DNA from: Albula goreensis
Taxonomy: Eukaryota; Chordata; Actinopteri; Albuliformes; Albulidae
Length of the DNA stretch: 64,000 nucleotides
Direction: 5' to 3'
Assembly (NCBI GenBank): GCA_022829145.1
Contig: CM040763.1
Span: 1,275,342-1,339,341 of the forward strand
This document shows positions 1 to 64,000 of the stretch, piece by piece. A model generated the notes under the pieces. That model did no database searches. It saw only the letters and a program-made list of their open reading frames with translations, and was not told the DNA's origin. Positions within the stretch are counted from its first letter, which is position 1, and each line of letters begins with the position of its first letter. Made by a program: the position numbers and the translations under genes.

Positions 1-2010
1 TGGTTCTAGATTTAGTTGTACCTCTTTAACGTCATGTGTCATTTAATATGACAAAAAAAATTTCCAGAGATCATATTTGCTTGTCTCAAATCCAACAAAT
101 AATACTGAAAGAAACCTATGTTATGACATAAAGTCTGATGTGATTGAGTTGTGTACGGCCTTAAAGAAACAAAGTGCTTTTGGCCGAATCTGGGCCTCAG
201 CCCGTAGTGTGTGCCATACCCAGTTTTGGTGACGGTTTCGTTACCTTCACAGCCCCCGGCTTTCTCTCGTACCCGTGACCGGCTTAGCAGGTCTTTTTTT
301 CCCGGCTGCCTGATTTATTTATGTGAGGGTGTGCAAATGCAGTTACGGCCTTTTGAAACTCCATGACCGAGTCTTCAGGTTATTATTTCTCTGCGCTGTT
401 CAATCTCGCGTTTTGGACTGGCTGTATGGCATGGGAGTGCTGTGTTCCTTTATTCAGCGTTGATTGAGCAGAATGGGTTTGATATATTACACAGATATCT
501 GGGTAAGTGTGTGTGTGTGTGTGTGTCATACCTGGCTCAGGGTTGACCAGTTAAAATAAAACTCCCATTTTGTGTGTCATATGTCCTGCCACGTCCGTAC
601 GCCTATGAAGAATGTAAATACGTGGACATAAATTTCTTTGCTTGGAAAACAACAGAATTTGCTGCATAAACTAGTGCTTTACTGTATTTCTTTTATTCTG
701 ATAAAAGTAACCTGCCGGCCATAGACAATTCATGTTTTGAAATGGCCACAGTAACACTCATAATTATATATTGGTATCATTATTCAAGGTAATATGCTAT
801 ATATGTATAGTTGTTTGTTTTTCCAAATGAAGAGCCATTCCAATTTGAAGAAAAAACACTTGGAGCTGTTGTATTTCCTTTTCTTATTCTTTAAGTCATA
901 CTGTCTTTAATTCAGCCGTATAAGTGTGGTTAGGAAGTACTGAGTAGGAAATACAGACAAATAGAGTCATTTTATAAAGGCAAGTAGTAAGTGTCTATGG
1001 TTTGAATATAAGATGTTGGTTATGGAAGATGGCATTTAATTGTTTGTGGTATCATGGTTTGATCAAGTGAAATCATTTGGAAAAATGATTAAATACTTAA
1101 TGTCGAAAGTCAGCCATCCTGTTTCCAAATACAAAACAAATATGGCATTTTTACAAGTTTTGTATGAGTGAACTCACGTTTGACAGGCTTGTTAAGGCAG
1201 GAAGGACCTCTGTTAGAAGCCCTCTCATTTCATATGATTTTCGTATGGATAGAACCTTAGCCACTTTCCAAATGCATTTTAAGATTTGAGATTTAAATGA
1301 AGTCAGATAAATAACTGCACAGATAGTATGTACATTAAAGTTAGTTTAAGTAGATGAAATATATCTCAGTTAAGTAATCATATTTATGATAAATTTGTGA
1401 TTTCGATAAACAAACTCTGTCGCTTGTAAACATGTAGTAAACATGTAGTAAACGTGATGTTCTTTGCAAGCTCTGCTTTCCACTGAAGGATATAACATGT
1501 ATATGAAATGTTTGCTTGAGCATTTAAAGAAAGGTTCCCTGCCTACACAACATCACCAAGCAAACTATTCCAAACTTTGATAACCCTTTTTATAAAATAC
1601 TTCCTCATATATATATTCCTCAAAATGTTCCCATACGTAATTTCCCTCCATGTCCCTTTGTTCGGCTGACTGACCTCTTCTGTCAGACATAGATCAAAAT
1701 GGAGGACTTGAAGGGGTGTGGCTCTTCTTTATTTATATAGATATAGTGAATGTAAACGCATGTGCAAGAGCAAGCGCCTTTTTTATGAACTCACATTACT
1801 TGTATGAGGCTAATTTGGGTTCCCCACATGAACATTTTGTGTGGTAATTTAACTCTTGCACTTTATCAGAGTAACCTTTACACTTGTAATATTTAACATT
1901 GAGTGTTTTACAGTGTGTTCGGAGTTATTCTTGAGTGTTCTGTTAATTTTCAGTTTTGCTTTGATGTATTTCTGTTCACACGTTCCCTGTGCATGTTTAA
2001 AATGTTACAG
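1..2010. other. AT-rich unique non-coding DNA
   Basis: No convincing gene, repeat family or RNA is visible. Base composition is AT-rich with short homopolymers and one short GT run near 508-526. Only scattered short open frames exist, and none resembles a conserved protein. Confidence 0.6.
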
Positions 2011-2131
2011 ACAGGTAGACCACGGCAGAAATGCGAGCACATTAGATATGAGCAGACTGGCCTGCCTGGGGCCTGCTAATGAGGCAGAATGCTCAGTCCT
2101 CCTGTGGGAATGATGTAATGCATTCAGTCAG
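2011..2131 (+). ncRNA. weak candidate exon of a non-coding transcript
   Basis: A 121-bp segment follows an AG acceptor (gtttaaaatgttacag) and ends at a consensus donor, CAG followed by GTGAGT at 2132-2137. The donor is excellent, but the acceptor has a purine-containing tract, so the pair could be chance. No protein identity is apparent. If real, it would be an upstream exon of a + strand long non-coding RNA. Confidence 0.2.
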
Positions 2132-2435
2132 GTGAGTCAGACATCAGTCCCCCAGGGCAGCAGTGTTTGCTGGGATTTGTAGTTTTAGTGATAAAGTTAT
2201 TGAAACAACAGTTGGTTAAAGTGCTCTCTCCCACACACATACACCTACACTCACCTGTGTAAAGAAAAACACACTCATTATTTTCCAAGGCCTTAATACA
2301 CTGCTGACCAGAATGAAATGACAAAATCCTGCAGATTCCTTCAGGGCTAGTTTGACACCTCTGCCGTAATTCTGCAGGATGAGATGATTATGACCCCAGA
2401 GCAAGATGCAGAGAGCTGCAGATCCTGGCTCACAG

Positions 2436-2518
2436 TGCGTGCGTGTGTGTGTGTGTATATAAATGTGTGTGCTCAGCTGTGTGGGTGTGTGTGTGTGCTT
2501 GGCTGTGTGTATGTGTGA

Positions 2519-2581
<63 letters not shown>

Positions 2582-2600
2582 TGGCTGTGTGTATGTGTGA

Positions 2601-2635
<35 letters not shown>

Positions 2636-2955
2636 AATGTGTGTGCTCAGCTGTGTGTATGTGTGTGTGTGTGTATGTGTGAGTCTATGTGTGTGTGTGT
2701 GTGCTCGGCTGTGTGTATGTGTGAGTCTATGTGTGTGTGTGCTCGGCTGTATGTATCTGTGAGTCTATGTGTGTGTATGTGTGTGTGTGTGTGTGAATGC
2801 TTGGCTGTGTGTATGTGTGAGTCTGTGTGTGTGTGTGTGTGTGCTCGGCTGTGTGTATGTGTGAGTCTAAGTGTGTGTGTATGTGGGTGTGTGTGCTCGG
2901 CTGTATGTATGTGTGAGTCTATGTGAGTGTGTGCTCGGCTGTATGTATCTGTGAG

Positions 2956-2995
<40 letters not shown>

Positions 2996-3022
2996 GTCGG
3001 CTGTGTGTGTGTGTATGTGTAT
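2436..3022. repeat. Compound TG microsatellite/minisatellite
   Basis: About 590 bp of (TG)n is interrupted by recurring short blocks such as gctcggctgtgtgtatgtg and gagtctatgtg, giving a higher-order tandem structure on top of the dinucleotide. The longest uninterrupted GT run is around 2522-2579. Long CVCV-type open frames here are repeat artefacts. Confidence 0.95.
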
Positions 3023-5320
3023 TTTCAGGCTGCTGGACGCTCGGTTGTGTCCAGCTGTTTAGCCTGCAGAAATGGCTGCCTCTCTGTATGTCAGTGCTGG
3101 ACTGTGGCATGGAGAGGCTGTGTGGAAATGCATCCAGCTGGGCCTAGCACTGTTTCCAGCCTGGGATCAAGGTAGATCCTCCCAGCCTGACCCAACGCGC
3201 TCCTCAGCCTGGGATCACAGCCTCATTGCTGTAGTTCACTGGAAGATCCATAATTTGAGCTGCTCTGCAATGTGCTCAAAAGCACATGCAACATGCAGCT
3301 TTGTGCAGGAGGGCTGTGGGTAAAGGATCCACCAGCAGGGGTCACTGTTTTGTAACGAGCCATAGGCGTCCCTGTCTATTGGGTCTCTTCCTCCCTGGGT
3401 GAAGCGACAGCCAATTACAGAAACAGAGTCTCGCTGGAACAAGGTAGCCACTGAGTAGAATGAGACCAAAATTTCCCGCTCTTACTTAAGTTTGTATGTC
3501 ATTTCTTGTATTTATTTTGGTAGTAATCAATACAAGATGGAGCTTGTTGCTTTTGTACATTATAAATTGAACCTATTCCTTAAAAATTCCATCTCAGTTG
3601 GTGAACTCGGTCTTCCAGTCTGGCGTTGAAGCACAGCCGTTTCACCAGCATCTCAAAGAAACTGTCGTCAGTCACTCTGGAAGAGGCTCTTCCACAGTCT
3701 GAGGCCCTGCTGCGCTGTTTTTGTGGTTAACACAGAGAAAATAAACCTGTTCCTCCACTGTGGGAGTTTTGGAGTGTCTGGCTGCGGCCCTGAGCTGTTT
3801 TCCACTCTAGAGCTGCATCCGCATGGTCTGTTCTGACTCGCAGTTTTAAACATGACAGAGACACGGAGCTCAACACTGATGACGGATGCTAATTTATGGA
3901 GTTCCATTCTCATAAAGTTTTGCAATTTTTCAATCACAACTTTTTTTTTTTGGTGTTGCGCCCTCAAAAACGTTACGGCATTTTACCACCCATCCCTAAT
4001 GGGCACACAACCGCCTGACGGTCTGTTCACACTGGATTTCTATCCATTTTCTCTCTCTCTCTCTCTCACTCTCTGTCTCTCCTCCCTCTTTCTCCCTTTT
4101 CTCTTTCCCCCAGTCAATTCAATGCTAAGTCATGTCAAACAGCTTTTTTGCCTTGACAAATAACATTGTATCGCTACAGCACAGTAAAAAAGTTTACAAA
4201 CATTCCAAAAAATGACATCAGCAAAAACTGTATATTGGTGTCTGTAGATGATGTACCGGACAAATTAATGGAAACACTTCCTGAATAATGGCTAATTTCT
4301 CCTGCCTTCCTCTCTCCCTGCCCTTCCATATAAATCGCTGTGATGGAGGAAAGGGTTCCATAGTTCACACACTGCTATGTGGCTGCAGTTTCTCAGTGTA
4401 TGAAGTAACTACACAATCACACCAGCGCACAGCCCTAGCTCTCCAGTCTTTTCCCCCTGTTGGCATGGTTACTGATGACCTGTGAAAGTACAGTAGGTTT
4501 TGGATATCTGGCGTGTTTCTGTGCATCCACATCAGGTTTTTTTACAGTATGTGCATGACCTAATTTTACTCAGAGGAGAAAAAAATGCACAATTATGGCT
4601 GTCTTTGGAGGCCTAGTTTTTTGCTCTGGATATTTCCTCGCCGGATTTGACAGTGGAGCACACAAAGTTCATTTCAGGACAGTGAAATGCTTTTTTTCCA
4701 TTGTGAATGGCGTAGGAAGAACGGGTCTCCGGGCCGGAGCGGCCCTGCATTTTGGCCTGCTCCACCAAACTCCTTTATTGTCTATTTTGGCTGAACTCGC
4801 AGCTCTTCGTTTTCTGCCAAGACAACTTCAGGTCTTTAAAGATACAGTTCTTACATGGAGAATGAAACTGATCTCAGTTCAGTTCATCTGCTCCTGTCCA
4901 CACAGGAGCTGTTGGTCTGCTCTCAGAAACAATTTATTTTGTATTTTTTAAATAACGATGATGAGTAGATTGGTTTTTAAATGCCCTTTGGGTTTTTGAT
5001 TTGGTCATTAATATAAAATTTGTGCAATATCCTTCCAGCCCAGCCACACACACACAAACACGTCCACGGTAGAGGTCCTACGCTGCCGTCCCCGCTGTGG
5101 TGTAAGCGTCTCCTTACACAGTCTAAGATATGGCAGCATCGAGGTGGCAGCCTAATGAATGGCGACCTCCCCAGACCTCTGGAGATCCTAAAGTACAGAA
5201 CGACTGCTGGAGCACTGCTGATTGGCTACTACTAGGTGGGAGAGCAGCAGCCAATCCAGAGCTGATTGGTGGAGTGGTATGAGAAATACAGATAGTGTTT
5301 TACTCTGATTGGGTTCTATG
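3023..5320. other. Unique non-coding DNA
   Basis: Mixed-composition DNA with no recognisable gene. There is a short CT-rich tract near 4050-4110 and a few CA units near 5045-5060. Open frames such as the 118-codon one at 4595-4951 show no motif or repeat of a known family and are treated as chance. Confidence 0.55.
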
Positions 5321-5460
5321 TGTGGCCTGTAGTGTGTAAAATAGTCACTGGCTCTTTCCTGTAGTACTGTGTGTGGCCTGTAGGGTGTAAAATAGTCACT
5401 GGCTCTCTCCTGTAGTACTGTGTATGGCCTGTAGGGTGTAAAATAGTCACTGTCTCTGGC
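5321..5460. repeat. 51-bp tandem repeat, about 2.7 copies
   Basis: A unit beginning tgtggcctgtag and containing gtaaaatagtcactggctc repeats almost exactly at 51-bp spacing. The third copy is partial and decays into unique DNA. Confidence 0.9.
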
Positions 5461-6885
5461 TCGTTTCTACTTAACGCCTGGGCCTTGGCTTACAGCTTCA
5501 GGAGCGCTGTGCTCTTTGCTGTATTACGCAGCTGTATAAGAGAAGCACAGAAAAAAAATCACATCTCCCAAAAAAAGAAAAAAAAATTCATCCATGAACC
5601 TCCAAGTTTTCATCCATTTGATGAAGATCGGGCCGAGGTTAATTGCTTCCATATAGCCTCATAGTGCCATGTGAACTGAGTGAGTGCTCAGGAGAGAACC
5701 GGGCCTTAGGCATACACAAATGTAGCACTTTTACTCCCAATCACTAGTGGAAGTGCCAGCAAGAGAATGAATTTTCACAGCACCAAAGACAGGGGTGGAG
5801 CTACCACATGTCATGCGCAGTAGAGGCTGTTTCCTGTTACTGCCTGTCCTCGCCCCTCCCACCCTGTCCAGCATCTGTATACACCCCTGTGAGGGAGCCA
5901 TGTGATTGGTTGTCGCCCAGAGAGGGAGAGAAGCACTCCGTGGGATGACAGTGTCTCATTACACACAGGAGAGCCAATGGCTCATTTAAATTATGGATTC
6001 AAATCTGGACTAAAAGGGGGAGGGGGTTTAATAAGTAAATACTTTTACCGAGTGTTTGAAAGGAATTTTATTTATGTTTTTGTATTTTGTGCAATCCGTG
6101 GCAGTAAGAGGGTTTTTTTTTATTTCTTATTCTTACAATTGTATTTTGGAGGGGTGATCTTAATGTTCAAAACACATGCAATTTTGATTTATTTGGAAGA
6201 TATATGGGAGTTAAATATCTAGAGAAAGTTAGATCAGCAAAATCCACCAAGGGGGACATTAAAATGCAATGCTGAATTACCCTGCGATTGAGTTCAGGCA
6301 AGACTGCATTTCTCCTGCACTGGAAACATAAATCTACTGGCACATGAAAAAGACAGCAGAAATATAACTTGGACCTAGGACTGCCTATTTTTTTTTTTTT
6401 TTGTAATGTCTTTTTTTAAACGTATCGTAGGTGTGATTCACCAGTCAAAGGAAGAATTTTTTGGCCTGTTTTTTTTTTCCAGTGTTTGGAACAGTTTTCC
6501 CCTGGGTGGTGACTTGTTTCAGCTGGGTTGTATCATAGCAACTAAAGACAGAGGAACACTCCGGAACACCAAGCACAGAGAATCATATCACCAGCCCATT
6601 GAAAAAAAGAGAGCGGGAGAGGGAGAGACAGGGCTGATGTTCATTTGTATGAATTTTGTTGAAAGAGAGAAAAAACATAAATATAATATGGGGTGCATGT
6701 GTTTGTGTCAGTGGGGATTTTTGGCCTTATAAAGTACATATTTTAAAGATTCAGAAATACAAGTTTGTCTCGTCATGCCAATATATCAAATCTGAATTGA
6801 ACTGAATGGAGGGACAGACTCAAAACAGAGAGGAATAGTGAAGTAGAGAGAAAAAGTGCAGTCCTGTAAGAGGGGCTTTGTTGCT
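5461..6885. other. Unique non-coding DNA
   Basis: AT-rich with several A and T homopolymers (for example T runs near 6388-6402). No gene signal stands out. A 106-codon frame at 5902-6222 and a 108-codon frame at 6406-6732 have no recognisable domain. Confidence 0.5.
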
Positions 6886-6889
6886 CTCC

Positions 6890-6990
6890 CTTCGAGGGGT
6901 ACGTCAGCTTTTAGCAGGACCCGCCCACTCATTTGCATAAGAGCCCTCCCTGTGGGCTGGTGTCACAGAGAGAGGTTTCTGCTCTAAACA
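6890..6990. promoter_or_regulatory. Candidate promoter/enhancer with CRE-half, GC box and octamer
   Basis: Within about 50 bp there is a CRE half-site (TACGTCA, 6900-6906), a GC-box-like CCGCCC (6921-6926) and a perfect POU octamer ATTTGCAT (6931-6938). This density of known activator motifs in AT-rich surroundings suggests a regulatory element. Motifs this short also occur by chance, so the call is tentative. Confidence 0.3.
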
Positions 6991-6999
6991 TTATTTCCC

Positions 7000-8282
7000 T
7001 GAGCCTTTGAAGAACATGGAACCATCAGATCTACATTACAGAGGACCCCGAAGAACTTTCTGCTTCAGACAATTTAATTGGTTTTACGGTCAATTGACTG
7101 AACAGTTGTTTCACTCAATTGTTGACAAATCAGAGCCAGCAACACTTTGTGGCACAAGCTGATTTTTTCAATGTTGTATTTCAGTTTTGTTTCCCCACAT
7201 TTCATTTATTTGACAAGACATTTGCGAAAATAAAAAAGGATGGATTATGATTCTCATTGTGATTTAGAGTGAAGGAAACACATCTGTGCAGAACAGGAAT
7301 TTGGAACCAAGAGCGGAATCACCTGTTTCTAGGTCTCCCAGATTTTTTTTTCGGTTTGGGACAGAAAGGATAAAAAGTTCTACAAGACCTGAATGAGACG
7401 TGTAGCCTCATGACAGGGACAGAAGAGCTGTTTTCTGGTTCTGGTCACTATTTACCGTCTCTGCTGGTTTCAGCCTGTATTTTACAGTGTTCTTACCGCT
7501 TCCTGGTAATCAACAGCTATCTCCTGCTGCAGAAGGGGAAGGACTGTGCTAATGATTAAACCAGACAAAGCGTTTCTGACCTGCTCAAACCCCCAAGGGA
7601 TCATTTTCTGCAGGGTTCTGTGGTCACCTTCAATTCTGATTCTCTTGTCAGGTGTCCTCTCCTCTCAGGTGTGTGTGTATGTGTGTGTGTGTGTATGTGC
7701 GTATGTGGGTGTGTTGTTTTGTGGTTTGTCAAAATTCATTTGAGTATTTGGGCTCTTTTGAGGGAAGGTTGATACAATATCATCACTAATAACCTGACTA
7801 CCTTTTATATGGCAGATTTTCATCACCATGAAATCTTATTTTCAAATGTTATACTTCATATATTTTTGCAATCCTGCTAGATTATTATATGCAATATGTA
7901 CTGCATGTTTTAATATTTTTATATGCATGCAATCATATTATATGACAGTGTGATTATGTGAAGAACATTACAGATTACAGTAGGAAAATGGGACAACCAG
8001 TATCAAAGCATGTATCCCTCCTTACATTTTGGGACTGGAAAAAAAAGACAAAATCTGTACTGGACCGCAGTAAATAATATTTTCATAAAACTTCATGTAT
8101 ATACTGTGTCATGTTTTTTTGTACTCTTATTTTTCTTCAGAAGGGGTTGTTTCATCTTGACACTTAATTGTAATGGATTCATGTTCTTCTAATTTCTCTG
8201 CAAAATCTTTACTTAGGTGTACCAGATTAAATGCTGTTTATTTGCTCACATATTTACTGGTTTTTTGTTGTTGTTTTTTACT
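7000..8282. other. AT-rich non-coding DNA with short TG tract
   Basis: Only a short TG-rich stretch (about 7670-7712) and T-rich runs are visible. No gene or RNA was recognised. Confidence 0.55.
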
Positions 8283-8610
8283 GTGGCAGAAGTGGTGACC
8301 TGTGACAGGAGACGTGCGCGCGAGGGTCGAGTTTTATTAACTGTCAGCAAACAGCGCGAGACGTGGCCTCTCCTCCCCTCCGAATTTTACCCCGTGACCC
8401 AGACACTGCCTGTCTGCTGCCATAGTTACAGGGAAAGGTCTCCGTGGAGCACGTTCGGTGGCCTGCAGTGTGCGGGTCGCGCAGACCTCTTCCGTCCACG
8501 GATCACTTTCCACCGGCCTCTGCACGCGCGCGCCTCGCGGGGCCGTAAATGCCAGTGGCTCTCAGCACCCCGGGCGGATCTGACCGGCTCTCGTTAGCGC
8601 TTTGCTTGCG
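8283..8610. promoter_or_regulatory. CpG-rich patch
   Basis: About 330 bp of CpG-rich sequence (gcgcgcgag, cacgcgcgcgcctcgcgg, gggcggatc) sits abruptly between AT-rich flanks. It is preceded by a T-rich tract ending in AG at 8289, which could be a splice acceptor. It may be an unmethylated regulatory island or an exon. The 126-codon frame across it has no recognisable family. Confidence 0.35.
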
Positions 8611-9500
8611 TCATCCCAACGGCAGCATTAGCTCATTGCTAAAACCTCATAAGCTTTGAAACAGCTGTTCTGGTGTTCCCCTTTTGAAATGGCAACGGCT
8701 TTTTCAGGAAATGTTTCTTTTTGAAGATGGTTTTCTACAGGTTAATTAACGCAGAGTGTTGCAGGAGGCCGTCTCAAACATGATCGCGCCTTAGGAACTC
8801 ATGTCTTTCTTCTGAATAAATCAGGGACACAAAGGATTATTCTGTAGATATTTCAAGACATGACAAAAATATATTTTTTTTTTATTAAAAGTGTGCTGGT
8901 TCCATAAATAGTAAATTGGTCAAAAAGTGACACTTGGAAAATAGGTTGGAATTTTAATTAAATGGATTAATATTATCCTTTTTGCACAAATTTGAAACAT
9001 TGAATTCAACACATTTCAATCAAACATTGAAGTCAGAATCAACATTTATTGCAAACATTATGCTGCCCATAATTGGCTGTTTGAAAAGTAAGGCTTAAGG
9101 GGTTGCTGCGATATACGTATTTTGACAGCAATGATTAGTTTATTTTTATTAAATTCCTGTTTCTAGTTTTGTGCTGTTAGTGTGATCATAACAGTTATGT
9201 GGGAATCAAATGCAATGTTTATTATGACAAATCAGTTATTTCAAACAAATGACATCGTTGCTATTTATAGAACAAAGATGGGCAGTTTTGACAAAAAGTC
9301 AGAATCTTTGTTTTTAGAATGTTACTTTTAAAAAGCATTGATGCAAAAATAATATTTTATTTATTTAGTAAGTCCTGGAATCAGTTAACATGGATGTTAT
9401 ATTTTAAAGATAAGAAAATGTACTTGTAAAACCTCTTTTTTAATTTGACAAATGAAAGCTGGTGATTCTTTTTTTTACCTTCCATTCATTGTCTTTTCAT
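8611..9500. other. AT-rich non-coding DNA
   Basis: Strongly AT-rich with T runs near 8873-8883. Nothing recognisable. Confidence 0.55.
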
Positions 9501-9504
9501 TTAC

Positions 9505-9760
9505 TTTACAACAATCAGACATTCAGCCCACACTCTTAACCAGGCGACTTACAAAAGCACATCCAATTAGCTAGGTAGGTAATTAGAGACAATTGCAAAT
9601 TGTTTGCATCACAACCAGTACCCAGAGTTCTGTTCTGTCCATCAGCCTGAAGAACATCCAGCACCACACATGACACACGGTAATCAGGAAGTAAAAAGGT
9701 GCACTTGAGGATACAGTGATAAGATCGAGCCACAAATATAGCCAGGCCTGAAGAAATACT
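9505..9760 (-). mobile_element. Decayed SINE-like element
   Basis: The order of blocks (ttactttacaa, cagacattcag, ggcgacttacaa) resembles the widespread fish repeat whose body reads cagacgc-ttttatccaaag-cgacttacaa. The copy is heavily diverged, and its boundaries and strand are approximate. Confidence 0.4.
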
Positions 9761-10459
9761 CAGAGATCAGGGTGCATTTTTTAGTAATTTAAAAAATATT
9801 AACAGCTTAATAATTATGATCGTGAGTGTCTTGTCTAGTACCATAAAAAAAGCTTTTTTAGAACTTCTAATGACAGCGAGGACATGCATGTTATGCTTTT
9901 TGATGTGAATTTGAATGCAATCATTTCTACACTATTTTATACCCTTTTAGTATAAAATAAAACTTTATTAATGTGCTGTTTCTGAAGCCGCACCTCGACT
10001 TTACAGCATGGAGCACATTGTAGAACGTCTACCAGAATTGTACCAGATTCTACACCATTCCCATAATCCAGATTGAGAAAAAATGGGTGGGAATTAAGAA
10101 TAGTCAATCAATCCATGAATAAAGTGAGACAGCATCCACGATAAAAGCTACAAGTGCCTTCATTTTATATTAAACAGAGATTTTTAACCCAGCTAAACCC
10201 AAACGGTTCATATTTAATGAAAATGGGCCCGGTTTGATAAAAACCCTCCTAGCACTGAGATCATTGAGTGTTTTGGGAAACCGAACCCTAAATTATTATC
10301 GTCTCAGGGATGTTAAATCATCACCAATCATTAATAATTAATAATGTTGTAATAATACGTTAGGAGCTTGTGAGTGTGTGTGATTGCGAGTGAGTGTGTG
10401 TATGTTCTGTCTTCCTGTCAGTAACGTCAGTAATGTCTGCTTCTCTCTCTGCACGGCAG
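9761..10459. other. AT-rich non-coding DNA
   Basis: No gene is recognised. The last 80 bp become pyrimidine-rich and serve as the acceptor tract for the candidate exon at 10460. Confidence 0.55.
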
Positions 10460-10512
10460 CGGCGGTGGATACCTGGAGGGCTCTGGAGGACAGGACTGGC
10501 GCTCTGACGCAG
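10460..10512 (+). ncRNA. Candidate internal exon (53 bp)
   Basis: A pyrimidine tract (ttctctctctgcacggcag) leads to an AG at 10458-10459, and the segment ends in GCAG followed by a GTGAGA donor at 10513. One frame is open across it (reading G-G-G-Y-L-E-G-S-G-G and so on), but no conserved protein is recognised and no matching open exon was found. It may be an upstream exon of the let-7 host transcript or of an unrelated lncRNA. Confidence 0.4.
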
Positions 10513-11504
10513 GTGAGAGATTAACGTTCACCTCAGCTAGGGGGTCACCTGGCTGCTACCTGTGAACAAACCAGGCTGGCTGTTAGACACTGAGCAGCTG
10601 GAGACCAGGCAAACACGGCAGGGATTTCACCCTGAAATTCAGTACAGAACAATGTCTGCAGCCTGTCTGCACACGTGGTGGGACAGTTTCATCTCAGAGT
10701 ATGAGTATTTGCATGAATTCTAAAACACATCGAGCGAAACAGTGATCTTGAGGGGCTAGTTTGAATGGTAGCTCGTTAATTAGCCCATTAGCCGGTATTG
10801 TAACAGTGTGAGAAAAACACAGAATGAAAAAATAACTTATTCATTTGAGCAAGGCTAACTTCCAGAAAAAAAAAATCTAACCAGCCTCATGAATGTGCCG
10901 GATGACATACCGTGTAGCTGGGTGCTCGTGTAAAATGATATTTCACAAATATGAGTTATTTCCCATAACAAATACCTTAAAATATATGGTTTGTTCATGT
11001 TGCACAATCATTTAGACTGGCATAAAACTTTCTCTGCAGCATATTTTTACACGGAAGCTTGCAGTCACAGCAGTAGTCCCTACCTCTTTGGCAGGTTTTA
11101 CTGATGCAGACAGATGCGGTCAGAGATACTCACCTGTGTGGGTGTGGTCAGGTCAGGTCAGGCACACTCACCTGTGAGAGGGAAAATTGGGAAGATTTAA
11201 AACGTGGTCTTTATCACGGGGTTCACTCAGGATTTTTGAGCTACTCATACAGGGACAGTCTGAAAACCGTCCATAATGACAGGGAGCTTGGGCCGTGAGT
11301 GTGTATGATACTCATCTGAATATGGGGAGTGGGTGTGAGAGGGTACACGGGGGCATTCGTACAGGAAACGTAGATGTAGGAGTATTTTAATACTGAGACG
11401 AATGCATGAGGGATAAGAGGTGTGGTGCGGCTCGTTTGTGTGTCTCACCGTCAGCGTGTGGCATTCGACCGGTCTGTCGGCAGTAAGCCTCTGGGACACA
11501 CAGA
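10513..11504. other. Non-coding DNA
   Basis: Mixed composition with small CA/TG clusters and a ggtcaggtcaggtca triplet near 11148-11161. No gene was recognised. Confidence 0.5.
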
Positions 11505-12060
11505 ATAAAGGCGCACACAGCGTGAGGAGCAGGACGCAGTCTCACCGCGCCTCGGAGAGTGTGAATTTAAGGGCTGCGCACCTGATCATCTGCATGTAGA
11601 GCAGTCAGTGCAGCCGTAGCTCATGAGGAGCTGCGCTCTCTCCTGCTCTTCTCCCTCTACCAACTTGTTAGATGTTTTTTTTTCTCCTTTTCCCTTGAGA
11701 CCTGCAAAGCATCATGGGAGATGGCTCTGCATTCCCTCGCTTCTGAATGATACGTTGCCCTTCCAAACTCTCACGATCACGCTGGATGGTAAATGTCGTC
11801 TTAATGAGGGGCGATACGGCGGCTCTCTCTTCCTCCTCCGTCTTCGTTATTTGCGGAAGTGCAGAGCGCGGGCCGCGCTACCTCCTCTGGCCTATCCGAT
11901 TGGTGTTTGCGAGCCCCCCCCCCGCGGGGCAGGCGGAGGAGGTGAAGCTCTGCGCTTGTTACGCTGTCCTGATGAATATCCTCTGCTGGCTCGAGCAATC
12001 TGCTCACGTAGGCCATGCCACTGCGCAGCTACTCTGATTAAATACGGCTATTGTCTCAGA
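11505..12060. promoter_or_regulatory. CpG-rich promoter-like region with ETS and CCAAT motifs
   Basis: CpG density rises sharply. Motifs include an ETS core (gcggaagtgc, near 11853), an inverted CCAAT box (ccgattggtg, near 11896) and a C9-GCGGGG block. A 187-codon frame crosses it but has no known domain, and low stop frequency is expected in CpG-rich DNA. No TATA box is seen. A dispersed-start promoter is plausible. Confidence 0.4.
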
Positions 12061-12837
12061 GAAAACTACCACAGACCGGCTTATGTGTGTGTGAGACACG
12101 GGGGAGACGGGGAAAGAGTGTATGAGAGAGAGAGACCACAAATGCTTGCTCTCTCTGCTACCAACATTCTGCACTGGGAAAAATGAGGAATGTAGATGAA
12201 AGTGCTGAACGGAGATACTGTCAAGTGTCATAATCCATAAACTCATTCCTGTCACCGAGAAATGTGAGCCTGCGCAAAACTAACTACCTGTCAATAATGC
12301 ACATTTAAATAAGGTCAGATTCATCTTTCTTACTGTATTATTTTTTGTTATTATTATTATTAGTAGCAGTTGTAGTAGTGGTAGTGGTGTAATACTGAGT
12401 GCTAGAAACCTCAGCTTTCTACTTTTATATACTTTCATGTGATTTGAGATGAAACCAAAGTTAACAGTGATGACAGTGTGTGTGTGCCTCTGTACTGAAC
12501 GTACTGAGTGATACAGGTGTCAGGCCTGTGTCCTGTGAGACAGTGCCATCCCCTCGCCTGTGCCAGGGTTAAGTGAGCTCAGGTAAGAGGTGAGAGATGT
12601 AGCAGGGACGGATATTTGTGACTGGACACTCACTGAGGAACGCAGGCTGAGCAAACACTGACTGGGAGGCAGAAGGTGACATCACAGGTGACAGCAAAGA
12701 GGAACAGAAGCTAGATTAGATGCTAAATTACAGGTAACAGAAATGCCACACTGCAGGTAACTGTGCAGTTTGAGCCAGGGAGCAAGGGGTTGGATTAGAT
12801 GCTAAATTACAGGTAATGGCAGGTAGCATAGACAAAG
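12061..12837. other. Non-coding DNA with a strong orphan splice donor
   Basis: A consensus donor, CTCAG followed by GTAAGA, lies at 12583-12588. The nearest upstream AG (12516) has a poor pyrimidine tract. Otherwise no gene features are seen. Confidence 0.4.
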
Positions 12838-13445
12838 GGTGACAGGCCTCCAGGCTGCAGGTAGTGGGGTAGGCTCCAGGCTGCAGGCTGAAGGCAGTGT
12901 TGTAGGCTCCAGGCTGTAGGCAGTGGGGCAGGCTCCAGGCTCCAGGCTGAAGGCATTGGGGCTGTGGGGTAGGCTGCAGGCTCTAGGCTGTGGGGTAGAC
13001 TCCAGGCTCCAGGCTGCAGGCAGTAGGGCTGTGGGGTAGGCTCCAGGCTGCAGGCAGTGGGGCAGGCTCCAAGCTGCAGGCTGAAGGCATTGGGGCTGTG
13101 GGGTAGGCTCCAGGCTGCAGGCTGCAGGCATTGGGGCTGTGGGGTAGGCTCCAGGCTGCAGGCAATGGGGCAGGCTCCAGGCTCCAGGCTGCTGGTTGAA
13201 GGCACTGGGGCTGTGGGGTAGGCTCCAGGCTGCAGGCTGAAGGCACTGGGGCTGTGGGGTAGGCTCCAGGCTTCAGGCTGCAGGCAGTGGGGCAGGCTCC
13301 AGGCTCCAGGCTGCAGGCTGAAGGCATTGGGCTGTGGGGTAGGCTCCAGGCTTCAGGCTGCAGGCAGTGGGGCAGGCTCCAGGCTCCAGGCTCCAGGCTG
13401 CAGGCTGAAGGCATTGGGCTGTGGGGTAGGCTCCAGGCTGTTGGC
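12838..13445. repeat. GC-rich minisatellite of nested GGCTCCAGGCTGCAGGC units
   Basis: About 600 bp of tandem sequence is built from 7-bp-like modules (aggctcc, aggctgc, aggctga) combined into larger blocks ending in ggggctgtggggtaggct. Copy spacing is irregular, showing higher-order rearrangement. Proline/leucine-rich open frames on the minus strand (PQPQCLQPAAWSLPHC-type) are by-products. Confidence 0.95.
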
Positions 13446-13580
13446 CATTGTTAGCTGGGACTCATTTGAATAGCTGTCAGTATACTCTGTGTGCGAGTCA
13501 GTGCTATTTGCATTTGTTCCAGTCACAAAGGTTTACAGGTCAATCAAAGCATGCTAAAAAAACTTTATTCTTTCTTTCTG

Positions 13581-13612
<32 letters not shown>

Positions 13613-15235
13613 TTCTCTTCACTACTGCATCTTCTATGCTTGTCAGGCACCTTATAATTCAGCATTCCTCTTTTTTACACTTGTCTCTCCCCTGCTTTTT
13701 CCTTCCTCCTCTGTCTCCCTGCCATCCTTTCACATTCCCTCTTACTTTCTTGGCCCCTGCCTCTCTCTCTCTGTTTCTTTCCCCTCTTTTCTCCCTCCCT
13801 GCCTCCCCCTCTCACTCAGTTTAAGTGCATGTGTAGCGGTAAGATGGGGGGGCCGGGGTACCTTTGTTGGAGGCTGGGCTGGGCGGGTGCTGGCTGGCAT
13901 AAGATGGAGGAGGGGAGGGACTCTTTGCCAGCCGTTCATTACAGAGCCCAAAGCCCAGTGCCAAGTGCCATGCAGTCTGTGTGTGTGCCAGCGCTGAAGC
14001 ACAGCCCCGAACGAGGGCACAGAGCTCACAGCAAACGCCCATAACCATGCCATGCGTCCCAAACACCCTGCCCGTGTGTTTCACTGCACCGTCTGTGAGT
14101 GTGTGCGTCCACCATGTCTTTCTGTATGTGTGTGTGTGTGCGTACACGTGTCATGGTTTTCTGTGTGTGTGCATGTGCCTATGTGTACATGTGTCGTGGT
14201 TTTCTGTGTGTGTGTGTGTGTCCCAGGGAGGAGACACTGTTCATGTCCATCCATACTGTCCTTTCCCAGTGTAATTTCTCAATGCAACCTCCCAGTGTGG
14301 TTTCTTAGTGTAATTTCCTGACTCTGGGATGTTAATCGTTTTGCTTCATTTCATGAAATACTGATGCACGAAGTACTTGTTCATTCTCTTGCTTAAAATG
14401 AAGAAAAATAAGACATAATTATGGTTGGCCTTATCCCTTACAGAATATTTTCTGAAAATCAAAAGATTTTGATTTGAAAAGTCAAAGAGGAAACGTCTGC
14501 ATGGTTTGAATTTCTGAAATACCACATTTTTTTTAAAAATCTGGGTTTGACAAGTCAACACAACATTTGGGCTTAAATGACATAGGAAATGTTTGTAATG
14601 TTAATGTGCTTTCGAAAATAAAAGAAGCAAAAATGAAATAAAATGGAGAATGTAAGAAGCATGCAGGTTTCGATACCGCAGATAATGCGCCAGGATCAAT
14701 GGGGGGGTGTGCTCAGACTTTTCTCCCCCTCTCAGGATTGTGCGCTGCTGAAGATGGCCACAGGGAGGCGCTGTGTGTGCCCTGGGGGAGGGGGGGGGGC
14801 TCAGCGCTGCCAGACGCAGACGTGGGCCGTCCCCTCTGAGACGTGTGAAATTCTGCGCACAAAGGAGCGTGCTCATCTGCATTTCTAGCCGGTGGAGGGG
14901 CCTTTTGTTGCATGTCTGCATGCACATGGCCCCGCCTCCTGCCCCCACCCCCACCCAGCCCGCACAGTCTCACAGACCTGTCTGCGCCACACTCCGCTCA
15001 GATACAACAACTTTATTTAAAAAAATGTGAACAAACACAAAAATAAAAAAAGAGCATCGTCACTCGGACGGGGAAATGCACCTTTTAGTCGAGCTGCAGT
15101 TGTGAGGTGCCCCCCGCCTCACTGCCCACCCCACCGCCACCCCCACCCCCCTCGTTTGCCCTTGACAGATAGGCAGACTGGCAAAGGCAAGGGCTTGGCA
15201 CTTTGCCCGTTTCTCACCCGATAATATGGGCAAAG
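13446..15235. other. Non-coding DNA with CT and TG tracts and CG-rich patches
   Basis: Contains a CT tract (about 13566-13618), pyrimidine-rich DNA to 13820, TG-rich DNA (about 14098-14222) and GC-richer stretches at 13845-13930 and 14700-14960, including a G9 run near 14791. No gene was recognised. Confidence 0.55.
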
Positions 15236-15430
15236 GCTCACACACTCTCACACTCACACACACACACACTTTCACACTCACACACACACAAACACACTCA
15301 CGCACATACTCACACACACACACACACTCTCACACACATACACGCACACACACACACTCTCTCACACACATACACGCACACGCCCACACACTCTCTCACA
15401 CACACACACACACACTCACACGCACACAAA
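15236..15430. repeat. CA/CTCACA compound microsatellite
   Basis: About 195 bp of (CA)n broken by regular ctctcacac and catacacgcac blocks. Confidence 0.95.
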
Positions 15431-18400
15431 ATGTCGCTGCAGTAATAAAACCTCGTTTCTCTGGAACATTGAGAAAAGCTGCTATTAACATCACGTTAGA
15501 CGATGAAGTCACACTGACCGTTCACAGCTGCTGATGTCAGGTTTATATTTATGAATCAAACTCAAAAACGAGACATAAGACCTTTATTTATGATTGGTAG
15601 GATGTATACAGGACGGCCGAATGCGTTCTTGAATTCCCATGTGATCTGACATGGCCAGTGCAGCATCTGTTTTGATCTTGATCATGTATTTTATTTAAAT
15701 ATTTTTGATGATGTACTTTACTTCCATAAGGGACACCAGCCACACAAAAACATATGTGACACCCTCTCCTCCAATGGTAGTCATGTCTCTTTCCATTGCC
15801 CCAGTCCTGCCTAACACTGCCTAAATATACTGAAATAGCTTACATCTGTTCACATTGCAGAGGCGGTTTTTACATATATTGCACAGAATATATAGATAGA
15901 TAAAATACTTGGTGAAAGATATTTATCATACTTTCCAATGTGTCCACTTGTTTAATATTGTGTATTGCAGAATGTTGTGTTTCCGTTAGGGAGTGCCCAC
16001 GCCATAAGGGACAGGCGCAGGGAGGGCAGATTTCTGTGCCGGGGTGGGGGGCGGGTGGGGGGCTAGCAGGGCAGTGCGCTCCTGGTTATTTTTAAACTTG
16101 TGGCAGAGCGCCAAGCTCCACAGATCTTTTGTAAGGTGTTGGTTGGCAAAGGTGTAGTACCTCCCTCAGCCACCGGGGGCAGTGCACTATCCACAGCAGT
16201 TCCTGTTAATGGCCAAGACTCCCTAAAGAGGCTCAATCCAAGAAGTCAGTTACTGAAAGGATCATATAAAATATTAAAACAGTACAATAAATAATAAAAT
16301 ATGAAAGCTAAACTACTATTGGATTAAGGTGACTTCCATTTAGGATTCTCAATACAGCTAAAAAAAAAAAAAAAAAAAAAAGGTTGGTCATATTAATTTC
16401 ATGTAGACAAAAATAGGTTGTTTTTGACTGCATATTTTAATACAGAGAGATTTAGTGTAAATATATATCTGTTTGAACACCTGTGTCAAGGTGATAAGTG
16501 TGTCTGTGCGTGTGTGTGTGTTTGAGCTTGCTTGTGAGGCAGGTATGTGTATAACGTCTGTTAAAAATAGCTGTTACCTTCTCTGCTTAAGCGGGCAAAC
16601 CATTATTTCATTTTAAACAAACAAAAAGCACAGATGTGCAAATATTTGCACACAATAATGTAATGCATAATATTTATATGTTGTGACAGAATTATAATAA
16701 TTTATACTTGCCATGCCCTTGTGAAGTAAAATAGATGTTTAATATATAATAATAGATTGCTATTGTAATAATATAATATGAATATATTATTGGAGGTAAT
16801 TAATAATAATCTAAATAAATCCATCCACCATGCTTTGATCAAAAATGTTTTTGGAGCACTTTATATTGTCATTTTGTCAGTTAAGCACTGTGTAGCACAA
16901 AAAATCAGAAAACCAGTCTTACCAGAAAATGTTTTGAAAAAGCATATCATTTTTAAAAACAAATAGGTCTGTTCATATCAATAAATCTATGAAGCCATTT
17001 AAATATAGTGCAAATGACATGGATCATAAAAGTAAAATAAAGTCAAAATTCTTCCATTTTTAAAAGCACAGTTTTGCCTTACAGAGTGTAGAAGAAATTG
17101 TTTGGTATTTGTCAAAGCTGTATTTGTTCAGAGTCTGTTTGCTTCAGTTCTTTTCTAAAGAACGTTCACAGAGAATGGCAGAGTGTGCTTCGATGGGAAG
17201 TGACTTAATTTGTAGACGGTTTTGGGCTTTTATGGCCGTGGCAGTTGCTCTGAGGTAGCTGTTGAATTTGGACACAGAATTTATCTGTTGATTTGAAACA
17301 GCTCGGAAGCACCAGAGCACTGTTTTGTAATCGCTAACATGTTCCGAGCGCAGTAAAACTCAGACAAAAGTGAATTAAACAGCTTTGACGTTTTCGCACA
17401 TAAAGTTTTGAGCCGAAGGGGCTTTGGAACCCATGACCCTCTGGTCAAAGTCTTTATCTCTTAATGAAGGAATGTGACGGCTGTGTTATAAATGAGCCGG
17501 AGGTCTAGCGGAGGATCCAGGTGTAGATTCATGAGCCTTCAGGTATGACTGTCCTGGCTGGTTTCATGGCTGAAGCTCTCAGTTTCATGCTTTCCTAAAA
17601 TGATGGTCTGACTGTAAACGTAAGCACTTTATACGTCTGATTTAATTATGTAACTTTTTTGGCATTTTAATTTTACCAAACGATGCACTTTTTTGCAGAT
17701 TTATGGACAGTTTGAGAATTGCTCGGTTTATACGGACTGTAGTTATATAATGGATGGTCGTACCTAACCTGCAAATACATCACTCAGTATTATGTCATTA
17801 CATCATTTTCTGTCTTTTTTATTGTGCCACCTTTACAATATATGAATGTTATTTACATCAAAAGTGCATTCCTCACAATTTTCATTTTAAAATCACAGAA
17901 AGTGCTCAGAAAATGCAGGTAAAATTGTACCAAAAAAAGCTTTACAAAAAAAGCAACCTGTATCTGCATGTACTGATAAACTTACTCTTTAATATTGATG
18001 TTTTTTTGTATTAATTCCATCAGTGTAATTCGGCAGTCAGTATGGACTCACTATCCCTGGTCTAACGTGCACCACTGAGGTCATTTCATACAAAGTCACG
18101 GGCAAAAACAGACCTGTAACTCAAAATACCTGACATGCACTCAAAAAAACAAACCCTTGATAATACGGCATTCAAAGTTAAAATTTCATCAGAAACTCAT
18201 GGAAATTATATATATATATATATAAATTATTATGTTGCATTTCAGGAAATGAGTTGAGACTTTTATTTTGAGAGACTTACAGCTTGAAGACAAGTGCGTA
18301 ACTCAGGCGCTCGCTGCAACAGTCCTCTTGCAGAGGGAAGCATCGTCCCCAAGAGACCAGACATGTGGAAACATGAGATTCAGCTGGAAATCTGTTGATT

Positions 18401-18814
18401 GTTTGCCTGTCACAGAAATAAATAATTAACAATGAAATTAATGTTGTGAAGCCATGGGACTGGAGTAGGAATGCTTGTTCAGAATGATTGAGTTAGAGCA
18501 GGGAACGCGATCACTCGCTGCTTTTGGCCAAAGCTCTGCTGTGGTGTTCGGTCAGTCTGGTCATTACCGGGCCCTAACGCCATTTTGTGCCGTTTGGTGA
18601 ATTTTGTGCATGCGGGCTGTGACTCGGGCTGCGCCTAACCGCCTGGGGTATGGCAGGGATTCAGTTTCGGTGATTAACCTGTATGCAAATGCTCCTGCAA
18701 GTCCCTGGCAGGTCACTGACTCTGTACCCATGAGAAAGGTAATTACCCCTCGCTGCTACTGTGAATTTGCAGCTGTATAAATGTGTTATAGGCAGAGTAA
18801 GACGACATCTGCTT
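15431..18814. other. AT-rich, repeat-poor non-coding DNA
   Basis: Long AT-rich sequence with a poly(A) run of about 21 at 16361-16381 and a short AT run near 18208-18225. Few repeats and no coding signal are present. Such regions in vertebrates often carry conserved non-coding enhancers, but conservation cannot be judged from one sequence. Confidence 0.5.
16041..16062 (+). other. Potential G-quadruplex
   Basis: Four G runs (4, 6, 3 and 6 Gs) separated by single T, C and T bases fit the intramolecular G-quadruplex pattern with very short loops. It lies in a small GC-rich island (about 15985-16085) within AT-rich DNA. Confidence 0.6.
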
Positions 18815-18970
18815 AGGGCTTACATTTACACTACATTTTGGCACTTTAGGTTTTGTGCATTTGCAAAAGTGTATTTGTAAGTATCTTTGCCGAAGGGTAC
18901 AATGGCAGTGCCCTACCTATGGAATCGAACCCTCAACCCCTGATATTAAGTAACTCGGCCACCACAAATG
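18815..18970 (-). mobile_element. tRNA-related SINE fragment
   Basis: Contains a reversed Pol III B-box-like block (ggaatcgaaccc near 18921) preceded by gaagggtacaatggcagtgccctacc, which matches the body of a dispersed repeat common in fish genomes. The 5' part (ttacatttacactacatttt) is diverged. Boundaries are approximate. Confidence 0.6.
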
Positions 18971-20099
18971 CTTTTCCCACATGGCGCTACGTGGCACATG
19001 TATGGCCCTGGGTGCTAGTGCATGTGGAGGGCGTGGCACGGGGCAAACTGAGCATGTGCGGGACCTGTCTGTCTGTTGGCGTGGAGCATCGGCATGGGGG
19101 AAAGTAAAAACAAAACTACCGTCGGTGTGTCGTATTAGCAGGGACGCTTCCCGATGACTCCGCTCCTGCATACAGGTACAGATACAGCGCGCCCGCCTGC
19201 TCACACACACTATATATCCTGAGAAAACTGCGTTATCCCATCCTATTGAACATGTACTATGTTGGAATGTTTTTTTTTGTTTTCCAAAAAACCCTAAAAT
19301 AGCAATCTAAAGATCTAATCTATGTAATCATTTTTTGATCACAATTAAACTGTTAAATCACAGAAAGGCTGTGTAAACGGTGAGAGAAACTGTATTGTCT
19401 CTTGAAACGCAGTTCGGCCCGACAGTAATATATAACATGGATGAATGTATGCGCCAGCGATGAAAGAGTCACATCCACACAGTTGATATTGAAATAGTTT
19501 TATAATACAGTGAAACGGCCGTGACTGTCAGTTGCAGTTGTTTTAGTTGTTACCGCATGTTATGAGAGGCAGACCCGCCTAAGAGCACAGGGGTTAGCCC
19601 CTGCTAGCGGGGCTTAGGGCTCACCGCTCGCACTCTTAAAGCTCCATAACAGCACGTTTCTTTGATAGGTCGTAAAATAAGCCTGTTTTTATCTGTTTCA
19701 GTGCGTCTGGTGAGTTCAGGGAGAGCGGCTGTTGGAAATCATGAAGGTTTTAGCTCATCAAGATGTTTTCTTGAGTTAGATAATGATAGAAAAAAAGACG
19801 AAGGAAAAAAGCGAATGAGTGCAGAACAGTGTCTTGGTTGTAAGCTGAGTCACAGTGTGGTCAGTGTTTTTCTCTGTTAATCACTGTGAAGATGTGCTGC
19901 TAGGTTAGTGCTTTTGAAATGTGAAAAACCTATGATTACGTGCCAGTCATACAACATGATAACATCTGAGAAAAGTGTTTACTTTTACAATTAATTACCG
20001 TTGGAATATGAATTTAAATTTTCTTACCAACTTTGTTTAATTTTTGTAATTATGAAATGAGCTTACTGTGTTCAGTAAATCTTGAGGTGTGAGTATTCT
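18971..20099. other. Non-coding DNA
   Basis: No gene, RNA or clear repeat was recognised. Mixed GC content. Confidence 0.5.
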
Positions 20100-20363
20100 T
20101 TGAGTAGATGGCGATTGATTTCCCATCTTCCCTCCTCCTGAGCACTCTCTCCGGTCTCTGCTCGGTCGAGCCGTTTCACGGGGCAGGGGCAGGCTGGCCG
20201 CAGTGTGCCCTGCATTTCAAGCACTCGCCCCGTTCCTCCCACCATGCATTGCAGCGCAGCGCAGAGAAACGGCGATCGACACTGACCGTGGATGCCGTCC
20301 ACCTCCCCGCTCAGTCCCCTTGCCCTCTGCGCTATAAGAACTAAGGTTGAGCTGCCAGGTCAT
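20100..20363 (+). promoter_or_regulatory. TATA-type promoter candidate
   Basis: GC-rich DNA with CpGs contains TATAAGAA at 20333-20340. It is followed about 350 bp later by a consensus splice donor. A start near 20360-20370 is expected from the usual 25-30 bp TATA spacing. This could be an upstream promoter of the let-7 host transcript 35 kb downstream, or of a separate lncRNA. Motif evidence only. Confidence 0.4.
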
Positions 20364-20692
20364 CTCTCCCGACCTCCGTCAGTCCGTACCGAAGAGCAGG
20401 ACCCGTCTGTTTTCTGCTCCTTTCTTAATGAGACTGGGCCCTGTCTCCTCTCTTAGCTTATCGGCGTTGTGCGCAGTGAAATATCTGCCCGGGATCCTGG
20501 GGGAGACACAATGTGCAGCTTCACCGAGTGCCAAGGGGGAGAGAGAGAGAGGGAGCCCGTCCCGGTCTGGACCTGCCTGAGCTGAGAGACACGCAGGGGG
20601 ACGGGAGCTGCGTTTCGGAGAGGGCCACTTCCCCGCAAAACCTCTTTCCCCTTATCTTCAGTCCTCTGCGGACCCTTCAGACGGCTGTCGAG
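20364..20692 (+). ncRNA. Candidate first exon of a spliced non-coding transcript
   Basis: Starts at the site predicted from the TATA box and ends with CGAG followed by a perfect GTGAGT donor at 20693-20698. GC content falls sharply immediately after the donor, which supports an exon/intron edge. Short frames inside (77 and 100 codons) have no known homology, so a 5' non-coding exon is preferred. Confidence 0.4.
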
Positions 20693-20698
20693 GTGAGT

Positions 20699-23600
20699 TT
20701 GCACGTTGGGAGTGTGTTACTTATTCTTTTATCCTCAATCTTACAAGAGTTGAAAAGCGACAGAATAAACATTTTACAAACATCCCATGTTTCACTCGTG
20801 AATAAGTATAGGTGACAGTTTGGTAACTGCTGCACCGAAATGATTTAAATTTTCCTAAGACGCATATTTGAAAATTTCTGGATATGATGAATATTTTCAA
20901 TTCAGTGTTCTTTAAGCTTTAAAAATATGAGTACATGTCCATATTTCGCTTTGATGTGCAGTCACATAAGGGACTTTAGAATAGCCGCCATGGACAGGTA
21001 AGTGTTAACTGAGTAATGAAAAACATCTTTTCAGTCATGTTTTGTTTTGTTTTATCATTTTTTAACGTTTGGGTGAAAAATAAAGCCCTGTTCACATTTC
21101 ATGTGTATTTCTCAATATTACCCTTTTAAAAAAAACATATATAAATGATAAACTATTGTTTATCATTAACCACCATAAATATAATTATTAATTCATAATA
21201 ATTCTTAATATATGTAATGAATAAAAGTACTATTCATTTTTCCTGCATATTCTCAGCCAAGTTTTTAACTTCGACTTCAGGTAATTCATACTGTACATGG
21301 TGAACGGCAAATAAATATGTGTACTTTGTATATTCATGCATACAAGGCCTATGAATTTAGCTTGAAAACTTGAAATGTGTGGTTGGCTAGAAAATTAACG
21401 AAATCAGAAAACTAGCACTTCAAATAATTAAAAAATATTTTTTGCATAAACTTCCAAAAATCCATAACATGACGATTTTTCTCAGGTGAACTGTGGTTTT
21501 TACATATTTTATGCTCTGCAGAGAATTGTCGTTTTAAATAGGATCAATTTGTTATTTTCTTTGTGTTTTACATTGCATTCATTTTACATACTCAAATATG
21601 AACATAATTTTATCCACTGTGCCAGTTAAAGCCCACAACATTTACAGTACCTTATGTTAACATACTGAAAAAGCTAAAACACTTTCAGGAATTACACATA
21701 ATGATTTTTTTATAACAAAATTTGGTAGTAGACTATTGGAGAGAAAATAATGTTACTCCTTTTGTGGTCTGCTGTATTAAAGAACCAGCATGACATACAA
21801 TAATGTAACAATAACATGATTTGATATGTAGTCGTGATTTACTAAATTTTATGGTGCGATTGAGTGTTTCCTTGTCTTCGGATTGAAAAATATAACCACA
21901 TGTATCGCACACATTTAGAAAGAGTGGAGAGAGAACAGCAAAAACATTTGTGCCCATTTTAATGACTCCATTCCTGCTGTTCTGATTCTCTTGTACAGTT
22001 AGAACAGGAAGAAAATACAGTTGACTTCACCATGCCTTCAGCCTGTTCACCAGCATTCTGTCAGAGCTAACAGTTATGCCAGTGTGCCGAAATATGTTGC
22101 TTTGTAACGTATCATTTTTTAAAAAATAATCTAATCTTCATTTAATTGTTTTGCAGATATTATATTAAATAGTCTATCTGGTCATAAAGGTTTTGCAACA
22201 TTGTCTCATCTCAGCCAGCGATAGCATTTATCAGTTACAGATCTGTATGTCAGCCCTTGTTTTCTGTGGTGAAATGAGTTGTAATAATTAATATTGAAAC
22301 ACTTGAGAATATTGCGAATATAGCGGGCCGGTACGGCTGTAATGATACATGCTGTAAGGACTCTGTGAGAATGGACTCTGGGCCTGAGCAGCTAGCTCTG
22401 CTAAACACACCACACTATGACATGGATGAATGCTAAATATACTTTTCTCAGACAGTGTGTAAATTAGTTGTGTGGGATAAATACAATTGCACATTCTTTT
22501 TTTTTTTACACTTTTAAGAGTTACGAAGACATGACAGAATATAAAGTACACAATATATACATATTGTTTTATTTATAAATTGTATATAATTTCTGTTTAC
22601 TTTCAATTTTAAAATGGTGGTGTTCATAGTGCAGTGAAATTATGATAATCAGTCAGACGATTGTCAATGCATCTCATAGAATTCTACAATTTTTATTTTG
22701 TAAAACTTTACAAATAATTATGACTTCATTTGTGTTTCAGTTGGACAGTAAATAGTTTGAGAATAAATATCTATTAGTAAAAAAAGGCTGTTTCCACCTT
22801 TGACAAGTACTCTGTAGGATCTGAAAATGCTACAGGAATAGGGTAAAAGTTTACTTTTTAAATGGAAATAAATGGATGCACATAACGAACCCCGTTCTGA
22901 GTGTACCCAAATACATGGAGCCCGTCACACAAACAAATAATAATGTATTTTATCTACATGTGTTTTTTTCTGGAGTATAGTTATAAAAATATATGTACAC
23001 AAATTTAAAACAAGAATGCAATTATTTCTGAGATGTTATCTAACTCTTCAGTGTTTTACATAAATTATTTTTTCTACTAATGTGCTTAATAAAAATATTT
23101 TAAATACAAAAAAAAAATAAGCTCAAATAATGTAGTGGCCAATACAAAATAGTCTGCAATAATTTTCTGGAATAGTTTTAAGGTGTAAGCTTTAAATAAA
23201 TGTAAGAATTGTTTACACAGACTGTGCACGATTAAAATATGTCATTTGGAATGAATAATAAATGTGAACGAATGAATAAATGAAAGTGTACTTTACACTT
23301 GCTCTATTTTGTGCTGCATGCAGATTTCAAACACAGGAAAGACAGATGTATTTTTAAAGTTTAAATTCTATTTAAAAAAAAACATTCTGGTAGGAAAACT
23401 TTTATTATAAAAGGGTCAATTAAATGGTCAGACAGACATATGCATACTATCTTTTCAGTTTTCTTGACTTAGTAAAAAAAAAAAAAAAATGGTGCTTTGG
23501 TGAGGACTGAAAATGAAATTATGACACAAAATTTAAATGCAAAAATATGAATTTACCTTTTACCTGAATGAAGAATGTATCAAAGCGGTGTCCTCGTCGG

Positions 23601-24804
23601 TTAGAGGTGAACATGTAACCATGTCGTACCAGTACAGTGCTCTGCAGTGCTATTCTTATATACTTGTCAGTTCACATTTAAACCTGAAATAACTGAAACC
23701 ATATTTTAAAATGATCCAGTAGAATCTGGATCTCACCTTTTAGCAAACCTCGTCCTCAATGTAATCAGGTACATAAAGTGTGTTTTAGTTTTCAGAAAAT
23801 GAAAACATAATATTTTTTAAAGCATTTAATTTTCCTTTAATTCATTGGCTGTTAATGCAGATATTTAATTTAATTTGGCAACATCAGCCCTGAAAACCTT
23901 TCATGAATTTTGCCTTATTGGAGTCATTCAGCACAGATATATTCGATACTGTATGAAACAGAGCCCAATATAAAAGAAAATGCTATTATTTTAGCTGCAG
24001 CGTCGGTATCATACACTTGAAAATATTTTTTAATTTAAAATGAAATTATGAATAAACCTCTAAATAGCTTGTTGCTTTGCTGGTGAATTCATTTTCCTTT
24101 TTTCTCGCAGTAGTCAAAGGGTTAAATGAATTTTCGAACGAGCACGTTAATCCGAAAAATGTATTAATGGTAGAAGTTGGTGAAGAAATAGAAAAAACTT
24201 TATTGTCATTAATACTCATATCGGTCCCAAAAATATATAGAAGGCAACAAAAAGCATGAGAGGATATTGAACCCAGGCTCTCCAGTGTAAACTGTGACTG
24301 AGACAGCCCTGACGTGGGCAGACCAGAGCACAGTGATGGACTGCCATGTTGTTCTTGTCTCACTCCGTCCTCCATTTTGTGATTTGAATCATTTATAGAC
24401 CCCCATTTTAAGACACAGTCCACAGTGACCACACTCAAGCAGTGCATATAATCAGGTCAATTATCCTCAGTTGTTACACAGCACTGTGTTACTGCTGACC
24501 ACTTTAAATGCAATTAGAGAATTTTACCTTGTGGAAATGGAGTGGGTATTTACTAAGTTTGTACAGATGAACATGGGGTTGTTTTTTTAATTATTTACCT
24601 CACATTTGCAGGGAAAAGGCATTGACAATATTTTATTCCGATAACCAATTACATTTATTGTCAAATCATAATACAGTTATGTGCAGCTATTTTCTACTAC
24701 TAAAAATATTTTAGTTTTACAAGATACATGTCACTGTTGATCCTGCTCCTCTGAACATTTTCTGTTCTTAAGGTCTCAATTCATGCAATGATCTTTTTCT
24801 CACT
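20699..24804. other. AT-rich repeat-poor region
   Basis: About 4 kb of highly AT-rich DNA with poly(A)/poly(T) runs (22496-22507, 23474-23489) and no coding signal. Near 24195-24290 the text aactttattgtcattaat followed by a gaaccc block may be an old repeat fragment. Nothing else was recognised. Confidence 0.5.
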
Positions 24805-24812
24805 CACTCTCA

Positions 24813-24851
<39 letters not shown>

Positions 24852-24870
24852 CCCACACACACACACACGC
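24805..24870. repeat. CA microsatellite
   Basis: Interrupted (CA)n with two tacccac-type interruptions. Confidence 0.9.
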
Positions 24871-25244
24871 TACCCCCGTGTGATGTGCTTAATGTATTAT
24901 TTCTCTGGTTTTGCACGGACGGATTTTATAAAAGGTTTTTTTTGCTATACTGGATGTGTATTTTCCTGTCGTAGTCCAGGCTGGCTTCAGCGCAGCGTGG
25001 GTGAATTTTTCACGTTTTCGGAGCGGCGTTATCGCCTTGCGGTTCGTGGGCGCAGTGTTCTGGAGAGGTGGCGGGTGCTAGCGAGAGTGTCAGGACCGAA
25101 GGCGAGGGGCAGATAACCTCTTAATCCCGTTAACTCCATGTTTTAGTGATCTTCACCTTCCCAAAGTAAACACCGCCAGGCCTCTCAATGGGGCCCACCC
25201 GCACCCGGCCTAATGTTTCTAACACTTTTAACACCTCGGGTCAT
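24871..25244. other. Moderately CpG-rich non-coding DNA
   Basis: CpG density rises at 24990-25110 (gcggcgttatcgccttgcgg). No gene model is supported. Confidence 0.4.
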
Positions 25245-25345
25245 GCCCTTTTGTTCCTCTCTCAATAGGCATTGACCTCTGACCCCTGGAGGTCACGGCC
25301 TTTGTTCTTATCCCAACAGGCAGTGACCCTGGAGGTCCCAGCGGT
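25245..25345. promoter_or_regulatory. Tandemly duplicated SOX/nuclear-receptor motif block
   Basis: Two diverged copies of a roughly 45-55 bp block each contain a SOX/TCF-like site (cttttgttcc, then CCTTTGTTC at 25299-25307), a run ending (a)taggca or acaggca, a TGACC half-site and ctggaggtc. The first copy carries a DR1-type element, TGACCT-C-TGACCC (25273-25285). The arrangement suggests a duplicated enhancer core. Confidence 0.4.
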
Positions 25346-28024
25346 AATAGAGAAGTGCTTAAGGCACGTGCGGGGTCCCGGCACGGCCAGGCGGGTTATA
25401 CCCACTCCGCTGTGCTCCGCCGGTCACGACAGGCAGAGGGGAAAATAAAATAAAATGTATGACAGCTAAATGAAATTTAAAAAAGAGAAAGCTGACTTTT
25501 TCTTTTACGAGGTACACAGATGAAGTGTTCCTCTCCAGCTCCTCTTTCCCTCTCAGAGACAGGTATCACCCGGCGTGCTCCGCCTGTAGAACAGCACACC
25601 TGTGCAGCTGCTTCCGCAGGTAGAGTGACAGGGAGCCAGTGGCTTTGTGACCATGAGACAGTCCATGTCACGCTGGGGAGTATCGAGTGTTAGAAGTACA
25701 AAAAAACGGTGAAATGAAGAGGATCATACTGCTGAAGAAAGGCCAGTGAAGCTGGGGAAAGGTTTCATATACACTTCATATCATATCATACTCATACCAC
25801 TCTTACCGGAGATGGAGCTGAAATGCCGTAAAGCTACAAAGACACAAAATTAACTGTTGACTTAAACTACTGGATTTCAATAGGTGTCAGATTAAAGGGG
25901 TTAACAGCACAGTCTTATTTTAGTCTGCCAAAAATGCAGCATGTCTGTACTTGTAGAAAGGAGTAAACTGTTTATTAAAAATAATTTATTAATATACAGC
26001 GGGACCTCATACAAGTGCAACTCAAACATTAAAATATGACACATATACAATCAAAAATGTGTGAAATCTAGGTGTTTGTGTTCTCCTGTGTGTGTGTGTG
26101 TGTGTGTGTGCATAAAAAGGAAATAACATATTACATAGAATTGCTCAAATTTTTGGTGTGTGTGTGTATGTAGTTGGTCTAAAAGAACACTTGCTGTTAT
26201 TGTGGAAGAGCAAAAATAAAGTGTGTACTTTTTAGAAAAGGTTTAACAAAATGCTGCATTCAGGTCTGTCCTTCTGTCTCTGTCGCTCATTTCGATGTTT
26301 AGAGACGTTCCTGACTTTAGCAGTTTTATACAGTATAAATATATAATTAATACTGCTCTATATGTACAGTCATTTGACAGATCACTGAAATAAACGGGCA
26401 GCGTAACGCAGTTTATCCCTCACTGTCATAGAATTTCTGAGATTAAATGCTTGCAGTTACTGATGTTCTTTTGTACACATAAAATGTAAGGATTTTTTTT
26501 CTGTTCCAGCTCTATTATTTGCGCTTTGCTTAGTGTGGTTTAATCAGATTTGCATACTTGATAAGACACTTAAATGTGGTCTCAAGTGCAGCATCCTATT
26601 GCTTCAAAATGTCTATACATTTTGTCTGTTATGCAGTGCAGAACACGTAAAACACTCAATTAAATCAGAGTAATTCCACTTGCTTTTTAAAAATGCAACT
26701 TTAGCAGAAATAAGTCAGCTCTGCAGAATGATGTTAAAATGTGTTATTGGTCAGTTATGAATTATTTCTGAATATCAGACACTGTGGAATGTTGTTTGAA
26801 AAATGGTCATTTTGTTTTATACATATTTCTACAAAATGAAATGGGTATTTTCATTGACAAAATGACATGTCAAACTCTGTCTCCAAAGTATATATAATTT
26901 GAAATATATAATTTAATTGTTTTAGCCAAGGTAAAATGCTGTTAAAATCAAATTGGCGTATTTTTGTTTTTCAGTTAAAGCATGTTATAAATTGCTGTAA
27001 TGCGGCAGTGTTTGTTTTTGACGGATTGCGTCCAAGAACACCAAAGCTACAGGAATGTACAGAGCCCTCATTTCACGATAACATTACACTGGCAGCCATT
27101 TTGTTTCAGGGCTGTTTTTGTGTATTCAGCTCCACGTAGCTGGAGTATTATATGTGAATAACACATTACATTAAACAGAGGTTAAAATATCTGGCTATTC
27201 AATTTGTTGAATTTATGATCTTTTATTTACATGTATTATTCTGAATATATGGGATCTGAGTGTGGACATGTGCAACCATTCTGTAAAGTGTACTGGCATT
27301 CTCACACACACACTCCAAGAAACTTAATATCGGAGCTCTGCCACATTTTTTTCTTCAATGATAGCTTTTATTTTCTTTTCTTTTTCTATGAAATGGGGGA
27401 AAAAATTACTCTTCCAGAAGCAACAAAATATTTTAAAAGTTTTAAAATAAATAGAAAAGTTTCAGTTTTCATACAAGTCCGTTCTTTTCTCTGCAGCCTG
27501 AACAACAATAGCTAGCCTTATTTAACGTGATTTAACGTGCTTCTCTTTCAAACATGCTTTCCTTCACAATATTATAAGTACCAATCCCCTTTCCAGCAAA
27601 CACGAGAAAGAGGCACATTTTACTGATTATACAATACAGATGGAATATAATGCATTAGTACATAATATCTGTTGGAGATCAGATGTGCAGCTGTATGAGG
27701 TGAAAGACGTATGAAAATGTGGTTTATCAGTGTCACACACACTCAGCGGAATCACTGTGGACTTACATACTGCAGAGGTCTGGCAGCAGAGCCAAAACCA
27801 AAACTGTATCCTCATTTGAACTTTTATGCAATGTACAGTGCAACAGGCATACCAGGAGACCAGATCACAGGCGAAACTTAATGACTACACAACCCGAGAA
27901 GGCAAGAGCGTGCTTACTGTACATGCTCAAAAAGACAAAACACCTCTGCGTTTCTCCAGAAAAACAGTGTAACTGTTGAACTGTAAGTGCAAATGGTGTA
28001 TATCTTAATCAAGCATTTGTTTTT
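25346..28024. other. AT-rich non-coding DNA
   Basis: Contains a short GT run (26088-26111) and otherwise AT-rich unique sequence. No gene or RNA was recognised. Confidence 0.5.
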
Positions 28025-28220
28025 TTTGCAATACTGTGTGTGTGTGTGCACAAGTACAAGCATGCATTCACAGGCTTGTTTTGTGTGAGCGTGTGCACAA
28101 ATGTGTGCTGGCTTGTGCGTTTTGTGTGCTTGTGCAGGCGTGTGTTTGCTTGTGTGTGCATGCATGTGCATGCATGCTTTTGATGGAGCGTGTGTGAATG
28201 TTTGCGTGCATCGTGCATGT
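28025..28220. repeat. TG-rich degenerate microsatellite
   Basis: Degenerate (TG)n with gtgcatgcatg and gcttgtg interruptions over about 190 bp. Confidence 0.8.
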
Positions 28221-28274
28221 GTCTCTGTATTAGAGAAATATTCCTCACATCAGTAGATTTTTCTGTTGGTTATA

Positions 28275-28634
28275 CGAAGTGGCGCGATGTGACGTAGCAA
28301 AGCCGCACATGACAAGCGCCAAAGCAGACGCTCCACCAACTTCTGTCCCCAAGACAGCACTCAGTGTCAAAGAGAACAAGACAAAAAAAAAAAAAAAGAA
28401 GTATTTCTCTTTTACTTCTTTTAATTGCGTCCATTTCTACTTTTCCGTTATTTGTTTCCCACTGCGTCGATGGCGGATTTTTCGGGCAAGATTGGGAGTG
28501 TTTGTGGGAGTGTGAGGGGAGAGGGGAAAGAGCTGGGCGTTTTGCAGGCGGGAAGAGCGGGAGAGCCGGCAGGGAACGAGTGCGCTGTGTCACTTCTCTG
28601 CGCGTGCACCGTGCCGCGGACGGAATACGTGCTT

Positions 28635-28672
<38 letters not shown>

Positions 28673-28730
28673 AGAGAGAGAGAGCATGGCGGCAGCCATA
28701 TTGGATACTTTAATTACACTATTCCTTCCA
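28275..28730. promoter_or_regulatory. CpG-rich region with GA tract and YY1-like sites
   Basis: CpG-rich DNA (ggcgcgatgtgacgtagc, ggcgggaagagcgggagag, gtgccgcggacgg) includes a CRE-like tgacgta, a GGCGGGAA E2F/SP-type site and an (AG)n tract at 28638-28684. It ends in gcatggcggcagccatattgg, which carries YY1-type ATGGCGGC and CCAT cores. This composition fits a promoter or boundary element. Confidence 0.4.
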
Positions 28731-29194
28731 TAAACAAAGAAAGAGAGACGGAGAGAAAGACACATAGATCAGTCTGAAATCACATAAAAAAATAAAAGAA
28801 CAAAACACAAATGTTTCCCCCACCTTTTCTTGTTTTTGCATGTAGCCTCTTACGTATCCCTTCTTTTCTTGGAAGCTTTTAAAACACAGATTTTTCTCCC
28901 CAAAAAAAGAAAAGGATAAATAGGTTAGCTAACGTTAGTCCTGGATTTGAGTTTTTAGATAAAGGAGGTTTTTTTTGGTTCCTTTCTCGTTTTCTCTTTT
29001 GTGTGGCGGCTACTTTGGGAAGGGAGGGTAAAGTTAGCGCTCTGCGCTCTCTCAGCCGTCTCTCTGAGCTCTCTGGAACTTCTGCCAAAAGAGGCAGGAA
29101 GTTGTTCTACAATAGCGTTACAGTAATCTGCCACAAAAGGAAAAAGCCAAATGTTGGTCACAGAGAGTGGAGAGTTGCAGAAGGGGAGGGTAGG
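28731..29194. other. Non-coding DNA
   Basis: AT-rich at first, then a GC-richer segment (29005-29100). No gene was recognised. Confidence 0.45.
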
Positions 29195-29206
29195 GGGTGT
29201 GTGTGT

Positions 29207-29245
<39 letters not shown>

Positions 29246-29290
29246 ATGGTTTACATTTGTGTCTGTGTGTTTGCACATTGTATTCATGTG
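29195..29290. repeat. GT microsatellite
   Basis: (GT)n, nearly pure from 29211 to 29243, with degenerate TG beyond. Confidence 0.9.
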
Positions 29291-29689
29291 TGTTTTTGTG
29301 CTTTGCGAGCCAGTATTTCTGCATGTGTATAATTTTATTTTTGTGTTTGCGTTAGTGTTAGTGTGTATGTTCTGCGTTTGTGTTTTCTGCTTTGAGGTGC
29401 TGTGCATGATCTCTGCACAGTCCTGTGAGCTGAGGGGGTCAGCTTCTCAGAAGTGCTCAGAGTACATCGGGTCTGAAAATGGCGGCCAGACAGCCATGTG
29501 GAGGGAGCAGGGCCTCCTCGCCGTGACTCACAGACCCATGTGTTTTATTCCTGCATTTTAAAATCTCTAGACTCTTGACGGGGGTGTTTGTGTGTGAGAG
29601 TGGGATCATACATTTCAAAAGTGTGTGTTTTTGTTATTGTCACCTCTGCAGACTCCCCTCGTGACGATTTTGATGGTGGGATGGCTGCC
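29291..29689. other. Non-coding DNA with a YY1-like site
   Basis: Contains aaaatggcggccagacagccatg near 29477, with YY1-type cores on both strands. No gene was recognised. Confidence 0.4.
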
Positions 29690-29935
29690 AGGCCAGCTGC
29701 TTCCTAAGCACAGGCTTAGCTACAGTGTCCTTCAGATTCAGAGTGACTTACACACAATTATTACACACTTTTTACAACTAGATAGTACCTGAAGCAATTC
29801 AGGTGAATTACCTTGCTCAAGAGTACCACAGTAATGCCCTACCTGGTAATTGTACTTGTAATTGATACTGTATCTACTACACTAACTTCTGAGCTACAAG
29901 CCCAGCTCCCTAACCATTACACTACACTGTAACCT
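29690..29935 (-). mobile_element. Decayed tRNA-related SINE
   Basis: Recognisable blocks in order are gtccttcagattcagagtgac-ttaca, then tgaagcaattcaggtgaatt, ccttgctcaagagtaccacag and taatgccctacc, then a decayed B-box region. It ends in gagctacaagcccagctccc and taaccattacactacactg. This is the body of a repeat family common in fish, on the minus strand. The B box itself is badly decayed. Confidence 0.75.
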
Positions 29936-30240
29936 CTGAACCTCTGCTACCCAAACCATTACACTACACTGCCCAGCTCCCCAGCTAACCATTACACTAC
30001 ACTGTAACCTCTGAGCTAACAATACTACACTGCCCAGCTCCCTAACCATTACACTACACTGTAACCTCTGAGCTCCCTAACAAGCCCAGCTCCCCAGCTC
30101 CCTAACCATTATACTGTAACACTGTAACCATTATACTGTGACCTCTGAGCTACAAAGCCCAGCTCCCTAACCATTATTGTAACCTCTGAGCTACACTGTA
30201 ACCTCCTCTGAGCTACAAGCTCCCTAACAGGCCCAGGGAG
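29880..30240. repeat. Tandem array derived from the SINE end
   Basis: The terminal SINE segment (ctccctaaccattacac, tacactgtaacctctgagc, tacaagcccag) is repeated about 7 times with variable truncations, so unit length varies. The array grows directly out of the SINE at 29690-29935. Confidence 0.8.
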
Positions 30241-31315
30241 CTTGCACTGTTCTGAGCTAGGCCCAGGGTTGCAGTTAGAGGGTTTGCTCATATATTTTAA
30301 GACACTTTCAGTGGGTAGACTCTGGAGTTTGTCTCTTAATTCCTGGGAGATGTTGCGAGGGTGTGTGTCTTTGAGGAGTGGAGGATCCGTCCTCTCGTTC
30401 TTCCACTGGCCCTCCTCCACTCCCTCCTTCACTCTCTCTTCCTCTACTCTTCGCTATGTCACTTACTCACTATTCTGCACTTCCTGTTTCATCATCAGCT
30501 CTCGCTCTCCGTCCATCTCTTGTCCTCTCTTACGCTCACACACTTTCTCTTTATTTTGCGTTCTCTCTTTAGGCCCTGATGAAGTGCAAGTGGGAGACGG
30601 AGAGAGAGAGATGGAGAGAGTGTGAGGGAGAGAGAGAGAGATGGAGTGATGGAAGGGGGAGGGAGAGAAGGAGAGAGAGAGAGAGATGGAGAAAGCTGTA
30701 GCCGTTTCCCCTCCTCTCCCCTCAGCCTACAGGCTCATCCAGAGGAGGAGGGCCATGTCTCTTTTTGCAGCTCGCTGCGTTTAACCCTCTGCCTGCAGCT
30801 GCCAGGAGCCCAGCACCTCAAGATACTGCAACAAGTCTCTTTTTTCACGAGGGTGGGGGGCATGTTTCCTCATTCTCTACCAGTCACTTTGGTGGAAAAA
30901 AAAAAACATCTGCATAATTTTTTCTGCTCTTGCCCTTCGTTGTTGACATGTCAATTATCAATTATGTTCCAATAAGACAGACATTTGTCTTTAATTATAC
31001 TATTTATATACTTTATAGCAGACGTTTAAATGTATGATTTGAATATTCTGATATTTTTTTGTATTTTAACCACCACCTCCCCCTGTAATGGGCTCTCTGC
31101 TGTCTGCGAGCCCCCCATGCCCCACCCACCGCCCCCCACACGCACCCCAAATCGTCCACCTCTTTTTGGGGGTCCCCAGAAAGGAGGGTGGCTCAGCTTT
31201 ATTGTTGTTTTGTTTGTTTTTTGGTGCCAAGGACGAAAATGGCCGAGTACTGAGAGGCAGTTCACACACATCTGAGTATGTGGATCTCTCCGTTTAAGAG
31301 CGCTATGGCCTCGCT
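30241..31315. other. Non-coding DNA with GA tract
   Basis: Includes a GA-rich tract (about 30595-30690) and a C-rich stretch (31070-31180). A good AG acceptor-like site (ctctctttag) ends at 30572, but no matching donor is clear. Confidence 0.45.
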
Positions 31316-31321
31316 CTGCTT

Positions 31322-31353
<32 letters not shown>

Positions 31354-31374
31354 AACCCCTCCCTCTGGCTCCCT

Positions 31375-31408
<34 letters not shown>

Positions 31409-31450
31409 AACCCCCTCCCTCTGCCTCCCTCCCTCTCTCTCTGATTGGTT
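31316..31450. repeat. CT polypyrimidine tract, two tandem blocks
   Basis: Two (CT)n blocks of about 25-30 bp, each followed by taacccc(c)tccctctg, form a near-duplicate of about 65 bp. They are mirror-symmetric and potentially triplex-forming. Confidence 0.9.
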
Positions 31451-31704
31451 GCCTCTCCTGACGGGGGGGAGTGGCCGGCTGCACTTTCTGGGACAGGTGC
31501 CAATTCCAAACAAAAGACGTAAAAAAGGCCAACGAGTGAAAAATGCACAGATTGAATTTTTTGGGGAGAAAAAAAAACTAAACAAAAAAATAGCAGAAGT
31601 ACACAGAAATGCACAGTCACATGTGGCGCTCATATATATGTGCTTTCAGAGTTCTCTCCTCTTCTCCTGCATGTTTGTGTTTAGCTTTTCGAAAATTATT
31701 TCCG
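31451..31704. other. Non-coding DNA between pyrimidine and purine tracts
   Basis: Short AT-rich segment with A runs. No gene was recognised. Confidence 0.4.
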
Positions 31705-31748
31705 GGGAAGAGAGCGAGAGAGAGAGGAGGGGAGGGAGGTGGAGTGCC

Positions 31749-31779
<31 letters not shown>

Positions 31780-31792
31780 TGGGGGGGGTAAG
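31705..31792. repeat. GA polypurine tract
   Basis: (AG)n with gggaggg interruptions, the reverse complement in kind of the CT tract about 300 bp upstream. Confidence 0.9.
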
Positions 31793-31929
31793 TTACTCTA
31801 CTTCTCAGCTCCCGGTGTAGCGTAGTGAAGGCATTTGAGTCGTTCGGGAGAGTGAGGGTGGGGAGATAGACTGTGTCTGTGTGTGTGTGTGTGTCTGTGT
31901 GTGTAGTGGGGGTTCCTTTTTCAAACTGT

Positions 31930-32372
31930 TGAATAATTCATGGCCCGAGCCACAGCTCAGAGGAGGAGGCTGAGAAGGAGCCGGGCGATGGTATTAGCAC
32001 GGCGCGGACACGCCGTTTGTCTGTTTGCTAACATTCCTCATTCAGAGGCACGTTAGCCAGCGGACGGGTGTAGCACGCGTCTCCCTGCCGCCCTTACAGG
32101 GCCCTGCTGTCCCACGGCTCTCGCCGGAGCCCCTAGCCCGGGCGATGGGCGGTTTCGGCGGGTGGGCTCTCAGCTCGGATTCGGGGGGCTGGTTGCTAAG
32201 GTAGAAGCCAGTCTCTCACTGCTGCCCGTCCTCTGTAACGGAGCGGGGAACCAGAGGGAGAGAGGGAGAGAGAGGGAGAGAGAGGGAGGGACAGGCCTTC
32301 CTTCCGTCCTCCTGCAGCTTCTACTCCTGCTCCGTTGGACCCACTACCTGCAGCTCCTGCTACACACTGCGT
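31930..32372 (+). promoter_or_regulatory. CpG-rich promoter and candidate first exon
   Basis: Dense CpGs (gcacggcgcggacacgccg, cacgcgtctccctgccgcc, gcccgggcgatgggcggttt) run to about 32180 and are followed by less CpG-rich sequence. The block ends in ACTGCGT followed by a consensus GTAAGT donor at 32373-32378. No TATA box is seen. This is a reasonable alternative first exon for the let-7a/let-7b host transcript, whose next candidate exon is at 39773. Confidence 0.4.
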
Positions 32373-32378
32373 GTAAGT

Positions 32379-32379
32379 G

Positions 32380-32412
<33 letters not shown>
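32379..32412. repeat. GT microsatellite
   Basis: About 33 bp of pure (TG)n immediately after the candidate splice donor. Confidence 0.9.
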
Positions 32413-32415
<3 letters not shown>

Positions 32416-34755
32416 ATGGAGTTATGGGTACCTCCTTTTACTGCAAATATTCATAAATGTAAATATGTACAATTTACTGCGTATGCTTTTATCAAAAACA
32501 AAAACATGACCACATGTAAAGTACATTTTTTTTACACAGAAGAGGAAAAACTTACAAGCATTAAATTGCGTGGAAAGGCAATCGTGTGTGTGTGAGTGTG
32601 TGTGTGAGTGTGTGTGCGCGCGCGAGTGTGCGCAGATACACACTTCTCTCAAAGGTAGTAAGATACGAGTTAATGTGTTAGTTCTGTAAATGGTAGACGC
32701 AGAGTGCAGTTGTCGTTACGCGGGCCGAGCCGTCCTGGTCCTGGCGCGGGTAAACGCGTTTGCCGCTATTTTAAGTTTTTCTCGGCTGTACTGATCCCCA
32801 CTGAAGTGTTGCCGTGCTGTAATTAGTAATTGGTGAAAGGAAGCGTAGTTCTGGAGGGACTTTGTGAGAATGATACCGTTTCGGGCCCGATGCCAGCCAA
32901 CTCCAGCAGGCCTGTACCGTCTTGTTTGAATACCGTGTTTTTTTGCGGGATTTTTTTTTTTGTTTTAAACACTGCACTGCAAAACTAATAAATGAATTAT
33001 CTTTGTGTTATTAAATTTGGGGAAAGTGTGCCCTGGAGGTTTGTGCTTGTTGGACGTTTTAGAGGCAGATATCTTTGGCTTTTCCAGTCCGCATGGCACT
33101 ACCAGTCAGCAGAATCTTTACTTCATATTTCAATAAGATAACTTGTTCCATATAGCAATGGATTATAATATGGTGCAGATATAATATTTAAGATACTTTT
33201 TGTGATTGTTTAAAACGATTCAACCATTTTCAGAATACAGCTTAATTGGTATATTACATTTTTGTGTATTATTGTGTAGTATGTAAAATGTAATTGTGTT
33301 ACATTGTAAAGTGTTTTAAAGCATAGCTGAAATACATATGGTGGCAGATTACTATTAAATTATTTTTGATGCAGGATTTTTAACTGCCTGACTAATGAAA
33401 AACATTTGAATGGATTAACAGTATGCTTGTTCTTGGTATTGGTCAAAATGTATTTTCAGCAATGGGATTTCTTGTTAAATTTAAAATATTACTGAAAAAA
33501 AATCACCATAGTTTTGTGTAAAAATGTACTTTGAAAGAGTAGATGACACATGAACCATAGTTAGAATTGCATTTTAAGGAGATTTTGTCTTTTAAATGCT
33601 AGAGTTTTAGTTCTGTTAACATAATTGCACCATCATCAACCGAGTAATACAAGACTTTCTCACCCATTAGTAATGAAGGGATTGGTTGATTTATTTCTGT
33701 TGTCGAATTGTGACAAGCGATCCACTTTTATGAAATGACATGTTTTCAATATTATTTAATTTTTTTAAAATTTAAATAATAAACATAGAACTCTATTTAA
33801 CAGTGGGTTACGTAGGCAAAGTCTGCTATTCCTGTAATACAACTCACTTGTACAGTAGCTTAAAATATTTTAGCTAGTACTTATAGTTTATTCATCCATA
33901 TGTGATTTTTTTATGGTCTATATGTGTGTAATAATACGATTGTGTTTTAGTTCGGAGGTTTTTTTGGATAGATCACTCAGTTATGGTCATGTACATTTAC
34001 TTCACTGTATGTTTATTGCTTTAAAAAAAAAAAAAAAAAAAAAACCCAGCCTTATATATTTCATGATTTTGGGGTTTTTGTATTTTTTCATTTCCCCTGG
34101 AAAACGCCCATTGACAAAGCGCTGTCTGGCGCTCGTTTTGTCATCGATATGAACATAAAGAGTGATTGGTGGATCTGCAGCACTTCAGGGGTGTATTGTG
34201 AAATGTGGACGGGTCGGTGCAGTCATGGTTTTCCGGGTCGTTCTCTTTGAGCTGTCTCATGCTCAGAGGAGGCTGTTATCCTGTGAGCGACTCGGGCATG
34301 TGTGTGGCTGGAGAAGGACACACGGGGTGGATCGGGGGGCGTGGGGGGCAGGGCACTACGCAGAGCGGCCTGGCGTTTCTGCATGGGACTGCACGGCCAC
34401 TGCTCCATCATGCCCTGAGCCACAGCGACCCTTTGGGGACATATTCTCACTCTCGTAACACACATATTTGCATGTTTATTTTCTTTTCTTTATAATTTTG
34501 ATCATCCATCTTTCCCCTTGAAATGTCTTAGAATAGTCTGCTGTCCTGATTTTGCTCTGTTTAAAGAGGAGGGCTTTTATTTTGGCCCTTCCAGGTTTTC
34601 TTACCTCAGCAGCACAATCATTTCCTCTACCGTTCTGCAAATGCTTCTCCTTCCTGAGCTCAATTAAATAAATCAAATAAATCAAACACAGGCATTACAA
34701 ACAGGGTAGCACAGTGTAGGGTGTTGTGCCCTTTATCGATTGCTCTCTATCACAG
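32413..34755. other. AT-rich non-coding DNA
   Basis: Mainly AT-rich with a TG/CG patch (32583-32640), a GC-rich patch (32700-32765) and a poly(A) run of about 22 at 34022-34043. Around 34107-34143 an imperfect inverted repeat (ttgacaaagcgc / gcgctcgttttgtcat) could form a small hairpin. No gene was recognised. Confidence 0.5.
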
Positions 34756-34851
34756 ATTCAGGAGTGTGCGCTGACGCACTCGCACCCCTACCAGTGCGGT
34801 CACGTTTGGGCGTGGACGCAGCTTTTCTCTGGGTGGAAGTGGCACCACCGA
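34756..34851 (+). ncRNA. Weak candidate exon (96 bp)
   Basis: A good acceptor (tcgattgctctctatcacag) precedes 34756. The nearest donor, CCGA followed by GTGAGA at 34852, is weak at positions -1 and -2. Possible host-transcript exon with no protein match. Confidence 0.2.
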
Positions 34852-35129
34852 GTGAGAGATTGCAGACACAATCTAAAATGGAGGTGGATGGGATATCCCA
34901 GAATGCTTAGCTCTCTCCACCGCCCTCCCTACGCCAAAACTCTTACCAAAATGTAATACATTTTCATATATTGTAAACACTTTGATTATTCTGTAAAAAT
35001 TTGCTGGCAATTTTATTTTATAATATACTGCAGTATCTTTTAACAGCTATAATTTGGCTGTATATTTTGTTGAAAGAAGTGTTGTTCTGATCTTACTGAT
35101 ATATTTTGTCAGTGCTTTTAAATATGTGT

Positions 35130-35310
35130 GATTTTCATCAAGGAAATGGGTAAAGGTGGCATGGCCTTTGACCCCGTATTGGGGCGGGAAAAACGCGGTG
35201 GCATTATAGACGAACACGCCAACGTCCAAAGTGGTTCACTCGGTCCTGGAAACAGCGGCGTTCGGGGACGTTTCAGACGCGCAAGATCGTATGTGGCGTC
35301 TCGCCACCCC
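35130..35310. promoter_or_regulatory. CpG-rich patch with CCAAT and E2F-type motifs
   Basis: Contains attgg at 35178-35182 directly followed by gggcgggaaaa (E2F/GC-box type, 35182-35192), a cctttgacccc half-site and many CpGs to 35305. Candidate promoter or enhancer. A 171-codon frame crossing it shows no domain. Confidence 0.35.
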
Positions 35311-35819
35311 AGACTGCCCCCAAAAAACAAACACTCACACAAACCCCTCACCCCAGAATGCCATTCCCACGCCCCTATGGGTGCCAGGGGAACCCCTCTT
35401 TTTACCGTTTTCTGTTGTTATTTTACTAAGATCCAAACACGCAAACACGTGTCCCGCAGGCCACCCCCTGTCCGCCAGCCTGTTTGCGCGTTTGCATCAA
35501 AATATGGTTTTGTAAAATTGTTGAATCACGCCTTAAAATTATACAGGATGATTGATTCAACATTAAAACAAAAACTTGTTTTATATTTTTTTTCTTGTTC
35601 TGAGGGAACGGGCAAATTTATAACCAAATTTATATCGCGTTAGATGACTGCTTGTATTATGTTTTCATTCAGTTAAATTAGCATTGTCATTTTTTTTTTT
35701 GCATCGTTTTCTCTCAGCTGATAATGGATATCTGGTGTTTTGTTTTTTTGAGTCATTTTCATAATGTCGGTGAAGTGGGTGATAATTTCAGGGAATGAAG
35801 CTGTAGATTTTGGTATCAG
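35311..35819. other. Non-coding DNA
   Basis: No gene, RNA or repeat was recognised apart from T-rich runs. Confidence 0.45.
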
Positions 35820-36070
35820 ACCGTCATGGGGGGCGGCCGCGCTCCGCACCCTCGATGGCGATCAAGCCGCATTCTCCCACAACGGCATCGCCATTTTCGT
35901 GTGTTCCCGTTTAAAAAAGATAAATACTTAAAAATTGAGTGGTGATTCACAGCGACGGGGGTACCAGAGCAGCCAATCACTGCGTATGAAAATAAAAACA
36001 AATCAACAACAATAAGAAATGGCGCTCATTTGCATCTCCAAATCCGTTACCATAACAACCGTTATAAAAC
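35820..36070. promoter_or_regulatory. CpG-rich patch with CCAAT, octamer and X-box-like motifs
   Basis: CpG-rich start (ggggggcggccgcgctccg), a CCAAT box (agccaatcac near 35971), a perfect octamer ATTTGCAT (36028-36035) and an RFX X-box-like GTTACCATAACAAC (36046-36059). This clustering is unusual for the surrounding AT-rich DNA and suggests a promoter or enhancer. Confidence 0.4.
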
Positions 36071-36175
36071 TAATACTGTCATGAAGGTGAGAGTTGGGCT
36101 GGAACGATTGTGTATACTTCTTTTTCTGAAGGTAGGGGAGACCCCAAAGTGAGTTGCATTTTTAGGGTGCAGCTG

Positions 36176-36178
36176 AAG

Positions 36179-36215
<37 letters not shown>

Positions 36216-36230
36216 GGTGGGGGTGGGGGT
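36176..36230 (+). repeat. GT microsatellite ending in a G-rich block
   Basis: (GT)n of about 34 bp runs into three G5 runs split by single Ts (36213-36229), a G-quadruplex-prone sequence. Confidence 0.9.
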
Positions 36231-37853
36231 ATGGTAGACTGACTATTGTGTTTGATATTCTAGTGCAACCCCAAAGTGGGTGTGAGCCATAATGGCCGGT
36301 CTGGGGGAATAGCCTGGGCTTTGTGATGTGTGGATGAAGAGTGCTGAAACAAAGACCCTGTCTGCTTGGGGGTTTGTGGGAAAATCCAACAGCATTTGTT
36401 TATTTCTGCAGCCCTTAAAGACTCAGACGTGGGTGAAAGCAAATAGACGTGGAAGACCGTGTGCATTATCAAGTTAGCAGACCAGATTAGGACTCTGCAG
36501 ATACGCTCTCCATCTGCCTCCACCCCTCTTTTTAAAAACACACCCGCATTCATCTACACCCATTCATCTGTGTGCCCGGCTGATCTCAGCCATTAAACAT
36601 AGTCATTTTCCAAAGAAAGTCATCTTGGCAAAAATATTATCCGGTAATGATATTTTACAATATTGGCACGCACACTGCAGAATACTCAGTGTTAAATCAA
36701 CTCTCAGGGTGTAAATTTTACACTCACACAGGCTGTTGGAGCCAGAAAAACAGGGCAGATTTTACCGAGTGCTCATGCGTGTGCCCTAGCTCCAGAGTGT
36801 GTGGGAGTCATGCGTGTGCTGCCTTTAAACAAGGTCAGAAAGTTAAAATTCATATTTCATAAATACTAATAAATGCTTAAACTGTGACACTGAAAATCAA
36901 AACATACTGTGTTTAAAATAAATCCTCAATTTTTTTTGGTGACCTTTCCCTTTATGTCAGAATTTTTTGATCTGTGCATTTGGAAACATTTACAGTAAAT
37001 TAATAAGAAACAAAAAGCAAATATAATGTTTAATGCACTATCTCTGATCTGAAACAAAAGGGGATTCATTTTTTTCATATTTAATTCATTTATAGTTCAT
37101 TCAAGAAACATGTCTCAGTTTCACAGCAACTCCTGCTGTTATTTTTAGATCTGAGTATTTTTCTATTATTTATAATTTATGTTTCATTTATAATTAAACT
37201 CATGACTGAGTTTGATTCTAGCAGCTGCAAAATGTTTTTCTGCGCAACAAAAAAAAAAAAATGTGGTGTGGTTTTTTTTTTTAAATAAACATTCATCCGT
37301 AAATATTTTTCTATTTATGTTTACCATAGAATACTTTTTTTAGCACGACATTCATATCAAAATCAAATAAAACATGCATGTGCCTTTTCTGTATTTCCAG
37401 TCTGTTGTCTTCTTGGCTTTATTTTAATGTGATGTAATGTCAGAATGTAGCGTAGTTGTTAACAGACAAAGTTTCCAAATGGCAGGGCCTGCCAGTCTGC
37501 TTTACAGTGTGTGGCAAAAGGCATTGATTGCATTAGGGATTTGCACTTTGGCTTTGAGGAAGCATGCAAAAACATTTTAACGAGAAGGGAAATGGGCTGT
37601 ACAGTATGAGCTGCCTAGAGTGTGTGTGTGTATGTATGTGTTTGCATGTGTTTGCACACACACATGCCTATTTGTGCATATGTTTTAATTAACTCCAAAC
37701 AAATATATGTCTGTTTTAGTTCAAACGCAACATGTAGTATGGGTTAACTAATTTGCTTTTGATCATATTTTGATCGGTTGCGAGTTACATGTATGCATGC
37801 GTGTGTATGTGTATGTTCGTGTTTCTGTGTGTGAAAGTGATTTTGTGTGAGCT

Positions 37854-37854
<1 letters not shown>
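36231..37854. other. AT-rich non-coding DNA
   Basis: AT-rich, with A/T homopolymers around 37249-37282 and degenerate TG around 37620-37675 and 37795-37850. No gene was recognised. Confidence 0.5.

Positions 37855-37930
<76 letters not shown>
37855..37930. repeat. Pure GT microsatellite
   Basis: 76 bp of uninterrupted (GT), 38 units, expected to be highly length-variable. Confidence 0.98.
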
Positions 37931-37932
<2 letters not shown>

Positions 37933-39455
37933 GAGAGTGAGAGTTAAGCCTCGCATGTCAGTCGTATCGTGTGAACGCTGTCGTTCTGCAGTGGATTCAG
38001 TTCTGTAATTAATCTGCCTTAGATTTTAATTGGATTCAGATTTCAATAGTACATGAACACATGGCGGGATCTGAAAGGGGCCTTTTCTGAGTGCTATATT
38101 GAATTATATATATATTAATTTTTTATAATTAGAGGCCTCAGGTTTTCATAAATGCATAAAACTAAATGGCATATTGCTGTGTAGCTGTTTTTATATCAGG
38201 TTTCTCCAAGTAAATCTTTCTGCTTATTCAGTTAAATGTGTTGGCAACCTAATTATAGTCCAGTTGTAATTTATTGTCACAAAGATTGTTTTTTGTGAGG
38301 GGTACATTTTGAGAGAGTAGCCTTTTTATAGAGAGCAGCATGGACCAGATTAGGTTTTAAAACCAGAACAGGCCTGAATTCTTTCACAATTAAAAGCCTA
38401 GCTCCCAAATATTTTTCTGTAAGCTTGTCTGTGTCATGCTTTCATTATCGACTATTATTAATATAATATATATTTAATTGTACAATAAATATATTTACTT
38501 GGTCAAAAATAAGTAAATAAATAAAGACATTTATATGTATATTTTATTTAAGCAATAAAATGTACAGTACAGATAAACTTAAATAAAATTAAAATGTATT
38601 CATTTTGTTCAGACCGTTCGTATTTTGTGAAAAAAAGAAGCATATTCATGTTAGAATATTACCAACAATCTCTACAGCAAAAAAAAAAATATTTCATTAC
38701 ACAACAGTGGGTGGCTGCGAATTTATTTTACTCCCAGCGAATGTATGTTTACTTCAGTTGGAGCATGGACTTGCTTATTTAATTTCAGTCATTTCTGTGT
38801 TTGCATTTTTTGGTAGTTAAATGCGGCGCTCGTTGGAGAGTGAGACGCAGCACAGTGAAGCAGTGGTTAACACAGTGATTTTGTGTTCGTGGCTTGGCAT
38901 CGCCGCATTTTGTGGACGTTTTGCCAACTTGTTTCTCCGGCTCTCTGTGTCTGTGGCGAGTTCGGTTTCATCGAGAGTCAAGTGGAAATTTTTCGAGGGC
39001 CAATCCTAAAGTATTTCTTCAATCCATCGATCCGTGCGTACAGCGAGAGATGAACTTTGATGCTGATTAATTATTCACACTGCCACAAAGTTTGTTTTGT
39101 TGAACTTTGTATGAATTTTAATGTGTTTAAATTTTATTCCGAAACAGTGTTTTTTTTTAATAATATCTAATAAACATTGATCAACAAATGAAGCAAAGCT
39201 AATTTCACTGAATGTTGTTGTGACGTCTAGTAACACAACAAATGGATTTTGCAGGAGTACTTTGTGCTTTTTACTACATGTGTAAATAACAACATGTGCA
39301 TGTGTTTAGGAATATGTATGTATATGCATACACAAATGTGTGTGTTTTTGATTCCATTTTCACGCTGTAAGAAACACACACACACATTCATGTACACACA
39401 AGTGTATGTCAGTGTGAGTGCGCACGTGTACACACCTGTGCATATGCTCATACCC

Positions 39456-39490
<35 letters not shown>

Positions 39491-39772
39491 TGGGACCTTC
39501 CTCTGATTGAAAGGGCATTATGGGTAATTCATTATAACCAATCAGGGCGGTCATTCTCGATGTGCCACACCCTTTCTGAGCAGTGCCAACAGTGTACATG
39601 AATGCCATTGTTAAACGAACAAGAGCAAACAGCTAACACATTCTAACACACTGCATGGGATTTCCTTCATATCATTAGTATTTTTATGATCAATTATTCT
39701 AAAAAAAAAAAAAAAAAAACTATATATATGTTTTTTGTTGTAATAACCAGATATTTAAATGCTGTCTTTCAG
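37931..39772. other. AT-rich non-coding DNA with CpG patch
   Basis: AT-rich apart from a CpG-richer patch at 38820-39005. TG/CA-rich stretches lie at 39290-39490 and a poly(A) run at 39702-39719. The last 25 bp form an acceptor tract. Confidence 0.5.
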
Positions 39773-39831
39773 GTCAATGTTACCTGCATCTGTGCAGCGA
39801 TAAAGAAAACACACACCCAGCTTAAATCCAG
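39773..39831 (+). ncRNA. Candidate internal exon of the let-7 host transcript (59 bp)
   Basis: A canonical acceptor (aaatgctgtctttcag) precedes position 39773, and the segment ends in ATCCAG followed by a GTATGT donor at 39832. Stops occur in two frames and no protein match is seen, so it fits a non-coding exon. It lies between the 32.4-kb donor and the 49.7-kb candidate exon on the same strand as let-7. Confidence 0.45.
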
Positions 39832-39837
39832 GTATGT

Positions 39838-42399
39838 TCACTGTTCTATATACACTTGACTTTTACCACTAACGGGGAAAAACACATTGGGATTGCAGTT
39901 ATGCTGGATTTCTGAGATCTGCAGCAGTTAAGTCAGAGCACTTCCCTTAATTTACAGAAACCCTTGATTTTACCTGTACCTGTATTTTAATTGAGTACTG
40001 ACATTACTTTGTCATTTCATTTTGACTTTGGAAGCTGATAATGAACAGGCATGAAGGCGGCCGTGGTTTATACATGTCGAAATGCACAAAAGTGAAAATG
40101 CATGAAACTACGCGTGTACATGTGTACTTTTTCGTGACCCGTATGCATCGTAGACATGAACTGATATCATATGCAGTGTTTGTTTAACTTTAAGATACAC
40201 TTTTGTAAATATTTATGGGCCTCGCGTCAACCGTGCATCTCTTTCTTCCAAATTCCAGCGTGTCCTGAGCACAGTCAGTCTTATTGGCTGTGTCTAGTGT
40301 TTCTTTTCTTTCATTTAAAATTCAACATTTTTAATGGACTCTTGTTGAAATTTTTAGGTAGTAAAAATGAGGAAATTCTGATGCTTACAGAGTCAGGATT
40401 TCAGGATTTTTTCAGTCCTGAGGTCAAAGAAAGAAACACTGAGTGTCATTTAATTTGGCTGAAGCTAAAAAAAAGACAGTAGCTCTGTAATCTGTTTACA
40501 CAAAAGCCAATTCATATGGGAATGTACAGACTTTAATAAAAAAAAAATATATAATAAATATGCAACAAGTTATATTAGATAATAAATATTGTACATACAA
40601 GCACACCCATTATACATGTGTACATATACGCAATACATAACTAAATATCTTTGGGGAAGTAGATTTTGTCACCTTCCTTTTTAATAAGAAAGCGTTTATT
40701 AATGTTACATGAATACATTATTGTTATTTTACATTGTGCTTCTAATTGTCTCAACCTTTTCAAGTGCTATTTCCTTGCTGAAAAAAAATATAAAGTAACT
40801 CATATGTTAAACTGTGTGTGTGTGTGTCTGCAGAACATGTAAATTATGATGCGTTTCATAGCTGAATCCTTTGTGGTTATTTGTCAGCACATTTTTGTGT
40901 GTTAATATAAAGCTTATATAACTGCCATTAAAATAAACTCCTCAGGAAATTGCAGGGTCTTCATAGCTGAGCATATTTTATTTCTGTCTTTGAATGCGCG
41001 TCGGTGCTGCAGTATCAGTCATGGAAATTTGGGTTTGCCCTGAGGATTCTGGGAGCTCTGTTGAATTGAGATGTACTGATTCGCAGTGGCCGTTTGAAGT
41101 TTAACGTCTTACCGCCGCGGCCCTGACACTGCAGCTTGGCCTGCAGAACTCTGGCGGGATCGCGGGCGAGTCTGGAGGAGGAGGAAGGGGGTGACGCGGA
41201 CGGCGGGGAGCTTATTTCTTTCACCTGAAAGGGCTGCAGTCGCGTGGGATCATGCGTTTCGCTCACGTGCTTCTCCTTAAATGGGCAGGTCAAGCATCAA
41301 ACAGGAAAGGAGCTGATCATACAGTGAGCAGCCATCGCTTTGACAGTCATGCTTAAATGAGAGCCAAAGAGCTGGAACCAGTGCACAGTCACTGAGCTTC
41401 TCACATGTTTACTGTTCCTCAGGACCTGCTCAGAAACCTGGAGCTGCTCACTCTCACTCTGCTCCTCAAACTACTCAAAAGCCTGTAGCTCCTCACTCAC
41501 CCTGAGTTTTTAAACGGCAGCAGAGATTGAATCTACATCATTCACACATTTGTTCAGAAACAAATTTGAATTTTTTCCCCCAACATTTTATTGTATTTTG
41601 GTCAACATAAGGTCACCCTTTTTGTCCTCATTGTAGAGAAGTTCCAGTAAATTAATGTGTAGATACTGTGAGGTTAGACGGTTTTGTTGTATAAGTGGGT
41701 GTTTTTCCTAACAGCCGAATGTCCAGTGTTGTTGCTGTAGTCTGTGTCGGGGCTGTGTTAGCTGGTGATTTTTGCGATTATTTGAGATTCTGTGCTGGTT
41801 TTAGTGCCATGCTGGGGGAGGAGAACTAACTGTTGTGGTGAAGACCTCGCTGTTTGTGGAAGTGAAAACGCTGACGAGAAGTGGGGACGTGGGGCAGATA
41901 AGAAGGAAGCAACTCTGATTGGTGGATCAAATCGCTGCTCGGCTGATGGGGAATAGTGGCCACTAGGGGTGGTTAGTTGAAGTGCATCCCCTCCTCTTTT
42001 CCCTTGGAATGTGGTGTATCACATTAGTCTTACTTGTAAAACTCCTAATTATGACATCATAACCAAGAGCCTGACTGTGTTCCAACACAAAAGCACCAAA
42101 ATCTCCCAGGGGTGTGCTCCACTGGTAAAACAATCGTTCTTTGCTTCTGACAGACATCTGATGAGTGGGGGAGGGGGGGTGTGCGTGTGTGTAAAGTCAT
42201 CTTCCCAGCCAATCACATCTATCCTCAAAAATACTACATTTGGATCTACAGAGCACCCGGAGTGCAAGTGTCTGTCATTTCATTCCGGAATGTCATGTGA
42301 GACGTTGTACAGCAGTGTCTGTCCTGTAACGCATGAATCTTCGACTGTATATTTCATAGCAAGCACAACTGCCTCTGCTCTGTGGATGACCGTGTAACC
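39838..42399. other. AT-rich non-coding DNA with CpG patch
   Basis: Mostly AT-rich. A CpG-rich patch lies at about 41105-41220 (taccgccgcggccctgac, gatcgcgggcgag, gacgcggacggcggg). No gene was recognised. Confidence 0.5.
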
Positions 42400-42576
42400 T
42401 AATGTTACTATGGGCTTGCATACTCAGAGGTTACGGGTTCAAATCCAAGATGGGACAAAGCTGAATAGCATCAGTAAATATCCAGCTGTGTAGATGGATT
42501 GTGTTATACACATGAGCTCTGTGAGACACTCTGGGCAGTAATGTCTGTTGAATACCTTCAGATGTAACCTCTCATA

Positions 42577-42580
<4 letters not shown>
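42400..42580 (+). mobile_element. tRNA-derived SINE
   Basis: A Pol III B box (ggttcaaatcc, 42436-42446) is followed by a body reading catcagtaaatatccagctg, tagatggattgtg and then gtgagacactctgggcag and gaatacctt. This order matches a dispersed fish SINE ending in a 'ctctgggtaagagtgtctgctaaat'-like tail. The A box is not clear. A CA microsatellite begins right after the tail. Confidence 0.7.

Positions 42581-42584
<4 letters not shown>

Positions 42585-42667
<83 letters not shown>
42585..42667. repeat. Pure CA microsatellite
   Basis: 83 bp of uninterrupted (CA), located at the 3' end of a SINE. Confidence 0.98.
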
Positions 42668-42671
<4 letters not shown>

Positions 42672-44315
42672 TGCACTGTCCCCTCCACTGCAGCTCCAGA
42701 CCCAGTAGCCCCCATACCCTCAATCTAACATAAGGCTGGAGTTTCATGCAAACACGTTGCTTCACGGGTTACCAGGAGCTGGACGCTTGCTCATGGCTCA
42801 CTCACAAATACATTTTGAAAGGTAAAACTCAATTATTAAGCCCATCTCTCTTTGCCATTCACTGCACAGAATCCTACCTTGAACACAAAGTGTGTTCTGT
42901 GAGCTTGAAGTTCTCTTTCAACTCATAGCCAATCAGGAGCTCTGATTTGACATTTTATTACAGCTTGTAATGGAGTGTTGTGTTTGGCCAACACAGGAAA
43001 AACAAAACAGAATATTTTCTTCACTCCAGATTAACGTTACCATACGTTTTACATATTTCCAAGGGCTGTTTCTTTTCCCTCTCGTATCTGTTTGTAATGA
43101 ACGTGAAATATAAACACCCTCCCAGTCATTACTTGGAAAAATAGAAATCTGGTAATAGCTTTCAGAAACTTTGACTTTCTTTTTTTAAAGAAGCTCTCAA
43201 CGGAGGACAGGCTGTAGCAAAGACATGGTGCTTAGCTCTTATACAGTGACATACAGTATGTATTGGATATATCATAAAAAGATTTAAATTCCAATTACTT
43301 GGCTTAAATACAATCATGGTCTGAATGCAGCGAGGTCACTGAGGGTTCCTCTCCATACTGTGGGTGTTCTCCTCAGAGCTCAGTGTTGTTGTTTTCTCAT
43401 CGTGAGTGTCTTATTCCCACACAGCGGCCTTTTGCTGCTCTACTCAGTGGGCGGAAAGCTAAACCCTGAGACATGGCGAAGCTTGGGCATGTATTTGATA
43501 ACAGCGCGGCTGACCTAAGGAGCTGGCAGCTGGCGGCTCAACGCTGTGATCTTTTTACCGCGCTCCGGCGATATTCCCGGTGCGAATGGAAATTGGGTGG
43601 AAGTATTAGGTGTAAGTTGGGCACCTGAAAGGTCAGGCTGATAGAAGGGAAAGGAGACACCGGGACGCTGTATTTTGGCACCCTTGCTTGCCACAATGGG
43701 GCCATTGTCTGCAGGTTCAACACCAGACCACAGGGAAAGTGTCTTTGCAAAGAAACAGCACCATCTACTGGATCACCAGTGCACTCACGGTGCTGGAATG
43801 GGAGTGAGGTCTGTTCAACCTCCATAAAGGGTGGAGCTATGATGTACAATCTGTCAGTTACTGATATAAGCCAATCAAAAGCCCTTATTCCTCAGATGGA
43901 AACACTTTGATTGGTTCAGTTCACTGAATCTTTGCTAGCAGATCCTGGCTTCATCAGTTTTCTGGTTTGGGAGGCGTTATCAACAGTTTCGCAGCAGTCT
44001 GTGCTTCTGTCCTCTTTCCAGATTTGGGGTCTGGATTCAGCAAACTTTAATCCTTAAATTTAACTTTTCCTCCCTTTCCTGCTTTCCTCATATTGATTCC
44101 AGAATATGAAAAAACACCCCAGAAGTTTCAGTGTTTACACCTGGTCTTTAGGTTATCAGGAAGGACCAGGCTGAGTGTGTGTTTGAACAAAAATGTGTAA
44201 TGTCAGTAGACGTAACGACTGTGCGATGGTGTTGAGTGCCCCTGGTAATTCTCAGACTGGGTCCTTGGAGCTGCTTCTCTAGACCCCAGGGCAATTTTGG
44301 GGTAAGGGGGGGGGG
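42668..44315. other. Non-coding DNA
   Basis: Mixed-composition DNA with a small CpG patch (43500-43585). No gene was recognised. Confidence 0.5.
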
Positions 44316-44585
44316 GTGGTGTGGCTGCTTACCTTCAGCAGTTTGTGGGGTACAGGGTGGTGTGGCTTCTTACCTTCAGCAGTTTGTGGGGTACAGGGTG
44401 GTGTGGCTGCTTACCTTCAGCAGTTTGTGGGGTACAGGGTGGTGTGGCTTCTTACCTTCAGCAGTTTGTGGGGTACAGGGTGGTGTGGCTTCTTACCTTC
44501 AGTAGTTTGTGGGGTACAGGGTGGTGTGGCTGCTTACCTTCAGTAGTTTGTGGAGTACTGGGTGGTGTGGCTGCTTACCTTCAAC
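44316..44585. repeat. 41-bp minisatellite, about 6.5 copies
   Basis: The unit contains gtggggtacagggtggtgtg followed by gctgcttaccttcagcag. Variants alternate between gctgc and gcttc, suggesting an 82-bp higher-order unit in part of the array. Glycine/valine-rich frames here are artefacts. Confidence 0.95.
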
Positions 44586-44591
44586 TTCCTT

Positions 44592-44773
44592 AACTGGAGG
44601 ACCAGAGGCTGAGTATGGGGTCTGGGGATGGTCTCACCTGCAGGATGGATAGGAGAACTCTATGGTAACTGGAGGACCAGAGGCTGAGTATGGGGTCTGG
44701 GGATGGTCTCACCTGCAGGATGGATAGGAGAACTCTATGGTAACTGGAGGACCAGAGGCTGAGTATGGGGTTT
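44592..44773. repeat. 75-bp tandem repeat, about 2.4 copies
   Basis: Exact 75-bp repetition of a unit starting aactggaggaccagaggctg and containing ggatggtctcacctgcag, with copy starts at 44592, 44667 and 44742. Confidence 0.95.
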
Positions 44774-45414
44774 GGTTCCCAACTGAATGCCAGCAGCTGC
44801 AGTGAAGGTTTGCATTCAGCTCCACATATACAGATTTAATATCAGTGCCTTATTTCAGCCATTTCTGGTCAATCCTTATTTACCCCTCACAGTAAATCTG
44901 ACCTGAATTCAGTACAGCCAAACTGCACTTTGTCCTGACACTTGGGTAGCAAGTTTAAGACAGCTTTTTGTTACATTCCTTTTTGTTTAATTGCTTTTGG
45001 GTGACTTCCACTTCAGTGGTCTACGATTATCAGATAAGCTTCTCCCACTGACTGTGGAGCGGGTGACATGTGTACCCCCTGGTTTATGGGGTGACCAGCC
45101 CTCTTTTGGGAAGGGAGGATAGGTTTTAGGGAACCCCTCCCCCCCACAGTGTTAGCTGAGGGGAGCAGAGTGGGGTTGGGATGCAGAGTTTTGGGGCTCA
45201 GACAGACACAGATGGAGACTGACTTTATTCATTCCCAAGCAGGAGATTCACACTGTCACCAGTCAGACATTCATTTCAATGCATTTGATGGGCGGAAAGT
45301 ACCCTGTAGCAGCATGATAGATACAACATGCTGCCGGCCTGCACAGAATTTACCACCATTCTCTCACTGAAAACAGTGACCCCTGGTTTGCCGTTTATAG
45401 TGTAACCCTGGGCA
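44774..45414. other. Non-coding DNA
   Basis: No gene or repeat was recognised. Confidence 0.45.
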
Positions 45415-45570
45415 TGTACAACCAGCTTTATGACATCACTGCTCACACACAACGTGGCGCAGCTTTATGACATCACTGCTCACACACAACATGGCGCAGC
45501 TTTATGACATCACTGCTCACACACAACATGGCGCAGCTTTATGACGTCACTGATAACACACAACATGGCG
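45415..45570. repeat. 37-bp tandem repeat with CRE-like sites, 4 copies
   Basis: The unit contains cagctttatgacatcactg and cacacacaacatggcg. Three copies have TGACATCA and the fourth has a perfect CRE palindrome TGACGTCA (45542-45549). Confidence 0.95.
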
Positions 45571-45939
45571 CATACATGCTCTGGGAAGGTGCCCAAAAGT
45601 TCAGAGGGGCAGTGGCTCCACCAGTGCTCTATGAGTGTTAATAATGGTTAATCCCAGCTACCAAAATCCTTCAGAGGGGCAGCTTAGCCAAAACAGGGCA
45701 AATGGGCCGTTGCCCGGGCAACAATAGCACGAAGGTGTGCATGTGCCTGCTCTGGGATGCCTGGCGGGTACTCTTATTAGCAGTAGGCCAGGCAGGTGGC
45801 GGGTGGCGGGTATCGCGGTCTTGACCGCGTTCACATCAGCACATAGGAAACAGTAACGCATTCGCAGAGTACAAAACCCAGTGGCCATCTGTCTGTCTGT
45901 CAGTCTATCTGTCTGTTAGGAATCTTAACAAAATGGCTC
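45571..45939. other. Non-coding DNA with a short perfect palindrome
   Basis: An inverted repeat CGCGGTC-tt-GACCGCG lies at 45814-45829. Otherwise nothing was recognised. Confidence 0.5.
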
Positions 45940-46072
45940 CCTATCCCCCTTCCCCGACTCCATTTTGTTTCCTCGGCAGCGGTGTCAGACGGCGAGACTA
46001 AACAGAGGAGACCCACGTCGTGCTATTGGCTGAGCCGGTGGCGGAGGGGGCGGGGCAATAGATGGTGTTAGG
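45940..46072. promoter_or_regulatory. Promoter-like CCAAT/GC-box segment
   Basis: Inverted CCAAT (tgctattggctgag, near 46022) and a GC box (gagggggcggggcaat, near 46043) lie 20 bp apart in a CpG-richer stretch. These are typical of TATA-less promoters. Direction cannot be decided. Confidence 0.35.
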
Positions 46073-46221
46073 AATTCTTAATGTGCCCCTCTCTTATTTT
46101 CAGGCTTAATTGTTTAGTTGCCGACAAACAGACCCCCACCACCCCCTTTCAGAGGGCTGACATTGGGCGCATGCCACAAAACCTTTTTTCCCCCTCTGTG
46201 CTACATTCATTAACATGGGGG

Positions 46222-46241
46222 TGTGATGTGTGTGTGTGTGT

Positions 46242-46280
<39 letters not shown>

Positions 46281-46290
46281 TGAGGGGGGG
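46222..46290. repeat. GT microsatellite
   Basis: (GT)n with two gagtg interruptions, followed by a G-rich block to about 46310. Confidence 0.95.
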
Positions 46291-46624
46291 CTGGGGCTGG
46301 GGGAGGGGGCAACCAGCCTGACCAATTCTGTCTGCATGCACCAATTGCCAATATCAGAGACCGATACGACAAAAAAGGGACATAAGATGAGGAAAACACA
46401 AATCATCAAAAACTTGCCTTTCATTACATTTAAAAAATGTTATTTAATCTGATTAAATAACTTAAAGCTTGAACTTGAATTCACACTGTGAGCAGTCTGT
46501 TCCAACACAAACAGGCCAAAAAAAGTTTGATGTTGCTGTGAGAGGAGGGAAAAGTCCAAGAGAGGAGGAGAGGCGGCAGGCCCTGTCTTTCTCAGGACCT
46601 CCACCCTTCCTGTCGGTGCCTCTG

Positions 46625-48019
46625 GAGGTATAAACCTGGCACTATCGCTCTGAACTGCACTGCTTTCACCAGGCTTACAGCAGAGAGGTATAAACCTGGC
46701 ACTATCGCTCTGAACTGCACTGCTTTCACCAGGCTTACAGCAGAGAGGTATAAACCTGGCACTATCGAACTCTGAACTGCACTGCTTTCACCAGGCTTAC
46801 AGCAGAGAGGTATAAACCTGGCACTATCGCTCTGAACTGCACTGCTTTCACCAGGCTTACAGCAGAGAGGTATAAACCTGGCACTATCACTCTGAACTGC
46901 ACTGCTTTCACCAGGCTTACAGCAGAGAGTATAAACCTGGCACTATCACTCTGAACTGCACTGCTTTCACCAGGCTTACAGCAGAGAGGTATAAACCTGG
47001 CACTATCACTCTGAACTGCACTGCTTTCACCAGGCTTACAGCAGAGAGGTATAAACCTGGCACTATCACTCTGAACTGCACTGCTTTCACCAGGCTTACA
47101 GTAGAGAGGTATAAACCTGGCACTATCAATCTGAACCCCACTGCTTTCACCAGGCTTACAGCAGAGAGGTATAAACCTGGCACTATCGCTCTGAACTGCA
47201 CTGCTTTCACCAGGCTTACAGCAGAGAGGTATAAACCTGGCACTATCACTCTGAACCCCACTGCTTTCACCAGGCTCATAGCAGAGAGGTATAAACCTGG
47301 CACTATCACTCTGAACTGCACTGCTTTCACCAGGCTTACAGCAGAGAGGTATAAACCTGGCACTATCACTCTGAACTGCACTGCTTTCACCAGGCTTACA
47401 GCAGAGAGGTATAAACGTGGCACTATCACTCTGAACTGCACTGCTTTCACCAGGCTTACAGCAGAGAGGTATAAACCTGGCACTATCACTCTGAACTGCA
47501 CTGCTTTCACCAGGCTTACAGCAGAGAGGTATAAACCTGGCACTATCACTCTGAACTGCACTGATTTCACCAGGCTTACAGCAGAGAGGTATAAACCTGG
47601 CACTATCACTCTGAACTGCACTGCTTTCACCAGGCTTACAGCAGAGAGGTATAAACCTGGCACTATCGCTCTGAACTGCACTGCTTTCACCAGGCTTACA
47701 GCAGAGAGGTATAAACCTGGCACTATCGCTCTGAACTGCACTGCTTTCACCAGGCTTACAGCAGAGAGGTATAAACCTGGCACTATCGCTCTGAACTGCA
47801 CTGCTTTCACCAGGCTTACAGCAGAGAGGTATAAACCTGGCACTATCACTCTGAACTGCACTGCTTTCACCAGGCTTACAGCAGAGAGGTATAAACCTGG
47901 CACTATCACTCTGAACTGCACTGCTTTCACCAGGCTTACAGCAGAGAGGTATAAACCTGCACTATCACTCTGAACTGCACTGCTTTCACCAGGCTTACAG
48001 CAGAGAGGTATAAACCTGG
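46625..48019. repeat. 60-bp minisatellite, about 23 copies
   Basis: Near-identical 60-bp units each contain gaggtataaacctggcac, ctctgaactgcactgcttt and caccaggcttacagcag. Most differences are single bases (for example atcact/atcgct, aactgca/aacccca). Small length changes occur near 46770, 46927 and 47958. Because 60 is divisible by three, the minus strand has a 445-codon open frame with a 20-residue period, which is not evidence of a gene. Confidence 0.98.
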
Positions 48020-48221
48020 TGCTGCTCAGTGCAGGCTGGTCGTGGCGGTCCATAAGCTGGCATGCATGCTTAGCTCTGGGGTAAAGTGATACAGCATCAG
48101 TGAGTACTGTGGCATCCTGGCCCCTGGTCTGTGCACTGTGCAGGAGTTTCTGGAGTGAGCCTCTTACGCTGCTGCATCTGCTCACAGAGCGACCGAGCAG
48201 ATGGAGGTGCAACATGGACAT

Positions 48222-48378
48222 ATGTCTCACACACACACACACACTCAGAAACACACACAGACACGCTCAAGCACACACTCTCTCACACACACACACACAC
48301 ACACGCTCAAACACACACTAATACCCACTCACATGTACAGGCACATGCAGACACAAACACAAGCACTCATATACCCAC

Positions 48379-48438
<60 letters not shown>

Positions 48439-48450
48439 ACGCACACATAG
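48222..48450. repeat. CA-rich compound microsatellite
   Basis: (CA)n with short interruptions, pure from about 48383 to 48435. Confidence 0.95.
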
Positions 48451-48482
48451 ACTGACACTTGTGCGCACACATAGACTGACAC

Positions 48483-48785
48483 ATGGCACACACACACTCA
48501 CACTGGCATGGCACACACACGCTGGCATGGCACACACACGCACACACACTGGCATGGCACACACACGCACACTGGCATGGCACGCACACACACTGGCATG
48601 GCACACACACGCACACTGGCATGACACTCACACTGGCATGGCACACACACGCACACTGGCATGGCACACACACGCACACTCACACTGGCATGGCACACAC
48701 ACGCACACACACACTGGCATGACACTCACACTGGCATGGCACACACACGCACTCACACTGGCATGGCACACACACGCACACGGAG
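48483..48785. repeat. 20-26-bp minisatellite with CACTGGCATGGCACACACACG unit family
   Basis: About 13 variable-length copies share ctggcatggcacacacac, with extra cg-ca steps or gacactca replacements. It likely arose from the adjacent CA tract. Confidence 0.95.
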
Positions 48786-49715
48786 GCTCAGCGGTGTAAG
48801 CGGACTCCAGATCTAAGCCACCCCCCCTGAGCTGTAGTGCAGAGAGGCACAATGTATGCATTCAGCTCCAGCCCTCCCTGGCACAAACCCCTGTCTGGGT
48901 TCACAAAGTTCAGCTCCGGTCCGGTTCCGCTCTCTGTTTCCAGAACAGATTGGACCATTCACACGAGGGAGATGAAAGAGCCGAGTGGACCGCACACAGT
49001 GGCACAGGTTTACCTGTCGGGACCGGCGCCAAAGGTGGGGCCAAACCGGACCGAACCGGACAGTTGCAAATTATAGGCTGGTGCTTGTGAGCATGCATTT
49101 CTAAGTGGGGGGGTGGTTATTAATAGTCTGATACTGATGTATTTCTGTGTGTCTGGATTAGGCTGGTCAAGACATGGACTGTTGGGTTTATCTTTGTAGG
49201 AGAGAGAGAGATGAGAGGAGAGGTCTCTCCAGGTCACAGTGACTGTGTTTTACTCTGTCAGCACCTGAGTTCACCAGATCCAGGCCTCTCAGCTGGGTCC
49301 GGTCAAGCCCCACCTGTTCTACAGGGGGGGTGCCCCTTCCCCCAGGGGCCACAGCCAGAATAAGGGGGCTGAGTAAAGGCTGTACAGTCCCTACAAATAA
49401 TCCACTGCTGCTGCTGCTTCATTTCCTATGGAATAAACCACAAACAGGCTGTGCAGTGGTATGAAAGTAAAGCCGCGATAAGGTGGTGTGGCATTTTTGG
49501 ACCAATCAGGATGCAGTGTTTATATATGGCAGGGCTGCGCAGCTCCAGGCCCTGAGGCCTGCAGTGTCTGCGGGTATTCGGTCCAGGACATGGAGCTGCG
49601 CAGCACTGAGTAACAACATCTGAGCCGTGACATTAACTCCGAAGTGCATGCGAGCTCTGAAGGACTCCTGCAAAGTGTTAGTGCTAAATTAACAGTAAGT
49701 GTTTTGTTTGTGCAG
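48786..49715. other. Non-coding DNA
   Basis: Contains ccggtccggttccg (near 48915) and its partial inverse accggaccgaaccgg (near 49046). The final bases form a T-rich acceptor tract ending gttttgtttgtgcag. Confidence 0.45.
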
Positions 49716-49795
49716 GACGGAGAGCGGTGCGAGGCAGAGGAGATGGAGGAGATGGAGAGAAACAGGAGAAGTGATGCCGAGCTCAAGTGCCCAAA
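49716..49795 (+). ncRNA. Candidate exon of the let-7 host transcript (80 bp)
   Basis: A good acceptor (gttttgtttgtgcag) and donor (CCAAA followed by GTAAGA at 49796) bracket a purine-rich segment with gaggagatggaggagatgg, an exonic-enhancer-like sequence. One frame is open (acidic, E/R-rich), but no protein family is recognised. It lies 5.5 kb upstream of let-7a on the same strand, so a host-transcript exon is the best explanation. Confidence 0.45.
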
Positions 49796-49801
49796 GTAAG
49801 A

Positions 49802-50803
49802 CAGCCAGGTGAGAGCGTGACAGGTGAAGAGTTGTTTAATAATGGCTCAAACTGTAACCAAGAGGTCGGCTGGAGCAAAAACCAGAAACGTCTCGGGATC
49901 TCCAGGAACAGGACTGCCCAGTCCTGCTGTGGACTGTATTGGGCCCAGTGGGTTTATCTTAGGTAAAATCCCTGTAATCCAGCTCCAAAGCCTGTTTCTG
50001 GCACAGACAGATCAGGGTTTACCATCGATCCTACAGACTCACCAGAAACCCAGCCGTACAATTCCCCTGTCCTGTCCTCTGTGCTAAAAATACTGACCAC
50101 ATACACCAGAACCTGGCCATACGAAATACAGATTTCACTGTCAGCCATGCATCACCCTTGGATATCTTCTCCAGCAATATTCTTACGCCAAGCTGTCGCT
50201 ACGTTAGCACAGGTCAAACAAGCTGTGTTGGCTTGGTTTTAACAAGCCATGTTAGCGCCATGTTAATAAACTGTGTTTGCGCAGAGTTAGGAAGCTGTGT
50301 TACCACAATGTTAAAACTGTGTCAGCAAAGAGCTGATAAGTGGTGTAACTGCAGTGTTAAACTGTTACCGAACCAGTACATGTGATTTTTACCACCTGGT
50401 ATTTTGTACTTTTGGCGTAAAATCTGCGTTGTGTCTCAAAGACATATTGCTCTTAACGTACAGTTACACAGCTGAGAAGCAAAAGGTCTTAGACAGCTTT
50501 GCGTCTTTCACCCTGTGGGGATATTTTTGTGCCTCTAAGATTCACCCTCGATCCTGCAGTAGCCCTTTTTTGTCCTGTTTATTTTTTATGAGGATCATTT
50601 GCGTGTCAGCACCTCCAAACGGGTCTGCTTATCACAGATATACTGCAGCCCAATACCAGGCGGGGGCCGGGGGGCACGGGGCTCTGGGTGACCTCTGTGG
50701 TCTGCAACATCACTGACATGAGTGTGAAGTCATTTTTACCTCTCTAAAAACGGGGTGCAGCAACATGGGGCCCCGATTTAGTCATTAGGGTCTGTGACAT
50801 CCT

Positions 50804-50847
<44 letters not shown>

Positions 50848-50934
50848 CTTTTTATATGTTTCAGCATATGACTGCTTCTTTACACATACTGATCTGCTGA
50901 AGACTCCTTACATTTCTAAGGCCTTAAAGTACAG
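49802..50934. other. Non-coding DNA with GT tract
   Basis: Around 50200-50370 the motif ctgtgttagc/aagctgtgtta recurs irregularly (about six times), a very decayed tandem repeat. A pure GT tract spans 50805-50846. No gene was recognised. Confidence 0.5.
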
Positions 50935-51395
50935 ACCTCCAGGACTGGAGTTAAACCTGCAGACGCTGCGGCCCTCCAGGACTGGAGTTAAACCTGCAGA
51001 CACTGCGGCCCTCCAGGACTGGAGTTAAACCTGCAGACACTGTGGCCCTCCAGGACTGGAGTTAAACCTGCAGACACTGCGGCCCTCCAGGACTGGAGTT
51101 AAACCTGCAGACACTGCGGCCCTCCAGGACTGGAGTTAAACCTGCAGACACTGCAGCCCTCCAGGACTGGAGTTAAACCTGCAGACACTGTGGCCTCCAG
51201 GACTGGAGTTAAACCTGCAGACACTGCAGCCCTCCAGGACTGGAGTTAAACCTGCAGACACTGCAGCCCTCCAGTACTGGAGTTAAACCTACAGACACTG
51301 CGGTCCTCCAGGACTGGAGTTAAACCTACAGACACTGTCCGGTCCTCCAGGACTGGAGTTAAACCTACAGACACTGTCCCCTACAGGACTGGATG
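50935..51395. repeat. 37-bp minisatellite, about 12 copies
   Basis: The unit contains ccctccaggactggagttaa followed by acctgcagacactgcgg. Variants accumulate toward the 3' end (cctacag, ctgtccggtcc). The same unit in the same orientation recurs between let-7a and let-7b at 55770. Confidence 0.97.
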
Positions 51396-51439
51396 GGGAG
51401 TTTGACACCACTGCCTTGCGCAGTGTACGGACACTGGAA

Positions 51440-52240
51440 TGTCACTCCATGCACGTAGCAGTGTAGCTTTCCTCCCTGCTCCGGCCCGCCCGTCACAGAG
51501 GGCTAAAATTCGCTCTCGAGGTCACAGGGAGGTTACTCTGTCTGACTGCGTCCAGAATATCCCCCCCCCCCAAGGCCCCGGGCCATACCAGCCCAGAACA
51601 CTGACCCGGGTGGCCCGCCTGGGAGGGCCTCTGTTCTGTAACCGGACCCGGCCGGCCGGTTGCCGGGGGTGATATAAATAGCTGTTTATCCCAGCGATGC
51701 CGGGCTGACCCGGGGCCCAGGGGTTGCGTTTCCCTTTTTACACTCTGCTGAGCGACTGTCTGGATTCCTGCTGTCTGCACCCGGCCCCCCTCACCCCCAC
51801 CCTGACCCCCCCGACCGCCTGCGTGCACACTACAGTGCAGATGGAGAGGCAAGGCGGGCTGCGTTTCTTAAAGGGTGGGGGAGCGTCAGTAGATTTGTGG
51901 GTGCGTTGGGCTTATCTGGACTCAGCCGCAGGTGTGGTGGGGGGGGTGGGGGGCGGGTGAGGGCTAGCGTTGGGGCCAGTGGAGATCCCTCTCTCCAGCG
52001 ATCTGGTCTGTGTGCGCCAGTGCAGTCTCCGGGCAGAGGAGCCTGTGTTTCTGCTAGCTCGGGGCTTCGCGCCCGCCGCCATCGCCCTCTCAGCTTTGCA
52101 CATCGTGGGGAGCGGCCGTCCTGCGCGGGGGTCTCTCCACAGCCGAGTCAATCCAGCCGGAATACAGATCACGCTCGTAAGCCGCAGTCGGTCGTGTGTT
52201 TGGGGTGTGAGGCTCGTACGGCTTAGTTGTGTGAGTGCTG
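51440..52240 (+). promoter_or_regulatory. CpG-rich TATA promoter candidate proximal to let-7
   Basis: GC- and CpG-rich DNA contains TATAAATA at 51673-51680 in a gggggtga-TATAAATA-gctg context, predicting a start near 51705, about 3.6 kb before let-7a on the same strand. A G-quadruplex-prone run lies downstream at 51939-51963. It could drive an unspliced pri-let-7 transcript. A 206-codon frame at 51970-52590 has no known domain. Confidence 0.45.
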
Positions 52241-52800
52241 GCTTTTCTGCACAAAGCATTTTAGCGTCTCATTTTAGCTGCTTCACGGCTCCCATCTCTG
52301 CTTGCTGTGGGGTTCCTGGGCTGACGTTGATCCGGTTGGAATACAGATCGCATGTTTGGGGTGAAAGGCCTCCAGTTTTATTGTGGTTTTCTGCTGAAAC
52401 GCAGCCAGGTTTGTTGTGTCATATCGACTGCTGTAAGGCTCTCTGCGGGATGCCGGAGCTGAGCCTATCCAGTTGGAGTACAGATCTAATGTGTAATCCG
52501 CACTTGCTGCTGCGTTTGAGAGGCAGGTTTAGCTCCCAGATCTTCAGCTTTGTGTGTGGCCGTACGGACATAGCACCGCAAGCCTTCTAGCTTTACATGC
52601 TAGCCTAAAATGCTGCTGAAAATACAGCTTGCTTTCGAGTTAATATGCCTCAATATGTGATTGCTGTTTTTCTGCTGAGAGGCTGTTAGCTTCTCGTTTT
52701 AGCACGTATATACCACTGATGGGCTTCCAGCTTTGCAGTTCCTGAACTGAAGTTGATCCAGTTAAGATACAGATCACATGTATAATCTGCATTTGATTCA
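52140..52800. repeat. Diverged tandem repeat, four copies, period about 140-180 bp
   Basis: A block like gatccagttggaatacagatc occurs with (a/g)tacagatc at 52162, 52341, 52478 and 52767. It is preceded in most copies by ttttctgctgaaa-like and gcttcc/ctcgttttagc-like text. The spacing between the last two copies is about twice the unit. Old, diverged local duplications. Confidence 0.6.
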
Positions 52801-55281
52801 CTGGGGTGATCTGATGGTAAATAGATCACTTTGAAGACCACTGACTCCAGAACAGCTCTTCTCATTCTGCCCATGCCAGCTCCATGACCCGGAAGTGATC
52901 TTTTTGTGATTTCGGATTGGAGACGCCAATACAAAGCAACTATTCAGACCTGCTAAAACCCCTGGTTGTGCTTCTGTGATAAATGTAAACACAGACGATC
53001 TTTTCTTGGCCAACTGAATCCACCCCCATTAAACTGAGGAGACCAATAAGCTTACAGACAGCCAATGCCAAAAAAGTGAATGGATGTTTTCCAGAATCGT
53101 GGTTAGAGACTGAGCGTATGTAGACGGGACTAGCATCCTGAGAGGTGTTCTGTGTAACCATGGCGTTGCAGTATCCATTGGATACTGGAATCAGTGACTG
53201 GGAGAATGATTACCGTTGGGATTGTGGCGGTATATGGGGCCGTTACCGAGGTGACGGGATTCCCCATAAAACGGCCACATCAAGGCCCGGGTGAGCGGCG
53301 CTGGCAGACTGTCTGGGGAGAGCCATTGTGTTAGTCACCTTTATGGGTCAGCCCTCGGTAAACCACAGCACACAGAGTCACAACCCTGACCACAAGCTCC
53401 ACTGCTCAGACTGTGTGTGTGTGTGTGTGTGTGTGTCAGAATTACTGCTGCACCATGCCTGTACACACAAACCTGAGCTTGAAACGGAGAAAGTATTTTA
53501 TATTTTGGGAATGTTTGTGGGTACTTGTGTTTATTGGTTTATGTGTGTGTGCAGACTTGTGTGTGACCGTATATATAAAGGTACTCATGTTTGGTGGTTT
53601 GTGTGCATGGGAGTGTGTAGATATATTTATGGCCTTTTCTTTCCACTGTACATTCTCTGTCTCCCTCTCCTCCTCCTCTCTCTCTCCCTCGCTTGTGTCA
53701 TAAACGCTCTCAGAGTCCCTTACATGGGCAAAAAACTTTCCATTATACATTTTTCTCCTAATTAATGGATGTGAAGGTAAGGTAAACAGAAGGGATGGAT
53801 TCCTGTGCCAGAGTAACTCATTGTTGTCTTTTTCTGGGGGTTTCCTGGGTGCCGGCTGCACAACTCATTCATTTTGGCATAACTGCCTGACTGGGTGTTT
53901 TGTGCATTCAGAAAGAAAAGCTATTAAAGTGTCTTTAATGGCCTTTTTGGAGTGGAAAATAAGGTATTGACATAAGGAGCACTCAACTCCCAAAATGTAA
54001 AAATGAATGGCTGAAAGAGAAGCAGTCTCTCCCAGCCTACCGCGAGCCACAGGGGAGGACTGGGGTGTGGCTGGCGGAGAGACAGGGACAGCTCACCTGG
54101 GCAGCTGTATACAGGTACGCGCTGTGCCAGGTAACCTGTACCTCATTCACATGGCCGTACCTGTAAACAAGCATCCCATGAATAATGTAGAGAAAGAGAG
54201 AGAGAGAGGGAGGGAGGCACGGACACAGAGAAAGTGGGAGGCAGAGAAATAACCTTATTGTGTAGGGAATGTTTGCTTATCTTCAGGTCTCCCTTTGGTC
54301 AGCGTGAATGTTAAGTCTCTAATAGCATGTTTTAGATGTTGTTTTTTCCTTGTTTAGTAATTTGCAGCAGCAGTACAAAAACAAGGCGATTAGACATTTC
54401 TCACTCCTACACACACACCATTCTGATCTCTGTCTCACAAGTGTTTTTTCGTTTCCTTGGAAAGTGGAGTTTGTTTTGTTTGTGTGTCTGTAATAAAGAG
54501 ATTTTAACCAGCTCACACCGCCCTGTTCTTTCCCTGCCTTGCTGTGGGACTCACAGCTGCACCATGAACAGGTGGTGTTCACACCTGGAGTCACCTGAAG
54601 GCCTTGTCTACAGGTACTGAAGGTGTTATAACCTATCTCCTGTCTCTCCACACAGTTTCCAATCTGAACCAGTGACCACAGGGCCAAGGCCAGACCCTTG
54701 GGGCACCCTTTTCGAGAGGAAAACCCAGCTGTTCGGATGGTGAGAATGTTCCGGGTGTGCGGCCAGTTCCAGACCTATCAACCATCCAATCTACAGTAGA
54801 GATGCATACAGTAACACAGTGGTGTCAATCTTTGAGGGTGTTCAGGAGTACAGAAAGTAGCAGGTGCAGGTCAGGCAAGTGGATGTAAAGAGGACTATAG
54901 AGATTCTCAACAGCCAAGATCATCACACATAAGAAACTTTTAACTTGAGAAAGGGAGAGCCAGACATAAGACACTTTGAGGAAGCCGTAACACTCACCTA
55001 AACCTCCCTGTTCACTTGAGTCTGTTTTAGTCCTGAGTAAAATTATCTGGGCAAACTTCCCCTTTATGACTAACCCTGCGTTTGATCTTCACAGATGGTA
55101 AATAAGATGAAAATTGGGCACCTCTTCCTCCCTCTACTGCCACCAGGTGAACAACTCTCTTATCACCTTGGAAACATGGCCAGTCCTCTGTGTGTTTTGG
55201 TCATGTGTGCAGGGTCTTTTCTTCCTTACAGAAAATGTTTCCCATCTGAACGGAAGGGAGAACGCAAGAAGAGAGACTGTC
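52801..55281. other. Non-coding DNA, presumptive pri-let-7 5' region
   Basis: Includes a short GT run (53411-53437), a GA-rich tract (54190-54235) and an AATAAA near 54492. A good AG acceptor-like site (gtttgatcttcacag) ends at 55094. No open frame of a known family is present. It would be transcribed if the 51.7-kb promoter is used. Confidence 0.45.
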
Positions 55282-55366
55282 CTTTGGGGTGAGGTAGTAG
55301 GTTGTATAGTTTTAGGGTTACACCCTTCCTGTCAGATAACTATACAACTTACTGTCTTTCCTGAAG
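55282..55366 (+). ncRNA. let-7a: let-7a microRNA precursor
   Basis: The 5p arm at 55290-55311 is identical to mature let-7a as I know it, with seed GAGGTAG and 3' part ending tatagtt. The 3p arm at 55340-55361 (starting ctatacaactta) pairs with it across a 28-nt loop, and the lower stem continues with cttt/gaag pairing. let-7 microRNAs silence LIN28, HMGA2, RAS and other targets in the cytoplasm to promote differentiation. The loop lacks an obvious LIN28 cold-shock-domain motif (GNGAY) and a GGAG zinc-knuckle motif. It is paired with let-7b 798 bp downstream. By gene order this is the let-7a-3-type copy. Confidence 0.97.
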
Positions 55367-55569
55367 TGGCTGTGATGTCATCGAGGGTCGTCAGTATTGC
55401 CACGGTTACAGAACATGAGGTTGCTGTTGTGTATTCTTCTAAGGGCAGAGGTTCTGGTCCTTGAGACCCACTGAGCTCTTCTGGTTTATGAACTTTAAAA
55501 TCCAACAACCGGTTTAGATATCAAAGAAACCAGGTGAGTTAACAGTTTAATTGCCTGTTTTAAGTGATC

Positions 55570-55575
55570 AATAAA
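55570..55575 (+). terminator. AATAAA poly(A) signal candidate between the two let-7 hairpins
   Basis: AATAAA is followed immediately by GT-rich gtgatgtgtgag, the layout of a cleavage signal with a downstream element. It lies 209 bp after let-7a and before let-7b. Use of this site would produce transcripts with let-7a only. Hexamers are common by chance. Confidence 0.3.
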
Positions 55576-55769
55576 GTGATGTGTGAGAAGGAAACCCAGG
55601 AAACGCTGAGATCACCAGGACTGGAGTTGGGGATACAATTATCCATTGGACTGTCTCTCTACCAATGGGCTGCTCCAACGATAGTAGAGAGAGGGTCTTT
55701 GAGCAGTCTTGTAAACAAGGTGTGTGAATTTCAAGGACTGAAATACACCGGAAACAAGCCAACACTGCC

Positions 55770-55985
55770 CCCTACAGGACTGGAGTTAAACCTGCAGACA
55801 CTGCGGCCCTCCAGGACTGGAGTTAAACCTGCAGACACTGCGGTCCTGCAGGACTGGAGTTAAACCTGCAGACACTGTGGCCCTGCAGGACTGGAGTTAA
55901 ACCTGCAGACACTGTGGCCCTCCAGGACTGGAGTTAAACCTGCAGACACTGCGGCCCTCCAGGACTGGAGTTAAACCTGCAGAAA
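55770..55985. repeat. 37-bp minisatellite between let-7a and let-7b, about 5.8 copies
   Basis: Same unit and orientation as the array at 50935-51395 (ggactggagttaaacctgc, agacactgcggccctcc). Copies are nearly identical, with one-base variants (ctgcag for ctccag). It occupies about a quarter of the spacer between the two microRNAs. Confidence 0.97.
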
Positions 55986-56080
55986 CCACAGAGCTAGAGA
56001 AACAGTACAGCAGGTCCTCAGGTGTGTTGGACAGGGCAGACTAATCGGGCTCTTCGCCGCTCGGCTCTCTCTGATGTTCG

Positions 56081-56168
56081 TACAGGATGAGGTAGTAGGT
56101 TGTGTGGTTTCAGGGTAGTGATTTTGCCCCTTCTGCAGATAACTATACAACCTACTGCCTTCCCTGTA
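56081..56168 (+). ncRNA. let-7b: let-7b microRNA precursor
   Basis: The 5p arm at 56088-56109 carries seed GAGGTAG and the let-7b-specific gtgtggtt 3' end. The 3p arm at 56143-56164 (ctatacaacctactgc...) matches let-7b-3p. The lower stem is closed by TACAGG (56081-56086) with CCTGTA (56163-56168). The 33-nt loop contains gtgat, fitting the LIN28 cold-shock-domain motif GNGAY, unlike the let-7a loop. Same strand as let-7a, consistent with one primary transcript. Confidence 0.97.
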
Positions 56169-56627
56169 GGACAGCAGTACAGCTCCTCCCCAGCAGCTGA
56201 GCTTTCTCTATATAATACAACCCGGTTCAGCAGTATCTCTTTCTGGATCACAGGGATTAACGGGTGTGTTTATTCCATGCATGTAACGTGAGTTTACAAC
56301 TTGCACAATGCATTATCCTATGTCACTCAACTGGATTAATCGTGGTCTTCGGTGTGAAATGAGCTACTTTGCCTTTATTTCATAGAAATCATATAATAAA
56401 AATATTTTTTCATAAAGGTGTTTTGTGGCGCCTGTTATTTCAGTTCACTTATATTATTTGTGCCTCTGTGCTCTTCAGTTCCCTTTTTGTATGTGAGTGT
56501 GTAGGTGTGTTTGAGTCTGTGTGTGTGTCCCTGCATAGGCGCGTCTGTGTGCATTTATGCGAGTGTGTGTATCTGTGAAACGGTCCGTGTATGTGTGAGA
56601 GTATACATGTCTGTGTGTTTGATTCAT

Positions 56628-56659
<32 letters not shown>

Positions 56660-58529
56660 TGTATAAGTGTCCATGTGTTTACTTAGGGCTGTGTGCACAC
56701 ACGCGTGGTTCTCACTGAGGTCTGTGCAGCCGCAGGTGTGAAACATGAGCAGACCAGCAGGGGGCAGCAGCAGGGGGTTAGCGGTAGCGGTGCTCTGTGA
56801 TGATAGCATGTCCTGTAAATAATACATGCCTGCCACTTCACGCAGCCATTAGGCAATGTGCACTTTACAGCCATGAGCCTGACAGGAGAGCGAGAGGTCC
56901 AGAGCCCCATCAGGCTCCCATTACAGCGCTCACATATTCATGTGCCCTGGCAGGGGGTTCGGGGGGGGGGGCACCGAGCGGGGTGAGAGCGTGCAGCGCT
57001 AGCACCACCTGCAGCTAACGCTGTAGCCATCGAATGTTAGCGGCTGGTTTTTGTGTTCTTCTCCATCAGAACACCATCCAGTCTCTGCAATGGCATTTTA
57101 CACAAGCTCTGTGTGAGTGTGTGTGTGTGTTTCTCCTCTATGATTTCAAACTGCAGTCCATCTATTCGGCACAACAAGACATACTAAAGTACAAATATGT
57201 TTACATTCACATTCATGGATAGACAGACCAGACACATTTCCAGACATCCTGCAATATATTGAAATGTAGAATAAAAAGGCTTTTTAGCCAAGTCACCTGC
57301 CTATGGACCTACTCCATGGCTGCATGTGCAGGGCACCTGAAGCAGGGAATGGCACAGGAGCGGTTACAGGCTGCAGTGTTGCAGTGTTGCACAGCACTCA
57401 TCACTGAGGGAACTGCAGCACACGCGGTGAGTGAACCCTGTCATGTGTCTCTGTCACCCACATCGGCCCTTCCCATGAGCCCTTGCCAGATGGGTACAGC
57501 CATACAGAAGAGGTTTAGCTCATGCATTGGGACACTGCATTGGGTTAGAAACCACAAACAAGCACCAACGCACACACCATATACAGATACACATGTTTGA
57601 GCACACACTTGCATACAAACACAGCTCAAACGCTGACACACAGACACTATATACATATATATACTGACAACCAACTTCACTCATACACATGCACACAAAC
57701 ACACTTGAACACAAGTGCACACAAACACATGCACATACTCATGTGCACACACATTCTCACTCACAAACACAAACTGAGACATAGTCGAAGGATGTGGTTT
57801 AGAGGAAATGAAGTCAGTCTTTGAAAGATGGGTGTCACTCTGAGGAAGAGTAGTGAGGCGATCGCATTCAGTCACACATGCGTACATACTCACAAACGGA
57901 CATGCACACACACACACAAACACACAGTGTTGACAATACACAACTTTCCAACGGTCTTTTAACATGGTATATAACACACATAAATGCCATCTCTACATGA
58001 AACAGAAGCATTAAAAAATTATGTAAAATTGCTTCGCACAATTAAAAAAAAAAATCTGTATGCGTGTACGCTTGCTTTGATTCCAAAAAGTGAGACAATT
58101 CCTTACAGTCTCCGCTCTATGGTGGCACACAGCATGAGGTCGGCTACAGGAGGGAGTACTTATCATCAGCGCCCTCTGTTGGAGACACCTCTTAACTGCA
58201 TCAGGACGTTTACAGAATGTCCATTTCACCTCCTCTGTCGCCATCTAGTGGACCTTCTGGGAACTTTAATACCGGAAACTATCATTTAATTTCCCTGCTC
58301 TTTTGGAAGAACATAAAAGAACATTTGCAACAATTGCATGGTGCGCGTGAATTGAAAACAGCTTTTTATGTGTTTACAATTTTATATCAACATTAAAACC
58401 CAGCCAAAAATTATGAGTTTCTCTTCAGAAGGGAAACCATTTTAGGATGGCTATGTCTGTAATGCCAACAGCGCATGAGAGATTTTTGAAGTGGGGGGCA
58501 AACTGTGAGCAAAGGTCCTCCGCCTCAAA
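56169..58529. other. Non-coding DNA with TG and CA stretches
   Basis: Degenerate TG lies at about 56495-56655 (pure run about 56626-56653), a G9 run near 56963, and CA-rich DNA at about 57545-57935. Several AATAAA hexamers are present (for example near 57270). No gene was recognised. Confidence 0.5.
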
Positions 58530-59158
58530 AGCCGCCATGACACACACATCCCCCGCCAAAATCGGCCGTCATGACACACACATCCCCCGCCTCGGCCGCC
58601 ATGACACACACAGCCTCCGCCTCGGCCGCCATGACACACACGTCCCCGCCCTCGGCCGCCATGACACACACATCCCCGCCTCGGCCGCCATGACACACAC
58701 ATCCCCGCCTCGGCCGCCATGACACACACATCCCCCGCCTCGGCCGCCATGACACACACATCCCCCGCCTCGGCCGCCATGACACACACATCCCCCGCCT
58801 CGGCCGCCATGACACACACATCCTCCGCCTCGGCCGCCATGACACACACATCCCCCGCCTCGGCCGCCATGACACACACATCCCCGCCTCGGCCGCCATG
58901 ACACACATCATCCCCGCCTCGCCGCCATGACACACACATCCCCCGCCTCGGCCGCCATGACACACACATCCTCCGCCTCGGCCGCCATGACACACACATC
59001 CCCCGCCTCGGCCGCCATGACACACATCCCCCGCCTCGGCCGCCATGACACACACAGCCTCCGCCTCGGCCGCCATGACACACACATCCCCCGCCTCAGC
59101 CGCCATGACACACACATCCCCCGCCTCGGCCGCCATGACACACACATCCTCCGCCTCG
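58530..59158. repeat. 30-bp CpG-rich minisatellite with YY1-like site in each unit, about 21 copies
   Basis: The unit is cggccgccatgacacacaca followed by tcccccgcct, mostly 30 bp with 28-29-bp variants. Each carries GCCGCCATGA, close to the YY1 site (reverse complement of ATGGCGGC), and three or four CpGs. Long open frames on both strands (up to 267 codons, VCVMAAEAGD-type) are periodic artefacts. Confidence 0.97.
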
Positions 59159-59539
59159 CGTGTCAACGAGCGCTGGCTTCTCTCTGCACAGCAGATGCAC
59201 CATCGGTCACACTCTTCATAGGGGAATGACGGGGTCAGCATAAGACCAGTGGAGAGCGAAAGGGGGGAAATTACTGAGGAAACAGTTACAGGAACATACA
59301 GCATGTTATCAGATGCTCTCACAGGCACAAGGGAAAATACAGGTACATGTGTCTAAGTATACAGGAAAAAGTAGATGAAATGTTCAGTCTGGCTTAGGTG
59401 GGTGAAGATTTAAACACGTGTTTTCAGTTTTTTCTGGAAGGTGGTGAGAGATAATGCAGTCCTTATTGTAACAGAAGGTTCAATTGACCATTTGAGGGAG
59501 ATGAAAGTATCGTAAGTAAATTCGGGCAACACGCCATGT
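59159..59539. other. Non-coding DNA
   Basis: Part of 59280-59350 (caggaacatac, atcagatgctctcacaggcac) may be a very decayed 5' portion of the repeat that follows. No gene was recognised. Confidence 0.4.
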
Positions 59540-59640
59540 TAAATGGCACTTCGGCCTTTTCGGGAATCAAACCTACAACCTCAGATTTTACAAGCCCAGC
59601 TCCCTAACTGTTATACTACACTGCTACCCACAGTTATTCA
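59540..59640 (-). mobile_element. tRNA-related SINE end fragment
   Basis: Reversed B-box-like gggaatcaaacctacaacc, then tacaagcccagctccc, taactgttatactacactgctaccc. This is the same family end as the element at 29690-29935. Confidence 0.7.
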
Positions 59641-60420
59641 CTTGGTTTTATTTGGGTTCCACTGCAGTGAAAAATCATCTCAATAGAATGCATGCTCCCA
59701 TACTTTTATCCCGCGATTTTGCAGGATTCTGCAAGAAGAGAAATAAACATTGATGGGCCTGTTGACTCATGCGCTTCTCGTCCTGCCACGTCTGCTGGAT
59801 CTGGCTGCTGCATTTTTGCCAGTGAGCTGAGCAAATTACTCCAAAATTCTGGTAAATAGTATTTTGACAGCTTTCTTGACCTTAACGGGAAAATGGACTC
59901 GGAGGACAAGATTATAACCTCGGCGAAACCGCCGTTCGACAGGAACGCCTAGCCGGGGCTCCTCCAGCAGCTCCCCCTGTCATAACGGCCTCCTTTCCCT
60001 CCGTGAGGAGAGAACCGGCCCAATTTTTGACCAAAAACAAATAAATACAGCGAAAAAAAGGAACGTTGCATCAGATGGATTGGTCATGGGTTTGAAACGC
60101 CCTCCTGTATCATCCTGAGATTATTCTTGAAGCTTTGCTGTCATTTTTTCCATTTTGCTTTACTTGAGGAAATGACCATTTTGAGTGTGAACTGATGAAC
60201 GAATTAAAATTTTTGGACAAGTCAGCACTGCCAAACTCTGAGACGTACTCTACATATAAAACAACTGCCCATGGCTAATTCTGCAGAATCCCACAGCAGA
60301 GCGGTAGTGTGAGGAGACAGAACACCTAAGCCAATGAGACACCACCTTCAGAAATCAGACTGCATCACTGGTCCTGAGGGAAGTCAGGAAATGCAGTGTG
60401 GTTTCTTTGTTAGCCTCCCT
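59641..60420. other. Non-coding DNA
   Basis: A CpG-richer patch lies at 59915-60020. No gene was recognised. Confidence 0.45.
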
Positions 60421-60580
60421 GGCTGTAAGGAGTTAATTAACCAGATAATTAATGAGAAGTGATCTTAGTGGTGCACAATGAACACAGCTCTGTCATTTGT
60501 TCTCCTGTGGAGAACATGGCTGACCTTTGACCTGGCATTCTCAGAAGTCAGAGGTAAAAGATGACCTCTGACCCTAAAGT
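60421..60580. promoter_or_regulatory. Candidate enhancer with three DR1 nuclear-receptor sites and homeodomain/HNF1-like sites
   Basis: TGACCT-T-TGACCT (60521-60533) is a consensus DR1, bound by HNF4 or PPAR:RXR. AAGTCA-G-AGGTAA (60545-60557) is a degenerate DR1 in the opposite orientation. TGACCT-C-TGACCC (60562-60574) is a near-perfect DR1. Upstream, gttaattaacc (60432-60442) and ataattaat (60445-60453) resemble HNF1 half-site/homeodomain sites. It lies 4.4 kb downstream of let-7b, where ppara would be the expected next gene. Confidence 0.5.
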
Positions 60581-60772
60581 CTTCTTCGGCCACTTGCATG
60601 GGGAATAATGAATGCTGTGGGAGTGTTTTAACTTGCAGCCTCATAAGGTGGATTCAGTCAACCCCGCTCACCCGTGAAGGGAAGGAAAACCAGCCAATTA
60701 CACCATGACTGACACCATCATCACGACGATGGGAGACAGAAATAATGTCTTCAACACTGCATGTCCCTGTCC

Positions 60773-60773
<1 letters not shown>

Positions 60774-60854
<81 letters not shown>
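60774..60854. repeat. Pure CA microsatellite
   Basis: 81 bp of uninterrupted (AC/CA). Confidence 0.98.
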
Positions 60855-60858
<4 letters not shown>

Positions 60859-60959
60859 CACACACCTTACTTAGAGATGCTGTCCTTCCAGGCATTTGAC
60901 TTTGATGGTGGGATACAAATAGATAGTTGGGGTGGAGAAAGGAGAGGAGAGGAGAAGAG

Positions 60960-61122
60960 CTGAACAAAGGAGAACAATCACGCTCCTATCACTGGATCCC
61001 ATCCAAAGGAGAACAGTCACGGTCCTACACTGGGTCCCATCCCAAGGAGAAGCAGACGGGACAGACAAACGCATGGACGGATAGACAGACAAACGCATGG
61101 ACGGACAGACGGACAGACTCAG
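60960..61122. repeat. Two short tandem duplications
   Basis: A roughly 42-bp unit (ggagaacaatcacgctcct / ggagaacagtcacggtcct) occurs twice, followed by a 24-bp unit (gacagacaaacgcatggacg) repeated twice plus a partial. Confidence 0.85.
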
Positions 61123-62584
61123 AGCCTGTAGGTGCAGACCACAGACATCCTCTTCAGCTGAAATTACAGCCATTTCTCAAAGGAACTGAACCTTGCTGTG
61201 ATGCTCCATTACTAAAACACAATGAGGCAGAGTTTCATCGACTGACAAACGTTCACTGAAGGAGGGGGAAAGTGGTTTGAAGGAAAGTAAGAGTAAATAT
61301 GCATGAACCCAGTGGCTATGCACTTTTCTCAAAGCTATAGCAGCATTAGCAACTTAATATCTGTACATTCACAATCAAATCAGTGTGCTTCCCCACTGTT
61401 TTACCTTACACTGCAATCAAGATAAAATTTAGAAATGAATTCAGTCACTTGATTGAATTCCCAAAAAGGTTTTCTCTTTCTTGTTAAAGGAATTTCATGA
61501 GGATTTCTGCTTAAATACCCAAGAGTTCAGAAGGACAAACAGCCACTGCTGTTTGACCCATGGCACGAGAGGGCTCCTCCGCTCTCCGGTCCGGGGGGAA
61601 ACCCTGGATCTCCTGTCAGCTGCAGAGCTTTCAGAGGAGCCCAGCATGAGCACAACATATTAAACTAAACATTCCTCGGGTTCGAGGCCCAGGGAAGGGA
61701 ATCGGCATGACACTACAAAGAGCAGCTTGTATTTTAACAAGGGGGGTCCCTGCCAAACCCTCCGACTGGACAAGGACCGGGAACGCTGTCAACTGCTCCG
61801 GATATCTCCAGGACAACAGAGCCTGATTAAAAAAAAACTCCAACGTATTTATTTAAATATCATGCTCAGATGAGTGTAGAGTTAAAAAAAAAAACCCCTG
61901 CTAAAAACTGACTGTGTGCTGCAAGTTTCATTTCAAACATTCAAACATAATATAGATGCCTGTCCCTGAGGAAGGTCCAGACCGGTGCGATGTGAAGACC
62001 TGGATCTTATCTATTGAGCACAACACACCCCAAAACAAGGCAAGTGTTAAAAGGGCCTGTTGGGTCGGGCTGCACATGCGGACGTTAGCCCATGTTGGGT
62101 CTGTCCATGGAGGCGCTGCCAAACCACCAACTGACACGGGAATAAAAACCTTGAGGCCATGTCAATACTCGCTCTGTGGTGCTGTGATTATATGTGAGAG
62201 GACCCGGTGGACGGTGCCAAATAATGAAACCGCCATCTGATATTTATGTAGCTGGTCACAGAGTACGCCATGCTGCAGGAGCGGGACAGCGCTGCCAAAT
62301 CAAATGTTAGGAATAATTGTCAGGATTATCCAGGAAAATGGAGCGCACTGAAGTGAGAGGAAGAGATGGAGTAGTAACAGATACTTCCTCCAGGACCAGC
62401 GGGGCCTCCATGTGTCCCTGTTCACTAATGCCATCTCACTGCAATCCTTGCTCTTGTGCAGCCTTCATCTTTACTAAGGGGCTATTTTATCAGCCCCCAA
62501 CCCCTTCCACCAACCCTTTCATATCACCGGCATCTGCTGCATATTCCCAAACACCAGGATAGCCCACTCTATGTTTTACTGCAC
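61123..62584. other. Non-coding DNA
   Basis: No gene was recognised. Short A runs lie at 61828-61836 and 61886-61896. Confidence 0.5.
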
Positions 62585-62900
62585 TGTGTTAGTGTTCCAG
62601 TAATCACACTACACCAGTGTTATCGTAAACACACTGCTCCAGTGTTCCAGTAATCACATTACACCAGTATTACAGTAAGCACACTGCTCCAGTGTTCCAG
62701 TAATCACACTACACCGGTGTTACAGTAAACACACTGCTGCAGTGTTCCAGTAATCACACTACACCGGTGTTACAGTAAACACACTGCTCCAGTGTTCCAG
62801 TAATCACATTACACCAGTATTACAGTAAGCACACTGCTCCAGTGTTACAGTAATCACACTACACCGGTGTTACAGTAATCACACTTCACTGTTTTTATAA
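62585..62900. repeat. 25-bp tandem repeat in 50-bp dimers
   Basis: Alternating 25-bp monomers gttccagtaatcacactaca-type and gttacagtaaacacactgct-type form a 50-bp higher-order unit repeated about 6 times, then decay to 63020 (ttacagtaaccacactgcac). Confidence 0.95.
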
Positions 62901-63949
62901 TAAACATACTGCGCTGGCTTCTTCCAGGTAACTTTTCAATAATCACACACTGTTGTTTTTTACTGTAATAACATTGTATTCGTATTACAGTAACCACACT
63001 GCACCGATTTTACAGTAATTGCTCTTTTGTGATGTAACAATGGTAACAGTATGCTGTTCATAGATAACACTCCATGTATGAGCACAGAGGTCACCTGCAG
63101 CTGTTCAGGAAGGTCAGAACTGTGCTCAATCAGTACGGCACTCAACCAGAAGGAAAAAAAAAATGCACACAACTCAGCACCTTCAGGGTTCGAACATTGT
63201 GGATTTTATGTAATCTGCTAACTCTGCATGCTTTTGCAAGGAAACCCACAGTGAGTCACATCGTACATGCTCGGTTCCTGTAAGGCACTCAAAATGAATA
63301 ATGAGTGACCTCTGCGGACCAGCCTGGCCATCGGCCCCGCAGATATACTTTCCTATTTAATCAGCACCAGTCAGTAATGTCGCTTCAGTGCAGCAGCAGT
63401 AGGTCTGGATACGCACCAGGGCTCTCATTCTGTATGTGTCAAAGCAGTACTCTCAGACGTGTGCCTGTTTCTCTCTATTGAAACAAGAGGCACTGTGTTC
63501 TTTCGCAGGCTCAACTGTTCCTAGAATAGTGCTTCAAATAAACAAATCAATCAATAAACAAATAAGTAAAGGAAATGCCTTTGAAAAACATAATGGATTC
63601 AATTACGCAGATTAATTGGGGGCTCGTTTTTTCCCCATTCGTTTCCACCAAAAAGGCATTTTTCTGAGAATTTCAGCAATTTTTCATTTGTCCCCAGATG
63701 TTTCCTTTTGTTTGTAAATTTATTCGCTTGCCATCTGTTTTGCTTTAAACTCATGAGTGATATTTCAAAATTCTGCACATTTTGCAAAGCAGTCCTTTGA
63801 TATGGTCACATCTACATAAATTCATGTACACCATATTTTTGGGGGGGAAAAAATCTTTTTTCTATTCTATTCATCTGCTTACAAACAATTCAAGATGCTG
63901 AGAGTATGGGTTTCAGCATGAGTGTCCGCATAGTATATTCTCTTTTACA
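62901..63949. other. AT-rich non-coding DNA
   Basis: Decayed copies of the preceding repeat occur to about 63020. After that no gene, RNA or repeat was recognised. Confidence 0.5.
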
Positions 63950-64000
63950 TTGTGGCACAGCAACAGGGAGCTGTACTTGCAGGTTCAAATCCACTTGGTT
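63950..64000 (+). mobile_element. Start of a tRNA-derived SINE, cut by the window end
   Basis: tggcacagcaacagggagct (A-box region) is followed by a B box, ggttcaaatcc (63982-63992), spaced as in a tRNA-like Pol III promoter. The body lies outside the window. Confidence 0.6.

Follow-up and report, generated by a model that had tools for sequence, protein, structure and literature searches.

A 54-bp segment at positions 60521-60574 of the window (the whole 64-kb stretch of DNA analysed, C23:1275342-1339341) carries three DR1 motifs, in the order TGACCTTTGACCT, AAGTCAGAGGTAA and TGACCTCTGACCC, and lies between let-7b and wnt7b. We tentatively read it as a nuclear-receptor response-element cluster and a candidate distal element of this interval, an assignment in which our confidence falls somewhat below even. 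The block is plausible as a DR1 element of a known kind; since wnt7b, and not ppara, is the gene that follows, this is probably an ordinary regulatory switch that was at first assigned to the wrong target.

The DR1 cluster

A motif scan found pairs of AGGTCA-like half-sites, in one orientation and separated by a 1-bp spacer, at 60521, 60545 and 60562:

60521-60533, minus strand: DR1 site 1, TGACCTTTGACCT (minus-strand reading AGGTCAAAGGTCA); no mismatches to the consensus AGGTCANAGGTCA
60545-60557, plus strand: DR1 site 2, AAGTCAGAGGTAA; two mismatches, the weakest of the three
60562-60574, minus strand: DR1 site 3, TGACCTCTGACCC (minus-strand reading GGGTCAGAGGTCA); one mismatch

The first-pass annotation had described one consensus, one near-perfect and one degenerate inverted DR1 within 54 bp, and this description is borne out. 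Site 1 is the sole perfect DR1 of the window. The centres of sites 1 and 3, whose flanks differ, are 41 bp apart, or ~3.9 helical turns at 10.5 bp per turn, and the two sites are therefore probably presented on one face of the helix. A consensus DR1 is bound by HNF4, NR2F (COUP-TF), RXR homodimers, PPAR:RXR and TR2/TR4, and by itself points to neither HNF4 nor PPAR in particular.

Chance expectation and genome-wide frequency

Allowing up to two mismatches, the window contains 13 DR1 matches, four of which (30005, 30062, 30139 and 30180) fall within or just past a tandem repeat at 29954-30129. The corresponding mean for 400 simulated windows was 6.2, using a first-order Markov model fitted per kb that is gentler than real DNA; a triple of such matches within 54 bp arose in none of the 400, and two DR1s with at most one mismatch within 54 bp in four of them. 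Under this model, chance alone does not explain the triple. Real sequence is more uneven than the model, as illustrated by an own-genome sample of 306,574 bases (36 non-overlapping records, without repeat masking), which held two further places with three DR1s (two or fewer mismatches) in ~70 bp:

L044:3328-3354: DR1 triple, overlapping array
L047:7021-7088: DR1 triple, tandem repeat

Across the 932-Mb genome, the exact pair TGACCTTTGACCT-N1..31-TGACCTCTGACC occurs three times, and only in the copy belonging to the window are the two sites separate; the backwards control of this pair has no occurrence genome-wide. A looser same-orientation pair, TGACCTNTGACC-N8..38-TGACCTNTGACC, gave 62 rows that correspond to 38 places, of which 25 may be called dispersed, this figure being an upper bound obtained by removing, by eye, 10 multi-row places and three contiguous heptamer arrays. 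Genome-wide, the same pattern read backwards returned no rows, a control with DR2 spacing four rows at two places (backwards form, two rows), and a control with the shuffled half-site CTGACT eight rows at one place (backwards form, 12 rows). Moreover, in 262,343 bases of the 36 non-overlapping own-genome records, with tandem repeats masked, AGGTCA repeats with at most one mismatch numbered 10 at spacing 1 and between 0 and 4 at spacings 0 and 2-10; among 108 CpG-free anagrams in the same bases, the DR1 half-site ranked first at this stringency, but only 13th when two mismatches were allowed. Because the motifs are good and clustered beyond the Markov control, and DR1-spaced pairs exceed the spacing and shuffled controls genome-wide, the earlier designation of the segment as a nuclear-receptor element is a fair reading.

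The excess of DR1 pairs need not mean function, because the pairs are enriched near contig ends, which are a repeat-rich setting. Under 2 Mb from the left end of a contig lie 15 of the 38 places and seven of the 25 dispersed ones, where ~5% would be expected, in a post hoc test that was conceived after the list had been seen, considers left ends only and assumes 25 chromosome-size contigs. The window itself is situated at 1.34 Mb on its contig and contains 72 tandem-repeat rows, some of them overlapping. The excess may reflect a sequence habit of chromosome ends, and not selection.

Gene order around the cluster

The neighbouring genes were located as follows, the ppara search using a human PPARA query:

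55284-55364, plus strand: let-7 precursor, first of a pair (Rfam RF00027, 76.2 bits)
56082-56167, plus strand: let-7 precursor, second of the pair, let-7b (Rfam RF00027, 84.1 bits)
72979-73050, 83741-83968, 95902-96177 and 100418-100894 (extended window coordinates), plus strand: four coding exons of wnt7b
C23:1214312-1214464 and C23:1221094-1221162, minus strand: ppara DNA-binding-domain exons

The second let-7 precursor ends 4.35 kb upstream of the cluster, and the next gene after the cluster is wnt7b, with its ATG 12.4 kb downstream and its exons 2 and 3 re-found in a second search; the cluster thus falls within the 16.8 kb that separate let-7b from the wnt7b start codon. It had been supposed that ppara would follow let-7b, and this has to be abandoned: the exons at 72979-100894 are those of wnt7b, and a search of 144 kb, comprising the window and the 80 kb after it, found no ppara match at E <= 0.001. 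Instead, 54 kb separate the window start from the nearer ppara exon, which lies to its left on the minus strand; this exon is across let-7 from the cluster, at a distance of 115 kb. The exon at C23:1214312-1214464 shows 87.5% identity over 48 residues, and the adjacent 7.5 kb (L046) reads N; the ligand-binding exons were not found on C23 and may sit within this gap. A separate DR1 pair, at C23:1170155-1170186, stands 44 kb beyond the closest of the ppara exons located, farther from the window than these exons.

The duplicate locus on C25

A second let-7 pair is present at C25:22829922-22831139 on the minus strand, together with a second wnt7b on the plus strand (exons 2 and 3 at 22915657 and 22928707) and, at 20840405-20856114 of the same contig, ppara. 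Such a set of genes, with a let-7 pair, ppara and wnt7b each present on both C23 and C25, would fit a bony fish. On C25, let-7 and wnt7b point apart, whereas on C23 they point in the same direction; therefore, one of the two chromosomes carries the let-7 block in reversed orientation with respect to wnt7b. Which arrangement is ancestral rests on the mammalian order and orientation, by which the C23 block would be the turned one.

All 11 matches between C23 and C25 at E < 0.001 in the window interval 24.3-41.4 kb share one orientation, as do three of four weaker matches extending to 55 kb, some of them out of order. Strong matches span both let-7 precursors, and between 56.2 and 73 kb there are none save weak ones at 69.7-69.9 kb. 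Collinear segments (24339-41435 and 55186-56230 of the window) are kept in C25:22740001-22860000, the best having 87% identity over 108 bp at 29075-29182, and those retained upstream of let-7 are candidates for the let-7 host-gene promoter or enhancers. A lone one-mismatch DR1 at 25273-25285 also falls among the retained segments, the DR1 itself not being preserved in the alignment.

No copy of the cluster was found around the C25 let-7 pair in C25:22740001-22860000 (10,000 of the 120,000 bases being N), nor in C25:22886001-22896000 (L047). A comparison of positions 56.2-73 kb with C25 likewise gave nothing at the cluster, and only two weak matches, at one place away from it (69735-69903). In all, 130 kb of C25 were covered, 10 kb of them N; beyond 22860000, the coverage amounts to 10 of the ~56 kb that remain of the let-7-wnt7b interval, so that the result would be equally compatible with loss, turnover or a missed copy.

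Sequence around the cluster

Three further features lie in or close to the cluster:

60432-60455: AT-rich homeodomain-like stretch with two TAATTA cores; the lone match in the window
60498-60516: perfect 8-bp inverted repeat, TGTTCTCC-tgt-GGAGAACA, just upstream of the DR1 cluster
60547-60572: perfect 9-bp inverted repeat, GTCAGAGGT / ACCTCTGAC, with an 8-nt loop; made by sites 2 and 3

The first-pass annotation had reported HNF1/homeodomain-like sites upstream of the cluster. Its homeodomain component stands, with TAATTA cores at 60434 and 60446 and GTTAATTAAC at 60432, but the HNF1 component does not. The HNF1 dimer consensus is a GTTAATNATTAAC-like 13-mer; GTTAATNATTAAC has no match in 60432-60455 at three or fewer mismatches, and the palindrome present there is one of 10 bp with overlapping half-sites. 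The repeat at 60498-60516 comprises two AGAACA half-sites of steroid-receptor type that face outward; a glucocorticoid response element, for which the consensus is AGAACAnnnTGTTCT, was rejected, there being no match at three or fewer mismatches in 60300-60700.

The inverted repeat at 60547-60572 is predicted to fold into a hairpin on either strand, and the stretch 60490-60580, picked after the repeats had been seen, folds better than shuffled sequences with z-scores of -2.98 and -3.36 for the two strands, values for which the two perfect inverted repeats are responsible. In its own genome, the 161-bp block 60420-60580 has no match other than itself at E <= 0.001, and it was accordingly rejected as a copy of an interspersed repeat. 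In a 7.8-kb DNA search, CA repeats dominated the output (40 of 1007 candidates scored); among the matches listed, only the self-match covers the block.

Possible function and alternative explanations

In the cluster, two strong sites share an orientation and are spaced by about four helical turns, and a weak site of opposite orientation separates them. Most likely, the DR1-binding dimers (HNF4, NR2F/COUP-TF, or RXR with PPAR or RAR) would compete for these sites, and the bound dimers might set the level of a neighbouring transcript, either the let-7a/b primary transcript or wnt7b, presumably in an epithelium that expresses such receptors. On the gene order, let-7 or wnt7b are likelier targets than ppara; control of ppara across 115 kb is possible, but lacks positional support. 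Among the matches listed in a search of the open-licence literature, none described a DR1 element in the let-7-wnt7b interval of a fish.

Related arrangements are described in mammals. For the mouse Wnt7b/Mirlet7c-2/b/Ppara region, PMC7960620 gives several predicted super-enhancers with targets assigned by nearness, those of kidney and liver being tentatively assigned to Ppara. That region and the fish locus have in common the three genes and a non-coding interval in which candidate enhancers abound, whereas on C23 the let-7 block is turned, with the 3' side of let-7b toward wnt7b, in a comparison made at the level of genes. Similarly, PMC3123655 tables human let-7a-3~let-7b with WNT7B among microRNAs under predicted long-range developmental regulation; the let-7 pair is tied to this gene as at the fish locus, although that listing concerns conserved elements and bivalent promoters, in contrast to the DR1 sites described here.

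The most serious competitor to a regulatory function, which we consider possible though doubtful, is that the cluster is by-product DNA, a neutral accident of repeat-rich chromosome-end sequence that is bound weakly or never. Being a heptamer in two copies, a DR1 might readily form in minisatellite-dense sequence, and the window is rich in tandem repeats; 13 of the 38 genome-wide places are obvious tandem arrays, the window shares with the end-biased places its closeness to a contig left end, the readable parts of the paralogous C25 region hold no copy, and the two other triples in the own-genome sample are an overlapping array and a tandem repeat. Plain slippage, however, poorly accounts for the 38 places, because heptamer patterns of the same composition but a different order are rarer (the reversed pattern and the CTGACT controls above), and the differing flanks of sites 1 and 3 and the single-copy nature of the block at E <= 0.001 also tell against it. 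A precedent for receptor sites in repeat DNA is provided by HNF4, a DR1-type receptor whose sites are spread by, and abundant in, Alu repeats, according to PMC3252374; the fish block differs in being single-copy, and is no copy of an interspersed repeat.

The earlier proposal that the cluster is a hepatic or fasting-responsive enhancer of ppara, with HNF4 input and PPAR autoregulation, now appears unlikely. A DR1 in the human PPARA promoter is bound by HNF4. According to PMC3692471, glucocorticoids, HNF4 and PPARalpha itself regulate PPARalpha expression, with PPARalpha ligands acting via a PPRE or DR1 motif, and the promoter DR1 is described there with reference to Pineda Torra 2002 and the rat P2 promoter. 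The DR1 half-site arrangement is common to that element and ours, and the mouse kidney and liver super-enhancers, the presence of ppara on the same contig at 115 kb and the further DR1 pair on the other side of that gene would all be in keeping with the proposal. Unlike the promoter element, the fish cluster is 115 kb from ppara, beyond let-7 and beside wnt7b, and has two strong tandem DR1s; ppara lies across let-7 and on the other strand, let-7b (4.4 kb) and the wnt7b ATG (12.4 kb) are far closer, and both the HNF1 dimer consensus and a canonical glucocorticoid response element are wanting. A role in RNA, with the inverted repeats forming hairpins in a let-7 host transcript and the resemblance to DR1 being incidental, is highly improbable: 60490-60580 does beat its shuffles on both strands by virtue of the two perfect repeats, but the z-scores are modest and the stretch was chosen post hoc, no Rfam family reaches its gathering score there, and the perfect DR1, site 1, is outside the hairpin arms and would go unexplained.

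Activity of the DR1 element that we favour would tie DR1 receptors to wnt7b and let-7 in a fish, and would provide a case of a regulatory block whose arrangement has changed between two duplicate chromosomes. A more ambitious scenario, which we regard as decidedly unlikely, is that inversion of the let-7 block brought the downstream side of let-7b and the DR1 cluster beside wnt7b, thereby placing wnt7b and let-7 under lipid- or retinoid-sensing nuclear receptors, and that the cluster is one of ~25 dispersed DR1 pairs, biased toward chromosome ends, that form a class of receptor sites. At present, the main value of the analysis is the corrected target assignment, with wnt7b as the neighbour and ppara excluded as such.

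Other features of the region

A second DR1 array, GGGTCAGAGGTCAAAGCCCAGAGGTCA, occurs ~26 kb downstream of the final coding exon of wnt7b; it is the overlapping array at L044:3328-3354 (C23:1402669-1402695; 127328 in extended coordinates). Upstream of the cluster, at 60350-60406, an imperfect 16-nt inverted repeat is predicted to fold as a hairpin, and the surrounding 91 nt have z-scores of -1.96 on the plus strand and -2.51 on the minus strand. A 60-bp minisatellite occupies 46625-48019 (23 copies, 97% matches), and a 37-bp minisatellite unit is seen twice, at 50936-51393 and at 55762-55983, the latter between the two let-7 precursors.
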